A stretch of DNA of 64,000 bases from Hydrogenovibrio thermophilus (GTDB lineage Bacteria; Pseudomonadota; Gammaproteobacteria; Thiomicrospirales; Thiomicrospiraceae), in NCBI RefSeq assembly GCF_004028275.1, contig NZ_CP035033.1:310001-374000 (forward strand), read 5' to 3'. A model generated the notes under the pieces. That model was not told where the DNA came from. It searched no databases and saw only the letters and a list, made by a program, of their open reading frames with translations. Positions 1-64,000 of this stretch are shown one piece after another. The position numbers and the translations under genes are program-made. How positions within the stretch are numbered: position 1 is the first letter of the stretch; every line of letters starts with the position of its first letter.

Positions 1-396
1 TGTTTTCATGGCTTCTTTCAAACTGTCGAAACTCTGAACCTTTTGGTTCCGTTTGTTGGCAATGACATAGGTACGATTGTAGCCGATGTATTGCAACTCG
101 GTCCGGTAGACGATTTGCGTTCGGTTTCGGGAGAAAGGGATGCCCAATAACGTGCGGATCTCGTTCAGCTCGATTTCGGTGGTGAAAGTCAGTGGGATTT
201 CATGGTGGATGGCGCTGAGCACTTTGGGTGGAAAGTGGAATTTGGCACTGGCATCCACCACCAATTGCTGGTCTTCCTGATAGTCGTTGAGATATAGGAT
301 GTGAATGCCGGGGGTGTCCGCCGCGACCGAACAAGAGAGGAGAAAGCCCAGGCCGGCAAATCCGAGTGTGGATATGGCGCGTTGCCAAGTTGTCAT
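1..396 (-). CDS. DUF4390 domain protein, 3' end beyond window
   Basis: Reading leftwards from the ATG at 394-396 there is an open frame with no stop before the window edge, so the C-terminus is missing. The product begins with a signal peptide (hydrophobic stretch, then SCSVAADTPG) and contains a region like DUF4390: LVVDASAKFHFPP, IPLTFTTEIEL and a basic YRTELQYIGYNRTYVIAN segment. In gammaproteobacteria a DUF4390 gene commonly follows fmt and rsmB and precedes an NtrY-like sensor kinase. Here it starts 27 bases after rsmB on the same strand, which fits. The function of the family is not established; a periplasmic location is inferred. Confidence 0.8.
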   Translation of the reverse strand, partial: MTTWQRAISTLGFAGLGFLLSCSVAADTPGIHILYLNDYQEDQQLVVDASAKFHFPPKVLSAIHHEIPLTFTTEIELNEIRTLLGIPFSRNRTQIVYRTELQYIGYNRTYVIANKRNQKVQSFDSLKEAMKT

Positions 397-422
397 ATCG
401 CTTTACTCCATCTCTATTGTGG

Positions 423-1742
423 TCATTCGGACGAGATTTTTTCAATCAAACAATAATAGAATCCGTCCATTCCGTCCAGGCCTGGCAGAATCTGGCGTCC
501 GGGGGCGCCCTCAATGGTCAGGCCCCAGTCGGCTTCGATGGGGATTTCCCGGGCATCGTCGGTGGCTTGCAAAAAAGCGCTCATCTGGTTGCGGTTTTCA
601 TCCGGCAGCACCGAACAGGTGGCATACAGCAAACGCCCGCCCGGTTTGAGTAACGGCCAAAGCGCTTTGAGAATGGCGGCTTGCGTCGTCACCAGAGCGT
701 CGATGTCTTCCGGCGTGCGGTGCCATTTGATGTCCGGGTGGCGGCGGATGATGCCGGTGGCGGAACAAGGCGCGTCCAGCAAAATTTTATCGAACGCGGC
801 GCCATTCCACCAGTCGTCGGGTTGTGCGGCATCCCCGACGTCCAGATCGGCATGTAAATCCAGGCGGAACAGGTTTTCCGATAGGCGTTCCATGCGTTCC
901 GGTTCTTTTTCCAGCGCGAATACGTTGGCCTGGTCGTCGCTCAGCTCCAGTAAATGGGTGGTTTTCCCACCGGGCGCGGCGCAGGCGTCCAAAATATGTT
1001 CGCCCGCTTGCGGGGCCAATAAGGTGCCGGCTTGTTGGGCGGCGGCGTCTTGCACGCTGAACCCGCCGTCGTCGTAGCTGGGGAGGTGGGTGACATCCTG
1101 GCTTTGGGTGAGCACCACGCCGAACGGTGCCTTCGGGTGGGCGCTGGCGTCAATTTCGTTATCGGCCAGGCTGGCTAGGAAGGCCTCGCGGGTTTGCACG
1201 CGTGGGTTCACGCGTAACGTCAAGGGGGCCGGTTCGTTATTGGCGGCGAGAATCTGTTCCCAATGCTCCGGGTAGGCTTTGCGCATGGCTTTGGTGAACC
1301 ATTGCGGGTGGGCGAAACGATAGGCCGGTTTTTTGTCGACTTCCGCGCAAATCGCGTCTTTTTCACGCAAAAACGATCGCAAAACGCCGTTGATCAGACC
1401 GCGCGCCCAAGGTTTTTTCAACGATTTGGTGAGGTTGACGGTTTCCGATACCGCCGCGTGTTCGGGGGTATCCATATACAGAATTTGATAGAGTCCGAGC
1501 AAAATCAACTGGTTGACGTCTTCGTCCTTGGCTTTGAGCGGTTTTTTGAGCAAATGGCTGCGAATCGCTTCCAGGCGTTCCTGCCAGCGCAGAGTGCCGA
1601 AGACCAGGTTTTGGGCAAAAGCGCGTTCACGCCGGTCGTCGAATTGGGCCAACCCTTCGGCCAGTGCTTGGCTTAAGGAGCGACCTTGTTCAATGACGGT
1701 GAGGCAGATTTTCAAGGCGATGTAGCGACTGTTGACGACCAT
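423..1742 (-). CDS. rsmB: 16S rRNA (cytosine-967-C5)-methyltransferase RsmB
   Basis: 439 aa, the usual length for RsmB. The N-terminal ~140 residues form a NusB-like RNA-binding domain (FAQNLVFGTLRWQERLEAI). The C-terminal Rossmann methyltransferase domain has the SAM motif DACAAPGGKTTHLLEL, the DAPCSATG motif and the catalytic cysteine motif LLYATCSVLPDENRNQ. The enzyme methylates C967 of 16S rRNA. The start is 3 bases after the fmt stop, so def, fmt, rsmB and the DUF4390 gene look like one leftward operon. Confidence 0.96.
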   Translation of the reverse strand: MVVNSRYIALKICLTVIEQGRSLSQALAEGLAQFDDRRERAFAQNLVFGTLRWQERLEAIRSHLLKKPLKAKDEDVNQLILLGLYQILYMDTPEHAAVSETVNLTKSLKKPWARGLINGVLRSFLREKDAICAEVDKKPAYRFAHPQWFTKAMRKAYPEHWEQILAANNEPAPLTLRVNPRVQTREAFLASLADNEIDASAHPKAPFGVVLTQSQDVTHLPSYDDGGFSVQDAAAQQAGTLLAPQAGEHILDACAAPGGKTTHLLELSDDQANVFALEKEPERMERLSENLFRLDLHADLDVGDAAQPDDWWNGAAFDKILLDAPCSATGIIRRHPDIKWHRTPEDIDALVTTQAAILKALWPLLKPGGRLLYATCSVLPDENRNQMSAFLQATDDAREIPIEADWGLTIEGAPGRQILPGLDGMDGFYYCLIEKISSE

Positions 1743-1745
1743 GGC

Positions 1746-2702
1746 TTATCGCGCCTGTTCCGTGCCCAGCCTCTGCCCGGTGAGTTGGCGTGCTTGGGCA
1801 AAATCATAGGCGGCCATGGCTTTTTTGCCGGCCGGTTGTAGTTGTTCTAGGATGAGCGATCCTTTTCCCGTGGCGACCTCAACACCGTCTTTGGTGACGG
1901 AAATCACCAGGCCTGGTGGTTTTTCGGAAACCGTTTCCTGGCCCATTTTTGCGCGCCAAAGTCGCAGCGGTTGACCGTCGTATTGGGTAAAGGCCACCGG
2001 CCAGGGGTTAAAGGCCTGAATCAGGCGCACCAACGTGTTGGCCGGTTGCGACCAGTCGATTTCCGCTTCGGCTTTATTGAGTTTCTCAGCGTAGGTGGCC
2101 TCGGCGTCGTTTTGCTTGACGGGATTCAAGCGCTCGGCCTGTAAATCATCCAAGGTTTGCATCAGCGCGTCGCAGCCGAGTTGGCTGAGGCGGTCGTGCA
2201 AGCTTTGGGCGGTGTCGTCCGCCGTAATCGGGGTTTTCAGAATGGTGAGCATGTCGCCGGTGTCCAGACCGACATCCATTTGCATAATGGTCACGCCGGT
2301 TTCGGCATCGCCCATTTGAATGGCGCGTTGAATCGGCGCCGCGCCGCGCCAGCGCGGCAATAAGGACGCATGGATATTGAAGCAACCGTAGGTCGGCATG
2401 TCCAACACGGCTTTCGGCAAAATCAGGCCATAGGCGACCACCACCATGACGTCGGCGTTCAAAGTGCTGAGTTCGGCTTGTGCGTCGGGGTCTTTGAGCG
2501 AGACCGGTTGAAATACCGGCAGGTCGTGTTGTTGTGCCAACTGTTTGACCGGACTGGCGGTCAATTTACGGCCGCGACCGGCCGGGCGGTCCGGTTGGGT
2601 GTAAACCGCCACCACCTCATGCGGGGAGTCTAGCAGGCGTTGCAACGGCGGCACGGAAAAATCCGGCGTCCCGGCGAAAATGATTCGAAGCGGTTGTGTC
2701 AT
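1746..2702 (-). CDS. fmt: Methionyl-tRNA formyltransferase
   Basis: 318 aa, full length. The N-terminal Rossmann domain carries [14 protein letters not shown] and the formyl-THF binding and catalytic segment [20 protein letters not shown]. The C-terminal OB-like tRNA-binding domain follows. It formylates initiator Met-tRNA. The ATG overlaps the def stop codon (ATGA), giving translational coupling with the deformylase, the usual def-fmt arrangement. Confidence 0.97.
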
Positions 2703-3211
2703 GCGTCTGCCTGCTGTTGCGCGAGTTCTTTCTTGTATTTTTGCAGGGCGCGGGTGCGCTTCAAGCCGGACAGGTGATCGATGAACAGTTTTCCGTTCAA
2801 ATGGTCGATTTCATGTTGAATGCACACGGCCAACAACTCGTCGGCTTCGAATTCGATCATTTTGCCGTCACGGTCCATGCCGCGTACCAGTATCTCGGAC
2901 GGGCGATTGACCTTGGCGTAGACACCTGGAATCGATAAACAGCCTTCTTCCCAGGTGATTTTACCGGCACTTTTGACCACTTCCGGGTTCAAGAGTGCAA
3001 TCGGCTGATCTTTGGTTTCGGAAATGTCCACGACAATCAAACGTTGTTGTACCGCCACTTGCGGCGCGGCCAGGCCGATGCCCGGGGCGTCGTACATGGT
3101 GTAGAACATGTCGTCGATGAGTTTGTCGAGTTCGTCGGTCATTTCCGGAATCGGTTGGCAGACGTCGCGAAGGCCTTCGTCCGGGTAGAGAACAATATCG
3201 AGTTTATCCAT
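2699..3211 (-). CDS. def: Peptide deformylase
   Basis: 170 aa from the ATG at 3209-3211 ([15 protein letters not shown]). A longer frame opens upstream at 3337 but adds 42 residues with no family similarity and overlaps the divergent dprA, so the internal start is preferred. All three metal and active-site motifs are present: [13 protein letters not shown] and HEIDH. The enzyme removes the N-formyl group from nascent proteins. It is divergent from dprA with about 65 bases between the starts, where both promoters should lie. Confidence 0.96.
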
Positions 3212-3275
3212 AATACAAGGTATACTTTTTGAAATTTGAAACGATGACCTTAAATTATAGCGGATTGTAGTCTTT

Positions 3276-4412
3276 ATGTCTGATTTAGACCGTTTAACAC
3301 CTTGGCTGACATTGCATTTTGCTCGCGTCGGCGCCAAGCAGTTATCGGACGTTGAAGCCGTTTTCGGCAGTTTGGAACAGTCGGTGTCGGCGCCGGAATC
3401 GGCCTGGCGAGCGGCTCAGGTGTTGAAAGAGAAACAGTTGGACTTGTTGTTCGACCCAGGCCTGGCCGAAAAGGTCGCTCAGGCGCTGGAGTGGGCCGAG
3501 CAGCCGAATCAGCATTTGTTGACGCTGGCGAGTGATGATTATCCGCCGTTATTGAAGCAGATCGCCGACCCGCCGCCGGTGCTGTATGTGCGCGGTCAAG
3601 TGGCTTTGTTGTCCGATCCGCAATTGGCGATTGTCGGTAGCCGTAACGCTTCCAAGCAAGGACGATTGATGGCGGAAGATTTCGCCCAGTATCTGGCCGG
3701 TGTCGGTTTGACCATTACCAGCGGTTTGGCCTCCGGCATTGATAAGGCCGCACATGAAGGCGCCTTGAAAGCCGAAACCAAAGCCGGCGGACCACAAGGT
3801 ACGACGGTGGCGGTGGTGGCGACCGGGTTGGATCGGGTGTATCCGGCGGCGAACCGCGAATTGGCGCACCGTATTGTCGATACCGGTGCCATGGTGTCGG
3901 AGTACCCGTTGGGGACGCAGCCATTGGCGCACTTTTTTCCGCAGCGAAACCGGATTATTTCCGGGTTGAGTTTGGGCACCTTGGTGGTGGAAGCGGCCTT
4001 GAAAAGCGGTTCCCTGATTACGGCGCGCACCGCCTCGGAACAAGGGCGGGAAGTGTTTGCGGTACCCGGTTCCATCAATAATCCGCAGGTGAAAGGGTGT
4101 CATCAATTGATACGTCAGGGCGCGAAACTGGTGGAGTCCGGTCAGGATATTCTCGAAGAACTGTCACCCATGTTGCAACCTTCGCTGTTCGCCGAGGAGG
4201 CCTTTTCAAGCCTTGCAACGGAATCTTCGGCGCCGAAAAACGATGTTAAAAAAGGCTTGTTGAAGTTCATTGAGTTCGAGCCCATCGGTTTGGACGAGTT
4301 GGCGGTGCTGAGTAAATTGCCGGTATCGGATATTCAAAGCCAGTTGTTGATGTTGGAATTGAGCGGCGACATTGAAGCCTTGTCCGCCGGGCGCTGGCGA
4401 CGTTTGCGTTAA
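3276..4412 (+). CDS. dprA: DNA-processing protein DprA (Smf)
   Basis: 378 aa. An N-terminal helical SAM-like region is followed by the Rossmann (SLOG) domain with IVGSRNASKQGR, SGLASGIDKAAHEGAL and FPQRNRIISGLSLG, then a C-terminal winged helix (FIEFEPIGLDELAVLSKLP). DprA protects incoming single-stranded DNA and loads RecA during natural transformation. The usual neighbour smg is absent; a response regulator follows convergently. Together with comM this suggests an ancestral competence pathway. Confidence 0.95.
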   Translation: MSDLDRLTPWLTLHFARVGAKQLSDVEAVFGSLEQSVSAPESAWRAAQVLKEKQLDLLFDPGLAEKVAQALEWAEQPNQHLLTLASDDYPPLLKQIADPPPVLYVRGQVALLSDPQLAIVGSRNASKQGRLMAEDFAQYLAGVGLTITSGLASGIDKAAHEGALKAETKAGGPQGTTVAVVATGLDRVYPAANRELAHRIVDTGAMVSEYPLGTQPLAHFFPQRNRIISGLSLGTLVVEAALKSGSLITARTASEQGREVFAVPGSINNPQVKGCHQLIRQGAKLVESGQDILEELSPMLQPSLFAEEAFSSLATESSAPKNDVKKGLLKFIEFEPIGLDELAVLSKLPVSDIQSQLLMLELSGDIEALSAGRWRRLR

Positions 4413-5317
4413 GCCGGGCGCTTGAGTTTTCGGGTCAGGCAACGGACTTGACGCCCGCCGTCGAGGTAGGTGAGTTCATCGAAGCTCAATTTATTGGCCA
4501 TCATAATGCCTCGGCCGTGGTTGTCCATGGCCCGTTCCAGTGAGAATTCCAGATAGTTTTCAAAATCGAACCCATTCCCCATATCGGTGATGGTGACCAC
4601 CAGGGTTTCGTCATTATGCCTTAAATCGACGGCCACGAACTTGCAGCGGTTTTCCGGTAACGCCAGCCGCCGGTTGATTTCCTCCGACAGTTGGCTGTCG
4701 CGAATCAATTGGGTTTTTTCATCATAGGTGATGCCGAGATTGCCGTGTTCGACCGCATTGACCATCAATTCCAGAAAGCCGATGCCGATGCTGTTGGGGT
4801 CGGTGGTCAACAAGGCGATGAAGCTCGACAGGTGTTTGGCTTCATCGATGGTGCGTACCTCGAAACGACCGTCGGTAATCAGGGGGAACGCCTTATGGAT
4901 GCCTTTGAGGGTGGTGAGGATATCCTTATGATTTTGGAAGTCTTTTAGCGCGGCATTGACAACCGAAATCAAGGTTTCCTTGGTAATTGGTTTGATTAGG
5001 TAGTAGAATGCGCCAGCATTAATCCCCCGTTGAATTTCCGCTTCACTATTGGCGGTGGTTTGCAGGATGAAAGGGATTTTTTTGTACTCGGCGTGCTGTT
5101 TGAGCTCTTCGAGCAATTGGATGCCGTCTTTATTGGGCATCAGGTAGTCGGAAATGATGCAGTGGAAAAAATCGTGCGGTTTCTGACGGATGAGTTGTGA
5201 TGCCTCTTCGCCGTCGTTGGCCAGGAATAGGTTGAAGTCCTCGTTTTTGAGAAAACTTTGGAGTAGTTTTTGACTGACCAGGTCGTCTTCAACGATCAGC
5301 AGGTTGGCTTTGTTCAT
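4409..5317 (-). CDS. Response regulator with RsbW-like histidine-kinase ATPase domain
   Basis: 302 aa from the ATG at 5315-5317 (MNKANLLIVEDD); a longer frame to 5473 adds an unconvincing extension. Residues 1-120 are a CheY-type receiver with acidic pocket E10-D11-D12, phosphoacceptor D57 (IISDYLMPNKDG) and lysine motif LIKPIT. The C-terminal half is a GHKL ATPase of the RsbW/SpoIIAB type, with N-box ELMVNAVEHGNLG, G1 DMGNGFD and G2 HGRGIMMANKL. There is no histidine phosphotransfer region. By analogy it could be a phosphorylation-controlled anti-sigma or partner-switch kinase; that is inference. It ends 4 bases into the end of dprA. Confidence 0.85.
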   Translation of the reverse strand: MNKANLLIVEDDLVSQKLLQSFLKNEDFNLFLANDGEEASQLIRQKPHDFFHCIISDYLMPNKDGIQLLEELKQHAEYKKIPFILQTTANSEAEIQRGINAGAFYYLIKPITKETLISVVNAALKDFQNHKDILTTLKGIHKAFPLITDGRFEVRTIDEAKHLSSFIALLTTDPNSIGIGFLELMVNAVEHGNLGITYDEKTQLIRDSQLSEEINRRLALPENRCKFVAVDLRHNDETLVVTITDMGNGFDFENYLEFSLERAMDNHGRGIMMANKLSFDELTYLDGGRQVRCLTRKLKRPA

Positions 5318-5545
5318 GGTACAGGCCTTGAGTCTGAGTCCTTGTCCGGTTGGCGAATATAACTTAAATGGCACTTCAATCGCTTTTAGCTTAACACTTT
5401 TCGGGTGAAATCGACCAGCGATAAATCGGTCGTATTTAGACGTAGTGATAAATAAGAGTTTGAGAACATTCAAATAAAAGATTGCAATTATTAGGCTTTT
5501 TTTGCACTCTTAAAAAAATAACGTGACTGAAAACAGAGAAAAAAT

Positions 5546-8032
5546 ATGACGAATTTGGTGATAGTGGAGTCTCCCGCTAAAGCTAAGACAATTGAGAAAT
5601 ATCTGGGCAAAGGCTTTACCGTCCGCTCCAGTTATGGCCATATCCGTGACATCCAGAAAAAAGGGATGGGCATCGATATCGAGAACGGTTTTCTGCCGAA
5701 TTATGAAATTTCACCGGACAAGAAAAAAACCGTTACCGAATTGCGCAAATTGACCAAAGACGCGGAAGCGGTCTGGCTGGCGACGGATGAGGACCGCGAG
5801 GGGGAGGCGATTGCCTGGCACCTTGCGGAAGCCTTAAAACTGGATGTTAGCAGCACCAAGCGTATCGTGTTTCATGAAATCACCAAGACGGCCATCCAGA
5901 AAGCGATTGCCGAACCGCGCACAGTGGATATGGACTTGGTGGAAGCTCAGCAGGCCCGACGTATTCTGGATCGTATCGTGGGCTTTGAGCTCTCGCCGAT
6001 TTTATGGAAGAAAATTCGGACCGGTTTGTCGGCCGGGCGAGTGCAATCGGTCGCAGTGCGCCTGATTGTCGAACGTGAACGTGAAATCGATGCCTTTGAA
6101 TCGGATTTCGTTTACCGTCTGGCGGGTGAGTTGACGATTTTGGACGACAACCAACAGGCCGTCGGAACGGTTGAGGTCAAGCGCAGTGCCGCTTTCAAAA
6201 CCGAGGACGAAGCGAAAGCCTACCTGGAGCAGGTGAAGCTGGCCGCGTTGTCGGTCGGGCAATTGGAAGAAAAACCGGCCAAGAAATCGCCGAAAGCGCC
6301 GTTCACCACGTCGACCTTGCAGCAGGAAGCGTCCTCAAAGCTCGGTTTTTCGGTCAAACAGACCATGATGATTGCACAACGCCTGTACGAATCCGGGAAA
6401 ATCACCTACATGCGTACCGATTCGGTCAACCTGTCCGAAGAGGCGATTTCCAAAGCACAGCAGACGATTACCGGCGACTACGGCGCAGATTATTCCATGC
6501 CGCGTCGTTACAAGACCAAAAACGCCGACGCCCAGGAAGCGCATGAGGCGATTCGTCCGACCGATTTTTCCGTGAAAGACGTGACGGGCGAACGTAATGA
6601 ACAGCGTTTGTATCAGTTGATTTGGCGCCGTGCGATTGCTTCGCAAATGGCGGATGCGCAACTGAAACGGACTAATGTGGATATTCAAATTTCCAACCTG
6701 CCGGACGAAAAGCTGACGGCGAAAGGTGAAGTGATTACCTTCGACGGTTTTTTGAAAGTCTATAACCTGGACGATGACGCCAAAGAAGGTCAGCTGCCGC
6801 CGTTGAGCATCGGCCAGGCGTTGGCGTTGGGACAACTGTCGGTTCGCCAGAGCTTTTCCCGTCCACCAGCGCGTTATAACGAAGCCAGTCTGGTCCGCAC
6901 CTTGGAAGAAATGGGCATCGGGCGGCCGTCGACTTACGCGCCGACCATTGACACCATCCAGCAGCGTGGTTATGTGGTGAAAGAAGACCGCGAAGGCCGT
7001 CAACGCGATTATCGACAATTGACCTTGTCGGCGGATGGCATCGTGGCGGAAAATTTGACTGAAACCACCGGTACCGAGAAAAACAAATTGTTCCCGACCG
7101 ACATTGCCGGCATTGTCACCGACTTTTTGGTGAAGCATTTCGGCGATGTGCTGGATTACCAGTTCACCGCTTTGGTGGAGTCCGAATTCGATACCATCGC
7201 GCAGGGCAAAGAATCCTGGCAGGAAATGCTCACCAAGTTTTACCAGCAGTTCCACCCGCGTGTCGATGCGGCGGAAGACGTGTCGCGTGAAGAGGCCGGG
7301 CAATCCCGCGCTTTGGGAACCGATCCGAAAACCGGTAAGCCGATGTTCGTTAAAATCGGTCGTTTCGGGCCTTACGTGCAATTGGGCGATGGCGAGAACG
7401 ACGAAAAGCCGACGTTTGCCAGTTTGATGCCGGGCCAGAAAATGGACACCTTGAAGCTGGAAGAGGCGTTGGAATTGTTCAAGCTGCCGCGCGAGGTCGG
7501 TGAAATGCCGGAATCCTTCTCGGCCAAAGCGGTGGACGGAACCGAATTTTCAGTGCAAAAAGGGCAGATGTTGATTGCCAAGCAAGGGCCTTTCGGTCCC
7601 TATTTGGAATACGGCCCGAAACAATATGCGCCCATCAAAGGCTTTGATCCGCTAAGCATTACGTTGGAAGACGCCGCCGCTTTGGTGGAAGCAAAAATCC
7701 AGGCTGAAGCGGATAAAATTGTGAAGGTCTTCCCGGACACGGATGTGAAAATCCTGAAAGGTCGCTGGGGGCCGTATATCACCGATGTGTCGACCAAAAA
7801 GAACGCCAAGATTCAAAAAGACGAAGATGCGTTGGCATTGACCTTGGAAGAGTGTCAAAAACGTCTGGACGAAGCGCCGGAACCGAAAAAACGGGGCCGT
7901 GGCGGTGCGAAAAAAGCACCGGCGAAAAAGGCCGCTGCAAAGAAAGCCACCACCAAGAAAACGGCGACGAAAAAAACCACTGCCAAGAAGGCGCCGGCCA
8001 AAAAGACGACCAAGACCACGGCCAAAAAATAG
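5546..8032 (+). CDS. topA: DNA topoisomerase I
   Basis: 828 aa type IA topoisomerase. The N-terminal Toprim region has IVESPAKAKTIEKYLG and DEDREGEAIAWHLAEAL. The active-site tyrosine lies in KITYMRTDS. The C-terminus carries repeated topo-type modules (IGRFGPYVQLG, QGPFGPYLEYG, KGRWGPYIT) and a lysine/alanine tail of about 50 residues. It lacks the four-cysteine zinc ribbons of the E. coli enzyme, so this is the zinc-free, basic-tailed architecture. It relaxes negative supercoils. A perfect-palindrome terminator follows. Confidence 0.97.
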   Translation: MTNLVIVESPAKAKTIEKYLGKGFTVRSSYGHIRDIQKKGMGIDIENGFLPNYEISPDKKKTVTELRKLTKDAEAVWLATDEDREGEAIAWHLAEALKLDVSSTKRIVFHEITKTAIQKAIAEPRTVDMDLVEAQQARRILDRIVGFELSPILWKKIRTGLSAGRVQSVAVRLIVEREREIDAFESDFVYRLAGELTILDDNQQAVGTVEVKRSAAFKTEDEAKAYLEQVKLAALSVGQLEEKPAKKSPKAPFTTSTLQQEASSKLGFSVKQTMMIAQRLYESGKITYMRTDSVNLSEEAISKAQQTITGDYGADYSMPRRYKTKNADAQEAHEAIRPTDFSVKDVTGERNEQRLYQLIWRRAIASQMADAQLKRTNVDIQISNLPDEKLTAKGEVITFDGFLKVYNLDDDAKEGQLPPLSIGQALALGQLSVRQSFSRPPARYNEASLVRTLEEMGIGRPSTYAPTIDTIQQRGYVVKEDREGRQRDYRQLTLSADGIVAENLTETTGTEKNKLFPTDIAGIVTDFLVKHFGDVLDYQFTALVESEFDTIAQGKESWQEMLTKFYQQFHPRVDAAEDVSREEAGQSRALGTDPKTGKPMFVKIGRFGPYVQLGDGENDEKPTFASLMPGQKMDTLKLEEALELFKLPREVGEMPESFSAKAVDGTEFSVQKGQMLIAKQGPFGPYLEYGPKQYAPIKGFDPLSITLEDAAALVEAKIQAEADKIVKVFPDTDVKILKGRWGPYITDVSTKKNAKIQKDEDALALTLEECQKRLDEAPEPKKRGRGGAKKAPAKKAAAKKATTKKTATKKTTAKKAPAKKTTKTTAKK

Positions 8033-8085
8033 CCGTTCCGAATAGAGCCGTTTCCCACGGTTCCGTTCGGTTCGTTCAAATATCC

Positions 8086-8120
8086 AAAACCGACCAGGCC
8101 TGGTCGGTTTTGGTGTTTTT
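8086..8120. terminator. Rho-independent terminator after topA
   Basis: A perfect 26-base palindrome at 8086-8111, with CCAGGCCTGG at its centre, is followed by a T-rich run to 8120. Its A-rich left arm means it could also act in the other direction. Confidence 0.85.
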
Positions 8121-8282
8121 ACGGCCGGGGTTTTCGCGTCCGGATCGCCGATGGCGATGACAGCCGTTAAAACGATTATGGGATGAAACTCTGGAAGAGT
8201 GTTAGGAATCTTCCGATTGTGGTGTCGATTACAGTAAAATACTTCCATTAATTTTCAAGCGTAACGAAGAGAATAAAAGAGC

Positions 8283-10049
8283 ATGAAGCAACAGGTTGCA
8301 GAAATTTTGTCGAAGGTGATTGAGCAGTTGAAACAGGACGGTGTGCTGGAAGCCGATGCCCAGCCTCGCTTGACGGTCGAAAACACCCGAGACAAATCGC
8401 ACGGCGATTTTGCGACCAACCTGGCGATGATGCTCACCAAACTGGTCGGCAAGCCGCCGCGAGACGTGGCGCAGATGATTATCGACCGTCTACCGGCATC
8501 CGATTTCGTCGAAAAAGTCGAAATCGCCGGACCCGGCTTCATCAATTTCTTCGTGCAGGACGCCGCCAAGTTCGATGTGGTCGAAACCGTGTTGAAAGAC
8601 GCGGACGCTTATGGGCAATGCAACGTCGGTCAAGGCCGCTCGGTGCTGGTGGAATATGTGTCCGCCAACCCGACCGGGCCGTTGCACGTCGGTCATGGTC
8701 GTGGCGCGGCTTACGGGGCTTGCGTGGCGAATTTGCTGTCGGTGGCCGGGTTCAATGTCTCCAAAGAATATTACGTCAACGACGCCGGACGTCAAATGGA
8801 TATCCTGGCGGCGTCCACCTGGCTGCGGTATTTGCAAGCCTGCGGTGAAGAGTTGACCTTCCCGAGTAATGGTTATCAGGGTGATTACATCAATGAAATC
8901 GCCCAGACGGTGAAAGACGCCGACGGTGACCGTTATCGCCGTGCGGCCGAGGAGGCCTTTGCCGGTGTGCCGGCCGATGAAGGCGCGGTGGAAGATGGTG
9001 ACAAAGAAAAGCACATTGACGGCTTGATCCAAAACGCGAAAATTCTGTTAGGGGAAGACGATTATCGCGCGGTGTTCGAAGTGGCGTTGAATCGTATCCT
9101 TGGCGACATTCGCGACGACTTGTCGGAGTTCGGCGTCGAGTTCGATAACTGGTTCTCGGAGCGCTCTTTGATGGATTCCGGCGTGATTGACGCCGCCATC
9201 GAAAAATTGCAACAAGCCGGTAAGATTTACGAACAGAACGGCGCCTTGTGGTTCCGTTCCACCGATTACGGTGACGAAAAAGACCGTGTGGTGGTGCGTG
9301 AAAACGGGCTGAAAACTTATTTTGCGTCCGACATCGCTTATCACTTCAATAAGCTGGAACGCGGCTTTGATGTGTTGATCGATATTTGGGGCGCGGATCA
9401 CCACGGTTATGTGCCACGGGTCAAAGCGGCCATGCAGGCGCTGGACACCAATCCGGAAGCGCTGGAAGTCTTGTTGGTACAATTCGCGATTCTGTATCGC
9501 GGCGGCGAGAAGTTGGCGATGTCGACCCGTTCTGGTCAGTTTGTGACCTTACGCGAATTGCGTGACGAAGTCGGCTCGGATGCGGCGCGTTTCTTCTATG
9601 TGCAGCGTAAGTCGGAACAGCACATGGATTTCGATTTGGACTTGGCAAAATCGCAGTCCAATGAGAACCCGGTGTATTACATTCAGTACGCCCACGCTCG
9701 GATTTGTCAGGTCATGGCCTCCTCCGAGGAGCGCGGTTACACTTATGACCAATCCGCAGGCCTGGCCAATTTATCGCAATTGACCTCGGAAGCGGAAGCC
9801 GACTTGGCGACGCAATTGGCCAAGTATCCGGAAATCATCGGCCGGGCGGCTCAGGTCTATGAACCACACCAAATCGCCTATTATTTGAAGGATTTGGCGC
9901 ACGGATTGCATTCTTACTATAACGCCACGCCGTTTATCGTCGAAGAAGCCGACGTTCGAAACGCGCGTTTGACGTTGATTCTGGCGGTGCGCCAGGTATT
10001 GCGGAACGGTTTGGCCCTGTTGGGGGTCTCCGCGCCGGAAAAAATGTAA
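8283..10049 (+). CDS. argS: Arginyl-tRNA synthetase
   Basis: 588 aa class I aminoacyl-tRNA synthetase. It has the N-terminal Add-1 domain, the HIGH-type motif in NPTGPLHVGHGRGAAYG, the KMSK-equivalent KLAMSTRSG and the C-terminal DALR anticodon-binding domain. It charges tRNA-Arg. The downstream SPOR gene starts 44 bases later and may be cotranscribed, a common argS-SPOR arrangement. Confidence 0.97.
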   Translation: MKQQVAEILSKVIEQLKQDGVLEADAQPRLTVENTRDKSHGDFATNLAMMLTKLVGKPPRDVAQMIIDRLPASDFVEKVEIAGPGFINFFVQDAAKFDVVETVLKDADAYGQCNVGQGRSVLVEYVSANPTGPLHVGHGRGAAYGACVANLLSVAGFNVSKEYYVNDAGRQMDILAASTWLRYLQACGEELTFPSNGYQGDYINEIAQTVKDADGDRYRRAAEEAFAGVPADEGAVEDGDKEKHIDGLIQNAKILLGEDDYRAVFEVALNRILGDIRDDLSEFGVEFDNWFSERSLMDSGVIDAAIEKLQQAGKIYEQNGALWFRSTDYGDEKDRVVVRENGLKTYFASDIAYHFNKLERGFDVLIDIWGADHHGYVPRVKAAMQALDTNPEALEVLLVQFAILYRGGEKLAMSTRSGQFVTLRELRDEVGSDAARFFYVQRKSEQHMDFDLDLAKSQSNENPVYYIQYAHARICQVMASSEERGYTYDQSAGLANLSQLTSEAEADLATQLAKYPEIIGRAAQVYEPHQIAYYLKDLAHGLHSYYNATPFIVEEADVRNARLTLILAVRQVLRNGLALLGVSAPEKM

Positions 10050-10093
10050 GTAGCATGCCTGCATTTTTGCGAACGACGACAGGATAAACGGTT

Positions 10094-10798
10094 ATGAGGC
10101 AATACACCCGGGATTATCGTCATGGTCACAGTCAGCCGCGTCAGACGTATCAACGGAAATCCCAGATGGCCGAACCGGAAACGGAAGCGCCGCAAAGTTC
10201 GTCGCGATGGGTGTGGGGCCTGGCCTTGTTGCTGTCCTTGGCGCTGTTTGGCGGATTTTTCGTGGTGCAACATTTCGCGCACCATGGCGTGAAATCCACG
10301 CCTCTGGCGGCTGAAACGGCGGAATCCGTGACGGAGACAGTATTGGTTGAAGATGCGGCAAATACCGCCGTGGACGTAGTCGATAACACCACCGAGGACG
10401 AGCCGAAAAAACCGCTGGTGGTAGAAAGCCTGCCGATGGCGAAAGCGCAAACCGAGGCGGAAAAACCGCTGCAATATACCTTTTACGATGGCTTGGCGAA
10501 AACCGAAGTGGTTGTGGACGTCGAGCCGATTTCCGTGAAGTTGAATGCGCCTTATTTTATTCAGGCCGGCACCTTCGGGTCGCGAGATGTGGCGGAGAAG
10601 GAGCAAGCGCGTTTGAAGTCGCACGGTCAGGAATTGACGATTTCCACCGTCACTTGGAAGGGGCGGGTGTATTACCGTCTTCGAGTCGGGCCTTATGACG
10701 ACCGCTTGGAAATGAACAAAAAACGCAATGAACTGCGTTCGCTCGGTGTCGATACCTTGTTGATTAAATCCCGTCCAAAAAACGATACCGCCGGGTAA
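10094..10798 (+). CDS. SPOR domain membrane protein
   Basis: 234 aa. A basic cytoplasmic N-terminus of about 35 residues is followed by one transmembrane helix (WVWGLALLLSLALFGGFFVV). An acidic, threonine-rich periplasmic linker leads to a C-terminal SPOR domain (YFIQAGTFGSRDVAEKEQARLKS ... VYYRLRVGPYDDR) of about 75 residues. SPOR domains bind denuded peptidoglycan at the septum, so a FtsN- or DedD-like role is plausible. The domain is clear; the exact orthologue is not. Confidence 0.85.
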   Translation: MRQYTRDYRHGHSQPRQTYQRKSQMAEPETEAPQSSSRWVWGLALLLSLALFGGFFVVQHFAHHGVKSTPLAAETAESVTETVLVEDAANTAVDVVDNTTEDEPKKPLVVESLPMAKAQTEAEKPLQYTFYDGLAKTEVVVDVEPISVKLNAPYFIQAGTFGSRDVAEKEQARLKSHGQELTISTVTWKGRVYYRLRVGPYDDRLEMNKKRNELRSLGVDTLLIKSRPKNDTAG

Positions 10799-10836
10799 TT
10801 GTAATTCCGGTGGCTTTCAGCAAGATGCTTTTCTTG

Positions 10837-11892
10837 TCAGTCTTGTGGAGTGCCTTCCAAATCCCGTTCGGTGACCACTTGGTTACGGCCTAGCGTTTTG
10901 GCTTTGTAGAGAGCGTCATCGGCGCGTTTGATCCATTCTTCAATCGTTTCCTGTGCTTCTCCGCGATAAGCCGCGACGCCGAATGAGGCGGTGATTTGCC
11001 CGAGGTTTTTTTCCGAATCCTTGCGTTTCAGTTTGGCGTTTTCAATGTCGTGACGAATCGTCTCCGCACGTTGTTCGGCCTGTTCGATGTCTGTGTGGGA
11101 CAGTAGGATGGCGAATTCTTCACCGCCGTAACGGCACAGGGTTTCGGTGTCGCCCTTGGTTTTTTTCATCAGATTGGCGTAGTAACGCAGGACACTGTCG
11201 CCCACCAAGTGACCGAAGCTGTCGTTGAAGCGTTTGAAGTGGTCGATGTCGGTGAGAATCAACACCAGCTGTTCCGGGGATTCCTGCATCTCGTCGACCA
11301 GGTCGCGGATTGCGTTATTGAACGCTTTTCGGTTGCCGATTTCGGTCAGTTCGTCGGTGAGGGTTTCGGCTCTGGCTTCGATGAGTTCTTGGCGCAGGCG
11401 CAGGATTTCATCGTTGCTGTCCATCATTTCACGATGAAATTCCTCGCTGGATTTTTTCATCGATGACGCGGTATTGAGAACCGAGTGGGTCAGTTCTTTC
11501 AGTGTCTCGGCGTCCATATCCTGTGTGGACAGGGTGTTGGTGTAATGGTCGAGTTCTTGCGTATGCTGCTCGAGTTTATCGCTCCAGGCATTCATGCGCT
11601 TGACGACGAGATTGATCAGGCGCTTGAAAGCTCGGTCGAAATCGTTGCCGCTGTCATCGTCGGCAAAGTATTCGTCGTAAAGGCGACGGCCTAAACGGTC
11701 GTTGTAACCGAAAGGATCCTGTAAGGCATTGTCCATTTCCTGACGGAATTTAGGATGGTCCCCTTTGTAGTACTGATACCAGATGAAGTAGTTGAGCGGG
11801 GTCGGATTGATGCCTTGTTCTTCGAAGATATCAATGAGCTGAACGAAAATGCGTTGAGCTTTTTCGGGGGCGTCTTTAATGTCTAGCAACAT
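10837..11892 (-). CDS. Diguanylate cyclase (GGDEF)
   Basis: 351 aa from the ATG at 11890-11892 (MLLDIKDAPEKAQ); an upstream ATG at 11913 is an alternative. A helical N-terminal region of about 170 residues with coiled-coil character has no recognised sensor. The GGDEF domain has LTDELTEIGNRKAF, DIDHFKRFND and the active motif CRYGGEEFAILL. No clear RxxD inhibitory site is seen. It should make cyclic di-GMP in the cytoplasm. The Lap cluster beyond the transposon includes a degenerate c-di-GMP receptor (LapD) that could read its product. Confidence 0.9.
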   Translation of the reverse strand: MLLDIKDAPEKAQRIFVQLIDIFEEQGINPTPLNYFIWYQYYKGDHPKFRQEMDNALQDPFGYNDRLGRRLYDEYFADDDSGNDFDRAFKRLINLVVKRMNAWSDKLEQHTQELDHYTNTLSTQDMDAETLKELTHSVLNTASSMKKSSEEFHREMMDSNDEILRLRQELIEARAETLTDELTEIGNRKAFNNAIRDLVDEMQESPEQLVLILTDIDHFKRFNDSFGHLVGDSVLRYYANLMKKTKGDTETLCRYGGEEFAILLSHTDIEQAEQRAETIRHDIENAKLKRKDSEKNLGQITASFGVAAYRGEAQETIEEWIKRADDALYKAKTLGRNQVVTERDLEGTPQD

Positions 11893-12052
11893 CCTGAAAT
11901 TCCTACCAATCAACTTTGTGGTTTGAAAAGCGTTTGCTTATGCCTGAAGGGTCATTTTACACCAGAATTCCCGCCGGGTTCATAGAAAAAAAGGGACGGA
12001 TGGAGTATAGTAATTTTTACATATTTGCGGTCAAAACGCCGAGGAGAAAAGC

Positions 12053-12307
12053 ATGATCAACCCGAAACAAATTGAGTCGCTGGTGGACAGCATTAGCGGC
12101 ATTTTACCGCCAGGCCTGGGTGAATTGCCCGAAAATGCCAAGCAGAATTTGAAGCAAACGCTGGCGAGTGCGTTTGAGAAAATGGATTTGGTCTCGCGTC
12201 AGGAGTTTGAGATTCAAGCGGGCGTCTTGGCGAAAACCCGCGCCAAATTGGAGGCGTTGGAAAAGCAGGTGGCTGAGCTGGAAGCAAAACAATCGGTGGA
12301 TTCTTAG
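12053..12307 (+). CDS. ubiK: Ubiquinone biosynthesis accessory factor UbiK (YqiC/BMFP)
   Basis: 84 aa. The N-terminal amphipathic part (MINPKQIESLVDSISGILPPGL) and the C-terminal coiled coil (VLAKTRAKLEALEKQVAELEAK) are typical of the BMFP/UbiK family, which helps UbiJ-containing complexes in aerobic ubiquinone synthesis. The start follows AGGAG at 12042-12046. comM begins 4 bases after the stop, a common ubiK-comM arrangement. A CCAGGCCTGG palindrome sits inside the gene at 12110. Confidence 0.9.
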   Translation: MINPKQIESLVDSISGILPPGLGELPENAKQNLKQTLASAFEKMDLVSRQEFEIQAGVLAKTRAKLEALEKQVAELEAKQSVDS

Positions 12308-12311
12308 TCGA

Positions 12312-13175
12312 ATGTCGGTGACGGGCCAATACGCCACATTGTTATCCCGCGGTTTGTCCGGTGTGCAGGCGCCGGAAGTGCAAATCGAGGTGCATGCCAC
12401 GAATGGCTTGCCGAGTTTATCGATTGTCGGTTTGCCGGAAGCCTCGGTTAAGGAAAGTAAAGACCGTGTGCGCAGCGCCGTGATGAGCGCCGGCTTCCAG
12501 TTGCCACCAAAGCGGATGACCATCAACCTGGCGCCGGCCGATATTCCTAAGCAAGGGGGACGTTACGATTTACCGATTGCTTTGGGTATTCTAGTGGCGA
12601 CGGGCCAATTGATTCCGGTGCGCGATCTGAACCGCATCGAATGGTTTGGCGAGGTGGGATTGAATGGGGCTTTGCGCCCCGTTCCCGGGATTTTGCCGGC
12701 CGTGATGCAAGCGGCGCAGGCCGGCCGAACGGTGGTGGTGCCCATGGCGAATCTAGCCGAAGCCAGTTTGGTGACGGGTGCGCAAGTGTTTGGGGCTGAG
12801 AACTTGCTGTCGGTGGCCCGTTATTTGGTGGATGAAACCGCGACATTGGTTGAACCGGAAGCGGTGGCCTTTACCGGCGCGTCTTATGCCGAAGACATGG
12901 CCGATATCCGTGGTCAGCAGCAGGCGAAACGATTGCTGGAAGTCTGTGCCAGTGGGGGGCATTCCTTGTTGATGGTCGGCCCGCCCGGCTCGGGCAAAAG
13001 TATGCTGGCGTCGCGTTTGGTGACCTTGTTACCGGATTTGCCGCTGGAACACGCCATCGAGGTGGCGTCCGTGCATTCGGTTGCCGGTAAGGAGGTGGCC
13101 GTCGAGCGTTTCCAGCAGCGGCAACTGGTTCAGCCACATCATACCGCCACGGCCGCAGCGATGGTCGGGGGCGGT
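12312..13175 (+). pseudogene. comM: comM (YifB) 5' part, interrupted by transposon
   Basis: 288 codons of the Mg-chelatase-like AAA+ helicase ComM: the N-terminal Lon-type domain (GLPSLSIVGLPEASVKESKDRV), then the AAA+ core with Walker A MVGPPGSGKSMLASRL. The coding sequence breaks in the conserved MVGGG motif at the transposon left end. It would otherwise read into the element to a stop at 13262, giving a truncated protein with 29 foreign residues. The rest of the gene lies at 43875-44548. ComM promotes branch migration during natural transformation, so loss should lower transformation. The start ATG at 12312 was chosen because the longer frame overlaps ubiK. Confidence 0.95.
13171..13175. 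repeat. 5-bp target site duplication, left copy (GCGGT)
   Basis: GCGGT immediately precedes TGTCAG and is identical to the five bases after the right end at 43875-43879. A 5-bp duplication is the Tn7-family signature. Confidence 0.95.
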
Positions 13176-13257
13176 TGTCAGTTTTCATTAAATGCGCTAC
13201 TTTTTCATAAAAAGTGCTACAGATTTGGCCAATCAAAAGTATTATTCTGTACTATTT
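13176..13257. repeat. Transposon left end with TnsB-site-like repeats
   Basis: The terminal TGTCAG is followed by two close copies of a GYGCTAC-containing motif (13191-13205 and 13209-13224). A weaker one (ctgtactattt) follows near 13247-13257. Motifs of the same kind lie in the right end. Multiple TnsB sites per end are expected for Tn7-like elements. The sites were assigned by eye. Confidence 0.7.
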
Positions 13258-13260
13258 TAT

Positions 13261-13341
13261 AGAAGTTTTAGAAGTTTTAGAAGTTTTAGAAGTTTTAGAA
13301 GTTTTAGAAGTTTTAGAAGTTTTAGAAGTTTTAGAAGTTTT
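13261..13341. repeat. Nine tandem copies of a 9-bp unit (agaagtttt)
   Basis: Nine perfect head-to-tail copies, 81 bp in all, sit between the left-end TnsB sites and the first cargo gene. The unit length is a multiple of three, so the array reads as a spurious serine-phenylalanine-arginine repeat protein. It is a candidate variable-number repeat; no function is evident. Confidence 0.97.
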
Positions 13342-13396
13342 CTTGATCTGCTAAAAGCAAAAAGACTGAATATCATTAACTATATGTGGAGCTTTT

Positions 13397-14614
13397 ATGT
13401 TGGTACAACGCACTTTTCATCCTGTTGGGCAAGGAGCTTTTTATACTGAAGAACATCTAAAGCCAAGAACTGATATAGAATTCAGAGTTGTTTATGATTG
13501 CGGTGGTTCTTCAGGCAAAATAGTAAAGGATGAAATTGATAGAAAATATAGAAAAAATGAACAAATAGACGCTGTGTTTATTTCTCATTTTCACCAAGAT
13601 CATATTAATGGCCTTGAGTATTTACTTAGTCGTTGTGATGTTAAAAAAGTCTTCATTCCAAGTTTAACAGATTCTTTGAAGGCACTATATGTGGCCCAGA
13701 ACGAATTAGAAGGTAGTGCAGGGTTTTACAATACTCTAATTTTATCCCCTGAAGAGGTTTTAGATACTGAAGTTTGTACCGTTGAAGAATTTAATCCTGA
13801 AGAAGAATTGACAGAAGAGGAACTCTCTTTAGTTGAAGGGGAGTTTCCTAAAAGCATAAAAAGCGGAGTTAAATTAACCGCAACAACTTGTGGTTGGGTA
13901 TATGTTCCTTTTCAGATAGCTAACTATAAAGTCGCAGATGAGTTTATGGAACAGCTTAATTTATTAGGGGTTAATGTTGATAATATAGTTAATAAGCTGA
14001 AAGAAAAGGATAAGAGGCAGGCAATTATTAGGGCCTATAAAGAGGTATTAAAATTCAACAGAGCGTCCAATCTTAATGCTAATTCTTTGTGTGTTTATTC
14101 CGGCCTTGGTGTTGGTGATAAACGTGGCGGCTTGATTTCAATCCAAAATAAAAGCTTTGATATTTCGGATAGGTGCGGTTGTCTATATACTGGTGATTTT
14201 GAAGCGAACAATACACAAAATTTGCAATCTTTACTAAAAGGTTATTTGCCTTACTGGGATTTAATTTCCACCGTTCAAATTCCTCATCATGGGTCAAAAG
14301 AAAATTATTCTGATCAATTAATCAGCAAAGACGTTATATCATTGGTTTCAGCAGAGCCTGGAGCAAAATATTACCACCCTGATGGTCAAGTGGTAAAGGC
14401 ATTGGCTGATATGGGTTCGAAGCTTCACTTGGTGACTCTGGATCGAGATACAGAAGTAAAACAATATATTTCATATAATCGACTGCGAGCATTAAGCTCT
14501 ATATCACTTCGCTACGAAAAAGTATTAGCACGAATGTTTCCAGAATATGTTGTTAGAACTCTTTTAAATAGTTATTTTCTTTTTACAAAGAAGACAATAA
14601 CTGAAAATTATTAA
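13397..14614 (+). CDS. MBL-fold metallo-hydrolase
   Basis: 405 aa. The metallo-beta-lactamase signature HFHQDH is at about residues 64-69 (first strand and metal site), with further candidate metal-binding segments at YTGDFE and IPHHGSKENYSD near residue 295, like the ComEC/Rec2 type MBL domain but without membrane helices. A zinc-dependent hydrolase, possibly a nuclease or nucleotide hydrolase, is likely; the substrate is unknown. GGAG precedes the ATG by about 7 bases. A TnsE-like gene follows on the same strand 217 bases later and may be a functional partner. It is the first cargo gene inside the left end and is AT-rich relative to comM. Confidence 0.75.
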   Translation: MLVQRTFHPVGQGAFYTEEHLKPRTDIEFRVVYDCGGSSGKIVKDEIDRKYRKNEQIDAVFISHFHQDHINGLEYLLSRCDVKKVFIPSLTDSLKALYVAQNELEGSAGFYNTLILSPEEVLDTEVCTVEEFNPEEELTEEELSLVEGEFPKSIKSGVKLTATTCGWVYVPFQIANYKVADEFMEQLNLLGVNVDNIVNKLKEKDKRQAIIRAYKEVLKFNRASNLNANSLCVYSGLGVGDKRGGLISIQNKSFDISDRCGCLYTGDFEANNTQNLQSLLKGYLPYWDLISTVQIPHHGSKENYSDQLISKDVISLVSAEPGAKYYHPDGQVVKALADMGSKLHLVTLDRDTEVKQYISYNRLRALSSISLRYEKVLARMFPEYVVRTLLNSYFLFTKKTITENY

Positions 14615-14831
14615 TATCATAACCCTTCTTTAATGCAAGAAAGCAGGTCGCGTGTTGAATTTTTTTGTATAGCTTGAACTTTTATTGTAATAACTTCAGG
14701 GCCTGGCTTTTAATAGTTGGGCTTTTTTATTTATAGTGGAAATATCCTATATTTTTTGTAACTTTATTTCGATGTTGACTTTTTCATGTAAGTTGCTACA
14801 ACTTTATTGAAAAGTTTATGGAGAAGTAGAG

Positions 14832-16490
14832 TTGAGCAAAGTTTATAGCCTTGAAGGGATACCCGAGGATGGCGTTAAGAGAGTTGTTAGGTCATATGGC
14901 CAAATAATTCAAAATACTAGTGATCGATCTAATCCTTTAGTTGAGGTAGCTTTTAGAAAAGTGAATCAGCTAGGTAAAAAAGAGCGATTGGATGAAGGGG
15001 TTGAGTACTTTAAGATAGGTGTTAGCTATTTAACCTTAGCTAGAATTGGGTCTATTTGGCATGGAAATAAACATAAAAAAGGTACATATTGGGGGGGAGA
15101 TCATTTAAAAGAGCAAGATTTCAAGTTTGATTTTTCGCAATCCTCTATAAATTTTCTATCATTATCTGAACTCTTTCCCGAATATCTTCCAGAATCCAAA
15201 GTCGGAAAAACAAGAGTTGCTCAACTAACATCTGTAGATGGCCAGGTTGTATACATTCAGTCTTTAGAAATATTGACCACTATCAATACACCTATGCATA
15301 AAAAAACTAGGCAAAGATTGCTTCTTGAAGATATTGATTCTGTCGTTGATCATATGATTAGAAGCCCTTCTGAAAAAGGTTTAAGGGACGGTCAATATAT
15401 TGTTTCTACAAGATATAAAAAAATAACGGCTACATTTTTAGCGTATTTAAAAAATAATGCTATTAGTCGGACTAGACTTCGAACAATTCGAAATCAGATT
15501 AATTCTAACCAAACATATATTGATGTTTATCCTTATCATCCTAGATTTTTAGTCTGTAGCATTAAAGGTGTAATGAAAAATGAATGTTTTTTTGCCCATA
15601 GAGTTAGTTCTGTTGTTTCTCCTACAGATTATCCACAAATAGAGGTGAAAGAAAAAAGTATCAAAAAAGCTAAGAGTGAGAATAAAAAATATGGAAATAA
15701 GCCAAAGGAGGTGCATGGAAGAAAGGAAATTCATGTTGCTCATAGTGGCGCTCCAAGCCAAGGAGCGCAAAGACAGTATGTTCCTTCTGGGGTGAAAGTA
15801 ATTGATAAGAATTTAGTTACGACCGTAGTGATTGATACAGATTACGAAACAATTAACAACCCCAACCAAAAAGATAGACCGGAGAATTTTTCTTCTGGCA
15901 GTGAGTTTTCTGAAAACGAAAATATTGGTTCTCTTATGATTGGTGACGATGATGAAAATGAGGACTCAGAGACTGTAAAAAATTATATAGAAGCCCTCAA
16001 CGAACTTCTAGATGATGAAAACTCTGATTTGCAAGGATATGAAATATTAGAAAGTGCTAACGGAGCATTGTGTGTTAGTGAATTTTTTTGGGGGTTGGAC
16101 TTTTTTTCAGAGATTGGGGAAGGGGAATATATTAAGTATAGAAGATGGGAGCATGATTATTTTAAAAGGCCGACTATTAATAATAAATATGCAGAGTATA
16201 CGTTTAGAAGGGCGGCGCTTATAAAAGTGGACTATTATTACCAGGAACTTTATTTTTTAGAAATAGAAAGTTTAGATTCGAGTCGGTTTAAAGGACTACT
16301 GTTTAGTGCAGAACACCTATCTTATGACTTAATAAATAAGATTCTAGCTACAATTAGAGACTCGAAAGGTCGTTTAGGAAAAGCTGAAAGCAAGTTAAAT
16401 AAATGGGTTCCCGGCGCTAAAGTTTTTAATCATTCTAAAAATATGTCTCAGAGACTTAATTCTGTTTTACAAGAGTTTGTAAATGAGTAG
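14832..16490 (+). CDS. TnsE-like protein (first of two)
   Basis: 552 aa from a TTG preceded by GGAGAAG. I recognise no standard domain with certainty, but the layout resembles Tn7 TnsE (538 aa). A beta-rich N-terminal half is followed by a long charged, acidic linker (about residues 275-390). The C-terminal segment AALIKVDYYYQELYFLEIE, then LLFSAEHL, and a terminal FNHSKNMSQRLN recall TnsE's LLEVDASDG and VNHPKG regions as I remember them. TnsE directs Tn7 to replicating or conjugating DNA with recessed 3' ends. Here the gene lies at the end opposite tnsABC, next to an MBL hydrolase, so it may serve targeting or a separate DNA-recognition function. The TnsE assignment is inference. Confidence 0.5.
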   Translation: MSKVYSLEGIPEDGVKRVVRSYGQIIQNTSDRSNPLVEVAFRKVNQLGKKERLDEGVEYFKIGVSYLTLARIGSIWHGNKHKKGTYWGGDHLKEQDFKFDFSQSSINFLSLSELFPEYLPESKVGKTRVAQLTSVDGQVVYIQSLEILTTINTPMHKKTRQRLLLEDIDSVVDHMIRSPSEKGLRDGQYIVSTRYKKITATFLAYLKNNAISRTRLRTIRNQINSNQTYIDVYPYHPRFLVCSIKGVMKNECFFAHRVSSVVSPTDYPQIEVKEKSIKKAKSENKKYGNKPKEVHGRKEIHVAHSGAPSQGAQRQYVPSGVKVIDKNLVTTVVIDTDYETINNPNQKDRPENFSSGSEFSENENIGSLMIGDDDENEDSETVKNYIEALNELLDDENSDLQGYEILESANGALCVSEFFWGLDFFSEIGEGEYIKYRRWEHDYFKRPTINNKYAEYTFRRAALIKVDYYYQELYFLEIESLDSSRFKGLLFSAEHLSYDLINKILATIRDSKGRLGKAESKLNKWVPGAKVFNHSKNMSQRLNSVLQEFVNE

Positions 16491-17185
16491 CGCTTTTCTT
16501 AATTTCAATTCTGCTTGATTGTTTTGCTAATGCAAATTGATGCAAAAAAATAGAGCCGTCAGATTACGCTAATTATTATATTGCAGAGTCTGCATTGGAT
16601 TATGTTGTACGCATTTAATGACTGTTTGTCTGGTAGTGTTATAAAAACTATGTGGCATGTATTAATTGTTAAATACAAAATTATTTGATAATTACAAAAT
16701 TAAATGATAATGAAGTTATGTAACGCCGTATTCGCGGTAAATCCCTCTATTTGAGCTTGAAAACATATTTATACGTTAAATAAAGTCGGTACAAAAATTT
16801 GTGTTTTATTAAAATTCAATCTAGACTAAATTAGTTAGACATTTGCACAACTGACGGATTCTTTGGAGTTCGGCAAATGCCCCACCTAGAAATAGGTTCG
16901 CAGCTATGCTGGTATAATCAAGCGGAGTAGTGAGGAAAAATTAAAAGCCCTGAAATTCAGGGCTTTTTTATCTGCACTATCATAACTATGGTCGCGCGTC
17001 TCTTGCACGTTTACCCTCTTCTCTCAAACCTATTAGTTCAAACGTTTTTAAAGATTATTTTCGTGCAAATATTGCACGTTTTATAATGAGATTAGTTTAG
17101 GTTGCGAAAAAACCGCATCAACACAGTTGTGTACAACTTACTGTTCATGTTGTGGTAAAAATAGAAACAATCGTGAGGTAAGTTT
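16491..17185. other. Intergenic region, no gene seen
   Basis: 695 bases of AT-rich sequence without a credible frame. It holds an extended -10 match (TGGTATAAT, 16910-16918) about 30 bases before a strong terminator hairpin. Just before the antitoxin gene there is a TTGTGTACAA sequence that could be an autoregulatory site. Nothing else was recognised. Confidence 0.6.
16943..16970 (+). terminator. Rho-independent terminator
   Basis: An 11-bp stem (AAAAGCCCTGA / TCAGGGCTTTT) with a short loop and a T run. It lies about 450 bases after the nearest upstream stop codon, so it may end a small RNA rather than the TnsE-like gene. Confidence 0.8.
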
Positions 17186-17518
17186 ATGCAAGTTGTAAGT
17201 TATACAGAAGCAAGAAATGGTTTAAAACGTGTTTTAGATGACGTTGTTGATAATGCAGATTTCACCGTCATTACGCGCAGAGACTCTGAAAACGCAGTGG
17301 TTATGTCGCAGGATTACTTTAACAGTCTAATGGAAACGGTTCACCTGCTAAAATCTCCTGCAAATGTTGTTCACCTAAATCAGTCAATTGAGCAGTATAG
17401 AGCAGGAAAAACTATTAATGCTCCTGATCTTGCAAACCATAGGTCTTGCGCTCCAGAAAAGGCGAAGAAATATGAAAACATTGACCAGACAAAAGCAAGA
17501 ATCAACAACCAACATTAG
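17186..17518 (+). CDS. YefM/Phd-family antitoxin, no partner toxin
   Basis: 110 aa. The first ~80 residues match the YefM/Phd fold: MQVVSYTEARNGLKRVLDDVV, DFTVITRRDSENAVVMSQDYFNSLMET and HLLKSPANVVHLNQSIEQYRAGKT. The C-terminal ~30 residues, the toxin-binding part in the family, are unusual and lysine-rich. No YoeB/RelE-like gene follows; the next gene is the convergent fic. GTGAGG precedes the ATG. It is either an orphan antitoxin left after toxin loss or a stand-alone regulator. Doc toxins are Fic proteins, but the neighbouring Fic is a different class and is on the other strand. Confidence 0.8.
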   Translation: MQVVSYTEARNGLKRVLDDVVDNADFTVITRRDSENAVVMSQDYFNSLMETVHLLKSPANVVHLNQSIEQYRAGKTINAPDLANHRSCAPEKAKKYENIDQTKARINNQH

Positions 17519-17580
17519 GTATTCTTTCCACAATTTTCGGTCTAGCATGATATTTTCAACTCTGTTATGTCATAGTTATA

Positions 17581-18687
17581 TTAAAAATATAGTGGGAAAT
17601 CGTTAGATTCTTGAGTTAATAATCTAAGTAGTTTTGGGTGTAAAAATAACTTGTCTCTCCCCATGTTTATTTCTTGCAAGACACCAATTTTGCAAAGTTC
17701 TTGTAAGTAGTTTGATGCTGTTTGTCTTTGTGCGATTTCGGCATCTATGAGGTTTTGTATTCTGCAATATGGCTGGTTGAACAGAATCTCTAGAAGTTCA
17801 TAGCTATATTGTTTTGGCATTTGAGCTTTTATATATTTCTTTGTGTGCAACATTAATTTATCGATTGCATTGATTTTTTCTAGAGTCCAATTAGAGGTGT
17901 CTTCTACGGCACCAAGCATGAATAAAATCCATTCTTCCCAGTTGTGGTCTTTAGTAACAGATAGTAATAACCTGTAGTAGTCGTCTTTGTGCTCAATTAT
18001 GTACCTACTTAGGTATAAAATTGGTAAATCAATGAGTTTTTCTTGTAGCAAGAATAAACTGTTTATGACCCTTCCTGAACGACCATTTCCATCACTAAAA
18101 GGGTGAATTGCTTCGAACTGGTAGTGCGAAATCGCCAGTTTTATCAATGGATCTAAGTCTATGTCTGAATGTATAAACTTCTCCCAGTTTGATAGTAGCT
18201 CTCGTATTACAGCTTCGCCTTCTGGAGGTGTATAAATGGTTTCTCCTGTTCGGTTATTTGCTAAAACCGTACCAGGCAGTTTTCTAACCCCCATGTCTTG
18301 ATCTTTTATGATGCTACAAATTTTCATTGCAGTATTTGCAGTGAGAGGCCTTTCATTTATATTTTCATAACCCTGAAATAATGCTGTTCTATATCTCAGA
18401 GCTTCCTTGGTTGCCGGGTCAGCGCTGTTATAGTTGTCTGAGAATTGGAATAGGCTATCTTTCGTAGTTACAATATTTTCTATTTCAGAAGAGGACTGAG
18501 CTTCTAATAGAGGCAGGGTATTGATTAGAACCGGCTGGTTTGGCATTTGTTTAGCGGATTGGTTTAACTGTGCTAAAGCAGTTCTGGCAGACGTTACTTT
18601 TTTTAGAATGGCCTTAGTTTCTATATCGTGTGTTACTACAGGCAATGTAGGGATATCGTTATATGGAATTTCAGGGTTCCAAGCCAT
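17581..18687 (-). CDS. Fic-family AMP transferase (class II)
   Basis: 368 aa. The Fic core motif HPFSDGNGRSGR is intact at about residues 194-205. An N-terminal inhibitory helix motif (SSSEIENI, near residues 85-92) marks a class II enzyme in which a glutamate blocks productive ATP binding. An N-terminal extension and a C-terminal winged-helix-like region (LEILFNQPYCRIQNLIDAEIAQRQTASNYLQEL) complete it. Fic enzymes transfer AMP from ATP to target proteins; the target here is unknown. Its upstream region carries many TATGTTTA boxes, which suggests autoregulation through the C-terminal DNA-binding part (inference). Confidence 0.9.
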   Translation of the reverse strand: MAWNPEIPYNDIPTLPVVTHDIETKAILKKVTSARTALAQLNQSAKQMPNQPVLINTLPLLEAQSSSEIENIVTTKDSLFQFSDNYNSADPATKEALRYRTALFQGYENINERPLTANTAMKICSIIKDQDMGVRKLPGTVLANNRTGETIYTPPEGEAVIRELLSNWEKFIHSDIDLDPLIKLAISHYQFEAIHPFSDGNGRSGRVINSLFLLQEKLIDLPILYLSRYIIEHKDDYYRLLLSVTKDHNWEEWILFMLGAVEDTSNWTLEKINAIDKLMLHTKKYIKAQMPKQYSYELLEILFNQPYCRIQNLIDAEIAQRQTASNYLQELCKIGVLQEINMGRDKLFLHPKLLRLLTQESNDFPLYF

Positions 18688-18733
18688 ATTTTGTACCTCA
18701 GCATTTAGGTGTTTAGTATATTGGTGAGGTTAT

Positions 18734-18891
18734 TATGTTTATATTTTTATGTTTTGTAAACATATTTTAATTTTATGTTTATAAAATTAAAATATATAAA
18801 CACATCTGAGCAATATGTTTATATAATCACTATATAGTAAGAATATGTTTACTAAGTTTAGTTTTCTAAACATATTTACACTATATGTTTA
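18734..18891. promoter_or_regulatory. Cluster of TATGTTTA boxes upstream of fic
   Basis: At least seven exact TATGTTTA or TAAACATA boxes lie within 160 bases: 18734, 18757 (inverted), 18774, 18814, 18844, 18867 (inverted) and 18884. A near copy begins at 18748. Two are embedded in a direct repeat of about 30 bases (18813-18842 and 18883-18912, two mismatches). The cluster starts 47 bases upstream of the fic start. An operator array for a dedicated regulator is the likeliest reading; an origin-like iteron array is an alternative. Confidence 0.6.
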
Positions 18892-18912
18892 TACAATCAC
18901 TACATAGTAAGA

Positions 18913-19415
18913 TATAAGAATGTTAACTAAATCATAATAAAAACAATATATTATGTTGATTTTATGAATTACGGTGTAAGCCTGAACCATTAAAAGAAAA
19001 TCTCTCTGGCTTTTGGTCAAGACGCATAGACGAATCGAATAGACTTGTTTATGCGGTTGATGATAACCAGATAACGATAATCGCTTGCCGATATCTCTAT
19101 TAAAAGTAATAGTTCACTTTGGCTAGCTAATAGTTCAGGTATCCCGTTATTGCTTTAAAATTTCTTCAAAGTGAATATCGATTGTTTCCTTTCTGGTCTT
19201 CGACCGTTTCTTGATTAATCGACCATGTAATCGCTTTCAACGTATACCTCCAGCCCCTTTGTTTAGAGTATCTTTTCGTTCGAAAAAAATTCTATAGACT
19301 CTCTTTTGATCCTTAACTGTTTTTCTTGTGTGCTAATTGATGTGATACATTTTTAGGTGAAGGCCTGTTTATAAAGCGATTTGAAAACAATATCCTGTTA
19401 TGATTTTTCTAAATA
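18913..19415. other. Intergenic region, no gene seen
   Basis: About 500 bases between the fic upstream repeats and the palindrome array. Short stretches such as one translating to LKENLSGFWSRRIDESNRLVYAVDD resemble the end of a YoeB-like toxin (tatatctctggcttttggtcaagacgc region near 19000-19090), with stops and no start. That could be a decayed toxin remnant. No intact frame is seen. Confidence 0.5.
18985..19110 (+). pseudogene. YoeB-type toxin 3' remnant
   Basis: In one frame from about 18990 the sequence reads EPLKENLSGFWSRRIDESNRLVYAVDDNQITIIACRYLY and stops. This matches the conserved C-terminal half of YoeB/Txe toxins (GxWSRRIDxxHRLVYxV.....IIxCRYHY). The N-terminal half is missing. 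It lies about 1.5 kb from the YefM-like antitoxin gene and on the same strand, so an ancestral yefM-yoeB pair was probably split, with fic and its repeats now between the two parts. Confidence 0.75.
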
Positions 19416-19501
19416 CAAGCAATTTACTTGTATTGAATGCAAGCAGTTTGCTTGTATTGAACGCAAGCAATTTACTTGTATTGGCGCAAGCGTTTTGCTT
19501 G
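19416..19501. repeat. Four 15-bp palindromes at 23-24 bp spacing
   Basis: Near-perfect inverted repeats of form CAAGCRRTTTRCTTG occur at 19416-19430, 19440-19454, 19464-19478 and 19487-19501. The intervening spacers of about 9 bases are partly conserved (tattgaaygc). The array ends 54 bases before the second TnsE-like gene. It is probably an operator array or an ordered protein-binding platform. The units are too short, and the spacers too alike, for a CRISPR. Confidence 0.9.
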
Positions 19502-19555
19502 CGAAACGCTTTTTGCCTGTTGATAAGGGTGTTTTAGGTAAAGGAGAAAGTTTGA

Positions 19556-21376
19556 GTGGCGGGGGCTTTTACTCTTAAAAATTTTGCAGAACAGTGTCAA
19601 CCTGACAAGTTTTATCGGCTTGATATTATTAGGGGTGTTTCATTCGAAAAAGCTTACGACCCTACGATGCCCTTCCAGTCAGTCATTGTTAATTTCTCTT
19701 GTTATTCCAGTGAATATCAGTCGCTCGACAAAATAAGATCCATTCCAGCTAAAGACATTTTCAAGTCTTGCTACATCGACAAAACAGCCAACCTGGCCAT
19801 TGATGTTGATGTAACTAATCTGATTTTTTTAAAACCTGGCACCGTCTGGATAAATGGCGCCTCAATGTGGGAGTCGACTGAATTAACCAATGTCTGCATC
19901 AATCAATCTGAAGCAAGCATGGTTTCTTCTTATAGTGAAAGTAAACTTGGAACTAAAATGCCCTTCCTCTATGGTAGAAAAAATGTCCAGTTTCTGAAAT
20001 TTCCCAATTCAAAAGTCAAGGACAAGACGATCACTGTTTTGATCCCTTCGACTGAAATCATCCGTTATTATTTTTCGGGTTCAACCTATTTCACGAGAGA
20101 GTTGTTTAATGGTGCGCTGAAAAGCTTTAATAACTCTGGTGAAGCCAATAGACTTTTCTTTAAATATGAGTTCGATGAAGCTGACGAAAGTGTTTATATT
20201 TGGTTAAAAAGGAATTGTTTCGATTCGGATGCTTTCATGATTGCCCGCGGTTTGGCTGATGAAGTCGCAATGAATGCAATGAGCTATATCTACGCTTCTC
20301 TGGTACATGCAAAAACAAATTTTAAAACTAAGGATGGCGACATAATTCCAGAAGTCTGCCCAAGAACAAGTCTTCCATTCTCCGGAGCAACCAATCTTGA
20401 AGTTCTGGGGCAGTGGCTACCACGAAAAGATGGTGAAACGGAATTCACAGAATATATGGTCAGAACTATCGAGGATTGCGATCACCCACTACCTTTCAAG
20501 AAAATCAGAATTGAATCGGTTGATTCTTATCAATCCAGTGGAGAGGTTAATGAGGATGAAGATCCGAAGCCATCAAAGCCAAGAAGAAAACGTGATGAAG
20601 ATAGTGAGCCTAGGCCACCAAACTATACCGAGGGCGAAAGGCCGACCGATGGTATTGCTCCTGAAGAGTTGAAGTTCATGATGCAGCGGTTCAGCCACCT
20701 AGAGGATGTTCTGGTTGAAAAGGTCGAGAAGGTATCTGAAAAGGAAAAGCAACGCCATTATCAGCAGGAAAAAGAATCCAATTCAGATGATGGAAGTACT
20801 TTGCCTGGCGACTACCGAAAAGATAACGATCTTCAGCCTTGGAATAACAGAGCGATAGATTCTGAACCGATCCCGATTTCAGAAAGGTTAGTCACGGTAT
20901 CAAATGCAGTGGCAACTGTTCTTGAAAAGGAGACTGGTTGGTTTGCTGAGGCGTTACCTGTCAATTGTGTCGATGATACCTTACCTTTTGGGCTTTACAG
21001 TTTTGAGCGGCCGACAGGTAAAAATGCTCGATATGATTGGAATATGGTTGGAGAAAGAAATCGGAGAACCTTGTTTTTAGCAATCTCGAATCAAAGTGGC
21101 CAAACGGTTTACTTGTTGGAGATTGAAGGCAAAGGAGGGGTCAGCTTTTCGTTGTTTCTTTTTAGAGCAGATCAATATGAGGGTCTTGATTATTTCGGCG
21201 GTGCCAGGTCGTTGATGTTTGAAATAGCAGATTCTTCAGGTTCTAAGATTAAAGATGGGATCCTAGAGGACTTTGTTGTGACTAGTATGAAGCATACCGA
21301 AAGCGATAATGATAGCTTTGTGGATCGGTTGCATCGTGCTATTGATGGGGTGTTTAAAGACGATGAGGATGCTTAA
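19556..21376 (+). CDS. TnsE-like protein (second of two)
   Basis: 606 aa from a GTG 8 bases after AAGGAGAAAG. As with the first TnsE-like protein, the order of parts resembles Tn7 TnsE. A segment reads EIIRYYFSGSTYFTRELFNGAL, then KYEFDEADESVYIWLKRN, recalling TnsE's ELARSLFLINSYFCRS region. LPFSGATNLEVLGQWLPRKDG is followed by a charged linker with KPSKPRRKRDEDSEP. The C-terminus has RRTLFLAISNQSGQTVYLLEIEGKGGVSF and a final MKHTESDNDSFVDRL. The family call is by eye and memory only. It is preceded by the palindrome array and followed after 21 bases by a small gene, probably its operon partner. Confidence 0.55.
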   Translation: MAGAFTLKNFAEQCQPDKFYRLDIIRGVSFEKAYDPTMPFQSVIVNFSCYSSEYQSLDKIRSIPAKDIFKSCYIDKTANLAIDVDVTNLIFLKPGTVWINGASMWESTELTNVCINQSEASMVSSYSESKLGTKMPFLYGRKNVQFLKFPNSKVKDKTITVLIPSTEIIRYYFSGSTYFTRELFNGALKSFNNSGEANRLFFKYEFDEADESVYIWLKRNCFDSDAFMIARGLADEVAMNAMSYIYASLVHAKTNFKTKDGDIIPEVCPRTSLPFSGATNLEVLGQWLPRKDGETEFTEYMVRTIEDCDHPLPFKKIRIESVDSYQSSGEVNEDEDPKPSKPRRKRDEDSEPRPPNYTEGERPTDGIAPEELKFMMQRFSHLEDVLVEKVEKVSEKEKQRHYQQEKESNSDDGSTLPGDYRKDNDLQPWNNRAIDSEPIPISERLVTVSNAVATVLEKETGWFAEALPVNCVDDTLPFGLYSFERPTGKNARYDWNMVGERNRRTLFLAISNQSGQTVYLLEIEGKGGVSFSLFLFRADQYEGLDYFGGARSLMFEIADSSGSKIKDGILEDFVVTSMKHTESDNDSFVDRLHRAIDGVFKDDEDA

Positions 21377-21397
21377 AAATGATTAGAGGGTGGTTTG

Positions 21398-21709
21398 ATG
21401 CCGGCTAAAGAGATTGCTATCGCAGCTTTGATTGCAACCAGTGGTGTTACGGATGCTGAGTCACCTAAAGAAAAAATCCTATTTGGCGGTGATATGGCTC
21501 TAGTCGCTACCGAGCGTTGTGTCGCGGACGGTCGGGATATTTATAAAGGGTTTACTCTTATCTCGGATTATCAGAATGGGTACTTTAAGGTTAATTGTCA
21601 GATATTGGAAACAACTACGGGTGATTACTATGCTTCCAAGGGAGTTTATTATGAGAATTCGGAAATGCTTGATCTTCTGATTGATTTATTTGATAGGCGT
21701 GTAGATTAA
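21398..21709 (+). CDS. Hypothetical protein, 103 aa
   Basis: Starts at the ATG 8 bases after AGAGGG; a TTG one codon earlier is an alternative. There are no recognised domains. The sequence is compact and soluble, with an early ALIATSGVTDAESPKEKILFGGDMA and a C-terminal helix SEMLDLLIDLFDRRVD. It follows the TnsE-like gene after 21 bases and is probably cotranscribed. It may be an accessory or immunity-type partner, which is not shown by the sequence. Confidence 0.65.
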   Translation: MPAKEIAIAALIATSGVTDAESPKEKILFGGDMALVATERCVADGRDIYKGFTLISDYQNGYFKVNCQILETTTGDYYASKGVYYENSEMLDLLIDLFDRRVD

Positions 21710-21731
21710 TAATTCAAGCAAACGGAAAAGC

Positions 21732-21906
21732 ACACATGTGGCACCCAATAAAGAGGGACATTCGCTAGTCTGGCTCGGAGAGGTTTTCTGCGCATTTTGA
21801 TACCAAAAAGGAAGCGGAGTTTCATGCTAGAGAAAGCAGCCAAAATCAGGAAACCGAATTGCTGATTCATAACAGGCATGGGAAAAGTGTTGCCTTCAAA
21901 CTTTAA
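21732..21906 (+). pseudogene. DUF2188 protein remnant, frameshifted
   Basis: Two frames together read THVAPNKEGHSLVW, then GSERFSAHFDTKKEAEFHAR and ETELLIHNRHGKSVAFKL before a stop. This is the pattern of small DUF2188 proteins (VxPxxxGWxV...ST+xEAxxxARxxA...ELxIHxxxGKI). A frameshift near 21775 and lack of a start mark it as decayed. DUF2188 genes often accompany accessory elements. Confidence 0.65.
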
Positions 21907-21973
21907 AATATGGAATTTCTATTGTGTCGAAGTTCCATAGAAGTCATTGGTTGCTGGAAAGAAAGGAGTTGAT

Positions 21974-22427
21974 ATGTTTGGATTATTTAGGTATTTCTTT
22001 GCTTTGGTTGTTTTGAGCTTGGGAGTATTTGGTATATCTGTTGCCGATGACCGGAATTTCGGCGCTGTTGTTGTAGATGAGGTAACTAGCATTTATGACG
22101 GTGATACTTTTCGAGTCAATATCAATGATTGGCTGGCGATTATTGGGTAAAGGATTCCTATTCGGGTTAAAGGTATTGATACACCAGAACTTCGAGGTAA
22201 ATGTTAGAAAGAAAAAGAGTTGGCAAGAAAAGCTAAACGGCACATTGTTCAGCTGATTCGGGGTGCCAAAATAATTCAATTACAAAATATTGACAGGGGA
22301 AAATATTTTCGCATCCTTATGGATGTATCGGTTTGATGGTTTGAGACTTGGGAGAAAGTCTTATTTTGAATGGTTTTGCTGTAAGGTAATGACGGTGGAG
22401 CTAAGGTTGATTGGTGCGAATTAGTAA
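21974..22427 (+). pseudogene. Secreted thermonuclease (SNase-like) pseudogene
   Basis: Begins with a signal peptide (MFGLFRYFFALVVLSLGVFG) and the SNase start VTSIYDGDTFRVNI. In-frame stops follow at about 22148 and 22206, but the same frame continues with RIPIRVKGIDTPELRGK, KEKELARKAKRHIVQLIRGAK and NIDRGKYFRILMDV, and a nearby frame gives GGAKVDWCELVINK. These are the conserved core of staphylococcal-nuclease-like enzymes. Several stops and a shift make it nonfunctional. It lies directly before the ndpA-like gene. Confidence 0.85.
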
Positions 22428-22443
22428 TAAATTAGGGTTGAGT

Positions 22444-23451
22444 ATGCAAATAAATCACGCGATTGTTCATAAGTTACAAAAAGAGCTTCATCAAGAGTCA
22501 AATGTTCTTCCTCGCCAAACGCCGCTCGAGGTAAACGAAAACCTCGAGCAGTTAGTTGGCTACATTATCACTTTGTATAATGAAAAAACCGGGCGAGGTT
22601 ATGGCAAGTTTTACAGTGATAATGTCAGCTATCCATTTAGCAAATTACTGTCAGATTTTCAGAGTGAGGAAGTTGACACTGATTTTATTGCGTTTACCTT
22701 CTCTGCTATGGATTTATTAAAGTCCAGAATTGATGGTGAGGGCCTAGCGACTGGTGGATATATCTTATTTATTGAATACGAACACCGCCAAAGCAAAATT
22801 GTTTTAGTTGTATCACTTAAAGACAAAGACGGGTTTATCTTTGATGATAATCTGGATTTGGATAATCAGCCGCATATTGATTTAGAACATTTGCATGAAA
22901 TGGCTCGTATTGATACCACTAAGTGGCACTTAGGAAATGAAGGTCGTTATCTTTCATTTGCGAAAAAACGACAAAATGCAGACAGAAGCTTTAGTCGCTA
23001 TTTTAGAGAGTTTATTGGGTGTGATGAATTCGAAGAGGAAAATCAACTCACTCAAGAAGTCGTGAGCGCATGTAAGGCTTATGCAAAGTTTGGTCCCCTA
23101 AGTGAAGAGCGCAAGCTTGAGATATTGGAAATTACGCATAACTATATGGAAGAAATTTATAAATCGAATGGCGTTTTTAAAGTCCATGACCTAGCAACTA
23201 GACTAGATCCGGAAACTCCTGATAGGTTTACCTCTTACATGTATGCTCAAGAAATTGAATTATCTGACGGCTTTAAACCTAACAAAAGTGCCTACAGAGG
23301 TTTGAAGAGACGTACCATAAGAGATGGAACAATTGCCTTGTCATTTAATGCAAGCGATTTAGGTAAGTCTGTAACTCATACTGAGGGCGAGGAATTTATT
23401 CGTGTTAAACTCTCCCCAGAAAAAATCAAAGAACTCACTGAAGCCAACTAA
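22444..23451 (+). CDS. NdpA/YejK-like nucleoid-associated protein
   Basis: 335 aa from the ATG at 22444 (MQINHAIVHKLQKELH); a TTG at 22411 would add 11 residues that read through the upstream pseudogene. The length and motifs match NdpA/YejK (PF04245): an N-terminal INxIAxHxL-like start, DLLKSRIDGEGLATGGYILFIEYEH, FDDNLDLDNQPHIDLEHLHEMARID, RYLSFAKKR and FREFIGCDE. Host YejK is a nucleoid protein that interacts with topoisomerase IV. This cargo copy is AT-rich and sits 7 bases before a membrane-protein gene, so the pair likely works together. Confidence 0.85.
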   Translation: MQINHAIVHKLQKELHQESNVLPRQTPLEVNENLEQLVGYIITLYNEKTGRGYGKFYSDNVSYPFSKLLSDFQSEEVDTDFIAFTFSAMDLLKSRIDGEGLATGGYILFIEYEHRQSKIVLVVSLKDKDGFIFDDNLDLDNQPHIDLEHLHEMARIDTTKWHLGNEGRYLSFAKKRQNADRSFSRYFREFIGCDEFEEENQLTQEVVSACKAYAKFGPLSEERKLEILEITHNYMEEIYKSNGVFKVHDLATRLDPETPDRFTSYMYAQEIELSDGFKPNKSAYRGLKRRTIRDGTIALSFNASDLGKSVTHTEGEEFIRVKLSPEKIKELTEAN

Positions 23452-23458
23452 ATAAATT

Positions 23459-24664
23459 ATGTCTGAGTCAAGCATACAGGTAACTTGTAAAGATGAAATC
23501 AAGGCGATTCTTGATGTTATCGCTTGTATGCAAAACCCAGAATATGAAAACGATTATGTAGAAGGTGAGGTTTCAAATTCGCCCGAAAATGATAAGAAAA
23601 TCCAGGCGCTCATTGCTATTAATTCGGATCGTTATTCATTTGGTTCACTAAGTCGTTGCCCAGAAATATCTATTCAACTGCCTAAAAGACAGGACTGCTT
23701 TTTTGCTCAAAATATTAATGATTTATTGGCTAAAGACTTTTCACAAGAAAAGCAGCCCAGTTGTTGGTATTTACAAGATAAAGGTTTGTTTTTTCCTGAT
23801 GAAGTAGATCAATGTGGTGATCAACAAGTCAAAAATTATTTGGCGTTAATTGATTTAATTGATGTGCTTAAGAGTATTGCTGACCATACTAGCACTAACT
23901 CACTCATTTTTCTTCAGGGTGAAAAGTTAGAAATCACTATTGAATACGATGTTGAAGATTTAACAGAGCTAAGCGAGGTAGATGAATTTAAAAATCACCT
24001 TTCGGATAAATTGCATCTAGAGCAGAGAAAAGCAATTTTCAAAAAAGTGTTATTGGATCAATTATCACGAACGCAAAAGAAAGGCCGTTTTAAAAAACTT
24101 ATAAACCAGTTTGATCAGATTTATGACCGCTATCTTGAAAATTATAAGGTTTATGTATCCGAGTTCTCTGTAGAAAGCGTCATGGATGAGTTGCATGAAA
24201 AAAAGATTGAATTCGTCAGTAAGTTTAGCGATACCTTATCAAATATACAAAATCAATTATTAACAATACCTGTTGCGGTAATTCTTATAGCGAGCCAACT
24301 TCAAAAAACAGGATTATCCCTTAAGAATGTTGCAGTATTAATTGCCGGACTGATATTTTTTGGCTTCATGCGGATGTTAGTTTCCAATCAACGCTCCATC
24401 CTTGAGTATTTGCATACCGAACTGCAACACACCAGAGAGCAGTTTAAAAAGAAGTATGATGATTCACTTTCGAATCAGCTTGATAAGGTTTTTAATGACC
24501 TTGAGTGTCGATATATCAAACAAAAAAAATTGCTTAAAATTGTAATGAAATCAATCTGGTTTATTCTTGTCACTGTAATTATTATGTTTACGATTCAGAG
24601 CCAAGATATAAGTTTGGATTCTTTCATAGTTTGGTTTACTAGGTTATTTGATCCTTGTGAATAA
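23459..24664 (+). CDS. Membrane protein paired with NdpA-like gene
   Basis: 401 aa, not recognised. The N-terminal ~260 residues are hydrophilic, ending in an alpha-helical, lysine/glutamate-rich stretch. Three hydrophobic segments follow: LLTIPVAVILIASQL (about 266-282), VAVLIAGLIFFGFMRMLV (about 292-310) and IWFILVTVIIMFTI (about 364-380), with a coiled-coil-like region between the last two. It starts 7 bases after the ndpA-like stop. A cytoplasmic sensor domain joined to C-terminal membrane helices is a layout common in membrane-damaging abortive-infection effectors; that role is inferred only from layout and context. Confidence 0.7.
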   Translation: MSESSIQVTCKDEIKAILDVIACMQNPEYENDYVEGEVSNSPENDKKIQALIAINSDRYSFGSLSRCPEISIQLPKRQDCFFAQNINDLLAKDFSQEKQPSCWYLQDKGLFFPDEVDQCGDQQVKNYLALIDLIDVLKSIADHTSTNSLIFLQGEKLEITIEYDVEDLTELSEVDEFKNHLSDKLHLEQRKAIFKKVLLDQLSRTQKKGRFKKLINQFDQIYDRYLENYKVYVSEFSVESVMDELHEKKIEFVSKFSDTLSNIQNQLLTIPVAVILIASQLQKTGLSLKNVAVLIAGLIFFGFMRMLVSNQRSILEYLHTELQHTREQFKKKYDDSLSNQLDKVFNDLECRYIKQKKLLKIVMKSIWFILVTVIIMFTIQSQDISLDSFIVWFTRLFDPCE

Positions 24665-24684
24665 TCCATAATAGATTATGGATT
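24663..24684. terminator. Hairpin between convergent genes
   Basis: An inverted repeat AATCCATAA / TTATGGATT around a short loop lies between the membrane-protein gene and the convergent WYL gene. There is no long T run, so termination is only suspected. Confidence 0.4.
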
Positions 24685-24717
24685 TGGATCGCAACATATT
24701 GGGCATACAGCTCTCAC

Positions 24718-25527
24718 TCACTGCTCCTTTCGCAGTGATTTTGTTCGGAATAGATAAATTTGAAACTCTGGTGGGTGTTGAGTTTCAGGGTTTTCCGCAG
24801 CTTCTAAGTCTCTCAAGACATATCTTATTAAGGCACGCCGAGTTGTAATACGCCTCCCAACGGTGCCTTTGAACAACTCATCTCGAATCAGTTTTTCTTG
24901 TCCCTCGGTCAATGATGGATGTGGTCGAAACTCAAGTTGGACCTTTTCTTCCCATTCGACATCAGTAGGGGTGTCTACACCCTTAGAAGCTGACCCCGCA
25001 TGCGATATTCGAGCAAGATTGAAATCGCGGTGCTGTTCGGTGAGTTCATCGAACCCCCTTACATGCCATCTTCTCCCAGCGAAGACAAAAGCCTTGGGAT
25101 GGACGACGCGTTCAATGCCCTCTGGATTATTCATAGACCTGTAGAAAATTCTGGTAGCTGAACACTGATCCATAGCTGAATGAATTACTCGAAATAAGGC
25201 GGGATCAACGTTGGTAAAGTCTCTCTGGGTGTCCTCAACTTTGACATGAGTTACTTGGTCCTTCACCGACCGAAAATAGGCTTCGATAGTAAGATCGGCG
25301 ATTTCAGGCTTGAATCGAGCCGTGGGAACATAGCGCCCACGGCCCTGCCCTTTTAGCGTTTTCGTATTGTACGGGAATGCATCCCGATAGGAAGCCAATA
25401 CCCGTGAGGCCTGCACGCTGGTTACGCCAAACTTTTCTCTAAGGCGTTGATTAGTTATCTCGCCTTCGTATGCTAGTAACATCTCTATGAACTCAAACTG
25501 CAGTCGCGTTCGGTTGCCCAATGTCAT
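24718..25527 (-). CDS. WYL-domain transcriptional regulator (BrxR/CapW type)
   Basis: 269 aa. An N-terminal winged helix (NRTRLQFEFIEMLLAYEGEITNQRLREKFGVT ... ASRVLASYR) is followed by a WYL domain (TRIFYRSMN, HPKAFVFAGRRWHVRGFDE, RDFNLARIS) and a C-terminal WCX-like part. This is the architecture of BrxR/CapW regulators that repress defence operons. The gene is divergent from jetA, and two identical-pattern palindromes lie between them. It probably represses both itself and the Wadjet operon. Confidence 0.85.
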   Translation of the reverse strand: MTLGNRTRLQFEFIEMLLAYEGEITNQRLREKFGVTSVQASRVLASYRDAFPYNTKTLKGQGRGRYVPTARFKPEIADLTIEAYFRSVKDQVTHVKVEDTQRDFTNVDPALFRVIHSAMDQCSATRIFYRSMNNPEGIERVVHPKAFVFAGRRWHVRGFDELTEQHRDFNLARISHAGSASKGVDTPTDVEWEEKVQLEFRPHPSLTEGQEKLIRDELFKGTVGRRITTRRALIRYVLRDLEAAENPETQHPPEFQIYLFRTKSLRKEQ

Positions 25528-25548
25528 AACTCTCTACTGGATTTCTAT

Positions 25549-25579
25549 TAACATAAGTGTTAATTTAACATTAATGTTA
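25549..25579. promoter_or_regulatory. Two palindromic operators between WYL gene and jetA
   Basis: TAACATAAGTGTTA (25549-25562) and TAACATTAATGTTA (25566-25579) share a TAACATnAnTGTTA pattern with centres 17 bp apart. They sit 22 bases upstream of the WYL start and 30 bases upstream of the jetA start. They are the expected binding sites for the WYL dimer. Confidence 0.8.
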
Positions 25580-25608
25580 ACTAATAGTCTAGATGGATTA
25601 GGTGAACA

Positions 25609-27099
25609 ATGCCTGAAGAACCGGACAACTTGTTTGATCGTTTACCGGAGCACATTTTCAGACCGCTTGGGGCTCATGAGCACGCGCGTCGCAATTGGTC
25701 GCTTCTAAATCACCTGTATAACGATTTTTTTGCCCCTGAGGCTGACCCACCGGAAGGTGAAGGCTGGTCACAAAAACGCGTGGTGGCTTCGATTGAGCGA
25801 TTTTTAGTTCGATGGGATGATGAGCATGAAACTAATTTTGAGCAACGAGGGGCTCCTGTAAACGTACGCGCACATGATGCTCTTTCAAGCTTTCTGGATA
25901 GTGGTTGGCTTACCATTGATCGAGTTGGTTTTACACAATTTGTGATTATGCGCCCAACTGTCCAAAGCCTCTTTGAGTTGCTCAAAACATTTGCTGAGCA
26001 AGGACCCGAGTTTATTGGTGGGCGTGTGCAATCGGTCCGGAATAACTTGCTGCAGGTAAAGGCAGACCCTGAAAAGAACGCTGCTGTATTTCAAGTTGCT
26101 GCCAAAGAATGCTCTGCGCTTCTTCAAATGTTGAACACCACTCGCATGCGGGTTCGCGAGGCCAGCGAATATTTGCGTACCCAGGAATCAGCAAACCTAT
26201 TCCTAGAGAAATTCTTTGGAGATTACATCTCTAGTCTCTATATCGGAGATTATTCAGACCTCTTTTCCCGTAATCATCCACTCGCATCACGCTGGGATAT
26301 CGTTGATCTCGCTTCCCGAATTACCGAAGAACCAGAAAGTCGGGAGCAATTGCGTCGATGGTATCGCAAAAACCTACGTTGCCGCTCTAACGAGGAAGCG
26401 GATGCATGGATTGAAAGTGATACTTCTCGCGTATTGGCATTGCGCGAAGTCGACCGATTGCTCGCACGTCTGAAAGATGCAGTAACCCGCGCAAATGACC
26501 AAGCCCTTGGCTATCTCCAGTATAAAGTACGTTCTCAGGGTAATTTCGATATTAAGACCGATCAGGTCATAAAAGCAGTTGTGCGGGCTGCTGATTCTTG
26601 GCCTAACGACGAACCTTTATCTTTACCGATAGGCTGGTCGCAAGGAAGGCTCTTGAGTGAGGGAGCATTGAAGATGCCGACCAAGAAGCCGAAAAAACGC
26701 AAAGGAGCAGTCATCCAGAAACGTCAGTTATCACCAGAGGAAAGAGTTCGACGTTTGGTCCGCCAAATTATGAATGGCAACCGGGAAGTTTCCGAAACGC
26801 GGATTATTCAGTACATTGACCATCACGTAGACCCCGGAGGGGTTCTAGAAAGCAGTTCTATGGAAGTGGGTAGCATCAACGATCTATGCATCTTGGCAGC
26901 ATTCACTCGACTGGGGTTGATAGCTGAACGAACGCAAAGGAATACACGCCAAGGTATTTTACGCCCGAAATTATTTGAGGAACTCAGCGAACATATTGAG
27001 ATTGAGCTCACAGGTGAACGCTTTGAAAACGAATACTTAGAAGCGCCTGTAGTAAGGATACGCCGCCGGAAAAAAGGGAGTCCAAACAATGCCTATTAG
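25609..27099 (+). CDS. jetA: Wadjet protein JetA (MukF/MksF-like kleisin)
   Basis: 496 aa. Length, position and helical, charged character fit JetA, the kleisin subunit of Wadjet. Winged-helix-like ends flank a helical middle (VQSVRNNLLQVKADPEKNAAVFQVAAKECSALLQML). It bridges the JetC heads and contacts JetB. It is first in the jetABCD order, with an 11-base overlap to jetB. GC content is higher than in the flanking cargo genes, suggesting separate acquisition. Confidence 0.9.
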   Translation: MPEEPDNLFDRLPEHIFRPLGAHEHARRNWSLLNHLYNDFFAPEADPPEGEGWSQKRVVASIERFLVRWDDEHETNFEQRGAPVNVRAHDALSSFLDSGWLTIDRVGFTQFVIMRPTVQSLFELLKTFAEQGPEFIGGRVQSVRNNLLQVKADPEKNAAVFQVAAKECSALLQMLNTTRMRVREASEYLRTQESANLFLEKFFGDYISSLYIGDYSDLFSRNHPLASRWDIVDLASRITEEPESREQLRRWYRKNLRCRSNEEADAWIESDTSRVLALREVDRLLARLKDAVTRANDQALGYLQYKVRSQGNFDIKTDQVIKAVVRAADSWPNDEPLSLPIGWSQGRLLSEGALKMPTKKPKKRKGAVIQKRQLSPEERVRRLVRQIMNGNREVSETRIIQYIDHHVDPGGVLESSSMEVGSINDLCILAAFTRLGLIAERTQRNTRQGILRPKLFEELSEHIEIELTGERFENEYLEAPVVRIRRRKKGSPNNAY

Positions 27100-27727
27100 T
27101 TGGAAACGTATTGCAGAACAAGACGAAGCTTACACTGTTCGGGATTTTCAAAAAGCGGCGCAACGCCTGATTGTTGACCAAGTATTGTACCAAGCAAACC
27201 CGAAGCAGAGAGCAGATTATGATTTGGTGGCGACACATGAAATTGTCTTTGCAGAAGCGCTGGATCTATTTGGCTGCATGCTTGATCTCAATGTTCAAGA
27301 GCGATACGCAGCTTGCGTTCCAACGGTCACCGAGGTGAGCAAGATTCCTCTGATGCACACTTTGTTAGCTTTAGTATTGCGAAAACTTTATGACCATCAC
27401 ATGAATAGTGGGTCACTTCACGCAGGCATTGCTGGAGTTAGCTTGCCTGAACTCGAAGCGGCATTCCAGGAATCAACAGGGCGAGAATTGCCAATGAAGC
27501 CCCAATCGGAGCTGCTAGGGATGATGGACGCGATGAAGAGGTGGGGGATAGCTCGCTTGGTCAGAACTGAGAACTTAGGAGAGGCAGCATGGTTTGCAGA
27601 GATTCTTCCTGGAATTCAGAGCCTGATCAACGAGAGAACTCTCGTCATGCTGAAATCACATGCCGAATTTCTGTATGAGCCTGATGGATTGGATGATAAA
27701 GAACAACAAAAGGAGAGCTCTTTATGA
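27089..27727 (+). CDS. jetB: Wadjet protein JetB (MukE/MksE-like, DUF4194)
   Basis: 212 aa. It has the DUF4194 features: FQKAAQRLIVDQVLYQANPKQRADYDLVATHE, VSKIPLMHTLLALVLRKLYDHHMNSG and MDAMKRWGIARLV. JetB is the tandem winged-helix (KITE-type) subunit of the SMC complex. It overlaps jetA by 11 bases and jetC by 4 (ATGA), so translation is coupled. Confidence 0.92.
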   Translation: MPISWKRIAEQDEAYTVRDFQKAAQRLIVDQVLYQANPKQRADYDLVATHEIVFAEALDLFGCMLDLNVQERYAACVPTVTEVSKIPLMHTLLALVLRKLYDHHMNSGSLHAGIAGVSLPELEAAFQESTGRELPMKPQSELLGMMDAMKRWGIARLVRTENLGEAAWFAEILPGIQSLINERTLVMLKSHAEFLYEPDGLDDKEQQKESSL

Positions 27728-30700
27728 AACAGCTCAAACGCATCTCATTGGTTCAATTCTATCTCCATGAAGCAGTTGATATCGAGGTAGAAGGAGCAAC
27801 TGCCTTCTTGGGACCAAATGGCTCAGGTAAATCGTCGACACTTGATGCTATACAGATCGCTATGCTTGGAGGCAATCAGCAGTATATCCGGTTTAATACT
27901 CAGTCAGTATCAGCGAAGCAGCGGCGTAGCTTAGCTGGATACTGCCTTGGTATGCTTCGCAATCCAGAGAAAGATAGTGAAGTGATTGGACGGGCGCGTG
28001 ACGAGGCTCGGACCTACATCGTTTTAGTCTTTGGCAACGATATGGAGACTGAATGGGTTTCTGCTGGAATCTGCATTGAAGCTGATTCAGAAACTGATGA
28101 GCATGAGGTTAAAGGCCTTTTTGTACTTCCGGGGATAGCTCTGAAGGCTGACGACTGTATTGTTTATGATGGTAGTGATCAGCGCCCTATTCCATTTGCA
28201 GACTTTCGAGAAAATGCACGCGAGCAAGCTCGGAAGAGCGGGCGAACTCCTATCTTTACGGATAAGTCGAGTGAATATGTCCAGGAGTTGCTATATTCGC
28301 TGAATGGCGAAAGAATGCCCAATTCCCGACAGTTTATGTCGTCTTTTGTGAAGTCGATGACTCTGAAGAATGTCGATTCGATTGATCAATTTGTCCGAGA
28401 TTACGTCGTTGAATCTAATCCAGTTGATATTGCGACGTTTCGCAAGCAGGTCGAGCAATTTATCGCTTTACGTGATCTGATCATGAGAACAAAGGCAAGA
28501 ATTTCACAGCTTGAAGGTATCATTACTGACTTTGATAGAGCACAGCAGGCAGAATGTCGAATCGCAACTCTTGAAGCCATAAAGGCGGTCTTCAATGTCG
28601 AATGGTTAGGAGAGAAGATTGACAATATTGAAACCCAGATTGATACACTCAAATTCCAGATAAAAACTGCAGAAGGCCTTGCAGCTTATGCGAAGGAACA
28701 GCGAGATCTCAAACAAGATGAAATTACCCAACTGAAGGTTCGCTTGGAGAGCGACCACAAAGAGCAACTTCGGCAACGTCTTGAAGATCAGATTAGCTCC
28801 CAGCGCGAACTAATCACTGCCTACCAACATCCGGAGATATCTCGGGCCAACCGCCTTATCAGTTCGTTAAGAGAATTGATCGACGAACCGAGTTTTTCTG
28901 CTATTCGCAGTCTTATGAGTACAGTGGTTGATGCGTTGGTAGAGGCTCGGGGAAGCGAAGACCCGGGAAGCGCGTTGAGCAAATCAATTTGGAAGCACGA
29001 CGGAAACCTTTCACAAATTCGCATCTTTTCCCAGTCTAATCTGACTACGATCCAAAAAAAGCAAAATGAACTGACCGAGGAACGTGATGCAATTCGACGT
29101 CGGATTTCAGCGGCAGCTCAAACAGGACGCTTGTTGAATGATGGTGCAGCGCGGTTACTAGATATACTTAATCACGCCGGTATGGAGGCTAAGCCTCTGT
29201 CGGCGTTACTACGTATTTCGGATCCAAGCTGGGCTCCGGCATTGGAGGCTTATTTAGGTGGCGACCGTGATGCTCTGATTATCACGGAAGGAAATACCCG
29301 TGAGGCGGTCAAACTCTTACGCCAGGCGAGGCAGAGTGGCATTCAGGTAAGCGGTGCGGCAATCATCCAGCCATTTCATCTCCGCAATATTGACACTTCC
29401 GCTAAAGGTGAGGAATTCGCATTGGGTGTTTTTGAGACAGATGACGAAACGGCGCGCCGTTTCGTTTGGCAGAAGTTCGGAAGCATGCGTTTAGTCGATA
29501 CGGAACTGGAGCTCGAAACTCATCCAAGAGCAATTACCCGTGACGGAATGCTGAGTCAGGGAGGTTTGACCAAATCCATCCGTATCGCACCTATTAGTGA
29601 TCTTCGTATAGGTAAGGAAGTCCAGGACACATCTCTGTTAACGAGACATGCATCGGAGCTCCAGGGAGAGCTGGAACAGTTTGAAAAGCACAGGAAACGT
29701 GTGGAAGGGCTCGAACAAGCTCTTTTTACCAACGCCAACGATGACGGACAAGGTGTCACTGAGAAACTTGCTGAAGCTAATGAGGTGATTAACCTGGCAA
29801 ACCAGAAACTCAAGAGTCTAGATGTTTCACACCTAGACGAGTTGAAGTCTCTTCTTAATACTGCTGTCTCGAAACATTCAGAGTATGACAAACAATATAC
29901 GGAGCACGATCGACTTGCAGCAGGATTAAAAGAGCAAATAGGGCAATGTTGGGAACGGAAAAAGCAACAGGAACGACAGTTCCCAGCAATACGCCAAGCT
30001 GAACATGAAGCTGTAACCAACGCTTTGGTCAATAAAGAGTGGCTGGACAGTATGAAAGACGAGATTGAGCGCGCCGAAACCAGCTATGATTTGCGACTTA
30101 AAGAGGTGGATAGGAAACTTGACTATCACACTCCTCGCTTGAGGAATGCCGAGGAAAAAGCCTCTCTTGAGCTTGCCCGTTATGTTCAGGACGAGCGTCT
30201 AGATGTTCAAGTTGCAGATATGGAATGGCATGAACGTTACGACTGGGTTCTAGAGGAGAAAATGAAGCTTTTTGATACGGAATTGCATCGGTACGAAGAG
30301 GAAGCTGAGCTAGCCCGTCAGGCGTCTGAGGAAACGCTGCGCTCGGACATCGCCATGTCTCTCCATGATAGATTCAAAGAAATGGAGTTGGAGCGCCGGG
30401 AGAGAAACAAAATACTTGAGTCTTGTCCTTCATTCACTGGCGGAGAACGTTACAAGTTTACGGCTAAGGTTGTGCCACAATATGAAGCATTGGTGCGATA
30501 TATCAACCAAATTGCTCAAGACGACAACAATTTTTCTTTGTTTGCAGAAAATCCCGATGAGATTAATGAAACACTTCGCGATCTCGTAGAAGCCGCAGCT
30601 GACTCAGGTAACGCAAGTGGGGTTCTAGATTATCGACAGTTTTATACTTTTGATTTAGACATCCTAGTCGATGGTAAAAGAGTCGATCGAATGAGTAACC

Positions 30701-31146
30701 GGCAAGGGGCGGGATCCAATGGTGAACATATAGCACCTATGTATGTTGCTGCGGGCGCAGCTCTTGCAAAGGCTTATCGGCTCCACAGTAACAAAGGGAA
30801 GCAACGCGGTATTGGACTTATTTGCCTTGATGAGGCTTTTCATGGCATGGACACAATCAACGCTATAGCTACAGCACGTTTCCTACAAAGCATTGGCTTG
30901 CAGCTCATTATGGCGGGGCCGGAGCTTGAACGCACTAAGCTGGCACCTGTAACTCAGACTATCTATGACCTGGATCGAGAAGGTTTGGATCTACAAATGG
31001 AACGGACCAAGTTCAAGGAGGCAGCCAACAAGCTGATGGTAAGTGATATGCCTGACGAGAACCCTGAAATTATGAAAGGTGCGTATCAGCAACTCGGACT
31101 TGAACAGCCAACAGAATATGCACTTTCCAATGATGGTGGACAATGA
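27724..31146 (+). CDS. jetC: Wadjet SMC-like ATPase JetC (MukB/MksB-like)
   Basis: 1140 aa. Walker A FLGPNGSGKSSTLDAIQ is at about residues 27-43. Long coiled coils flank a central hinge, with NDGAARLLDILNHAGMEAKPLS near it. The C-terminal head has the signature-like RQGAGSNGEHIAPMYVAAGAAL and Walker B GLICLDEAFHGMD near residue 1035. The ATPase forms the DNA-loop-extruding motor that detects circular plasmid DNA. It shares a 4-base overlap with jetD. Confidence 0.95.
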   Translation: MKQLKRISLVQFYLHEAVDIEVEGATAFLGPNGSGKSSTLDAIQIAMLGGNQQYIRFNTQSVSAKQRRSLAGYCLGMLRNPEKDSEVIGRARDEARTYIVLVFGNDMETEWVSAGICIEADSETDEHEVKGLFVLPGIALKADDCIVYDGSDQRPIPFADFRENAREQARKSGRTPIFTDKSSEYVQELLYSLNGERMPNSRQFMSSFVKSMTLKNVDSIDQFVRDYVVESNPVDIATFRKQVEQFIALRDLIMRTKARISQLEGIITDFDRAQQAECRIATLEAIKAVFNVEWLGEKIDNIETQIDTLKFQIKTAEGLAAYAKEQRDLKQDEITQLKVRLESDHKEQLRQRLEDQISSQRELITAYQHPEISRANRLISSLRELIDEPSFSAIRSLMSTVVDALVEARGSEDPGSALSKSIWKHDGNLSQIRIFSQSNLTTIQKKQNELTEERDAIRRRISAAAQTGRLLNDGAARLLDILNHAGMEAKPLSALLRISDPSWAPALEAYLGGDRDALIITEGNTREAVKLLRQARQSGIQVSGAAIIQPFHLRNIDTSAKGEEFALGVFETDDETARRFVWQKFGSMRLVDTELELETHPRAITRDGMLSQGGLTKSIRIAPISDLRIGKEVQDTSLLTRHASELQGELEQFEKHRKRVEGLEQALFTNANDDGQGVTEKLAEANEVINLANQKLKSLDVSHLDELKSLLNTAVSKHSEYDKQYTEHDRLAAGLKEQIGQCWERKKQQERQFPAIRQAEHEAVTNALVNKEWLDSMKDEIERAETSYDLRLKEVDRKLDYHTPRLRNAEEKASLELARYVQDERLDVQVADMEWHERYDWVLEEKMKLFDTELHRYEEEAELARQASEETLRSDIAMSLHDRFKEMELERRERNKILESCPSFTGGERYKFTAKVVPQYEALVRYINQIAQDDNNFSLFAENPDEINETLRDLVEAAADSGNASGVLDYRQFYTFDLDILVDGKRVDRMSNRQGAGSNGEHIAPMYVAAGAALAKAYRLHSNKGKQRGIGLICLDEAFHGMDTINAIATARFLQSIGLQLIMAGPELERTKLAPVTQTIYDLDREGLDLQMERTKFKEAANKLMVSDMPDENPEIMKGAYQQLGLEQPTEYALSNDGGQ

Positions 31147-32381
31147 TGTTGGGCTCAGGAGGGGATGCATGTGATAAGAGTATGCGTCGTCTTATCAAAA
31201 AGGCTGCGCGTGCTATTTTCGCAGATGGCGCACTGGAACCATCAGTGGAAAAGTTTTCGGTGAGTTTGCCAGCAACGAAATCGAGCTTGCAGGAGTACTA
31301 TCGTCTTGAGCGCTTTGCAGATAGAGAGGAGTATCACGCGCGACTTCAGATCTACTCAAAGGTAAAAGCGATAGCGGTAGATTGGGACCTCGGTGCAGGA
31401 GATAGAGGCCAGCTTGCTAGAGTAACGCTACTCGACCCTAAAGCAGTAGTGAATATCCTTGGTGAAGAATTACCTTGGGAAGTCGCATCGCGGGCCATTG
31501 CAAAAATAGAATCTGTCGCTAGAGAAGGGCTTCCTAATGTTGACCGGATTGTTGATGACTGGCGTCGTGGGAAGGCCCCTGCCGGAGTGGCAGCCGAGCG
31601 TGCGAATCAACTGGTCGATAGCATGAATATCATTGATGCGGCGCAGAAACTTTCTGAAGGTGGACAAGATGTTTTGCTCCGGAAGCTGAGCGCCAGACTA
31701 TTCCACGATAGTAAAAGGATAGAAGCGCTCTCTCGTCAGCTTGCTTTTCTTCTTGGAGAACCTACAGAAAGCGAACAAGAGGATGTTTTTGCAAGGTTGG
31801 GTTTGGTAAAACATCCTCAACCTATGCTTCTGAGTGGTCCAACGGGTTGCAAAATTCAAATTGATGGGGAGGCCATTCCACTGGCGTACCCTTATCTAGG
31901 CGTCAGGCCGGACAATATTAGAGGTCTGATTTGTTCAAGTGATCGTATTCGGCGTGTTCTTACCATTGAGAATCTTGCTAGCTTCAACGAAGCAGCTGAC
32001 AGCTCAGAAAACGCGAAGGATTTGCTGATCGTTTATCTTGCTGGTAACCCTACACCATCTTTTCTTGCTGCATACAATCGAATACTTGGATCGTTAGAAC
32101 CCACGAAAATACTGCACTGGGGCGACATTGACCTAGGAGGGTTTAGGATTGCGGCAAGGTTGGCCGATAGCGTCAAAACTATGGGCTACACTCTTGATCT
32201 TTGGCGAATGAATCCCTTAGAGGTAGTTACAGGCCAGCAAAAAACCGCTCCACAAAAGAAAATCGAAGAAGTATCAACAATATGTAAGAACTACGGATGG
32301 AGCAAGGAAGCCGAAGGACTGCAGAATTCCCCAGTTTTTCAGGAGCAAGAATTCATCGACTGGGTTTCTCCGAATGATTAA
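31143..32381 (+). CDS. jetD: Wadjet nuclease JetD (Toprim, topoisomerase VI-like)
   Basis: 412 aa. The N-terminal region is DUF3322-like (SKVKAIAVDWDLGAGDRGQLARVTLLD). The C-terminal half is a Toprim domain of the Spo11/topoisomerase VI A kind, with glutamate in RVLTIENLASFNE and the DxD motif in LHWGDIDLGGFRI near residue 321. JetD cuts DNA trapped by JetABC. The gene overlaps jetC by 4 bases and completes an intact four-gene Wadjet operon. The catalytic residues appear intact. Confidence 0.94.
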   Translation: MMLGSGGDACDKSMRRLIKKAARAIFADGALEPSVEKFSVSLPATKSSLQEYYRLERFADREEYHARLQIYSKVKAIAVDWDLGAGDRGQLARVTLLDPKAVVNILGEELPWEVASRAIAKIESVAREGLPNVDRIVDDWRRGKAPAGVAAERANQLVDSMNIIDAAQKLSEGGQDVLLRKLSARLFHDSKRIEALSRQLAFLLGEPTESEQEDVFARLGLVKHPQPMLLSGPTGCKIQIDGEAIPLAYPYLGVRPDNIRGLICSSDRIRRVLTIENLASFNEAADSSENAKDLLIVYLAGNPTPSFLAAYNRILGSLEPTKILHWGDIDLGGFRIAARLADSVKTMGYTLDLWRMNPLEVVTGQQKTAPQKKIEEVSTICKNYGWSKEAEGLQNSPVFQEQEFIDWVSPND

Positions 32382-32861
32382 ATGGGAGGGTGTGAAGATT
32401 CTGAGCACTCTCGATTGATCCCCTTTATATTGTTGTTTCATTCAAGATAGATTGAACAGTAAGAATGTTCAATCCTTCCCAAAAACCAGTTCGGCTGCTT
32501 CATGTTTAAACTTAATAGAAAATGTACGTCTTTGTCTTTTCGTGGAATACCTTATTGTTGGTTTCATCTAGATATTTTAATCAAGTGCCCGACTCCTCTC
32601 CTCAAAATAATAAGCCAAGTATCGCCGTACCTGCTCCGGCCTGATCTTTTTCTGCAATCGCTTATCGAAAAAATTAACAATATTCGATTTCTCTTTATCA
32701 CAAGCAGAATATTTGTACTTTTGAATTCGAAAGAATAACGCATCCTCCACCCAATACGGAAACTCCAAATAAGGCGTTTTAATCATATAGCTAAACGTAT
32801 TAGTGACTTGACAGGCCTTCACAAAGATTTCCGGCCAGCCCTGCAATAAATGATAAAGCAT
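32382..32861. other. Intergenic region with a possible truncated gene on the minus strand
   Basis: A 94-codon frame (32861 down to 32577, minus) begins exactly where the IS3 remnant starts, so a longer gene may have been cut by the insertion. Its product (LLQGWPEIFVKACQ ... KKIRPEQVRRYLAYYFEER) is helical and not recognised. The rest of this stretch holds no credible gene. Confidence 0.35.
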
Positions 32862-33065
32862 TGTAACCCTCCCTTAAAATAGGGGCATATTAAATTAGAG
32901 TTCTCCGGTTTATACTGAGCAAAACGGAGAGCATCATGAAAAAGTCACGTTATAGCGAAACACAGATCGTCAAGATTCTTAAAGAGGTCGAAGCCGGACG
33001 GCTGGTCAAAGAGGTTTGTCGGGATTATGGTATCTCGGACGCCACCTACTACAACTGGAAAGCGA
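32862..33065 (+). mobile_element. IS3-family remnant, left end only
   Basis: The remnant begins with TGTAACCCTCCC, a TG-starting end as in IS3-family elements, and carries the first part of an OrfA transposase. Homology stops at about 33065. No OrfB and no right end are seen, so it is a deletion relic. Confidence 0.7.
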
Positions 33066-33079
33066 TTAACTCCAGGTAA
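32936..33079 (+). pseudogene. IS3-family transposase OrfA, truncated
   Basis: 47 codons that start MKKSRYSETQIVKILKEVEA and continue through the helix-turn-helix of IS3 OrfA (VKEVCRDYGISDATYYNWK). The frame then runs into unrelated sequence and stops. Full OrfA proteins are roughly twice as long. Confidence 0.85.
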
Positions 33080-33539
33080 AGTATTTTTGAAAAGGCTAAG
33101 GTCTTTTCTTCAAAACCAACAACATTCCTTTTTTATTGCTTCCGGAAGTGACGCCAGCATATTAAATCTGTTTAGTGAGTATCACGAACCTTTTTTTAAA
33201 GCGGCTATTCAGTTAAAGGTTGATGTTAATGAAGAGCTGAAGCATCTGAATTGCTACTAATTTAGTAAGTTCACTGGAGGAATTGCAAAAATACACCTCC
33301 GTTATGAAAATTTTTACTACTCAAAAAAAATGGCGACAATACTCTATTCGGTTATGTCAAAGTTTATTAAAAATTAATAGCTTTGGACATTAGAATTATG
33401 TACGAAATAACCTAGTAGAGCCCGGAGAAAAGAAATTAATGCTCCCAAATACTTTTATAATTAAATGGTGCGATTTGAAAAGTTTTGAAGATGAGTGATT
33501 TAAAGTCTGGTTTTTTAAAAGGCATATAAGGTTAATTTT
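33080..33539. other. Intergenic region, no gene seen
   Basis: 460 AT-rich bases. A short frame to 33260 (ending DVNEELKHLNCY) has no start of its own beyond the IS relic and is not recognised. The promoter of the next operon probably lies here. Confidence 0.5.
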
Positions 33540-35003
33540 ATGAGAAGCATCGGAGCCGTAATATTTGATTTAGATGATACTTTAGTAGCTACTAGCACAC
33601 TGGAGGACTATAGAGTAAAAGGCGATAGGCAGGGCTTAGATGCAAATATACATAAATCTGTATTATTTAAGCCAGTGAAAGGAATGCTTCAAGCAATAAA
33701 AGACCGTGGTTTACCTTTAGGACTGGTCACTAACTCTCCTAGATGGTATGCAGAAAAGTTATTAAGGTATCATGAGATTGATATTTTTGATGCAGTGGTT
33801 TGCTATGACGATGTTGGTCAGGTTGGCATGAAACCATCACCTAATGGAATTAAGTTAGCTTTAGAAAAATTAGGTTTTGAGCATGGAGATAGGGCTGTCT
33901 ATATAGGAGACCACGATAATGACTTCGTGGCCGCTTACGAAGCTGGAATAAAACCCCTGGCCCCTTCATGGGCAAAAAGAAATCCAATTTCAAAAATACC
34001 GGCGGTGATTATTAGCTCTTCTACTCTCATTGATAATTTAAGCGATTATGAAGAATTAAAGCTGATTGCCGATAGAACAGCGAAGCACAAGGCGTTTGAT
34101 TTCCCTAAGAAACAAATGAATTTCATGCCGTTAAATGAAGATGGTAATCTTGTGCCAATTGAAAAAAATAAAATCAAGCTTATTACCTTTGGAAGGTACT
34201 TCAGCCAAAAATCAGCCTTAACCGCAAAATTACATGAAAGTCATCAGTTATCAAAGGATATTGTTGCAAAGGAAGAAAGTGAGACATATGTTATTCCTCA
34301 ATATTATGTGAATTTAATTGCAAGGGTGGTAGAGCAATTACCATTGTATTTGTTCAGGGGAACGGGAAAAGTTTTTGATATAGTTACAGTTGTACCAGCC
34401 AAAAAAGAAAAGAATCCTAGGCTTGAAAATATGCTCAAAAGGGTTGCTAAATTGAATAGCTCAGAATCGATTTTTATTGAGGATTTATTTGAGTTTTCGA
34501 AAGGTGCACCGAGTTTAAAAACTTTGGGAGCAAAAGCAAATCGAGAAAGAGCACTTCACGAAACGCTAAGCATAAAACAAAAGCATATTGGTTTGGTGAA
34601 TGGAAAATCTATTCTGATTATTGACGATGTTATTACAACTGGCGCTACATTTAGCCATATATTTTCTCTTCTTGAAGGGGCAGGGGTAAGTTTTACCTTC
34701 GGAGCATGTTTAGCAAAGACGGTTAGTACATATGAAGACGCTCCTATTTGTCCGAAGTGCGGCAGGCAGATGCGAGTTAGAAAGCGCAAAGATGGATCTG
34801 GTATTCATTTTTATGGTTGTACTGGCTATTTTGAAGCAGAAAATAAGTGTAGTCACACAGAGTCCATAAAGGTTAAAGATTGTCCCAGTTGTGGAAGGAA
34901 GATGGCCAAACAATATAACTCAAAAGAAAACAAGGTGTTTCTTGGGTGCGAGGGATTTAGGGACAAAACAAACCCGTGTTCATATGTTGAGAGTTATAGG
35001 TAA
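33540..35003 (+). CDS. HAD phosphatase-phosphoribosyltransferase-zinc ribbon fusion
   Basis: 487 aa with three parts. Residues 1-160 are a HAD hydrolase with all motifs: D10-L-D12-D-T, T64-N65, K98 and G-D124-H-D-N-D128. About 215-400 is a ComF-like phosphoribosyltransferase whose PRPP loop reads IIDDVITTGAT near residue 360. About 404-485 holds two topoisomerase-type zinc ribbons (CPKCGRQM ... YGCTGYF; CPSCGRKM ... LGCEGF). The stop is 2 bases before a DprA-like gene, so they form an operon. A nucleotide- or base-processing enzyme recruited to DNA by the ribbons is inferred. It is AT-rich cargo. Confidence 0.85.
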   Translation: MRSIGAVIFDLDDTLVATSTLEDYRVKGDRQGLDANIHKSVLFKPVKGMLQAIKDRGLPLGLVTNSPRWYAEKLLRYHEIDIFDAVVCYDDVGQVGMKPSPNGIKLALEKLGFEHGDRAVYIGDHDNDFVAAYEAGIKPLAPSWAKRNPISKIPAVIISSSTLIDNLSDYEELKLIADRTAKHKAFDFPKKQMNFMPLNEDGNLVPIEKNKIKLITFGRYFSQKSALTAKLHESHQLSKDIVAKEESETYVIPQYYVNLIARVVEQLPLYLFRGTGKVFDIVTVVPAKKEKNPRLENMLKRVAKLNSSESIFIEDLFEFSKGAPSLKTLGAKANRERALHETLSIKQKHIGLVNGKSILIIDDVITTGATFSHIFSLLEGAGVSFTFGACLAKTVSTYEDAPICPKCGRQMRVRKRKDGSGIHFYGCTGYFEAENKCSHTESIKVKDCPSCGRKMAKQYNSKENKVFLGCEGFRDKTNPCSYVESYR

Positions 35004-35005
35004 AT

Positions 35006-36004
35006 ATGGCTTCAAAAAATACGGAATCCCTCCTCGCATTGCGGTTTTTGAAGGGCGTTGGGAAAAAGTATCTAAATCAGATATCTTTATCGGCTGAGAT
35101 AGCAGGCATTTCAGTAGAAAGCGCTTTTTTTTCCAGTAAATTGGGGCAAGGTAAATTTGATGCTACTGAAGTGCAAGAGGCTTATGAGAAAGCTAAAGAG
35201 CAGATACGTATAGCAGAGGAAATGGGGCACAACATTATATCTAAGCTTGATGATGTGTATCCAGATTCACTGAAAGAGTTGTCAGATGCTCCACCTGTAT
35301 TATTTTGTGCAGGAAATTTATCTATCCTAAAAGAAAATATTGTCACTGTTATTGGAACGAGGTCTCCTACCGAACATGGGAAATATATTGCAAAAAAAGT
35401 GACTGATTGGTTTGTAGAAAATAACTGGGTAATTGCTAGTGGGCTCGCGAAAGGGATAGACACAATTGCGCATAAATCATGCTTAGAACGAGGCGGAAAG
35501 ACAATTTCAGTGTTAGCTCATGGTTTGGAAAAAATATATCCAGCAGAAAACAGAGCGTTAGCTGAAGAAATTATTTCGTCAAATGGACTTTTAGTAACGG
35601 AATACGGGTATAACTCGTATGTTGGCAAATCCAATTTTGTTGAGAGAGATCGTATCCAAGCTGCCCTAGCAAAAGCAGTTCTGCTTGTTCAGTCCGGTTT
35701 AAATGGTGGGAGTTTGCATGCCTCAAGATCGATAATTAATTATGGTAGATATTTAGTTGTAGTTGGGCAGTCAAAAACCGATGTTGCTAATCAAGAACCA
35801 AATATTATGGCTAATGAATTACTGATAAATGGGGAAAAAAGTCAAAGGTTAAAACTGTTGCAAACTGATGAGTTGGGACTAAAAAAAGTACTTTATTTAA
35901 AAGATAAGACACTTTTTGATAAGGTTGATAGCATTATTTTGCGAGGGCCTCTTTATGGTGAGTACGGCGTTGAGTCTCAATATTTGAATAAAGAGCTTTT
36001 TTAG
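35006..36004 (+). CDS. DprA-like SLOG-domain protein
   Basis: 332 aa. It has an N-terminal helical region, then the DprA Rossmann (SLOG) fold: VIGTRSPTEHGKYIA, ASGLAKGIDTIAHKSCL and LAHGLEKIYPAENRALAEEI. The DprA motif FPxRNRIIAGLS is replaced by FVERDRIQAALA, and there is no clear C-terminal winged helix. It is thus a divergent paralogue of the chromosomal dprA at 3276-4412, not a replacement. With the HAD-PRTase gene 2 bases upstream it likely forms a defence or DNA-uptake control module. SLOG domains also bind nucleotide signals. Confidence 0.85.
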   Translation: MASKNTESLLALRFLKGVGKKYLNQISLSAEIAGISVESAFFSSKLGQGKFDATEVQEAYEKAKEQIRIAEEMGHNIISKLDDVYPDSLKELSDAPPVLFCAGNLSILKENIVTVIGTRSPTEHGKYIAKKVTDWFVENNWVIASGLAKGIDTIAHKSCLERGGKTISVLAHGLEKIYPAENRALAEEIISSNGLLVTEYGYNSYVGKSNFVERDRIQAALAKAVLLVQSGLNGGSLHASRSIINYGRYLVVVGQSKTDVANQEPNIMANELLINGEKSQRLKLLQTDELGLKKVLYLKDKTLFDKVDSIILRGPLYGEYGVESQYLNKELF

Positions 36005-36062
36005 GGAATAGAGTTTAGGTTGCGAGGAAGATATTTCAAAGTAAAAACTTATTATTTATTGT

Positions 36063-36770
36063 TTAAGTTATTGTTTCTTCTATCAAAGACCTGAAATCAT
36101 GTAGGAGACTATTTTCAGGTGCTCCTCCATAAACAAGCCAACTGAAATGATCATCCAGTATTTCCAAAGCTTCATCTGATAGTTTGTATCCCGTAAATTC
36201 ATACGACATTGAGTGAGCACCGATTGCTTGGGTGTGATCCAGTCTTAAAATCGATGATTCCCCATTTTTTATCGGAAGGTGATCCCACTGAAACTGTGGA
36301 TATTCGCAATGCTTAACTCTTTCTACAAATGCTTCTGAATAGCCAGCCCTTGAGTCTTTTTTTGAGGCACCATAATACGGTGAAACTAAAACGGTTGGAG
36401 AGGTGGAATGGTTTGGCTTGCCTTGTGTTAGTTTTTTATCAATATCTACTGGATTGGCATTTCCTATAACCAAACAATACCTTCTTTTAGCTCTATATGC
36501 AGCCCAAATCTCTGAGTCAGGTTTTGTCATTGCAGCAACAGGTAAAGAGGAAGCTTTAAATTTTTGTCCTACAGATAAGGGCTTAATAACAATGTCAGCC
36601 CCACTGTGATCAGTAGCGTTTGTTCTTCCAATGGGTTCAAAGGAGTATGGTCTATGATCTACATGAGGGATGAAAGCCTTGATTAGTGCCCCCCTAACTA
36701 AATTTTTCTCTGGGTGATCAATCCACCAGTTGTTTGATAGATTTTGTATACAGTCATCAGGATAAGTCAT
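36063..36770 (-). CDS. Hypothetical protein, candidate toxin next to Panacea antitoxin
   Basis: 235 aa, not recognised. The sequence is mixed alpha/beta and soluble, with an early SFEPIGRTNATDHSGADIVI, a central AAYRAKRRYCLVIGNANPVD and the C-terminal FTGYKLSDEALEILDDHFSWLVYGG. It follows the Panacea-domain gene with a 4-base overlap (ATGA), so the two are cotranslated. By position it is a candidate toxin or effector; nothing in the sequence names a mechanism. Confidence 0.65.
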   Translation of the reverse strand: MTYPDDCIQNLSNNWWIDHPEKNLVRGALIKAFIPHVDHRPYSFEPIGRTNATDHSGADIVIKPLSVGQKFKASSLPVAAMTKPDSEIWAAYRAKRRYCLVIGNANPVDIDKKLTQGKPNHSTSPTVLVSPYYGASKKDSRAGYSEAFVERVKHCEYPQFQWDHLPIKNGESSILRLDHTQAIGAHSMSYEFTGYKLSDEALEILDDHFSWLVYGGAPENSLLHDFRSLIEETIT

Positions 36771-37540
36771 TGCTTCCCTTTTCTCGTATCTGAACCCCAG
36801 ACATCTGTAGAAAACTGAGCTTTTAGTCTGCCTGTAGGGAACTCTTCTCCAGCTAAAGTATCTAGCCAGTTTATTCCATCATTATAAATTTCATCATGCC
36901 TTGGTATTGTGACCGGAATTAATTTTTTCTTGCCGAATGTTCTAGCTAACTTTAGTGCTTTTATTTTCTGACTAAAAGCTTTCTTTTTTTTATTTGAAAT
37001 TTGTTCAAATCTTAGCATGACCTTTTCTATAGGAACCTTATCTTGGTCAGTGTAAATGGAAAAGTCGATATAGTCATTTGGAGCAGTGTTTAACATAGGT
37101 TCAGTTTGATAAACGAAACCAAGAAGCCCCTCAGTATCAGAAGAATATTTTCTAATATTGTTTTTTAATTTGATGGTAATTTCAGAAGGAACCTCTCTAG
37201 ACATTCTTTTTAATAAGTCATCGTCGGATATCTCCCAACGGACTACGTCTTCATCTTTAAAGTGAGAATCAAATGAGTGTCTATTAGCTAGTATTGCTGA
37301 AGTCGCAGCATCTATTCTATTGTTTACTTGGAATGACCATGGCCCAAAGTGAAAGAATTGCCAATTAATTCCTGTAAATGAGGTTCCATTGTGTTTTTGG
37401 GCATAATAAAGGTCTGCAAGATATACATACTTAATTAAATGTATAGGTCCCAGTCTTCGAGAAAGATAATCATCACCCTGCCCAGCAGTTAATAAGGCAT
37501 ATTGGATTATTAAATCTATATTCTTTTCGTTATACGACAA
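36767..37540 (-). CDS. Panacea-domain (SocA/DUF4065-like) protein
   Basis: 257 aa. The N-terminal part LGPIHLIKYVYLADLYYAQKHNGTSFTGINWQFFHFGPWS fits the Panacea (DUF4065/SocA) pattern, in which a KxxYLAD helix is followed by a GxxxxxxxYGP turn. Panacea proteins act as antitoxins for diverse toxins. It is upstream of, and overlaps by 4 bases, an unknown 235-aa gene. The pair stands between the DprA-like gene and tnsF. Confidence 0.6.
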   Translation of the reverse strand: MSYNEKNIDLIIQYALLTAGQGDDYLSRRLGPIHLIKYVYLADLYYAQKHNGTSFTGINWQFFHFGPWSFQVNNRIDAATSAILANRHSFDSHFKDEDVVRWEISDDDLLKRMSREVPSEITIKLKNNIRKYSSDTEGLLGFVYQTEPMLNTAPNDYIDFSIYTDQDKVPIEKVMLRFEQISNKKKKAFSQKIKALKLARTFGKKKLIPVTIPRHDEIYNDGINWLDTLAGEEFPTGRLKAQFSTDVWGSDTRKGKQ

Positions 37541-37710
37541 AGTTTTTTAGACCTTTAAAATTAAAAATTTGAAGGATTTTACTTTAACAAAAAACGTACT
37601 GCAACTCACTATGTCTTTATCGACTAATTTTCTGTTTTTATTAAAAATTTAAATATTGTTTTGAGCATATTGCACAAATCTTATTGAGTTTTTTTAAATT
37701 AAATTTAGAG

Positions 37711-39159
37711 TTAATCCATAAAGGTAAAAATATCGTTAGGGATGTAAAGCTTTTGGCCTGCGATATGTAAATGTTGGGTCTGAAAAGTTTTTTTACTGCA
37801 AGTGATTATTGTGTAGTTTGGCACTTTAATCAGATGAAGATATTCAACTGCTCTTTTTAACAAAGTCTGAATGTATTGCTCGGATTTGGTAGGAAACCTG
37901 AGTGTAGAAATAAGTTTTTGTTTTAGGTGTTTGTTACTTTCTAGCGGGCGGGATAGTTTTATTTTTTTGTCGATGCCTTCTAGTTTAATGGAGCAAGAAT
38001 GATTTTTGTTTAGAAAATGGACAAAGCCGGTTATAGCTGACTTTTGTCCAGGCGAAGCCCACAGGTACCCGTCTAAAATGTCTTGTGTAGGATTTTCAAA
38101 GCAGAAGTACTGGCAATTCTTTAAAAGATGAAATGCCGGCGTTAAAGCAAGCCTTAATGATTTTAGGGTGATGTGTTTTTGCTTTAAGAATACATAGTAA
38201 TCATTGATTAACGAATGCCAAGTTGTTTCGGCCTCGAAGTAGGTTATGTATTTCTCAATGGTATTTAAGTGAGAATATTGTTCTTTGACTTCAGGCTTTA
38301 ATTTAACGATTTCTAACTCATCTAAGAATTTAGTGACAAGTAAATATTTACGGGTTTTTTTAACACTAAACTGGTGCAGTATTTGTTGATAGCTAGGAAA
38401 TCTTTTGATTTCAAGAGTAAATTGATCCAGCTGGAAAAAGTACTCAAAGTATCTCTTAATACTAGTAGCAGCAAAGTTAGTACCTCTTCTTTTGACTAGC
38501 CACTCTGCAAAATCTAGAAAGTGCTGTTGAAAATAGTCTGACAAGAGCGGTTTGTAGAATTTAACCCGCTTACTTAAAGTACGTCTAAAGCTGCATTTTT
38601 CACACACTTTACCTATGCCGGCCGGAATGTTTTTTTTGCAGTCAGTACATTGTCGATTTTTAATTTGAGTGCATTGCTTGCAGTAAGCTCGTTGGTCAAA
38701 GTCATAATAAAAAGGGTTACGTTTTTTGTGGCACTTGTTGCAAGTGCAATATGCGATTTTGTTGTAGCAACTACAGCATAGTTGACCAACCTTCTTTCCA
38801 TTGATTCGACGGTTGGAGACATGGTATTTAAACTGAGAACATGTGTTGCACTGTTTGTATTCTCGAAAGTACTTCGCGCAGGATTTGCATACTGAACCAT
38901 GCACAGTAAGTTTGCCTGGTAGATAGTCTGTTTTTTTACACCTAATACATGGTTTATTTTGCAAAAGGCATTTCTTACAGATAGGTGGTGAAAGGCCTTT
39001 TCGTATTTTCTTGTTATGTCCGCATTTAGAGCATTTTTTGGTACTGAAGAGTCGATCATAACACTTTCGACAATAGTGCCGCCCTTGGTATCGGTAATCC
39101 CAGTTTGTGAGTTTATTTGAACAATTTGAGCAATATGTGTTGGGTGTTACAAAAAACAT
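37711..39159 (-). CDS. tnsF: TnsF-like target selector (zinc fingers plus tyrosine-recombinase-like region)
   Basis: 482 aa. The N-terminal ~210 residues hold many CxxC zinc-binding pairs (CSNCSNKL, CRKCYDRL, CSKCGHNK, CKKC, CIRCKK). Next comes a helical region like the core-binding domain of tyrosine recombinases (HFLDFAEWLVKRRGTNFAATSIKRYFEYFF). A C-terminal part follows in which I see no intact R-H-R-Y catalytic set. It is last in the tns operon and overlaps tniQ by 13 bases. Reported Tn6022-like elements use TnsF, with an inactivated tyrosine-recombinase domain, to target comM, and this element sits in comM. Confidence 0.75.
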   Translation of the reverse strand: MFFVTPNTYCSNCSNKLTNWDYRYQGRHYCRKCYDRLFSTKKCSKCGHNKKIRKGLSPPICKKCLLQNKPCIRCKKTDYLPGKLTVHGSVCKSCAKYFREYKQCNTCSQFKYHVSNRRINGKKVGQLCCSCYNKIAYCTCNKCHKKRNPFYYDFDQRAYCKQCTQIKNRQCTDCKKNIPAGIGKVCEKCSFRRTLSKRVKFYKPLLSDYFQQHFLDFAEWLVKRRGTNFAATSIKRYFEYFFQLDQFTLEIKRFPSYQQILHQFSVKKTRKYLLVTKFLDELEIVKLKPEVKEQYSHLNTIEKYITYFEAETTWHSLINDYYVFLKQKHITLKSLRLALTPAFHLLKNCQYFCFENPTQDILDGYLWASPGQKSAITGFVHFLNKNHSCSIKLEGIDKKIKLSRPLESNKHLKQKLISTLRFPTKSEQYIQTLLKRAVEYLHLIKVPNYTIITCSKKTFQTQHLHIAGQKLYIPNDIFTFMD

Positions 39160-40205
39160 CTAATTTCATCCATGAGTTTTTCGACTTCATCTTTGCTTCT
39201 AGGGTGTATTTCTTGAGATGATTTTTGATAGTTGGGCTTTTCGTATGTTTTATATGAAGGTAGCTGTTGCTTTATGGTTTTGATTGTTTGAGATGAGTAG
39301 CCGTGAAGAGTAGGTCTTAAACTACTTCGGAACACTTTTGCATCTTTCAGCAATTTGATGAGTTCATCAAGTTGTAGAGAAAACATTCTAAAACAGCATC
39401 GCACCGTGAGTTGCCGTTCTTTGAGGCTTGAATTTGAGAAAGATGTTTGGCTATTCAGTATGGAATCGTTGATATCTAAGTACTGGAACAAATGTTTTGA
39501 TTGCGAAGATCTCGTTTTTTGAATAAAAGAAGTAAGACTGTTTAGTGTTGCAAAGAATTCGGTTTTGCTTTTAATTTTCCATGGATATTCTGGTGTGTTG
39601 TCTGATAGGAATCGGTTTAATTGGCCTTGAAAATAAACTATTTCGGGATCCACTTCTTTTTGAACGACTGCGCGCAAATCCAAACCACAATGAACACAGC
39701 AACAAAAATCTGGTTTGTCATAAGTGACCAAATGCGGAGAAAATGCGGTATTGCATTTTGGGCATCCAAGCCGAAAATTTAATTCATGATCCGTACAACA
39801 GGTGTTCCATGAAATTCTCCAGTCTCGTTTGAAGTAAACATCTTTTTCTCTTAGGCATTCTGGGCAGAAGTGTAATCCGTTCGTGTGAACCCTGTTTCGG
39901 TGAGCTAATGGAATTACCCATGGCCAGACGGCATTATTTTTAGACTTGGGGGTAAGAATGCTTGATAGATGGTTTTCCAGAGTGAGTTTGGTTAGGGCAG
40001 AGATAGGAATGCCTGATATGTTAGACAGAGCTTTAAGGAATTCAACGTTAAGAGATTTATCAAAATCTCTTGACCAGACTCTTTGGGAAGGAAAAATAGC
40101 TCCAGATAGGCTTAATGGGTCAGTACCATTTGCTAAAGCCAGTCGAACAATCCATGAGCTGAGTAGTTCATCCTTGAATGGAGTTACTTTTATAGGACTA
40201 AGCAT
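39147..40205 (-). CDS. tniQ: TniQ/TnsD-family target-selection protein
   Basis: 352 aa. TniQ start LSPIKVTPFKDELLSSWIVRLALANG is followed by a zinc-binding region HFCPECLREKDVYFKRDWRIS and CPKCN ... CCCVHCG. It is shorter than Tn7 TnsD. TniQ proteins link target recognition to TnsC. The start overlaps the end of tnsC by 8 bases. Confidence 0.9.
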   Translation of the reverse strand: MLSPIKVTPFKDELLSSWIVRLALANGTDPLSLSGAIFPSQRVWSRDFDKSLNVEFLKALSNISGIPISALTKLTLENHLSSILTPKSKNNAVWPWVIPLAHRNRVHTNGLHFCPECLREKDVYFKRDWRISWNTCCTDHELNFRLGCPKCNTAFSPHLVTYDKPDFCCCVHCGLDLRAVVQKEVDPEIVYFQGQLNRFLSDNTPEYPWKIKSKTEFFATLNSLTSFIQKTRSSQSKHLFQYLDINDSILNSQTSFSNSSLKERQLTVRCCFRMFSLQLDELIKLLKDAKVFRSSLRPTLHGYSSQTIKTIKQQLPSYKTYEKPNYQKSSQEIHPRSKDEVEKLMDEIRCFL

Positions 40206-41127
40206 TTTGCATAATTAGTTCTCTAGGTCTTTTTCCATCGGTCGGCTTTAGCCATTTAAAATGATTAATGATGTCTACCGTAATTTCTTCTACATCGTTG
40301 TCAATGGCATAGATACAGCACTCGTTCAATAAGCGATGAAGGTTTCCAATATTTCCGCCTGATATAGCTAACAGCAAAGGTGCCTTTTCTTTGCTATGTA
40401 AATGGGATGGTTTCTTTAATGGAAGCCGTTTTTCGAAAGCAGCTAATAGTCCCCGAAAGTTCTTATCCATTTCCCATCTAGGAATAACGACTGTGTCAAA
40501 TCGGCTGGCATGTTGAGGGTCAGTGGTTAATACTAATGCTGCATCATGCGTGCCAACGCCTACGATTGGAATCTTTAACTCGTTGCTAAGGCTTTTGATG
40601 ATATTCATCATTTTTCGTTGTTTGACAGGTGTTGTGCCTAACAAGTTATGCAGCTCATCAAGGATGAGCATTTTGACATGGCATTCTCTCATCATATGCA
40701 TGACTTGATGCCTTAGTTTCGCATTGGTATCTGTTGGCCTAAATGCTGTCCAAAACTGTTCAAGGATGGATATGTACAACCCTTTTTCATCTGCTGAGGC
40801 TGGAGATTCAGCAATAATGACTGGTTTTACGGCATAACTGATTTGTTGTTCTTCATCATCAACCATGTAGTCGGAATGCATTTTTGCGAATTGGCTAATC
40901 AAAGAGGTTTTACCCATGTTGGATTCGGCAATCAGCAGAATGCTTTGCATACGTAGTTTTTGTGGGCGGTTAATCAGATTGTTTAGTAGCTTTAATATTT
41001 CATTTGAGACATGGTGGTTAATCCAGAGTGGTTGGTCTAGATATTCTACGCGTTGCTTTTTTGAACCGGTTTTAACTAAAGGCACAATTGGTTCATGTAG
41101 GTGATTGTATGCTTCTGCTTCACTCAT
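40198..41127 (-). CDS. tnsC: TnsC/TniB-like AAA+ transposition regulator
   Basis: 309 aa AAA+ protein. Walker A is AESNMGKTSL (first glycine replaced by alanine) near residues 66-75; Walker B is MLILDELHNLLG near residue 150. A sensor motif (VGVGTHDAALVL) and C-terminal lid follow. It forms ATP-dependent filaments on target DNA and activates TnsAB. Its start lies 17 bases after the tnsB stop. Confidence 0.92.
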   Translation of the reverse strand: MSEAEAYNHLHEPIVPLVKTGSKKQRVEYLDQPLWINHHVSNEILKLLNNLINRPQKLRMQSILLIAESNMGKTSLISQFAKMHSDYMVDDEEQQISYAVKPVIIAESPASADEKGLYISILEQFWTAFRPTDTNAKLRHQVMHMMRECHVKMLILDELHNLLGTTPVKQRKMMNIIKSLSNELKIPIVGVGTHDAALVLTTDPQHASRFDTVVIPRWEMDKNFRGLLAAFEKRLPLKKPSHLHSKEKAPLLLAISGGNIGNLHRLLNECCIYAIDNDVEEITVDIINHFKWLKPTDGKRPRELIMQNA

Positions 41128-41144
41128 AAGGGGTGTCCATATTA

Positions 41145-43016
41145 TTAGTTAAAAACGGGAATATCATCATTCCACAGTTCGTCGTCATCTGGCGTTTGTA
41201 TATGTTGAAATTGTGGAGTGATTTGCTGTAAATTTGTCTTGTTGATTTGTTTCTTTTGTTGATTTCTACGAATCTTTCTAGTTTTTTTAGCGGCTTCCTC
41301 CGCCATTTCGTTTAATTCCTGCAAGGTATCTAAAAGCACATGTTCCGAAAAAGTATATCCGTATTCCTGTATTCGTTTTTTAGCCTCCCGGAACTCCCAA
41401 ATACTCATAGGAGGAATGGTGGTGTTAGCTAATGGAATTTTGAAGTATGTTTGATTGTTTGCTTCATAAAACCAGATGTAGCTTATGTCTCGAGGGTCAC
41501 GTCGGAAAACAAACTTTTTCTTTTTGTTTGTTTCTTCGTTCATCGCATGAAGAAACGGGCGTAGTACGTTATCGAAGTAATTCAAACCATCAATATTTAC
41601 ACCATTGGATTGAATGGTTCGCTCGATAATAGGGAGAAAGTCTTTATAAATCGTGTCAGGATTATTCGGCTTAGGAGGATATCCAATTCCTTCAGAATGA
41701 AGATTCCCAAATATGCCTTGGTGCCATTTGTCTTCAGGGGATACGCCGAGGCTTGAATGACGATTCTTGTGGTAATACTTCGTGATGTAAGTCAGGATAT
41801 ATTTATCAAACTCATCGAAAGTGAAAACGGCATTACCATCAGAATCATACTCTGCTCTTTCCTCTATGTTGGAAAAAGTAGTTCCAGGTAAGTTATGGAC
41901 CTTTTTCATAACCGTCCCGATTAGACGCTCTATATGGGAGCCATATTGAGGCTGGTTAATGGGACGAAAATCCAAATTAATATCATGTATCAAACATGAT
42001 CTTTTCAGCGTATCAGACCTGAATTCACCTGCATTATCGACATGGATCGTCTCCATAAAGCCCCATACTGGCCAAGTTGATTCAACTTTGTTTAATAAAA
42101 GTAGCTCATCTTTGGGGTTGATTGAATTACCAATACACATAGCAACCGACGTTGTGCTTGGAGCATCTAAGCTTAGCCAGTATCCTACAATCATGCGACT
42201 GTAAATGCAGATTGCGAATGTTATATAGGGCCTTCCGATAGGCAGTCTGTATTCATCATCTACTAAAATAAGATCCACGGGCGTATGGTCAATTTGAACA
42301 ACCTGTAAAGGGTAAGTTGCCTCAAAGGAACCTGGAGCAGGCTCATATTTTTTTGCTTTGTTTTTTTTATTTCTACGTTTGAGGCGCTGATATTCACTAA
42401 TCGTACTGATTCTTCGTCTGATTGTGCTATCGCTCGGCGCTTCTATGTTTTGGTGTTTACAAGCTATTTTAATGGCATCAAGAGTTGCTTTAATGGTCGG
42501 CCGTTGTTTTGAAAGATAGTACTCATCGACAATTTTAGAGATGATATTTTCTACTTGAGATTCTGTTTTTATGGTGCCCTTATTGATTCCCTTCTTCTTT
42601 GGGAGCAGGCCAAGCAAACTACCAGTTGCATGATAATGGCGCACCCAGCGGTACAGTGTCGTGAAGTGAGTGCCGTGCTGAGTCGCATGTAGCTCGATTT
42701 CTGAGCGTGATGCATTTTTGAGAATAGGTTGTATTAAAGAAAATCTACGCTCAATTTCTTTCCAGTTATCGTCAGAGACATCAGCGAGGTCTCTGTGAAT
42801 ATGTCCGTTGTTTCGCTCAAGGTTATCATCAAGTTTTGCAATCTCAAGTGAGATGATGAGTAAGCGTTCTGAGCGTCCAGTTTTGATGTCAACGCCAATG
42901 GCTTCCTCGAAGTTTATCAAATTGGTTAACTGGTATATTTTGTTTTGATGAGAAACAAATTCACCTGTTTTAAAAACTATCTTACGCCTGTCTGCTTTTT
43001 GTACATTAGCTCCCAT
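41145..43016 (-). CDS. tnsB: TnsB-like DDE transposase
   Basis: 623 aa from the ATG at 43014-43016, chosen because AGGGAG lies 7 bases upstream; an ATG at 43034 adds six residues. N-terminal helix-turn-helix regions for end binding (SEIELHATQHGTHFTTLYRWVRHY) precede an rve-type DDE core: D in VVQIDHTPVD, D in IHVDNAGEF and E in GSHIERLIG. A C-terminal Mu-type beta barrel and tail follow. TnsB cuts and joins the 3' ends. It overlaps tnsA slightly. Confidence 0.95.
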   Translation of the reverse strand: MGANVQKADRRKIVFKTGEFVSHQNKIYQLTNLINFEEAIGVDIKTGRSERLLIISLEIAKLDDNLERNNGHIHRDLADVSDDNWKEIERRFSLIQPILKNASRSEIELHATQHGTHFTTLYRWVRHYHATGSLLGLLPKKKGINKGTIKTESQVENIISKIVDEYYLSKQRPTIKATLDAIKIACKHQNIEAPSDSTIRRRISTISEYQRLKRRNKKNKAKKYEPAPGSFEATYPLQVVQIDHTPVDLILVDDEYRLPIGRPYITFAICIYSRMIVGYWLSLDAPSTTSVAMCIGNSINPKDELLLLNKVESTWPVWGFMETIHVDNAGEFRSDTLKRSCLIHDINLDFRPINQPQYGSHIERLIGTVMKKVHNLPGTTFSNIEERAEYDSDGNAVFTFDEFDKYILTYITKYYHKNRHSSLGVSPEDKWHQGIFGNLHSEGIGYPPKPNNPDTIYKDFLPIIERTIQSNGVNIDGLNYFDNVLRPFLHAMNEETNKKKKFVFRRDPRDISYIWFYEANNQTYFKIPLANTTIPPMSIWEFREAKKRIQEYGYTFSEHVLLDTLQELNEMAEEAAKKTRKIRRNQQKKQINKTNLQQITPQFQHIQTPDDDELWNDDIPVFN

Positions 43017-43728
43017 ATTGTGAAACTCCCTCATGGTTAGACTCTTCTCTGTTTAGCCAAATAACGCTGCATAGGCTTAGTTTTTTTCCGATGTCGCAAC
43101 TAATTTTCTTAGTGACAAGCATGTGCCATATCTGTCCTAAGGCAACGCCTTGTTCTTCTTTTGTTACAAATAAGGTACAAAGCAAATGATCAACGGTTGT
43201 GTGTCCAATATTGTTTAGGTGCTCAAGGATTCTCATTTCATTTTCAGTATCGTAGTCTCTCTTTTTGTATCTGCTGAGGAACTCTATGTTTTCGAATTCT
43301 TGGGTATAAATCCTCGATTCGTCATAAATACGGAAGTTCATGTCATTTTCATTTGCGAACCGGAGTCCTGTTTTAAATTTAGGCTTTAGTTTTTGGAACT
43401 CGGTTTGGATTTTATTTCGCGGCTTAACTTCAATAATTAGGGGTTTAGGATAGGGTAGATGTGATATTGTGGAAGGAAGTGCTTTAAAGCGGACTAAAAA
43501 ATCTGGCGTATAGGTTGTCATCCTGCCTTTTTGGTTTCGATATTCTAGTGTGAATGGCTGTTCTTCTACATCAATAACAGATTCATTGAATTCGAGTATT
43601 TGTAGTAAGTTCTTTTCGAGTTTAGACTCAAAAGCGATGCTTTTATCACCACGAAATGAAAATATTCCTGACAAGCTACCGTATGTATAACCTATCTTTC
43701 TATTTTTATGAGAGAATTTGATACTCAT
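43006..43728 (-). CDS. tnsA: TnsA endonuclease
   Basis: 240 aa. The restriction-like catalytic residues are visible: E38 (FESKLEKNL), D76 (YTPDFLV) and E100-V-K102 (IIEVKPR). The C-terminal part has a winged-helix-like shape. TnsA makes the 5' cuts needed for cut-and-paste transposition. It is first in the operon, and its promoter must lie within the right-end TnsB repeats, so autorepression by TnsB is plausible. Confidence 0.92.
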   Translation of the reverse strand: MSIKFSHKNRKIGYTYGSLSGIFSFRGDKSIAFESKLEKNLLQILEFNESVIDVEEQPFTLEYRNQKGRMTTYTPDFLVRFKALPSTISHLPYPKPLIIEVKPRNKIQTEFQKLKPKFKTGLRFANENDMNFRIYDESRIYTQEFENIEFLSRYKKRDYDTENEMRILEHLNNIGHTTVDHLLCTLFVTKEEQGVALGQIWHMLVTKKISCDIGKKLSLCSVIWLNREESNHEGVSQYGS

Positions 43729-43740
43729 TCAAATGTTAAC

Positions 43741-43874
43741 CTTGTAGTTCGTTCTATGACTAAACAGTAAGCTTGTAGTACTTATTATGATATTTTTAGC
43801 ACTTATTTTGAAAAAACACCTCTTTAAGTTATTGTTTTTTTCAGAAAATGTAGCATTTTTTTTGAAATCTGTCA
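43741..43874. repeat. Transposon right end with TnsB-site-like repeats
   Basis: Four related motifs lie here: cttgtagttcg (43741), cttgtagtacttatt (43772), tttttagcacttatttt (43793) and aatgtagcattttttt (43847). They are close to the inverse of the left-end GYGCTAC motif. The element ends CTGTCA at 43874. The count and orientation fit a Tn7-type right end. Confidence 0.75.
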
Positions 43875-43879
43875 GCGGT
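43875..43879. repeat. 5-bp target site duplication, right copy (GCGGT)
   Basis: Identical to 13171-13175. It is followed by TCGGGCTCG, the continuation of comM. Confidence 0.95.
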
Positions 43880-44548
43880 TCGGGCTCGAACCCAAAACCG
43901 GGTGCTGTGTCGTTGGCGCATCGCTCCATTCTGTTTTTAGACGAATTACCGGAATTTAATCGAACCGTGCTGGAAGCCTTGCGAGAACCGTTGGAAACCG
44001 GTCATGTCGAGATTGCCCGGGTGAATCAACAGGTGACCTATCCGGCCCGGGTGCAACTGGTGTGTGCGATGAACCCAACGCCGTCCGGTTTTTTCCCCGA
44101 TGATGCTCTGGGGCGCTGTTCCGACACGCCAGAACAAATCAGTCGTTATCGCCAGAAAATTTCCGGGCCTTTGCTGGACCGCATTGATTGCCATTTGGAA
44201 GTGCCACCGGTGGATTTTGAAGCCTTAAGCGGCAAGCCGGAAGCGGGCGCTGAAACCAGTGCGCGAATTCGGGCAAGAGTCGAGCAATGTCAGGCTTTGC
44301 AGTATGACCGTCAAGGTTGCTTAAATACCGCGCTGACCTCTAAGCAGTTGGAGGCGCTGGTAGTATTAGATTCCGATTCCAAGCAGCTTTTGGAACAAGC
44401 GATGAATCGTTTGGGGCTTTCAGCACGTGGGTACCACCGAATTTTAAGAGTGGCCAGAACCCTGGCCGACATGATCGGGCAAGAGGCTGTGCAAACGGTC
44501 CAGCTGGCTGAAGCGATTTCTTACCGCAGCATGGACAAAACGCAATAA
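43875..44548 (+). pseudogene. comM: comM (YifB) 3' part
   Basis: Resumes the ComM AAA+ domain directly after the duplication: GSGSNPKPGAVSLAHRSILFLDELPEFNRTVLEALREPLE (Walker B) and VQLVCAMNPTPSGFFPD, then the C-terminal Mg-chelatase region (LGLSARGYHRILRVARTLAD). Joined to 12312-13175 less one duplication copy it gives about 510 residues, a normal ComM length, so the break is the transposon alone. An open frame enters from inside the element at 43787, but no functional start is evident. Confidence 0.95.
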
Positions 44549-45241
44549 ATGACCGAATCGATTTATTTAACGGCGCTAATCGTCGGATTGTTGGGCGGCG
44601 TCCATTGCTTAGGCATGTGCGGCGGCGTGGTGGGGGCTTTGACGTTCAACCTGAAGCCGGAAGTGCAACTGAGTTGGTGGCGCATGTTGCCGTATCAAGT
44701 GAGCTATAACCTGGGACGTATTAGCAGTTATGTTTTGATTGGCGCCTTGTTCGGCTTTCTCGGCAGTTCCTTGGTGTCGCTGGCGACATTCTTGCCGTTG
44801 CAACAAACCCTGCAAGTCGTGGCCGGGGTGTTTATGGTGGTGCTTGGCTTGTATTTAGGCGGCTGGTGGAACGGTCTAGTGGTCATTGAAAAAAGCGGCC
44901 AGGGTATTTGGAAGCGGTTGGCGCCGTTGACCCAGAAAATGATGCCGATTCGCACAATTGGCCAGGCCTGGTTGTATGGCATGGTGTGGGGTTGGTTGCC
45001 GTGCGGTTTGGTCTACAGTATGTTGATTATGGCATTGAGTGCCGGTGGCGCGTTGGAAGGCGGTTTGGTGATGCTGGCGTTTGGTTTGGGTACTTTGCCG
45101 AATCTCTTGCTGATGGGTACCTTTGTGTTTTTCTTCACCCGACTGGCGAGGAATAACCTGGTACGTAAAGTGGCCGGTGGTTTAGTGATGGTGATGGGGT
45201 TCGGGCAACTGTATTTAGCCTACAGCGTTCAAGTGGCCTAG
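44549..45241 (+). CDS. TauE/SafE or DsbD-2-like membrane protein
   Basis: 230 aa with about six transmembrane helices. The start GLLGGVHCLGMCGGVVGAL carries the HCxGMC motif and a later WGWLPCGLVYSML carries a second cysteine. This is the family of sulfite exporter TauE/SafE-like or DsbD-2 proteins (PF13386), some of which act in cytochrome oxidase or copper handling. It begins directly after the comM stop. The substrate is not known. Confidence 0.8.
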   Translation: MTESIYLTALIVGLLGGVHCLGMCGGVVGALTFNLKPEVQLSWWRMLPYQVSYNLGRISSYVLIGALFGFLGSSLVSLATFLPLQQTLQVVAGVFMVVLGLYLGGWWNGLVVIEKSGQGIWKRLAPLTQKMMPIRTIGQAWLYGMVWGWLPCGLVYSMLIMALSAGGALEGGLVMLAFGLGTLPNLLLMGTFVFFFTRLARNNLVRKVAGGLVMVMGFGQLYLAYSVQVA

Positions 45242-45267
45242 CTTTTTGACCAGAAACTGACGCTCAT

Positions 45268-45297
45268 AAAAAAAGCCCCGATTCGGGGCTTTTTTTA
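45268..45297. terminator. Bidirectional Rho-independent terminator
   Basis: A stem AGCCCCG / CGGGGCT with A and T runs on its two sides separates the rightward membrane-protein gene from the leftward TolC gene and can serve both. Confidence 0.9.
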
Positions 45298-45310
45298 TGA
45301 TGTTGTCGGA

Positions 45311-46654
45311 CTATTCGTCGGTATGTTCTTCTTCCGCTTCGATGAAGCTGTACTTAATGCCCAACTCGTCAAGCAGGTGGCCGGTTCCCGCCAGAATACG
45401 ATATTTGGCGTTTAACTGGTCTGCTTCATTGGTAATCAACGTCCGCATGGCTGAAATGTATTCGTTTTCGGTGTTGAGCAAATCGAGTAGGGAACGGCGC
45501 CCTAGGCTGAATTGTTTACGGTAACCGAGCAGGGTTTCATGCGTCAGTTTGATGTGCTGGTTGACGTATTCCAACTGATTGCCGATGTATTCATTGGCGT
45601 TCCAGGCGTAGCGAAGGTTTTCAATAATCTGGCGGCGGGTATTGTTACGGATTTCCGTCGCTTGATGGTATTGGCTGGACGTCTGTTTACGGGTGGCGGC
45701 ATCGCGTCCACCGTTGTAAAGGTTATAAGACATGACGACCATGGCCTGTAGGTTATTGTTTTCGCCCTCAATCCCGTCAATATTATGGTCCAGTCGTTGT
45801 CCTACTTCCAAATCAATTTTCGGATAATAGTTTTTTCCGGACGCTTCGTATTGCATGCGTGCCTCGGCGATGTCGGCATTGGCCGATTTCATCGTTGGGT
45901 GATCCAATAATGCGGTATTGGTGGCCTCATCGATGTTTTTCGGCATCTTGGCCCGGAAAGAGGGTTTAATCAAATCGTTGTCCGGCTGACGCCCTAAAAC
46001 GCGACGGAATTTGGCGCGGGCGTCGTAGAAGTTGTTTTCCGCCGCGCCGTAATTTGATTGCGCCAATGCAAGGCGTGCTTGGGCTTGGTCAACTTCCACT
46101 TGGTTACCGATGCCGGCTTCGGCACGCTTTTTAATCTGGTCGAAGATTTTCAAGTGGGTGTCCAGGTTGCTTTGCGCCAAGTCCAAAAGCTCTTGCTCTT
46201 TCAGAAGATTGACATAGGCCTGAGCCATTTCCAAGGCAATGTCGTTGGCCTTGGCAATGGTTTTGTAAGCCTGAGCATCCAAACGGTATTTCTGACGGGC
46301 GACTTCGTCTTGGGTGCCAAAGCCTTCGAAAAGGTTTTGGGTCAGCAAGATTTGCGCTTCGCGCCGCATCAGCCCATCGCCCTGGTTGTTTAGACCCGGT
46401 TTGTCGACTTCCTCATATCCGTAGCCGGCGTAAATGTCGAGCTTTGGATAATAACCGCCTTGAGCGCCTCTGACTTCAGCTTCAATCGCACGGTAACCTT
46501 TGACTTCCTGACGGAAGTCCGGGTTGTGGATGATGGCGTCTTCAATCGCTTCCTTGATGGTAATCGCTTGAATTTGCGGGGATAGGCTCATGAGTACCAC
46601 ACTGAGAGCCGATATCCGAATAGAGTGTTTATATTTCTGGATCATAGTCGTCAT
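45311..46654 (-). CDS. TolC-family outer membrane protein (LapE-like)
   Basis: 447 aa with signal peptide and two long helical repeats of the outer-membrane efflux family (EMAQAYVNLLKEQELLDLAQSNLDTHLKIFDQIKKRAEAG, and VDQAQARLALAQSNYGAAENNF). It is the outer-membrane channel of a type I secretion system. It is the last gene of the Lap cluster, downstream of the regulator, adaptor and ABC exporter. Confidence 0.92.
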   Translation of the reverse strand: MTTMIQKYKHSIRISALSVVLMSLSPQIQAITIKEAIEDAIIHNPDFRQEVKGYRAIEAEVRGAQGGYYPKLDIYAGYGYEEVDKPGLNNQGDGLMRREAQILLTQNLFEGFGTQDEVARQKYRLDAQAYKTIAKANDIALEMAQAYVNLLKEQELLDLAQSNLDTHLKIFDQIKKRAEAGIGNQVEVDQAQARLALAQSNYGAAENNFYDARAKFRRVLGRQPDNDLIKPSFRAKMPKNIDEATNTALLDHPTMKSANADIAEARMQYEASGKNYYPKIDLEVGQRLDHNIDGIEGENNNLQAMVVMSYNLYNGGRDAATRKQTSSQYHQATEIRNNTRRQIIENLRYAWNANEYIGNQLEYVNQHIKLTHETLLGYRKQFSLGRRSLLDLLNTENEYISAMRTLITNEADQLNAKYRILAGTGHLLDELGIKYSFIEAEEEHTDE

Positions 46655-46689
46655 TCTTTATCTTTTTTAAGTTTAAAGTGCATTATTTT

Positions 46690-47298
46690 TCAATTGGGCC
46701 AATTCTGGAGTTTGATCACCAGATTCAAACGGTCCTTGGCTTCTAGTTTTTCAAGAATACTGTGCATATGTGCTTTGACCGTGCGTTCACTGATATGCAT
46801 AAGCTCGGCAATCTCTTGATTGGTTTTGCCGAGCAGTACCGACTCCGCTGTTTCGATTTCGCGGTCCGACAGTTGCTCTTTCCAAGAGGTGTCTTTCCGG
46901 TTTACCGGGTTGGAAACGGCTTGAATCAGGGACTGCATCACGCCTTGCCCCAACCAGATATTACCCGCCAAAACGGTCTCGACTGCTTGGTTGATGCGTT
47001 CCGTCTGGGCAAAGGTGTTTAAGTAGCCTTTGATGCCTTTTTGGAACCATTGCACGCCTTCTTGTGGCGACGGCATATTGGAAAACAATATGACGGTAAA
47101 GCCATGGCGAATCATGGTTTCAATTTTTTGTTGTTCCGTTTCCGACTCGGGCAACTGCACGAGCAAAAGCGCCGAATCGGTGCTGTATTCCGCTTGGTCA
47201 ATGTCCAGTGTATACAGAATCTTTTTGGTCAAGTCGGTGGCCTGCGACCAATTCTTTAACGCATGCGGATCTTGTACATAGAGTAGCAACTGCTTCAT
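46690..47298 (-). CDS. LuxR-type regulator with atypical receiver domain
   Basis: 202 aa from the ATG at 47296-47298; an ATG at 47316 is an alternative. The N-terminal half is receiver-like, but the usual phosphoacceptor aspartate is not evident (LLLVQLPESE), so control by phosphorylation is unlikely. The C-terminal LuxR helix-turn-helix is clear: LSDREIETAESVLLGKTNQEIAELMHISERTVKAHMHSILEKL. It lies between the adaptor and TolC genes and probably regulates the secretion cluster or its adhesin. Confidence 0.85.
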   Translation of the reverse strand: MKQLLLYVQDPHALKNWSQATDLTKKILYTLDIDQAEYSTDSALLLVQLPESETEQQKIETMIRHGFTVILFSNMPSPQEGVQWFQKGIKGYLNTFAQTERINQAVETVLAGNIWLGQGVMQSLIQAVSNPVNRKDTSWKEQLSDREIETAESVLLGKTNQEIAELMHISERTVKAHMHSILEKLEAKDRLNLVIKLQNWPN

Positions 47299-47347
47299 GA
47301 GAGTCTCTGGCCTCATTCATTCTTATATTTTTTAGGTTTCTGACTTC

Positions 47348-48709
47348 TTAGGATTCTCTTAAAGCCAAATCTTTTGCTTTGATAATCGGTTTCATCAGGT
47401 ATTCCAAAATCGTATGTTTGCCGACGACAACGTCAACGGTTGCGGTCATGCCCGGTAACAGATAAAGCGGGTCTTTTTCGGTTCCTAAGTAGTTCTTGTC
47501 CGTTTTGATTCGTGCGATGTAGAAGCTGTTGCCCTCTTCATCCTGAATGGTATCGGCGGAGATTTTTTCCACTGTGCCTTCCAAGCCGCCGTAAATCGCA
47601 AAATCATAGGCCGTGAATTTCACTTTAGCTTTCAGGCCTGGGTAAACAAAGCCGATGTCGGCGGGCAGAATTTTGGTTTCCAGAACCAAAGAATCATCAC
47701 GTGGAACGATTTTGACGATGTCGCTACCCGGTTGCACCACTTCGCCGATGGTGGTGACCAGCAATTCGCTGATGGTGCCGTTAACCGGTGAAGTGATGTT
47801 GGTTCGACGCACCCGGTCTTCCAGCGCGGTTTTCGAGCTTTCCAATTGTGCAAGTTTGGCGAGTACCGTATTCAATTCCTGCTGGGCGTCGTTGCGGAAT
47901 TTTTGTTCGGCTTCTTTACGCTTATTGATGGATTCCTCGATAATCGACTTGAGTCGGGGAATCGAGTTTTCCGTAGTCTGCAATTTGGAGTAAGCTTCGG
48001 TGGCTTCACGTTGTGTTTTAAGTAAGTCGACTTCGGAGGCAATGCCGTCTTTGACCAGCGGCTGCATGATTTCGATTTCTTTTTTCAACAAATCATAGGA
48101 CTTGGAAAGTTGTGTGAATTGGTTGTAGGCTTCTTGCAAGTCGGAGCGGTTCTGTTTGATTTTTTCCGCCAGGATGTGTTTGGTGGTTTCCAAGTGTTGC
48201 AATTGATTTTCATACAGTTGCTGTTCCCGCTCGAACATTTTGATGACCTCTGGGTCGTTCGTTCGAGGTTCCAGTTTGAACTCTTTACCGAATGCCTGGG
48301 CAGACAAGCGAGCGGCTTGAGCCTGTAAATCATAGAGTTGCGATTCGGTTTCGTCGTAGGAACTCGAGAACTGGGTATTGTCGAGCTTGAGCAAAATCTG
48401 GTCTTTCTGAACAGCATCGCCGGAGTGGACGAAAATATTTTCAACAATGCCGCCTTCCAGGTTCTGCACGACTTGGATTTTAGTGGACGGCACGACTTTG
48501 CCTTCGCCACGAACGATTTTGTCGAGTTCGGCATAATTGGCCCAGATAATCAGCCAGATGATGACCAAAAACATCACCCAGACAATCATTTGTGACTTGA
48601 TGGTCGGCTTTTCCAGCGCGGCCTGACTCAAGCTCGACATGAACGCCAAATCCGCATCGGATACCTGCGGCGGATGATTCTGTGAATGGTTACGTTGCTT
48701 TTCTGTCAT
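47348..48709 (-). CDS. Type I secretion membrane fusion protein (HlyD/LapC-like)
   Basis: 453 aa. A cytoplasmic N-terminus, one transmembrane helix (MIVWVMFLVIIWLIIWANYAEL), a lipoyl half-motif (GKVVPSTKIQVVQNLEGGIVENIFVHSGDAVQKDQIL), long periplasmic coiled coils and a C-terminal beta barrel follow the HlyD pattern. It bridges the ABC exporter and TolC. It begins one base after the exporter stop. Confidence 0.93.
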   Translation of the reverse strand: MTEKQRNHSQNHPPQVSDADLAFMSSLSQAALEKPTIKSQMIVWVMFLVIIWLIIWANYAELDKIVRGEGKVVPSTKIQVVQNLEGGIVENIFVHSGDAVQKDQILLKLDNTQFSSSYDETESQLYDLQAQAARLSAQAFGKEFKLEPRTNDPEVIKMFEREQQLYENQLQHLETTKHILAEKIKQNRSDLQEAYNQFTQLSKSYDLLKKEIEIMQPLVKDGIASEVDLLKTQREATEAYSKLQTTENSIPRLKSIIEESINKRKEAEQKFRNDAQQELNTVLAKLAQLESSKTALEDRVRRTNITSPVNGTISELLVTTIGEVVQPGSDIVKIVPRDDSLVLETKILPADIGFVYPGLKAKVKFTAYDFAIYGGLEGTVEKISADTIQDEEGNSFYIARIKTDKNYLGTEKDPLYLLPGMTATVDVVVGKHTILEYLMKPIIKAKDLALRES

Positions 48710-48710
48710 G

Positions 48711-50930
48711 TTAATTTTGCTTGTTTATACGCCCTGTTTTCAGAGCCTCCAGTACGCTCGCCTTCGAACCGTCGGCGATGACTTTTCCGTTGTCCATGAC
48801 GATTAACCGGTCCACCAGTTGCAAGAGACTCATTTTGTGGGTCACGACAATGCTGGTGTTTTTGATGGTGCCTTTCTTCAAACGGTCAATCATGGTTTGT
48901 TCGGTTTTGGCATCCATGGCATTAGTCGGTTCGTCGAACAGGTAAATCGGGCTTTGCAGCAATAAAGCTCGAGCCACGCCGATGCTTTGGCGCTGTCCGC
49001 CGGACAGTGAACTGCCGCCTTCGTTGATTTTCAAACTGTAACCGGAAGGATGGGTTTTAATGAAATCGTCCACGCCTGCCAGACGGGCGGCTTTCAGAAT
49101 TTGGTCGTCTTCGACATAGGGAGCGCGATAGGCAATGTTTTCGCGCACATCACCACTGAACAGCGTGACGTCCTGAGGTACGTAATTGATGTTGCGTCGC
49201 AGTTCGGCCGGGTCAAGCTGGGTGATGTCAATGCCGTCAATCAGGATGGAACCGGAGTCCGGGTGGTAAAACCCTAAAATCAGTTTTTCGATGGTGGATT
49301 TACCCGAGCCGATGCGTCCGATAATGCCGACTTTTTCACCAGGCTCGATTTTAAATGAGACGTTGTTCAGTGCCTGTTTGCTTTCGCCCGGATAAGTGAA
49401 GGAGACGTCAACGAACTCGATGCTGCCGTCAAACACCGGGTGTTGGATGAAGCGTTTTTCCAACGGGCGTTCGATTTCTTTTTTCATTAATTCGTTCAGG
49501 GAATCCAACGCCGTTTTGGTCTGGTGGTAAGAGGACGTCAAGTTGGCGAACTGTCCCATGGGGCCAATGGCGCGCTGGCTCAGCATCACCGCGGCAATCA
49601 GGCCACCCATGGTCATGTCACCGTCTTTGATGAAATACACGCCGGCCAGAATCACCAAAACGGTGCTCATTTGTTGCAGGAATCCGGTCATACGTCCGAT
49701 GGAGCTTTGCAGCATTTTGGATTTCAAACTGGCACGGGCGATTTCCCCGACGGCTTGTTCCCATTTCCATTGGGAGTGAGCTTCCACCCCTAAGGATTTG
49801 ATCGTTTCGATTGCGGTCAATGTTTCAATCAGAACCGCGTTTTTTTGTGCGGAGGCTTCATAGGTAGCTTCGACGCTTTTACGAATCGGCCCTTTCATCA
49901 ACAGGCTGTATATCAGGATGAAAGCGATAATGGCAATCGGCACCAGAACGATGGTACCGGCAATGTAGAAGATGACCAGTAGGAAAATAATCACGAAGGG
50001 CAAATCCACCAGAGAGGCGATGGTGCCGGAGGTGAAAAAGTTACGGATGCTGTCGAATTCTTTCAGGTTGTTTGCGAAGGCACCGATGGAACCTTGCCGG
50101 TTGGCCATGGTCAGCCCCAGGGTTTGTTCGAAGAGCTTGGACGACATGATGACGTCGCTTTTCTTGCCGGCGATTTCCAGGAAGTACGACCGCAGGAATT
50201 TCAGCAAGATGTCGAACATGTAGACCACACTGATCCCGATGGCCAGCACCCATAACGATTCCACGGCATTGTTGGGGACGATGCGGTCGTAGACGTTCAT
50301 GACGAACAAAGGGTTGGCCAGCACGAACAGGTTGATGATGACCGAGGCAATCAGAACGTCGCGGTAAATGCCTTTGTTTTCCCAGAAGGTGTGCCAGAAC
50401 CAGTGGCCTTTGTTGGCGTGTACCAGGTTTTCTTTTTTGGAGGCCTGTTGGAATTTTTCGGTGAAATAAACCGCGTAGCCCAGATAATCTTCATTCAGTT
50501 TGTCGAGCGCGACGTGGCGACGACCGTCCGGGGCTTCCGATAGAATGATGGTGGCTTGTTCGGTTTCGTAGTCTATCTTTTCCAGCAGGCAGGCCTGGTT
50601 GTTTTTCAATGTCAGGATACAGGGCAGTACCAGATTCGGAATGTCCGTCAAGGCGCGTTGTTTGAAACTTGCGATAATGTTGGCGCGTTCCGCGGCACGG
50701 ATGAACAATTCCGGGGTCAGGCGCTCCTTGTCGGCAATGGGTAAGCCCGACAACAGCGCATCTTTGGAGAAAGGGCGACGGTTGAGTTTGGTGTAAAGCA
50801 CCAAACACTCCAGTAGCGGGTCTTTGAAATCGACGCCATTCGTTGCTTGCGAGGCCTGGTTTTGCTCCGGGGCCACGCGCGCTTCTTCCGCTGGTGTATT
50901 CGTCGTCTGTTGTGAGGTTTTGTCTACCAC
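48711..50930 (-). CDS. Type I secretion ABC exporter (LapB-like)
   Basis: 739 aa. The N-terminal C39-like domain lacks a catalytic cysteine, as in exporters of RTX and giant adhesins. A transmembrane region is followed by a nucleotide-binding domain with Walker A GRIGSGKSTIEKL, signature SLSGGQRQSIGVARAL and Walker B IYLFDEPTNAMD. It powers export of a large substrate, presumably a LapA-like adhesin, whose gene is not in this window. Confidence 0.94.
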   Translation of the reverse strand: MVDKTSQQTTNTPAEEARVAPEQNQASQATNGVDFKDPLLECLVLYTKLNRRPFSKDALLSGLPIADKERLTPELFIRAAERANIIASFKQRALTDIPNLVLPCILTLKNNQACLLEKIDYETEQATIILSEAPDGRRHVALDKLNEDYLGYAVYFTEKFQQASKKENLVHANKGHWFWHTFWENKGIYRDVLIASVIINLFVLANPLFVMNVYDRIVPNNAVESLWVLAIGISVVYMFDILLKFLRSYFLEIAGKKSDVIMSSKLFEQTLGLTMANRQGSIGAFANNLKEFDSIRNFFTSGTIASLVDLPFVIIFLLVIFYIAGTIVLVPIAIIAFILIYSLLMKGPIRKSVEATYEASAQKNAVLIETLTAIETIKSLGVEAHSQWKWEQAVGEIARASLKSKMLQSSIGRMTGFLQQMSTVLVILAGVYFIKDGDMTMGGLIAAVMLSQRAIGPMGQFANLTSSYHQTKTALDSLNELMKKEIERPLEKRFIQHPVFDGSIEFVDVSFTYPGESKQALNNVSFKIEPGEKVGIIGRIGSGKSTIEKLILGFYHPDSGSILIDGIDITQLDPAELRRNINYVPQDVTLFSGDVRENIAYRAPYVEDDQILKAARLAGVDDFIKTHPSGYSLKINEGGSSLSGGQRQSIGVARALLLQSPIYLFDEPTNAMDAKTEQTMIDRLKKGTIKNTSIVVTHKMSLLQLVDRLIVMDNGKVIADGSKASVLEALKTGRINKQN

Positions 50931-51035
50931 GTTAATTTAAGGTTCCTGTACCCAAGTCTATTCCGGATTATAGATAAGTTATTCGTTTTGAATAGAGTAT
51001 AGTTTTTTTACTTAATTTGCCATCAAAATCGTTGA

Positions 51036-52973
51036 TTATAAAGGTTTTGGTGCACCATAGTAATATCCTTGGAAGTGCTGGATTCCCAGTTCGTTGAATG
51101 CGGAAATCTGCGCTTCGTTTTCCACCGACATGGCGATGATCTGAATATCCAGACTGTGACACATTTCACACAAGCTGGAAACGTAGTTTTGAGTCTGTTC
51201 GTCCCGCTCGATAGCTTTGGTGAAAGCGGCGTCCAGCTTGATGTAGTTTGGCCGCAACTCCTGTAGGTAGTTCATATTGGTGAAGTGACTGCCGAAGTGG
51301 TCGATGCCGAAGGAGAAAGACAGGTTTTTCAGTTTTTCGATTAACGGCCAGGTCTGGGCTTTATTGTGACTGATCATGGTTTCGGTCATTTCGAACGCCA
51401 GCGTATTCGGGCGCACACCTTTTAGAATGGTCAACAACCATTGCTGGAAAGTGTCGTTTTCAATCACCGATTCGGTCAGGTTGATGGCCAGACAGCCCAA
51501 GTCGGATTGAGGACGTTTTTGCAGGTGCTGCAAGGCCAGCTCGATGACCAGGCGGTCAATGCTTTCCATCAGGTTCAATTCCGCGACGGCCGGCATGAAG
51601 TAGCCAGCTGAATGGATGTGTCCATTGGTGTCTTTCAAACGAATCAATAATTCCTGATCGTGTACCTGGCGATTGGCATCGTAAGCGGATTGCTGGAAAA
51701 GCACAAAACGCTGTTCGTTGATGGCGGACGTTAAAATGTCGTTCCAGGCCTCGCCGTGTTGGTCAACCTCGTTTTCTTCGTGGCCGTAGAAACACACACC
51801 GAGTTGCTTATCGTGTCCCTCGGAAATGGCGAAATCGAGCCTGGACAGTAGTTGGCCGCGCTGGTCGCCCGGTTGGTAATCCACCAGGCCTGCCAACAGC
51901 GTTACCGGGGCATCATCCGCTTTGAGTTCCGCCAGAATTTCCGGCAAGCTGGCTTGTACCGCTTCCGCTGGGGCTTTAACGTTTTTGCCGGCCAGTGAAG
52001 GGAGGACAGCAATCAATTCGGTGCCGTTCAAACGGGCATACAGCGCTTCCTTGCTGTGGAGTTCGGCGCGCATTTTATCGGCCAGCATTTTGACCAGTTT
52101 ATCCCCGATCAGATAACCGAAACGGTCGTTCAATTCTTTCAAGCCGTCGATGCGCAATAGAAAAATTGCTCCGGCCGTGGCTTCGGTCTGGTCATCCAGC
52201 AGGGCATCGACATTCATTTCGAAGTGCAGGCGGTTACTCATGCCGGTCACGCTGTCCTGATACGCCATTTTTTGCAGTTTTTCGGCGTTTTGGGCATCGC
52301 GCTCGAACACTTCTTTCATTTTATGGACCATGGCGTTCATCGCGGAAACGACCCGCTTAAATTCGATGGTGGAGGGCAAGGTGTCTTGTAACAGGTATTC
52401 TTTTCGGACGATGGCTTCGGCTTGTTTCTCCATTTTCTTCAGCGGTTTCAGCATTACTTTCAGAGCATAAATGGCCAGGCCTGTCGCAATCAGGGTAGCC
52501 AAACCGAACCAGATCAATAAATTAATGGCGGTTTTCCACAGTTCGATGTAGGCGTAGCCGGGATGGCTTTGCACGGTCAGGGTGCCCACCGGAATCCAGC
52601 CGGATTGAATCAGAGCGGTGGCATCCGGCGCTTTGATGGAAATCAGCTGGATGAACCACTGCGGAATGCCTTCGATTTCTTGCGGGTTGGCGCGTTCGTA
52701 AATGAGTTGCTCGTCGACATCAATCAAGGTGATGTGGGAATAGTAACCGCGGTCGAAAACGGCATTGATCATGGTTTCCATGCTGGATGGGTCTTCCGGG
52801 TCGGCGACCGAGCTTAAGGATAAGCCGAGTGATGTGGCGGTGTCTTGAGCGTGTGATTGTAGCTGCGCTTCCAAAAAAGAACGGGTGTTGTTCAGGTTGA
52901 GTAAGAAGGTACCCAGCAAGACGATCACCAGCATGGAGGCGATAAAAATAATCATCTGTTTACTTAAGCTCAT
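51036..52973 (-). CDS. lapD: LapD-like c-di-GMP receptor (degenerate GGDEF-EAL)
   Basis: 645 aa. N-terminal transmembrane helix, periplasmic LapD/MoxY domain, second helix (LLIWFGLATLIATGLAIYAL), HAMP, then GGDEF and EAL. The GGDEF signature is degenerate (ARLNGTELIAVLP) and the EAL motif is replaced (QELLIRL), so it should bind but not make or break c-di-GMP. In the Lap system LapD sequesters the protease LapG when c-di-GMP is high. lapG lies just upstream in the same direction. Confidence 0.9.
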   Translation of the reverse strand: MSLSKQMIIFIASMLVIVLLGTFLLNLNNTRSFLEAQLQSHAQDTATSLGLSLSSVADPEDPSSMETMINAVFDRGYYSHITLIDVDEQLIYERANPQEIEGIPQWFIQLISIKAPDATALIQSGWIPVGTLTVQSHPGYAYIELWKTAINLLIWFGLATLIATGLAIYALKVMLKPLKKMEKQAEAIVRKEYLLQDTLPSTIEFKRVVSAMNAMVHKMKEVFERDAQNAEKLQKMAYQDSVTGMSNRLHFEMNVDALLDDQTEATAGAIFLLRIDGLKELNDRFGYLIGDKLVKMLADKMRAELHSKEALYARLNGTELIAVLPSLAGKNVKAPAEAVQASLPEILAELKADDAPVTLLAGLVDYQPGDQRGQLLSRLDFAISEGHDKQLGVCFYGHEENEVDQHGEAWNDILTSAINEQRFVLFQQSAYDANRQVHDQELLIRLKDTNGHIHSAGYFMPAVAELNLMESIDRLVIELALQHLQKRPQSDLGCLAINLTESVIENDTFQQWLLTILKGVRPNTLAFEMTETMISHNKAQTWPLIEKLKNLSFSFGIDHFGSHFTNMNYLQELRPNYIKLDAAFTKAIERDEQTQNYVSSLCEMCHSLDIQIIAMSVENEAQISAFNELGIQHFQGYYYGAPKPL

Positions 52974-53037
52974 GAATCTTTCCTTTTTTGAAGGCCGTTT
53001 GCATTCGGTTTGTTTTTCGGAGAAGGGGATAATAATT

Positions 53038-53688
53038 TCATCGCATCTTCTCCAGCAGTGAGTTCCAGTTTTTCAATTTATCGGTGCCGCCATCGACGGA
53101 CTTTCCTTTGCCACGTTGTTTCGACAGCCAGAGGCCGTCACCGTTGAAGCTGTATATCGGAATCAAGTCCCGGCGTTGGCTGGCTTTCATGATGCGGTCG
53201 TTGATATTGTCGAGTACCAGCGGTTCCGATTTGGGGGTTTTGAAATAGGTTAACACCATGTGGGCCTGTTTCAGGCGGATGGCTTTAACGTAAGTCAGGT
53301 AGAGCTTTTCTTCCGGAACGCCCATCGCCTTGAGCGTGAAGTATTTGGCAATGACGAAATCTTCACAGTCACCGGCATCGGTGCCCAGAAATTCGGTGGG
53401 CGTGGCCCAGTAGTCGTCCTGTTTCCAATGTTTTTTATCGGTGGTGAAGGTGGCGCCATTGAAGAAATCGTTCACCCGTTGCAGTTTGAGTCGCTCCGGC
53501 TTGTTGATGTTGTTTTCCACCAGTTTTTGCCAGGCCTCAAGGCGGCGGGCGGCCAGAGGGCCGTATTTTTCTTTGGCTTTTTCGATTTCGGCCGGGGTGA
53601 TGACAGTTGGCGATGTGGAGGGAGCGGCCCAAGACAAGCTCATAATGCCGAAGATAATGGGAATTATCAGCTTGAATCTGGGCAGCAT
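53038..53688 (-). CDS. lapG: LapG-like periplasmic cysteine protease
   Basis: 216 aa. Signal peptide (MLPRFKLIIPIIFGIMSLSWA) and a bacterial transglutaminase-like domain. The catalytic cysteine is in DAGDCEDFVIAKYF, histidine in KQAHMVLTYF and aspartate in PLVLDNIND. LapG cleaves the N-terminus of the adhesin to release biofilm cells when LapD lets it go. It is placed next to lapD as in known systems. Confidence 0.93.
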   Translation of the reverse strand: MLPRFKLIIPIIFGIMSLSWAAPSTSPTVITPAEIEKAKEKYGPLAARRLEAWQKLVENNINKPERLKLQRVNDFFNGATFTTDKKHWKQDDYWATPTEFLGTDAGDCEDFVIAKYFTLKAMGVPEEKLYLTYVKAIRLKQAHMVLTYFKTPKSEPLVLDNINDRIMKASQRRDLIPIYSFNGDGLWLSKQRGKGKSVDGGTDKLKNWNSLLEKMR

Positions 53689-53716
53689 TGCAATCCTATC
53701 GTCCGGAAAACGGAAG

Positions 53717-54676
53717 CTATTGTTGATAGCGGTTATAGTGCTTCATTTTCTCCGGAAGTTCAAGCTTGGCGCCTTTTGGAATCAAGCGCTTATCCATGAT
53801 CTTGAACTCGATGCGACGGTTTTTCTGGCGACCGGCTGCGGTGGCATTCGAAGCCACTGGACTGGCTTCCCCCTGACCGTCAAGGAGAATCACGTTGTCC
53901 GGATAATTGAAGTTTTTCACCAGGTAATGCTTGGTCGAATTGGCACGATTCCAGGACAGCTTGATGTTGCTGGCCGCGCTGCCTTGGCTATCCGTGTAAC
54001 CGGTAATCAACACGATTTCATTGCTGTCCAGCGCACGCAGACGGCTGATGTCCTTATCGAGAATCGGCTTCTGGTCGGCGCGGATTTCATAAGAACCGGT
54101 GTTGAACACGATGTTCGTGACCACCAGCGTTTCCGGTTTACAGCCGTATTTGTTGACGATACTGCCTGGCGGTGAATTCGGGCATTGGTCTTCCTGGTCG
54201 ATGACGCCATCGCCATCGGCATCGTTGTTCACCTTACAGCCGACTTTGTCGACTTTCGTGCCCAAAGGGGTGCCCGGACACTGATCTTGGCTATCCAGTA
54301 CCTTGTCCTTATCGGCATCGCCTTCACACCCTAGGAAGTTGACCTTGATGCCTTTCGGTGTATTCGGGCACTGGTCGGTGCGGTCGTAGACACCGTCACC
54401 GTCGGAATCCAGTTCACAACCCAGCTCATTGACCTTATAACCGAATTCGGTATTCGGGCATTGGTCGAGTTGGTCCGGTACGCCGTCCTGGTCCAGGTCC
54501 TTGTAATAGGTTTTGACTTGCTTGGAGGCGTCTTCATCCTGTTCGATGGTGGTGATGGCGTGCGGTGTTTCATCGGACGATTGAGTGTCTTCGGCCAAAG
54601 CATGCGGCATCCAGAATGCCGACGCCAACGTCAGATAAAACGCGGGAGAAAAATGGGATTTCATGGTGTTGTGCAA
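53717..54676 (-). CDS. OmpA-family protein with thrombospondin type 3 repeats
   Basis: 319 aa. A signal peptide is followed by four or so calcium-binding type 3 repeats (DLDQDGVPDQLDQCPN, DSDGDGVYDRTDQCPN and the like) and a C-terminal OmpA-like peptidoglycan-binding domain (ITGYTDSQGSAASNIKLSWNRANSTKHYLV). It anchors the outer membrane to the wall. It is upstream of lapG on the same strand and probably belongs to the biofilm cluster. Confidence 0.92.
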   Translation of the reverse strand: MHNTMKSHFSPAFYLTLASAFWMPHALAEDTQSSDETPHAITTIEQDEDASKQVKTYYKDLDQDGVPDQLDQCPNTEFGYKVNELGCELDSDGDGVYDRTDQCPNTPKGIKVNFLGCEGDADKDKVLDSQDQCPGTPLGTKVDKVGCKVNNDADGDGVIDQEDQCPNSPPGSIVNKYGCKPETLVVTNIVFNTGSYEIRADQKPILDKDISRLRALDSNEIVLITGYTDSQGSAASNIKLSWNRANSTKHYLVKNFNYPDNVILLDGQGEASPVASNATAAGRQKNRRIEFKIMDKRLIPKGAKLELPEKMKHYNRYQQ

Positions 54677-54754
54677 CCTTTAATGAATTTTTATTATTTC
54701 GTATTTTCCAAGATTCTATCTTAATGCCTGCGTAAAAAAAAGGGTAAAAGAAGT

Positions 54755-54780
54755 TCAAAAAAGCCTGGGTTGTTCCAGGT
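54755..54780 (-). terminator. Rho-independent terminator of the Fe-ADH/rep unit
   Basis: On the minus strand a CCTGG...CCAGG stem is followed by C and six T, directly after the Fe-ADH stop at 54791. Confidence 0.8.
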
Positions 54781-54790
54781 CAATTTTTGG

Positions 54791-55978
54791 TTAGAGTGCT
54801 GTGTTTAACGCTTCTTTCAAAGCTTGGTCCGATAATGTCAGCGGATTGCCCAGCATGCTACCGGAACGGCAGTTTTGTAATATCGGGTCCAGGTTGTCCT
54901 TCGTCAGTCCGTAATGGCTTAAACCGTCCGGGCTATAGGTCGCCGCCAGTCGGTTTAAATTGTCGATTAAATCTTGCAGCTGCTCAGGTTGGCTGTCGGC
55001 ACTGGAACCGTACAGGATCGCAATCGCGGCGTACTTCGCCAAAACGGCTGGGGCATGCGGTTCATTCGACGCTTGCAAGGCTTCAATGTTGGCTTGGGTG
55101 ATGGGGGCGAGTAGCCGCGCGCAAACCGCGCCGTGCGGGGCTTCGAAGAAAGCGCCGGTCGGTCCCGCCAAACCGTGCACGGCACCGAGCCCGGCATTCG
55201 CCAAGGTGATGCCGGACAAGCTGGCGGCCAGCATCAGGTTTCCGTAAGCGGTTTGGCGTTCGGTTTCCGAACCGGTTTCGAGGGCCTCGAAAGCGCCTTT
55301 GAACAAGGTCATGCCCTGCCAGGCCAGCGCATCGGTAATGGGGTTGGCTTTCAGCGTGGTGTAGGATTCCAGCAGTTGGGTGAAAGCGTCCAGACCGGTG
55401 GTGTACAGAAGGTGTTTGGGGCAGGTTGCCAGAAAGCTCGGATCCAGCCAAACGTCCCGGGCGAGTAGCTTTTCACTGCGAAAGGATTTTTTGAATTCGC
55501 CCAGTCGCGACAAGACTGCATTTTTGGTGGTTTCGCTGCCGGTGCCAGCGGTGGTGGGCATGGCGATAAACGGCAGGGTGTCGCCTTCCAAGGGCAGCCC
55601 TTGGCCCACGCCTTCCAAGTAATTCATTACCGAGGTACGGCTGGGGATCAACCCGGCCACGGCCTTGGCGGCGTCGAGCACACTGCCGCCGCCCACGCCC
55701 AATACCGCTTGCGCATTGCTCGGGCAGGCCTGGACGATTTCATCCACCAGCTCCGGTGAAGGTTCGCCGGAGACCGTGAAGGCCGACACGCGGATGTTTT
55801 CGGCTTGCAATTGTCGAATCAAGTCATCCGCATATTCGCCAGGCCTGGTCAAAAACCGCCCGGAAATCAATACCACCGATTGGAAACCCTGTTCGGCGAT
55901 GGCGGCCGCGAATTGGTCGCGAAGGCCCCAGCCAAAACGAATTTTCGGAAGGTTGGCGATTTGAAAGTCGGCGATCAT
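54791..55978 (-). CDS. Iron-containing alcohol dehydrogenase family protein
   Basis: 395 aa. The NAD-binding motif GVGGGSVLDAAKAVAG and MPTTAGTGSETTKNAVL are typical. The metal ligands are visible in LDAFTQLLES, GAVHGLAGPTGAFFEAPHGAVC. Family members reduce aldehydes or ketones; the substrate is not given by the sequence. It follows rep by 13 bases on the same strand. Confidence 0.9.
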   Translation of the reverse strand: MIADFQIANLPKIRFGWGLRDQFAAAIAEQGFQSVVLISGRFLTRPGEYADDLIRQLQAENIRVSAFTVSGEPSPELVDEIVQACPSNAQAVLGVGGGSVLDAAKAVAGLIPSRTSVMNYLEGVGQGLPLEGDTLPFIAMPTTAGTGSETTKNAVLSRLGEFKKSFRSEKLLARDVWLDPSFLATCPKHLLYTTGLDAFTQLLESYTTLKANPITDALAWQGMTLFKGAFEALETGSETERQTAYGNLMLAASLSGITLANAGLGAVHGLAGPTGAFFEAPHGAVCARLLAPITQANIEALQASNEPHAPAVLAKYAAIAILYGSSADSQPEQLQDLIDNLNRLAATYSPDGLSHYGLTKDNLDPILQNCRSGSMLGNPLTLSDQALKEALNTAL

Positions 55979-55991
55979 GGTGTTGTCCTGT

Positions 55992-58025
55992 TTATCCGGG
56001 GTTTAGCATGGCTTTGAGGTTGTCCAAATGGGCGTTGCCGGTGATTTTCTGCTCTTCGGGGGACAGTTCCACACCGGGCTTGCCTTCCCACTGTAACAGT
56101 TCCGGCGGCAGTTCTTCCAGGAAACGGCTCGGTTCACACTTGGTTTCCTCGCCGTATTTCTTGCGTTTCTTGGCGTAGGTCATGGTCAGGCTGCGCTTGG
56201 CACGGGTAATACCGACGTAGGCCAGACGACGTTCTTCTTCCAAGCCGGGCGATTCCAAATTCTGTTTGTGGGGCAGTAATTCCTCTTCCATGCCGATGAG
56301 GAATACATGCGGGAACTCCAGCCCTTTGGAGGCGTGCAGGGTCATTAAGGTGACCATATTGGGTTCGGTGTCTTCCTCGTTGCGCTCCATCATGTCCATC
56401 AACGTCATGTGGGTGACGATTTTTTCCAACTTGAGTTCGTCGCCGTCCTCTTCGAATGCCTTGTCGATAATGCGCTCAATCCACAGCAACAGGTCGCGCA
56501 CGTTTTCAATGCGTTTTTCGGCGGCGCGTGGCGTGTTGCTGGTTTCGTGCAGCCAGTTGTCGTATTCCAGTTTTTCAATCAACTGGCGTACAAAAGAGGT
56601 GACTTCCTTGCCTTGCAAGGCATCGGCTTCCTGCGCCCAGGACAGCAACAGGTTGCCGAAATGCTGCACCCGTTGCAACGCTTTGTCGCTCAGGGCCGTG
56701 CTGAGGCCGAGTTCTTGAGTGGCGTCAAACAGGCTGACGTCACGCTTGGTGGCGTAACCGGCAAGCTTTTCCAACGTGGAAGCGCCGATTTCGCGGCGCG
56801 GCGTATTGACGATGCGCAGGAAGGCGGCATCGTCGTCCGGGTTGACGATGAGTTTCAGGTAACTCATGACGTCCTTGATTTCCGCCTTGTCAAAAAAGGA
56901 TTGGCCGCCGGATAGCTTGTAGGGAATGTTCTGTTCCCGCAGGGCACGTTCGAACAGGCGCGATTGGAAGTTGCCGCGATAAAGGATGGCGTAATCCTTG
57001 AATTGGGTCTTGTGCTTGAATTTGTGCACGATGATTTCGGAAATCACCCGTTCCGCTTCGTGGTTTTCGTCGTTGCAGGCCAGTACGCGCAGCATGTCAC
57101 CCATGCCCATTTCCGACCACAGCGATTTTTCGAACACGTGCGGGTTGTTGGCAATCAAGGCGTTGGCCGCTTGCAGGATGCGGTTGCTGGAACGGTAGTT
57201 CTGTTCCAGCTTGATGACTTCCAGACTCGGGAAGTCTTCTTTCAATAACACCAGGTTTTCCGGCTGGGCACCGCGCCAGGCGTAGATGGATTGGTCGTCG
57301 TCGCCCACCACTGTGAATTTGGCGCGCACGCCGACCAGCTGTTTCACCAGCTCGTACTGTGCGGCATTGGTGTCCTGGTATTCGTCCACCAGCAGATAAC
57401 GCACGCGGTTTTGCCATTTATCGAGAATGTCCGGGTTGTCATTGAATAACCGCACCGGTAGCCCGATCAAGTCGTCGAAATCCACCGAATTATAGGCATG
57501 CAATTGCTTTTGGTAATAGTCGTAGAGAATGGCGCGGGCCTGTTGCAGGTTGTCTTCCGCCAACTCCAGCGCCTGTTGCGGATTGATGTGGGCGTTTTTC
57601 CAATTGGAAATGTCCCATTGCACGCCGTCCAGTTCCTCTTCGCTGAGCTGCTGTTTTTTCATCAGCTCTTTGAGGATCTGCTTGGTGTCGGTGGCGTCCA
57701 TAATCGAAAAGTTCGATTTGTACCCCAGCGCCTTGTATTCCTGGCGAATGATATTCAAGCCGAGGTTGTGGAAGGTCGATACGTTCAAGCCTTTGCTCGG
57801 GTCGTTTTTCAACAGCTTGCTGACCCGTTCTTTCATCTCTTTCGCGGCCTTGTTGGTGAAGGTCAGGGCGTAGATGTGATGTGGTTGAACGTCGTGCTTG
57901 CGAATCAGGTGTGCGATTTTCTCGGTGATGACGCGCGTTTTGCCCGAACCGGCCCCGGCCAACACCAACGCCGGGGTCTCCACATGCATGACGCCTTTCA
58001 ATTGTCTGTCGTTCAATCCAAACAT
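55992..58025 (-). CDS. rep: ATP-dependent DNA helicase Rep
   Basis: 677 aa superfamily 1A helicase of Rep length and sequence: motif I LAGAGSGKTRVITEKIAHLI, motif Ia YALTFTNKAAKEMKERV, motif II LLVDEYQDTNAAQYEL, motif III VGDDDQSIYAWRGA and motif VI YVGITRAKRSLTM. Rep unwinds 3' to 5' and clears replication forks of bound proteins. Confidence 0.95.
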   Translation of the reverse strand: MFGLNDRQLKGVMHVETPALVLAGAGSGKTRVITEKIAHLIRKHDVQPHHIYALTFTNKAAKEMKERVSKLLKNDPSKGLNVSTFHNLGLNIIRQEYKALGYKSNFSIMDATDTKQILKELMKKQQLSEEELDGVQWDISNWKNAHINPQQALELAEDNLQQARAILYDYYQKQLHAYNSVDFDDLIGLPVRLFNDNPDILDKWQNRVRYLLVDEYQDTNAAQYELVKQLVGVRAKFTVVGDDDQSIYAWRGAQPENLVLLKEDFPSLEVIKLEQNYRSSNRILQAANALIANNPHVFEKSLWSEMGMGDMLRVLACNDENHEAERVISEIIVHKFKHKTQFKDYAILYRGNFQSRLFERALREQNIPYKLSGGQSFFDKAEIKDVMSYLKLIVNPDDDAAFLRIVNTPRREIGASTLEKLAGYATKRDVSLFDATQELGLSTALSDKALQRVQHFGNLLLSWAQEADALQGKEVTSFVRQLIEKLEYDNWLHETSNTPRAAEKRIENVRDLLLWIERIIDKAFEEDGDELKLEKIVTHMTLMDMMERNEEDTEPNMVTLMTLHASKGLEFPHVFLIGMEEELLPHKQNLESPGLEEERRLAYVGITRAKRSLTMTYAKKRKKYGEETKCEPSRFLEELPPELLQWEGKPGVELSPEEQKITGNAHLDNLKAMLNPG

Positions 58026-58190
58026 CGGGGAAAATCGATTCTCTTGCCGTAAAAAAGATACAATATGATACCAGAATGCCGCCGTGTGCTCGGGTGAGAA
58101 ATGCGCTCGGCGCGGATAATTTTATGCAAAGTGTTTCCGAAAGCCATCGCCGCCGCGACGGCCGGAATCGGGACTGGATGGACAACCGGA

Positions 58191-58772
58191 ATGAGTAGCA
58201 TCGAACAGCTCAAGCAAGACATTGTTTTTGAAACGGAATTGAAAGGCAAACCCTTGACGTTTCACACCACCTGGGGCATTTTCAGTCCGCGGGAAATTGA
58301 CGCCGGGACCTTGTTGCTGTTGAAACATCTCGATTTGCAGCCGCAGGAAACCGCGTTGGACATCGGTTGCGGTTACGGCCCGATTGGGTTGGCGATTGCC
58401 GCCAATGCCAGCGGTGAGGTGCATATGGTGGACAAGGATTTTGTTGCGGTGGAGTACGCGAATCAAAACGCGCAACGCAACGGTTTAACGCACGCCAAGG
58501 CCTATTTGTCGAATGGCTTGAGCGCCGTGCCGAAGGACTTGCAGTTCACCACGGTGGTGTCGAATATTCCGGCCAAGGTCGGTAAGGAAATGCTCAGCAT
58601 TCTGTTGCACGACGTGCATCGGCAACTGGCGCCGGGCGGCCAATTCGTGGTGGTGACCATCAACGGCTTGCGACAATACATGAAGCGCAATTTCATGGAG
58701 GTGTTCGGCAACTACGACAAGGTCAAGCAAGGTAAGGATTACACCATCTCGCGTTGCGTGAAACCGTCATAA
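58191..58772 (+). CDS. Class I SAM-dependent methyltransferase (RsmC-like)
   Basis: 193 aa from the ATG at 58191; a longer frame from 58101 adds a poor extension. The SAM motif LDIGCGYGPIGLAIAA and a substrate motif VSNIPAKVGKE in place of NPPF place it with small RsmC-like methyltransferases (TTWGIFSPREIDAGTLLLLKHL start). The target is unknown, probably RNA. It is divergent from rep. Confidence 0.85.
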   Translation: MSSIEQLKQDIVFETELKGKPLTFHTTWGIFSPREIDAGTLLLLKHLDLQPQETALDIGCGYGPIGLAIAANASGEVHMVDKDFVAVEYANQNAQRNGLTHAKAYLSNGLSAVPKDLQFTTVVSNIPAKVGKEMLSILLHDVHRQLAPGGQFVVVTINGLRQYMKRNFMEVFGNYDKVKQGKDYTISRCVKPS

Positions 58773-58881
58773 TTCATCAATACCGCCGGGCGTTTTGCTA
58801 ATATCCCTTGGTTTGATGGCTTTATTTTTAATGCATTACCGATACAATCAACAGCAGATTCAACGAAAACAGGTTTAGACC

Positions 58882-59802
58882 ATGAAAAAATTCACTCTTT
58901 GGTTGTCGATGATGACCTTTTCCTTTTTTGCCACCATGCAAACCGCGGAAGCGAAGCGCTTTGGCGGGGGCGGCAGTTTTGGTTACTCCAAAAAAGTCGC
59001 ACCTAAGCAATACAATACTGCGCCGAAACCGGCTTCCAAACCGTCGGCGGCCAATACCACGACGGCCGCAGGGGCGAAAACATCCGGCGCTTCGCGCTTT
59101 TTGGGGCCTTTGGCGGGCATCGCGGCGGGCGGTTTGTTGGCGGCCATGCTGTTCGGCGACGGCTTCGAGGGAATTCAGTTGCTGGATATTCTGCTGATTG
59201 CGTTATTGGTCTTTATGTTGATTAGCCTGTTGCGCCGTCGTGCGGGTGCACACCAAGCCGCCTACTCCGGTCACAGCGGACAAGGACCGTCGTCTTATGA
59301 CTCGACCCCGTCTCCGTATCAAACCCGTGAAGCTGCTACTATGGACTATTCGTCGCACACTCATCAAACCGGTGAAAGTATCATCGGTTCCGGGCTGTCG
59401 GACGATGCCGAACCGGTGTTGGTCAAGCCCGATTGGTTCGACGAAGCCTGTTTTGTGGAAGACGCCAAATCGCATTTCGTCGCGGTGCAAAACGCTTGGG
59501 ATGCGTTGGACGCTAAAGAGTTACAGGATTACTGTACGCCGGAACTCTATAACGCCTTGAAGGTGGAAATGGCGCAATTGCAAGTGGGCACAAACCATAC
59601 CGAAGTGGATGAGTTGAATGCCGATATCGCGGATTTGGCCATTGATGGCGATTATTTCATCGTCAGCGTACGCTTCAGCGGCTTTATCAAAGAAGACGCG
59701 GACGGCTTTGCCCATGCCTTCAATGAACTCTGGCACATTCGCCGTTTGGCGGAAGGGCGCGGACCTTGGCAAATTGCCGGGATTCAGCAAAACGAGCTGT
59801 AA
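58882..59802 (+). CDS. Tim44-like domain membrane protein
   Basis: 306 aa. A signal peptide (MKKFTLWLSMMTFSFFATMQTAEA), a glycine-rich and alanine/threonine-rich stretch (RFGGGGSFGYSKK), then transmembrane segments (FLGPLAGIAAGGLLAAMLFG; LLDILLIALLVFMLISLL) and a C-terminal Tim44-like domain (FVAVQNAWDALDAKELQDYCTPELYNAL ... VRFSGFIKEDADGFAHAFNELWHIRRL). Bacterial Tim44-like proteins are of uncertain function. Confidence 0.85.
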   Translation: MKKFTLWLSMMTFSFFATMQTAEAKRFGGGGSFGYSKKVAPKQYNTAPKPASKPSAANTTTAAGAKTSGASRFLGPLAGIAAGGLLAAMLFGDGFEGIQLLDILLIALLVFMLISLLRRRAGAHQAAYSGHSGQGPSSYDSTPSPYQTREAATMDYSSHTHQTGESIIGSGLSDDAEPVLVKPDWFDEACFVEDAKSHFVAVQNAWDALDAKELQDYCTPELYNALKVEMAQLQVGTNHTEVDELNADIADLAIDGDYFIVSVRFSGFIKEDADGFAHAFNELWHIRRLAEGRGPWQIAGIQQNEL

Positions 59803-59898
59803 GCCGTGGCTGGGTAAGTCCCTGAAAAATGAAGGGGTTTGCCAAAGTCGGCGGCATTGAGTATAGTGGCACGGAATCTTATTGAGGAGGAAAATAAG

Positions 59899-60357
59899 GT
59901 GTCGGGATGGAATCTTGTAAAACGCCCAGGCCTGGTCGTAATCGGGTTGCTGGTGCTGCTATTGAGCGCTTGCTCCAAACCGCCGGTGGAATTGACCACG
60001 GTGAAGATTGTCGATAATCTGGATCGCGGGTCGGGCAACTTCGACCGCATGTTGCAGATTTGCTTTACCGAGCCGTTGCGTGCCGATTATTACCACCATG
60101 CGGTGCTGATTTCCAATCAGGGGTTCAAAATCGAGGGTGGCAGTATGCTGCGCCCTCTGGCCTCCGACCCGGACAATAAGTGCCAGCTGCGTAACCTCTA
60201 TAATTACGTCGGTAAGGATTCGCCGCCGGGCGTGCGTGAAATGATTAAAGAGTTCATGGTGCCGGGTAATGTGAATCAGGTGTTGATTCAGATTTATGAC
60301 GAGCAGCCGACCGGTAATGAACTGCCGATTGAAGAAAAGTTGTTTCGAAATATTTAA
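59899..60357 (+). CDS. Lipoprotein of unknown function
   Basis: 152 aa from the GTG at 59899, which lies 8 bases after GAGGAGG; the ATG at 59839 adds 20 residues with no signal character and is less likely. The signal sequence ends in a lipobox LLSAC. The mature part has LTTVKIVDNLDRGSGNFDRMLQICFTEPL and no known domain. The CCAGGCCTGG palindrome at 59926 lies in its signal region. Confidence 0.8.
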   Translation: MSGWNLVKRPGLVVIGLLVLLLSACSKPPVELTTVKIVDNLDRGSGNFDRMLQICFTEPLRADYYHHAVLISNQGFKIEGGSMLRPLASDPDNKCQLRNLYNYVGKDSPPGVREMIKEFMVPGNVNQVLIQIYDEQPTGNELPIEEKLFRNI

Positions 60358-60386
60358 CGACCAATGACCTCTCGTTTGCGTTTGGA

Positions 60387-60410
60387 AGTCTAAGAAGTCT
60401 AAGAAGTCTA
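60387..60410. repeat. Short tandem repeat (agtctaaga)
   Basis: Two full copies of a 9-bp unit and most of a third lie before the terminator ahead of truD. The unit is similar to the 9-bp repeat at the transposon left end; this may be coincidence. Confidence 0.8.
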
Positions 60411-60415
60411 ATTTA

Positions 60416-60447
60416 AAAAACCGCCAGGCCTGGCGGTTTTTGTTTTT
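60416..60447. terminator. Rho-independent terminator before truD
   Basis: A perfect 26-base palindrome centred on CCAGGCCTGG (60416-60441), with A and T runs, follows the lipoprotein gene. It has the same core as the terminator after topA. Confidence 0.85.
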
Positions 60448-60459
60448 TGAGAGAAGCCC

Positions 60460-61515
60460 ATGTCCGACCCGCTTTACCCGACCGATTTACACGCTTTGGC
60501 CTATGTGGATGGCCTGCCACCGGCGCGTGCCGTCCTGAAAGCCGATCCGGCCGATTTTGTGGTCGAAGAGCAACTGGCGTATTCCCTGAGCGGGGAAGGC
60601 GAGCACCTGTGGGTGTGGGTGGAAAAAATCGGCCAGAACACGGATTGGGTGGCGAAGCAGCTGGCGAAATGGGCCAGCATTGCGCCGAAAAACGTTGGCG
60701 TGGCCGGTAAGAAAGACCGTCAGGCGGTGACCTATCAGTGGATGAGTCTGCACCTGCCGGGGCAAGCCGATCCGGCGGTCGAGACGCTGGCGATTCCGGG
60801 CGTCCGCATACTGAAAACACAGCGCCATCATCGTAAGCTGCAAACCGGCGGCTTGTCCGGTAACCGTTTTACACTGACGTTGCGCAAGGTGACGGGGGAG
60901 GCCGCTGAATTAGAGACGCGCTTGCAGCGTATTCGTGAGCAGGGCGTGCCGAATTATTTTGGTGAACAACGGTTCGGCAATGGCTTTCAGAACCTGCCAA
61001 AAGCGACGCAATTGTTTCAGGGGCAGCTCAAAGCGCCGAAGCGCCATCAAAAAAGCCTGTACATTTCCGCGGCGCGTTCCTGGATATTCAATGAAATTCT
61101 CAGCCGTCGAATTGAACAAGGCTGTTGGAATCGCGCCTTGCCGGGCGATGTGTTTCAGTTGCAAGGGTCGCAAAAATGGTTTGCCGATGACGGCGATCCG
61201 TCGCTGGCGGAACGCGTTGAAGCCATGGATTTACACCCCACCGGCGCGTTGACCGGACGCGGGGTTTTGCCGACGCAAGGCGAGGCGTTTCAGTTGGAAC
61301 AAACGGTGATGGCGCGACATCCGATTTGGCAAGCCGGTTTGGAAAAACTCGGTTTGAAACAGGAACGCCGTGCTCTGCGGGTGTGGCCGAAAGCATTGAC
61401 CTGGCAATGGCCGGATGCCGAAACGCTGGCCGTATCGTTCGAGTTGCCCGCCGGCAGCTACGCGACCATGGTGGTGCGGGAGCTGGTGCAGTTGGAAACC
61501 GATTTGGGCAGTTGA
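60460..61515 (+). CDS. truD: tRNA pseudouridine(13) synthase TruD
   Basis: 351 aa. The catalytic motif is VAGKKDRQAVTYQW, with the aspartate in KKD. The TRUD insertion domain follows (NYFGEQRFG, then the C-terminal VSFELPAGSYATMVVREL). It makes pseudouridine 13 in tRNA-Glu. The usual length is about 350 residues. Confidence 0.95.
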   Translation: MSDPLYPTDLHALAYVDGLPPARAVLKADPADFVVEEQLAYSLSGEGEHLWVWVEKIGQNTDWVAKQLAKWASIAPKNVGVAGKKDRQAVTYQWMSLHLPGQADPAVETLAIPGVRILKTQRHHRKLQTGGLSGNRFTLTLRKVTGEAAELETRLQRIREQGVPNYFGEQRFGNGFQNLPKATQLFQGQLKAPKRHQKSLYISAARSWIFNEILSRRIEQGCWNRALPGDVFQLQGSQKWFADDGDPSLAERVEAMDLHPTGALTGRGVLPTQGEAFQLEQTVMARHPIWQAGLEKLGLKQERRALRVWPKALTWQWPDAETLAVSFELPAGSYATMVVRELVQLETDLGS

Positions 61516-61550
61516 ACCGGTTCCGCTTTCAATGCGGGCGCTATTTTTTG

Positions 61551-62012
61551 TTACTTTTTATATAAGTCGTTCGGATCGATGAGCGGATTGGTCAGGATTT
61601 CCGCTTCGCCGTCGTGTACGGCGGTGTAGAAACAGCTTTTGCGTCCGGTGTGGCAAGCGGGCCCGGTTTGGTCGACCAACAGCAGGATGGCATCGCCGTC
61701 GCAATCGAAACGCAATTCTTTCAAAACCTGAATCTGACCGGATTCTTCGCCCTTGCGCCAATAGGCCTGACGCGAACGCGACCAATAACAGACACGACCG
61801 GTTTTCAAGGTTTCCTGTAAAGACGCTTCATTCATCCAAGCCATCATCAACACGTCTTTGGTATCGAACTGTTGAGCAATGGCCGGAATCAGGCCGTCTT
61901 CGTTGTATTTGACTTGCTGCTTGACCGCGTCCCAATCGAACGTATCGCCTTGGCGGGCTTTTTCCAATTGCTTAAAGGTGGGCGCGCTGTTCGGTGTTTC
62001 GGTCGATTCCAT
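61551..62012 (-). CDS. hisI: Phosphoribosyl-AMP cyclohydrolase
   Basis: 153 aa. Motifs of HisI: DVLMMAWMNEASLQETLKTGRVCYWSRSRQAYWRKGEESG, the metal-binding DCDGDAILLLVDQTGPACHTGRKSCF. It opens the purine ring in the third step of histidine synthesis. There is no fused HisE domain, and no other his genes are next to it here. The start is about 9 bases after the exonuclease stop. Confidence 0.94.
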   Translation of the reverse strand: MESTETPNSAPTFKQLEKARQGDTFDWDAVKQQVKYNEDGLIPAIAQQFDTKDVLMMAWMNEASLQETLKTGRVCYWSRSRQAYWRKGEESGQIQVLKELRFDCDGDAILLLVDQTGPACHTGRKSCFYTAVHDGEAEILTNPLIDPNDLYKK

Positions 62013-62021
62013 GACGTGTCC

Positions 62022-63101
62022 TTAACGTTTACGTTTCGCCGCGGCAAAGGCCTGGGCGAACGGGTTGTTGGAAATTTCTTCTTTGACCGGTTCCGGTTTT
62101 TTCACTTTTACTTGCGATTTACGGCCGCGCAACAGCATGGCTTTGAACAGCTCGGCGGTCGCCTGGGCATCGGCCAAGGCGTCGTGGGCATCTCCCGGGA
62201 ACGGCTGGCCCATGATTTTTTCATAAGCGTCGGTCAATTTCGGGGTCTTGTAGAACCAGTACATTTTTTCCGACTGCCAGCGCAGCGCGCCGACCAAATC
62301 TTTCGACAGCTCCGCCACATCCAGCCAGTCGTTATAGTCCAGCTCGAACGTCAGCATTTTCTTTTCCGCGCTTTTCTGCAGATAGGCGAAGTCGGATTCG
62401 GTGCTGTACGCCAACACCGTGTCGGCTTCCGCTAAGGCCGTATGAATCTGTTCCCAGGCTTCGGTCAGATAAGGCGCATCCTGAACCATCTCGGTACAGA
62501 TGTTGTGCTTATCGTTTTCCGGAATGTCGTAACCCGGGTTAATCAGTTGGTTCATCACTTCGTTGCCGTCCAAGTCACAGATGGACACCTGGATGATGTC
62601 GGCATTGTCTTTGGTGCAAATGTCGGTGGCTTCGATGTCGATGCACACCACTTTGCGGCCTTTGATGGCCTGGTCATGTTCTTTCAGCTTGAACAGGGCG
62701 TCGTTACGGCGCTCCTGAATCAGGTTGATGACTTCGGAGCGGGTGAATTCGTTGATGAGGTCGGTCAGTTTGACGCGTAGTTTCTTGACCGATTTGCTTA
62801 ATGCCTTGCGCACCTCTTCATCGTCGCTGGCTTTTTCAATCAGCTGTTTGACGGTGAGGGTCTCATTGCCCACCACCATTTGGTCGAGAATGACGTCGAC
62901 GATTTTGGCGGTGTCGAATTGATGATCTTCCAAAGGCGGAATGCGCAACGTCGCGCTGATCAGGGCTTTTTCCCCTTTGGCCGGGGAAGCAATCACTTGG
63001 ATGCCTTTAATGTCGAGTCCGTCGGAAGCCGCTACGGCGACAATGTATTCTTTAATCGGCTGATTGCGTTTATCGATGAAGATCAGTTGGGCGTTGCTCA
63101 T
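62022..63101 (-). CDS. DnaQ-like DEDDh 3'-5' exonuclease
   Basis: 359 aa. The N-terminal ~150 residues are not recognised. The C-terminal half is a DEDD exonuclease: D and E in VCIDIEATDI, D in YSTESDFAYLQ, and H-D in GDAHDALADAQATAEL. It may act in RNA or DNA trimming. It is probably cotranscribed with hisI. Confidence 0.85.
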   Translation of the reverse strand: MSNAQLIFIDKRNQPIKEYIVAVAASDGLDIKGIQVIASPAKGEKALISATLRIPPLEDHQFDTAKIVDVILDQMVVGNETLTVKQLIEKASDDEEVRKALSKSVKKLRVKLTDLINEFTRSEVINLIQERRNDALFKLKEHDQAIKGRKVVCIDIEATDICTKDNADIIQVSICDLDGNEVMNQLINPGYDIPENDKHNICTEMVQDAPYLTEAWEQIHTALAEADTVLAYSTESDFAYLQKSAEKKMLTFELDYNDWLDVAELSKDLVGALRWQSEKMYWFYKTPKLTDAYEKIMGQPFPGDAHDALADAQATAELFKAMLLRGRKSQVKVKKPEPVKEEISNNPFAQAFAAAKRKR

Positions 63102-63443
63102 AATGAAAAATAGGCGTTTTTTAAAAAATGACCGTCATTTTAGCAGGTTGTGGCTTGGGGTGGATGAAAAGTGGTCGGCTTGGCGGATTTCCGGCCAGAA
63201 AAACACACTGACGAAAATTCAGGTTTTTTTGGTGCGATTTGAAACTTTTTGGTGATTTTAATGAAAATTGTCCTCATGGGAGCTGGTGTTGTCGAGGTGA
63301 TAAATATATTTAATTTGTTGAAAATAAAATATTTATTGTATGTTGGTGTTAATTTCTCTTAGGGTGTCATCATAAGCAATCTTTGAAGAGAGGTTCTTTT
63401 TTGGGGCAGATTTCCTGTCTCAAACATCTTGAAGGGAGCGGTT
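63102..63443. other. Intergenic region, no gene seen
   Basis: 342 bases between divergent genes. The middle is strongly AT-rich (near 63300-63360), as for UP-element-like promoter DNA. The short frames here are not credible genes. Confidence 0.6.
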
Positions 63444-64000
63444 ATGACTCGCAGTTGGCAGGACATCCTGACAGGTACCATCGAAACGCGCCACTGGTTG
63501 CATCGCAACCCGGAGTTGACCTGGGAGGAAGAAAAGACCGCCGACTTCATTCGAGAACGTCTCTCGTCTTTAAATATCCCTTGGCGCGTCTGCGCCACCC
63601 ATGGCACGGTCGCCACCTTAGCGCCTCAGGCCAGCGGACCGCATCGTGCGTTCCGCGCCGATATGGATGCCTTGCCCATTGAAGAGGCGTCCGGCGTCGA
63701 TTATGTTTCCTGTCAAACCGGCAAAATGCATGCCTGCGGTCATGATGGCCACACCGCCGCGCTTTTGGCGTGTGCGGAATGGTTTAAGCAGCACGAAGCG
63801 GCCTTACCCGGCCCGGTCTCACTGGTGTTTCAACCGGCTGAAGAAGGCGGGCACGGCGCCAAAAAAATGATTGAAGATGGCGCTTTGGACGGTGTGGAAG
63901 AAATTTTTGGCTGGCATAACTGGCCGGCCATCGAATTTGGCCAGGCCTGCTGTCCGGACGGCGCGGTGATGTCCGGCAACGGCACCTTTGAAATTCATTT
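63444..64000 (+). CDS. M20-family amidohydrolase, 3' end beyond window
   Basis: The first 185 residues from the ATG after GAAGGGAGC. M20D motifs are present: TRHWLHRNPELTWEEEKT, FRADMDALPIEE, HACGHDGHTAALL and FQPAEEGGHGAKKMIEDGAL. Such enzymes remove acyl groups from amino acids, for example N-acetyl-diaminobutanoate or hippurate. The exact substrate is not known. Confidence 0.92.
   Translation, partial: MTRSWQDILTGTIETRHWLHRNPELTWEEEKTADFIRERLSSLNIPWRVCATHGTVATLAPQASGPHRAFRADMDALPIEEASGVDYVSCQTGKMHACGHDGHTAALLACAEWFKQHEAALPGPVSLVFQPAEEGGHGAKKMIEDGALDGVEEIFGWHNWPAIEFGQACCPDGAVMSGNGTFEIH

Follow-up and report, generated by a model that had tools for sequence, protein, structure and literature searches.

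ShosTA is an established, named system whose structures have been solved and whose activity has been published. In the form carried by P2 phage, a DprA-like protein paired with a phosphoribosyltransferase (PRTase) protects against T7 and lambda; its authors propose that phage DNA is sensed by DprA, leading to activation of the PRTase effector, and they cite toxin-antitoxin screens for DprA homologues as shosTA antitoxins (PMC9122126). Structures homologous to the pair described here exist for ShosA (8zva, 9vzo) and for P2-type ShosT (8zvb, 9w2p, 9w2q), the ShosT structures being near-identical to the Peduovirus P24C9 protein. A review citing Pu 2025 describes ShosT as a PRTase and pyrophosphatase that disturbs purines and damages DNA; the same review associates ShosTA with DNA duplication and filamentation and names T7 Gp0.7 as the trigger (PMC12593503).

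RqlHI/PsyrTA is a further described system in which a DprA-like partner controls a toxic PRTase domain. Mutants of the RqlHI PRTase in the PRPP site are non-toxic, toxicity goes with filamentation and induction of SOS, and the antitoxin role belongs to the DprA-like RqlI, which counters and binds the toxic PRTase protein (PMC4670107).

The locus analysed here lies in a 64,000-nucleotide stretch of the Hydrogenovibrio thermophilus genome (contig NZ_CP035033.1, positions 310,001 to 374,000), called the window. It holds a gene pair that is very probably a ShosTA toxin-antitoxin and anti-phage system (Table 1), because of its PADLOC matches, conserved adjacency, the annotated pair of phage PfAC02a and the homologous solved structures.

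Table 1. Features of the locus, with positions counted from the first nucleotide of the window
Feature	Position	Strand	Length	Basis or remark
HAD-PRTase-double zinc-ribbon protein, ShosT-type (putative toxin)	33540-35003	+	487 aa	ORF, PADLOC, Pfam
DprA-like protein, ShosA-type (putative antitoxin)	35006-36004	+	332 aa	ORF, PADLOC, Pfam
Wadjet type I locus, complete (JetA, JetB, JetC, JetD)	25609-32381	+		PADLOC; upstream neighbour of the pair
Two-gene pair	36063-37540	-		Between ShosTA and the transposition genes
Tn7-family transposon carrying the pair	13176-43874		30,699 bp	Ends TGTCAG/TGACAG
Target duplication GCGGT, first copy	13171-13175		5 bp	
Target duplication GCGGT, second copy	43875-43879		5 bp	
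comM (Mg-chelatase-like)	12168-44548	+		Interrupted by the transposon
Transposition genes, whole span	39147-43728			Right end of the transposon
TnsA	43006-43728	-		Pfam
TniA/TnsB-like	41145-43034	-		Transposition gene
TniB/TnsC-like	40198-41127	-		Transposition gene
TniQ	39147-40205	-		Transposition gene
Protein in the transposon, shared with other comM elements	19556-21376		606 aa	
Host canonical DprA	3276-4412			

Composition of the gene pair

The two genes share a strand, and the TAA of the first is separated by 2 bases from the ATG of the second. The ShosT-type protein consists of a HAD domain (about residues 1-165), a linker, a PRTase domain (about 210-395) and two zinc ribbons (404-437 and 448-480). 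Pfam detects HAD_2 (3.5e-21) and two copies of Zn_ribbon_Top1 (8.4e-10); Pribosyltran (2.8e-5) falls slightly below the cut-off, the PRPP motif IIDDVITTGAT being intact nonetheless, with D362 and D363 invariant in the alignment with relatives. The HAD catalytic residues are complete (D10/D12, T64, K98 and D124/D128; motif strings FDLDDT, TNS and GDHDND), and each zinc ribbon has four cysteines (C404/407/427/437 and C448/451/470/480). A Pfam search of this protein for a helicase domain, as required for PsyrTA/RqlHI, found none.

The DprA-like protein has a SLOG/Rossmann core (DNA_processg_A, 2.4e-58) and lacks both marks of canonical DprA: FVERDR occupies the position of FPxRNR, and no C-terminal winged-helix region is present. 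FVERDR is a family signature (FVxRDRIQA), as opposed to decay. The host's canonical DprA, also in the window, is 31% identical to this protein over 255 aa.

A preliminary description made from the DNA alone had given this architecture, and it holds throughout: the intact HAD and PRTase motifs and two topoisomerase-type zinc ribbons (Pfam and motif check), the 2-base spacing (ORF coordinates), and the DprA-like gene without FPxRNR and winged helix. Its remark that the host TopA lacks this ribbon type also stands, the host genome's only two Zn_ribbon_Top1 matches being those of the ShosT-type gene. A scan for promoters and terminators gave signals not above shuffles, and single-sequence AlphaFold of both proteins gave a mean pLDDT of 34 and no interpretable fold.

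Assignment to ShosTA and the state of the HAD domain

Profiles show family membership; conserved adjacency, distribution on mobile elements, and intact PRTase and HAD motifs were likewise observed. PADLOC matches the DprA-like protein to ShosA (PDLC03961, E 5.5e-79, residues 3-271); its match of the larger protein to ShosT (PDLC03962, E 4.9e-12) is modest and covers only residues 269-397, in the PRTase half. The DprA-like tree splits the ShosA-like rows, the P2-type solved ShosA included, from canonical DprA with support of 100/99, in a tree whose long branches (P2-type ShosA, phiOH2) are of uncertain exact position. Identity between the ShosT-type protein and P2-type solved ShosT is only about 19%, and Hhalign of the group containing the window protein against P2-type ShosT aligned the HAD region alone. 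A broader profile matches solved ShosT across the PRTase half, a match that is not independent because P2-type ShosT is inside that profile.

The adjacent pair recurs at 36-47% identity in a Pseudomonas filamentous phage, a Psychrobacter plasmid, an E. coli P4-like satellite and a prophage contig. In Pseudomonas phage PfAC02a (OR790968) it shows 44% and 47% identity and is deposited as ShosT/ShosA (PMC11878078). As in the window, a HAD-PRTase protein with two zinc ribbons precedes the DprA-like gene and another defence system (Kiwa) adjoins; unlike the window, the carrier is a filamentous phage as opposed to a Tn7-family element, and the annotated intergenic gap is longer. PADLOC and this annotated relative supply the system name that the preliminary description could not assign. 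The small Psychrobacter plasmid pA3H5 carries the genes side by side, and the IMG/VR prophage contig has them at the contig edge with an adjoining integrase. The E. coli satellite pair, found in 14 of 5,426 E. coli genomes and located at tRNA-Sec in one strain examined, shares order and domains with the window (HAD-IA hydrolase WP_021501220.1 plus DprA; 46% over 444 aa), with one zinc ribbon vs two and about 106 bases between the genes. More distant versions occur on rhizobial plasmids in both gene orders. All full HAD-PRTase-zinc ribbon relatives found adjoin a DprA-like gene and lie on mobile elements; rare co-occurrence elsewhere, named in the preliminary description as a refuting condition, is thus not what the relatives show.

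Other searches reached less far. A profile search of genome contigs with the full-length alignment gave matches confined to the HAD region, and single-protein searches of viral contigs gave one distant DprA-like contig and otherwise nothing useful. Phylum-wide hits of a PRTase-zinc ribbon alignment were rejected as short PRTase stretches that are ComF-like by size and position, not ShosT. On a Deinococcus plasmid (locus 3359-4777), HAD and a ShosA-like DprA domain are fused in one protein, with a DEAD-box helicase gene nearby. On a Klebsiella plasmid (locus 4072-9674), a DprA-like gene is followed by a 1,558-aa HAD-DUF559-RecQ-like helicase protein, a reuse of the HAD domain alongside a helicase effector.

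Two further described systems are among the closest known. RqlHI/PsyrTA resembles the window pair in its DprA-like control of a toxic PRTase domain (PMC4670107) and in PADLOC PsyrT/PsyrA matches; it differs in joining the PRTase to a RecQ-like helicase in one protein and in having a longer RqlI with a C-terminal HTH. P2-type ShosTA (Peduovirus P24C9) shares the PRTase toxin, the DprA-like antitoxin and a HAD-like N-terminal fold with the window pair, but its antitoxin gene comes first, its HAD catalytic residues are lost (FSIADVV; GRSQED) and it has no zinc ribbon. All examined members of the window group (the proteins of the window, PfAC02a, Psychrobacter, the E. coli satellite, IMG/VR and rhizobia) have complete HAD motifs, and all its rows except that of R. 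beringeri have one or two zinc ribbons. An activity lost from solved ShosT may therefore persist in this group.

These differences also open a possible, though doubtful, reading in which the pair is a mechanistically distinct sister of ShosTA: a two-step, DNA-tethered enzyme with an intact HAD phosphatase and zinc ribbons that makes or degrades a phosphoribosyl nucleotide, as opposed to working by the PRTase alone. The kept HAD motifs and ribbons speak for it; against it, the proteins are annotated and profiled as ShosT, the HAD-like fold is present in both forms, and the difference may be one activity lost in the P2 lineage.

Mobile setting and defence cargo

The ShosTA pair is carried by a Tn7-family transposon inserted in comM, whose flanks, rejoined with one GCGGT copy, give a single open frame. 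TGTCA was rejected as the target duplication: it leaves the rejoined comM out of frame and is part of the terminal repeats. AbaR/Tn6022-type islands in Acinetobacter usually target comM. In two same-genus relatives (G010 and G009), comM is interrupted by different elements, roughly 18 kb long, whose TnsA/TniA/TniB/TniQ are distant (about 30-34% identity) and in which a search for ShosTA or Wadjet found no match; comM looks like a recurrent insertion hotspot in the genus. The 606-aa protein, which has no Pfam or PADLOC match, recurs in both of these comM elements, at 97% identity in G010 and 58% in G009, even though identity between the transposases is only about 34%.

Defence cargo adjoins the pair. 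The Wadjet locus on the same strand is matched with JetA at 1.9e-106, JetB at 6.3e-69, JetC at 4.4e-263 and JetD at 3.8e-96, and further cargo comprises a SoFic-like Fic protein, a metallo-beta-lactamase-fold protein, a 37-kD nucleoid-associated protein homologue and a WYL protein. The preliminary picture of a defence module on a transposon rich in defence genes was right in outline. The minus-strand pair encodes a SocA/Panacea-like protein (2e-4, under the cut-off) and a partner without a match, and is possibly another toxin-antitoxin pair.

The range of carriers (small plasmid, filamentous phage, satellite, prophage, transposon) would also fit a toxin-antitoxin pair that maintains its plasmid or transposon, phage defence being incidental, as would the citation of shosTA DprA homologues as antitoxins from toxin-antitoxin screens (PMC9122126). 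Defence-system neighbours (Wadjet in the window, Kiwa in PfAC02a) and the protection given by the P2-phage member against T7 and lambda (PMC9122126) make this improbable. A housekeeping pair in purine salvage or competence, conceivable since HAD, PRTase and DprA folds are each known in housekeeping enzymes, is effectively refuted by distribution: the gene was found in 0 of 368 other genomes of the host class and 0 of 62 of its order, the close relatives found are on mobile elements, and the host already has its own canonical DprA. This distribution is typical of a mobile accessory module.

Proposed mechanism and the role of the HAD domain

By analogy with the described systems, ShosT would be the toxin and ShosA the antitoxin and probably the sensor. 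ShosA would restrain ShosT in the uninfected cell. Phage infection would alter DNA or replication and transcription states, and ShosA would lose control over ShosT; released ShosT, through PRPP chemistry, would unbalance the pool of purine nucleotides and cause DNA damage, and growth of the infected cell would stop ahead of phage release (abortive defence). For the window pair we infer toxicity, antitoxin action, trigger and outcome alike from this analogy. DNA sensing, suggested for the module in the preliminary description, is plausible for the DprA-like protein; the nucleotide-signal role proposed there is unsupported. Papers on the family indicate PRTase toxicity, purine disturbance and DNA damage, and a DprA-like antitoxin (PMC9122126, PMC4670107 and PMC12593503). 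The zinc ribbons might bind DNA or ShosA, and the substrate of the HAD domain might be a phosphorylated compound that the PRTase forms as product or intermediate.

The intact HAD domain is the sole point that goes beyond naming ShosTA. We tentatively suggest an intact-HAD ShosTA subtype, whose effector would need both the PRTase and the HAD phosphatase sites and would be anchored on DNA through its tandem zinc ribbons; the P2 form would be a reduced, dead-HAD derivative. A gene pair that otherwise reads as unknown now has a name and a testable mechanism. It raises the question of what the ShosT HAD domain did before it decayed in the solved form, and comparison of intact-HAD with dead-HAD proteins would tell whether the reported ShosT pyrophosphatase is the HAD activity.
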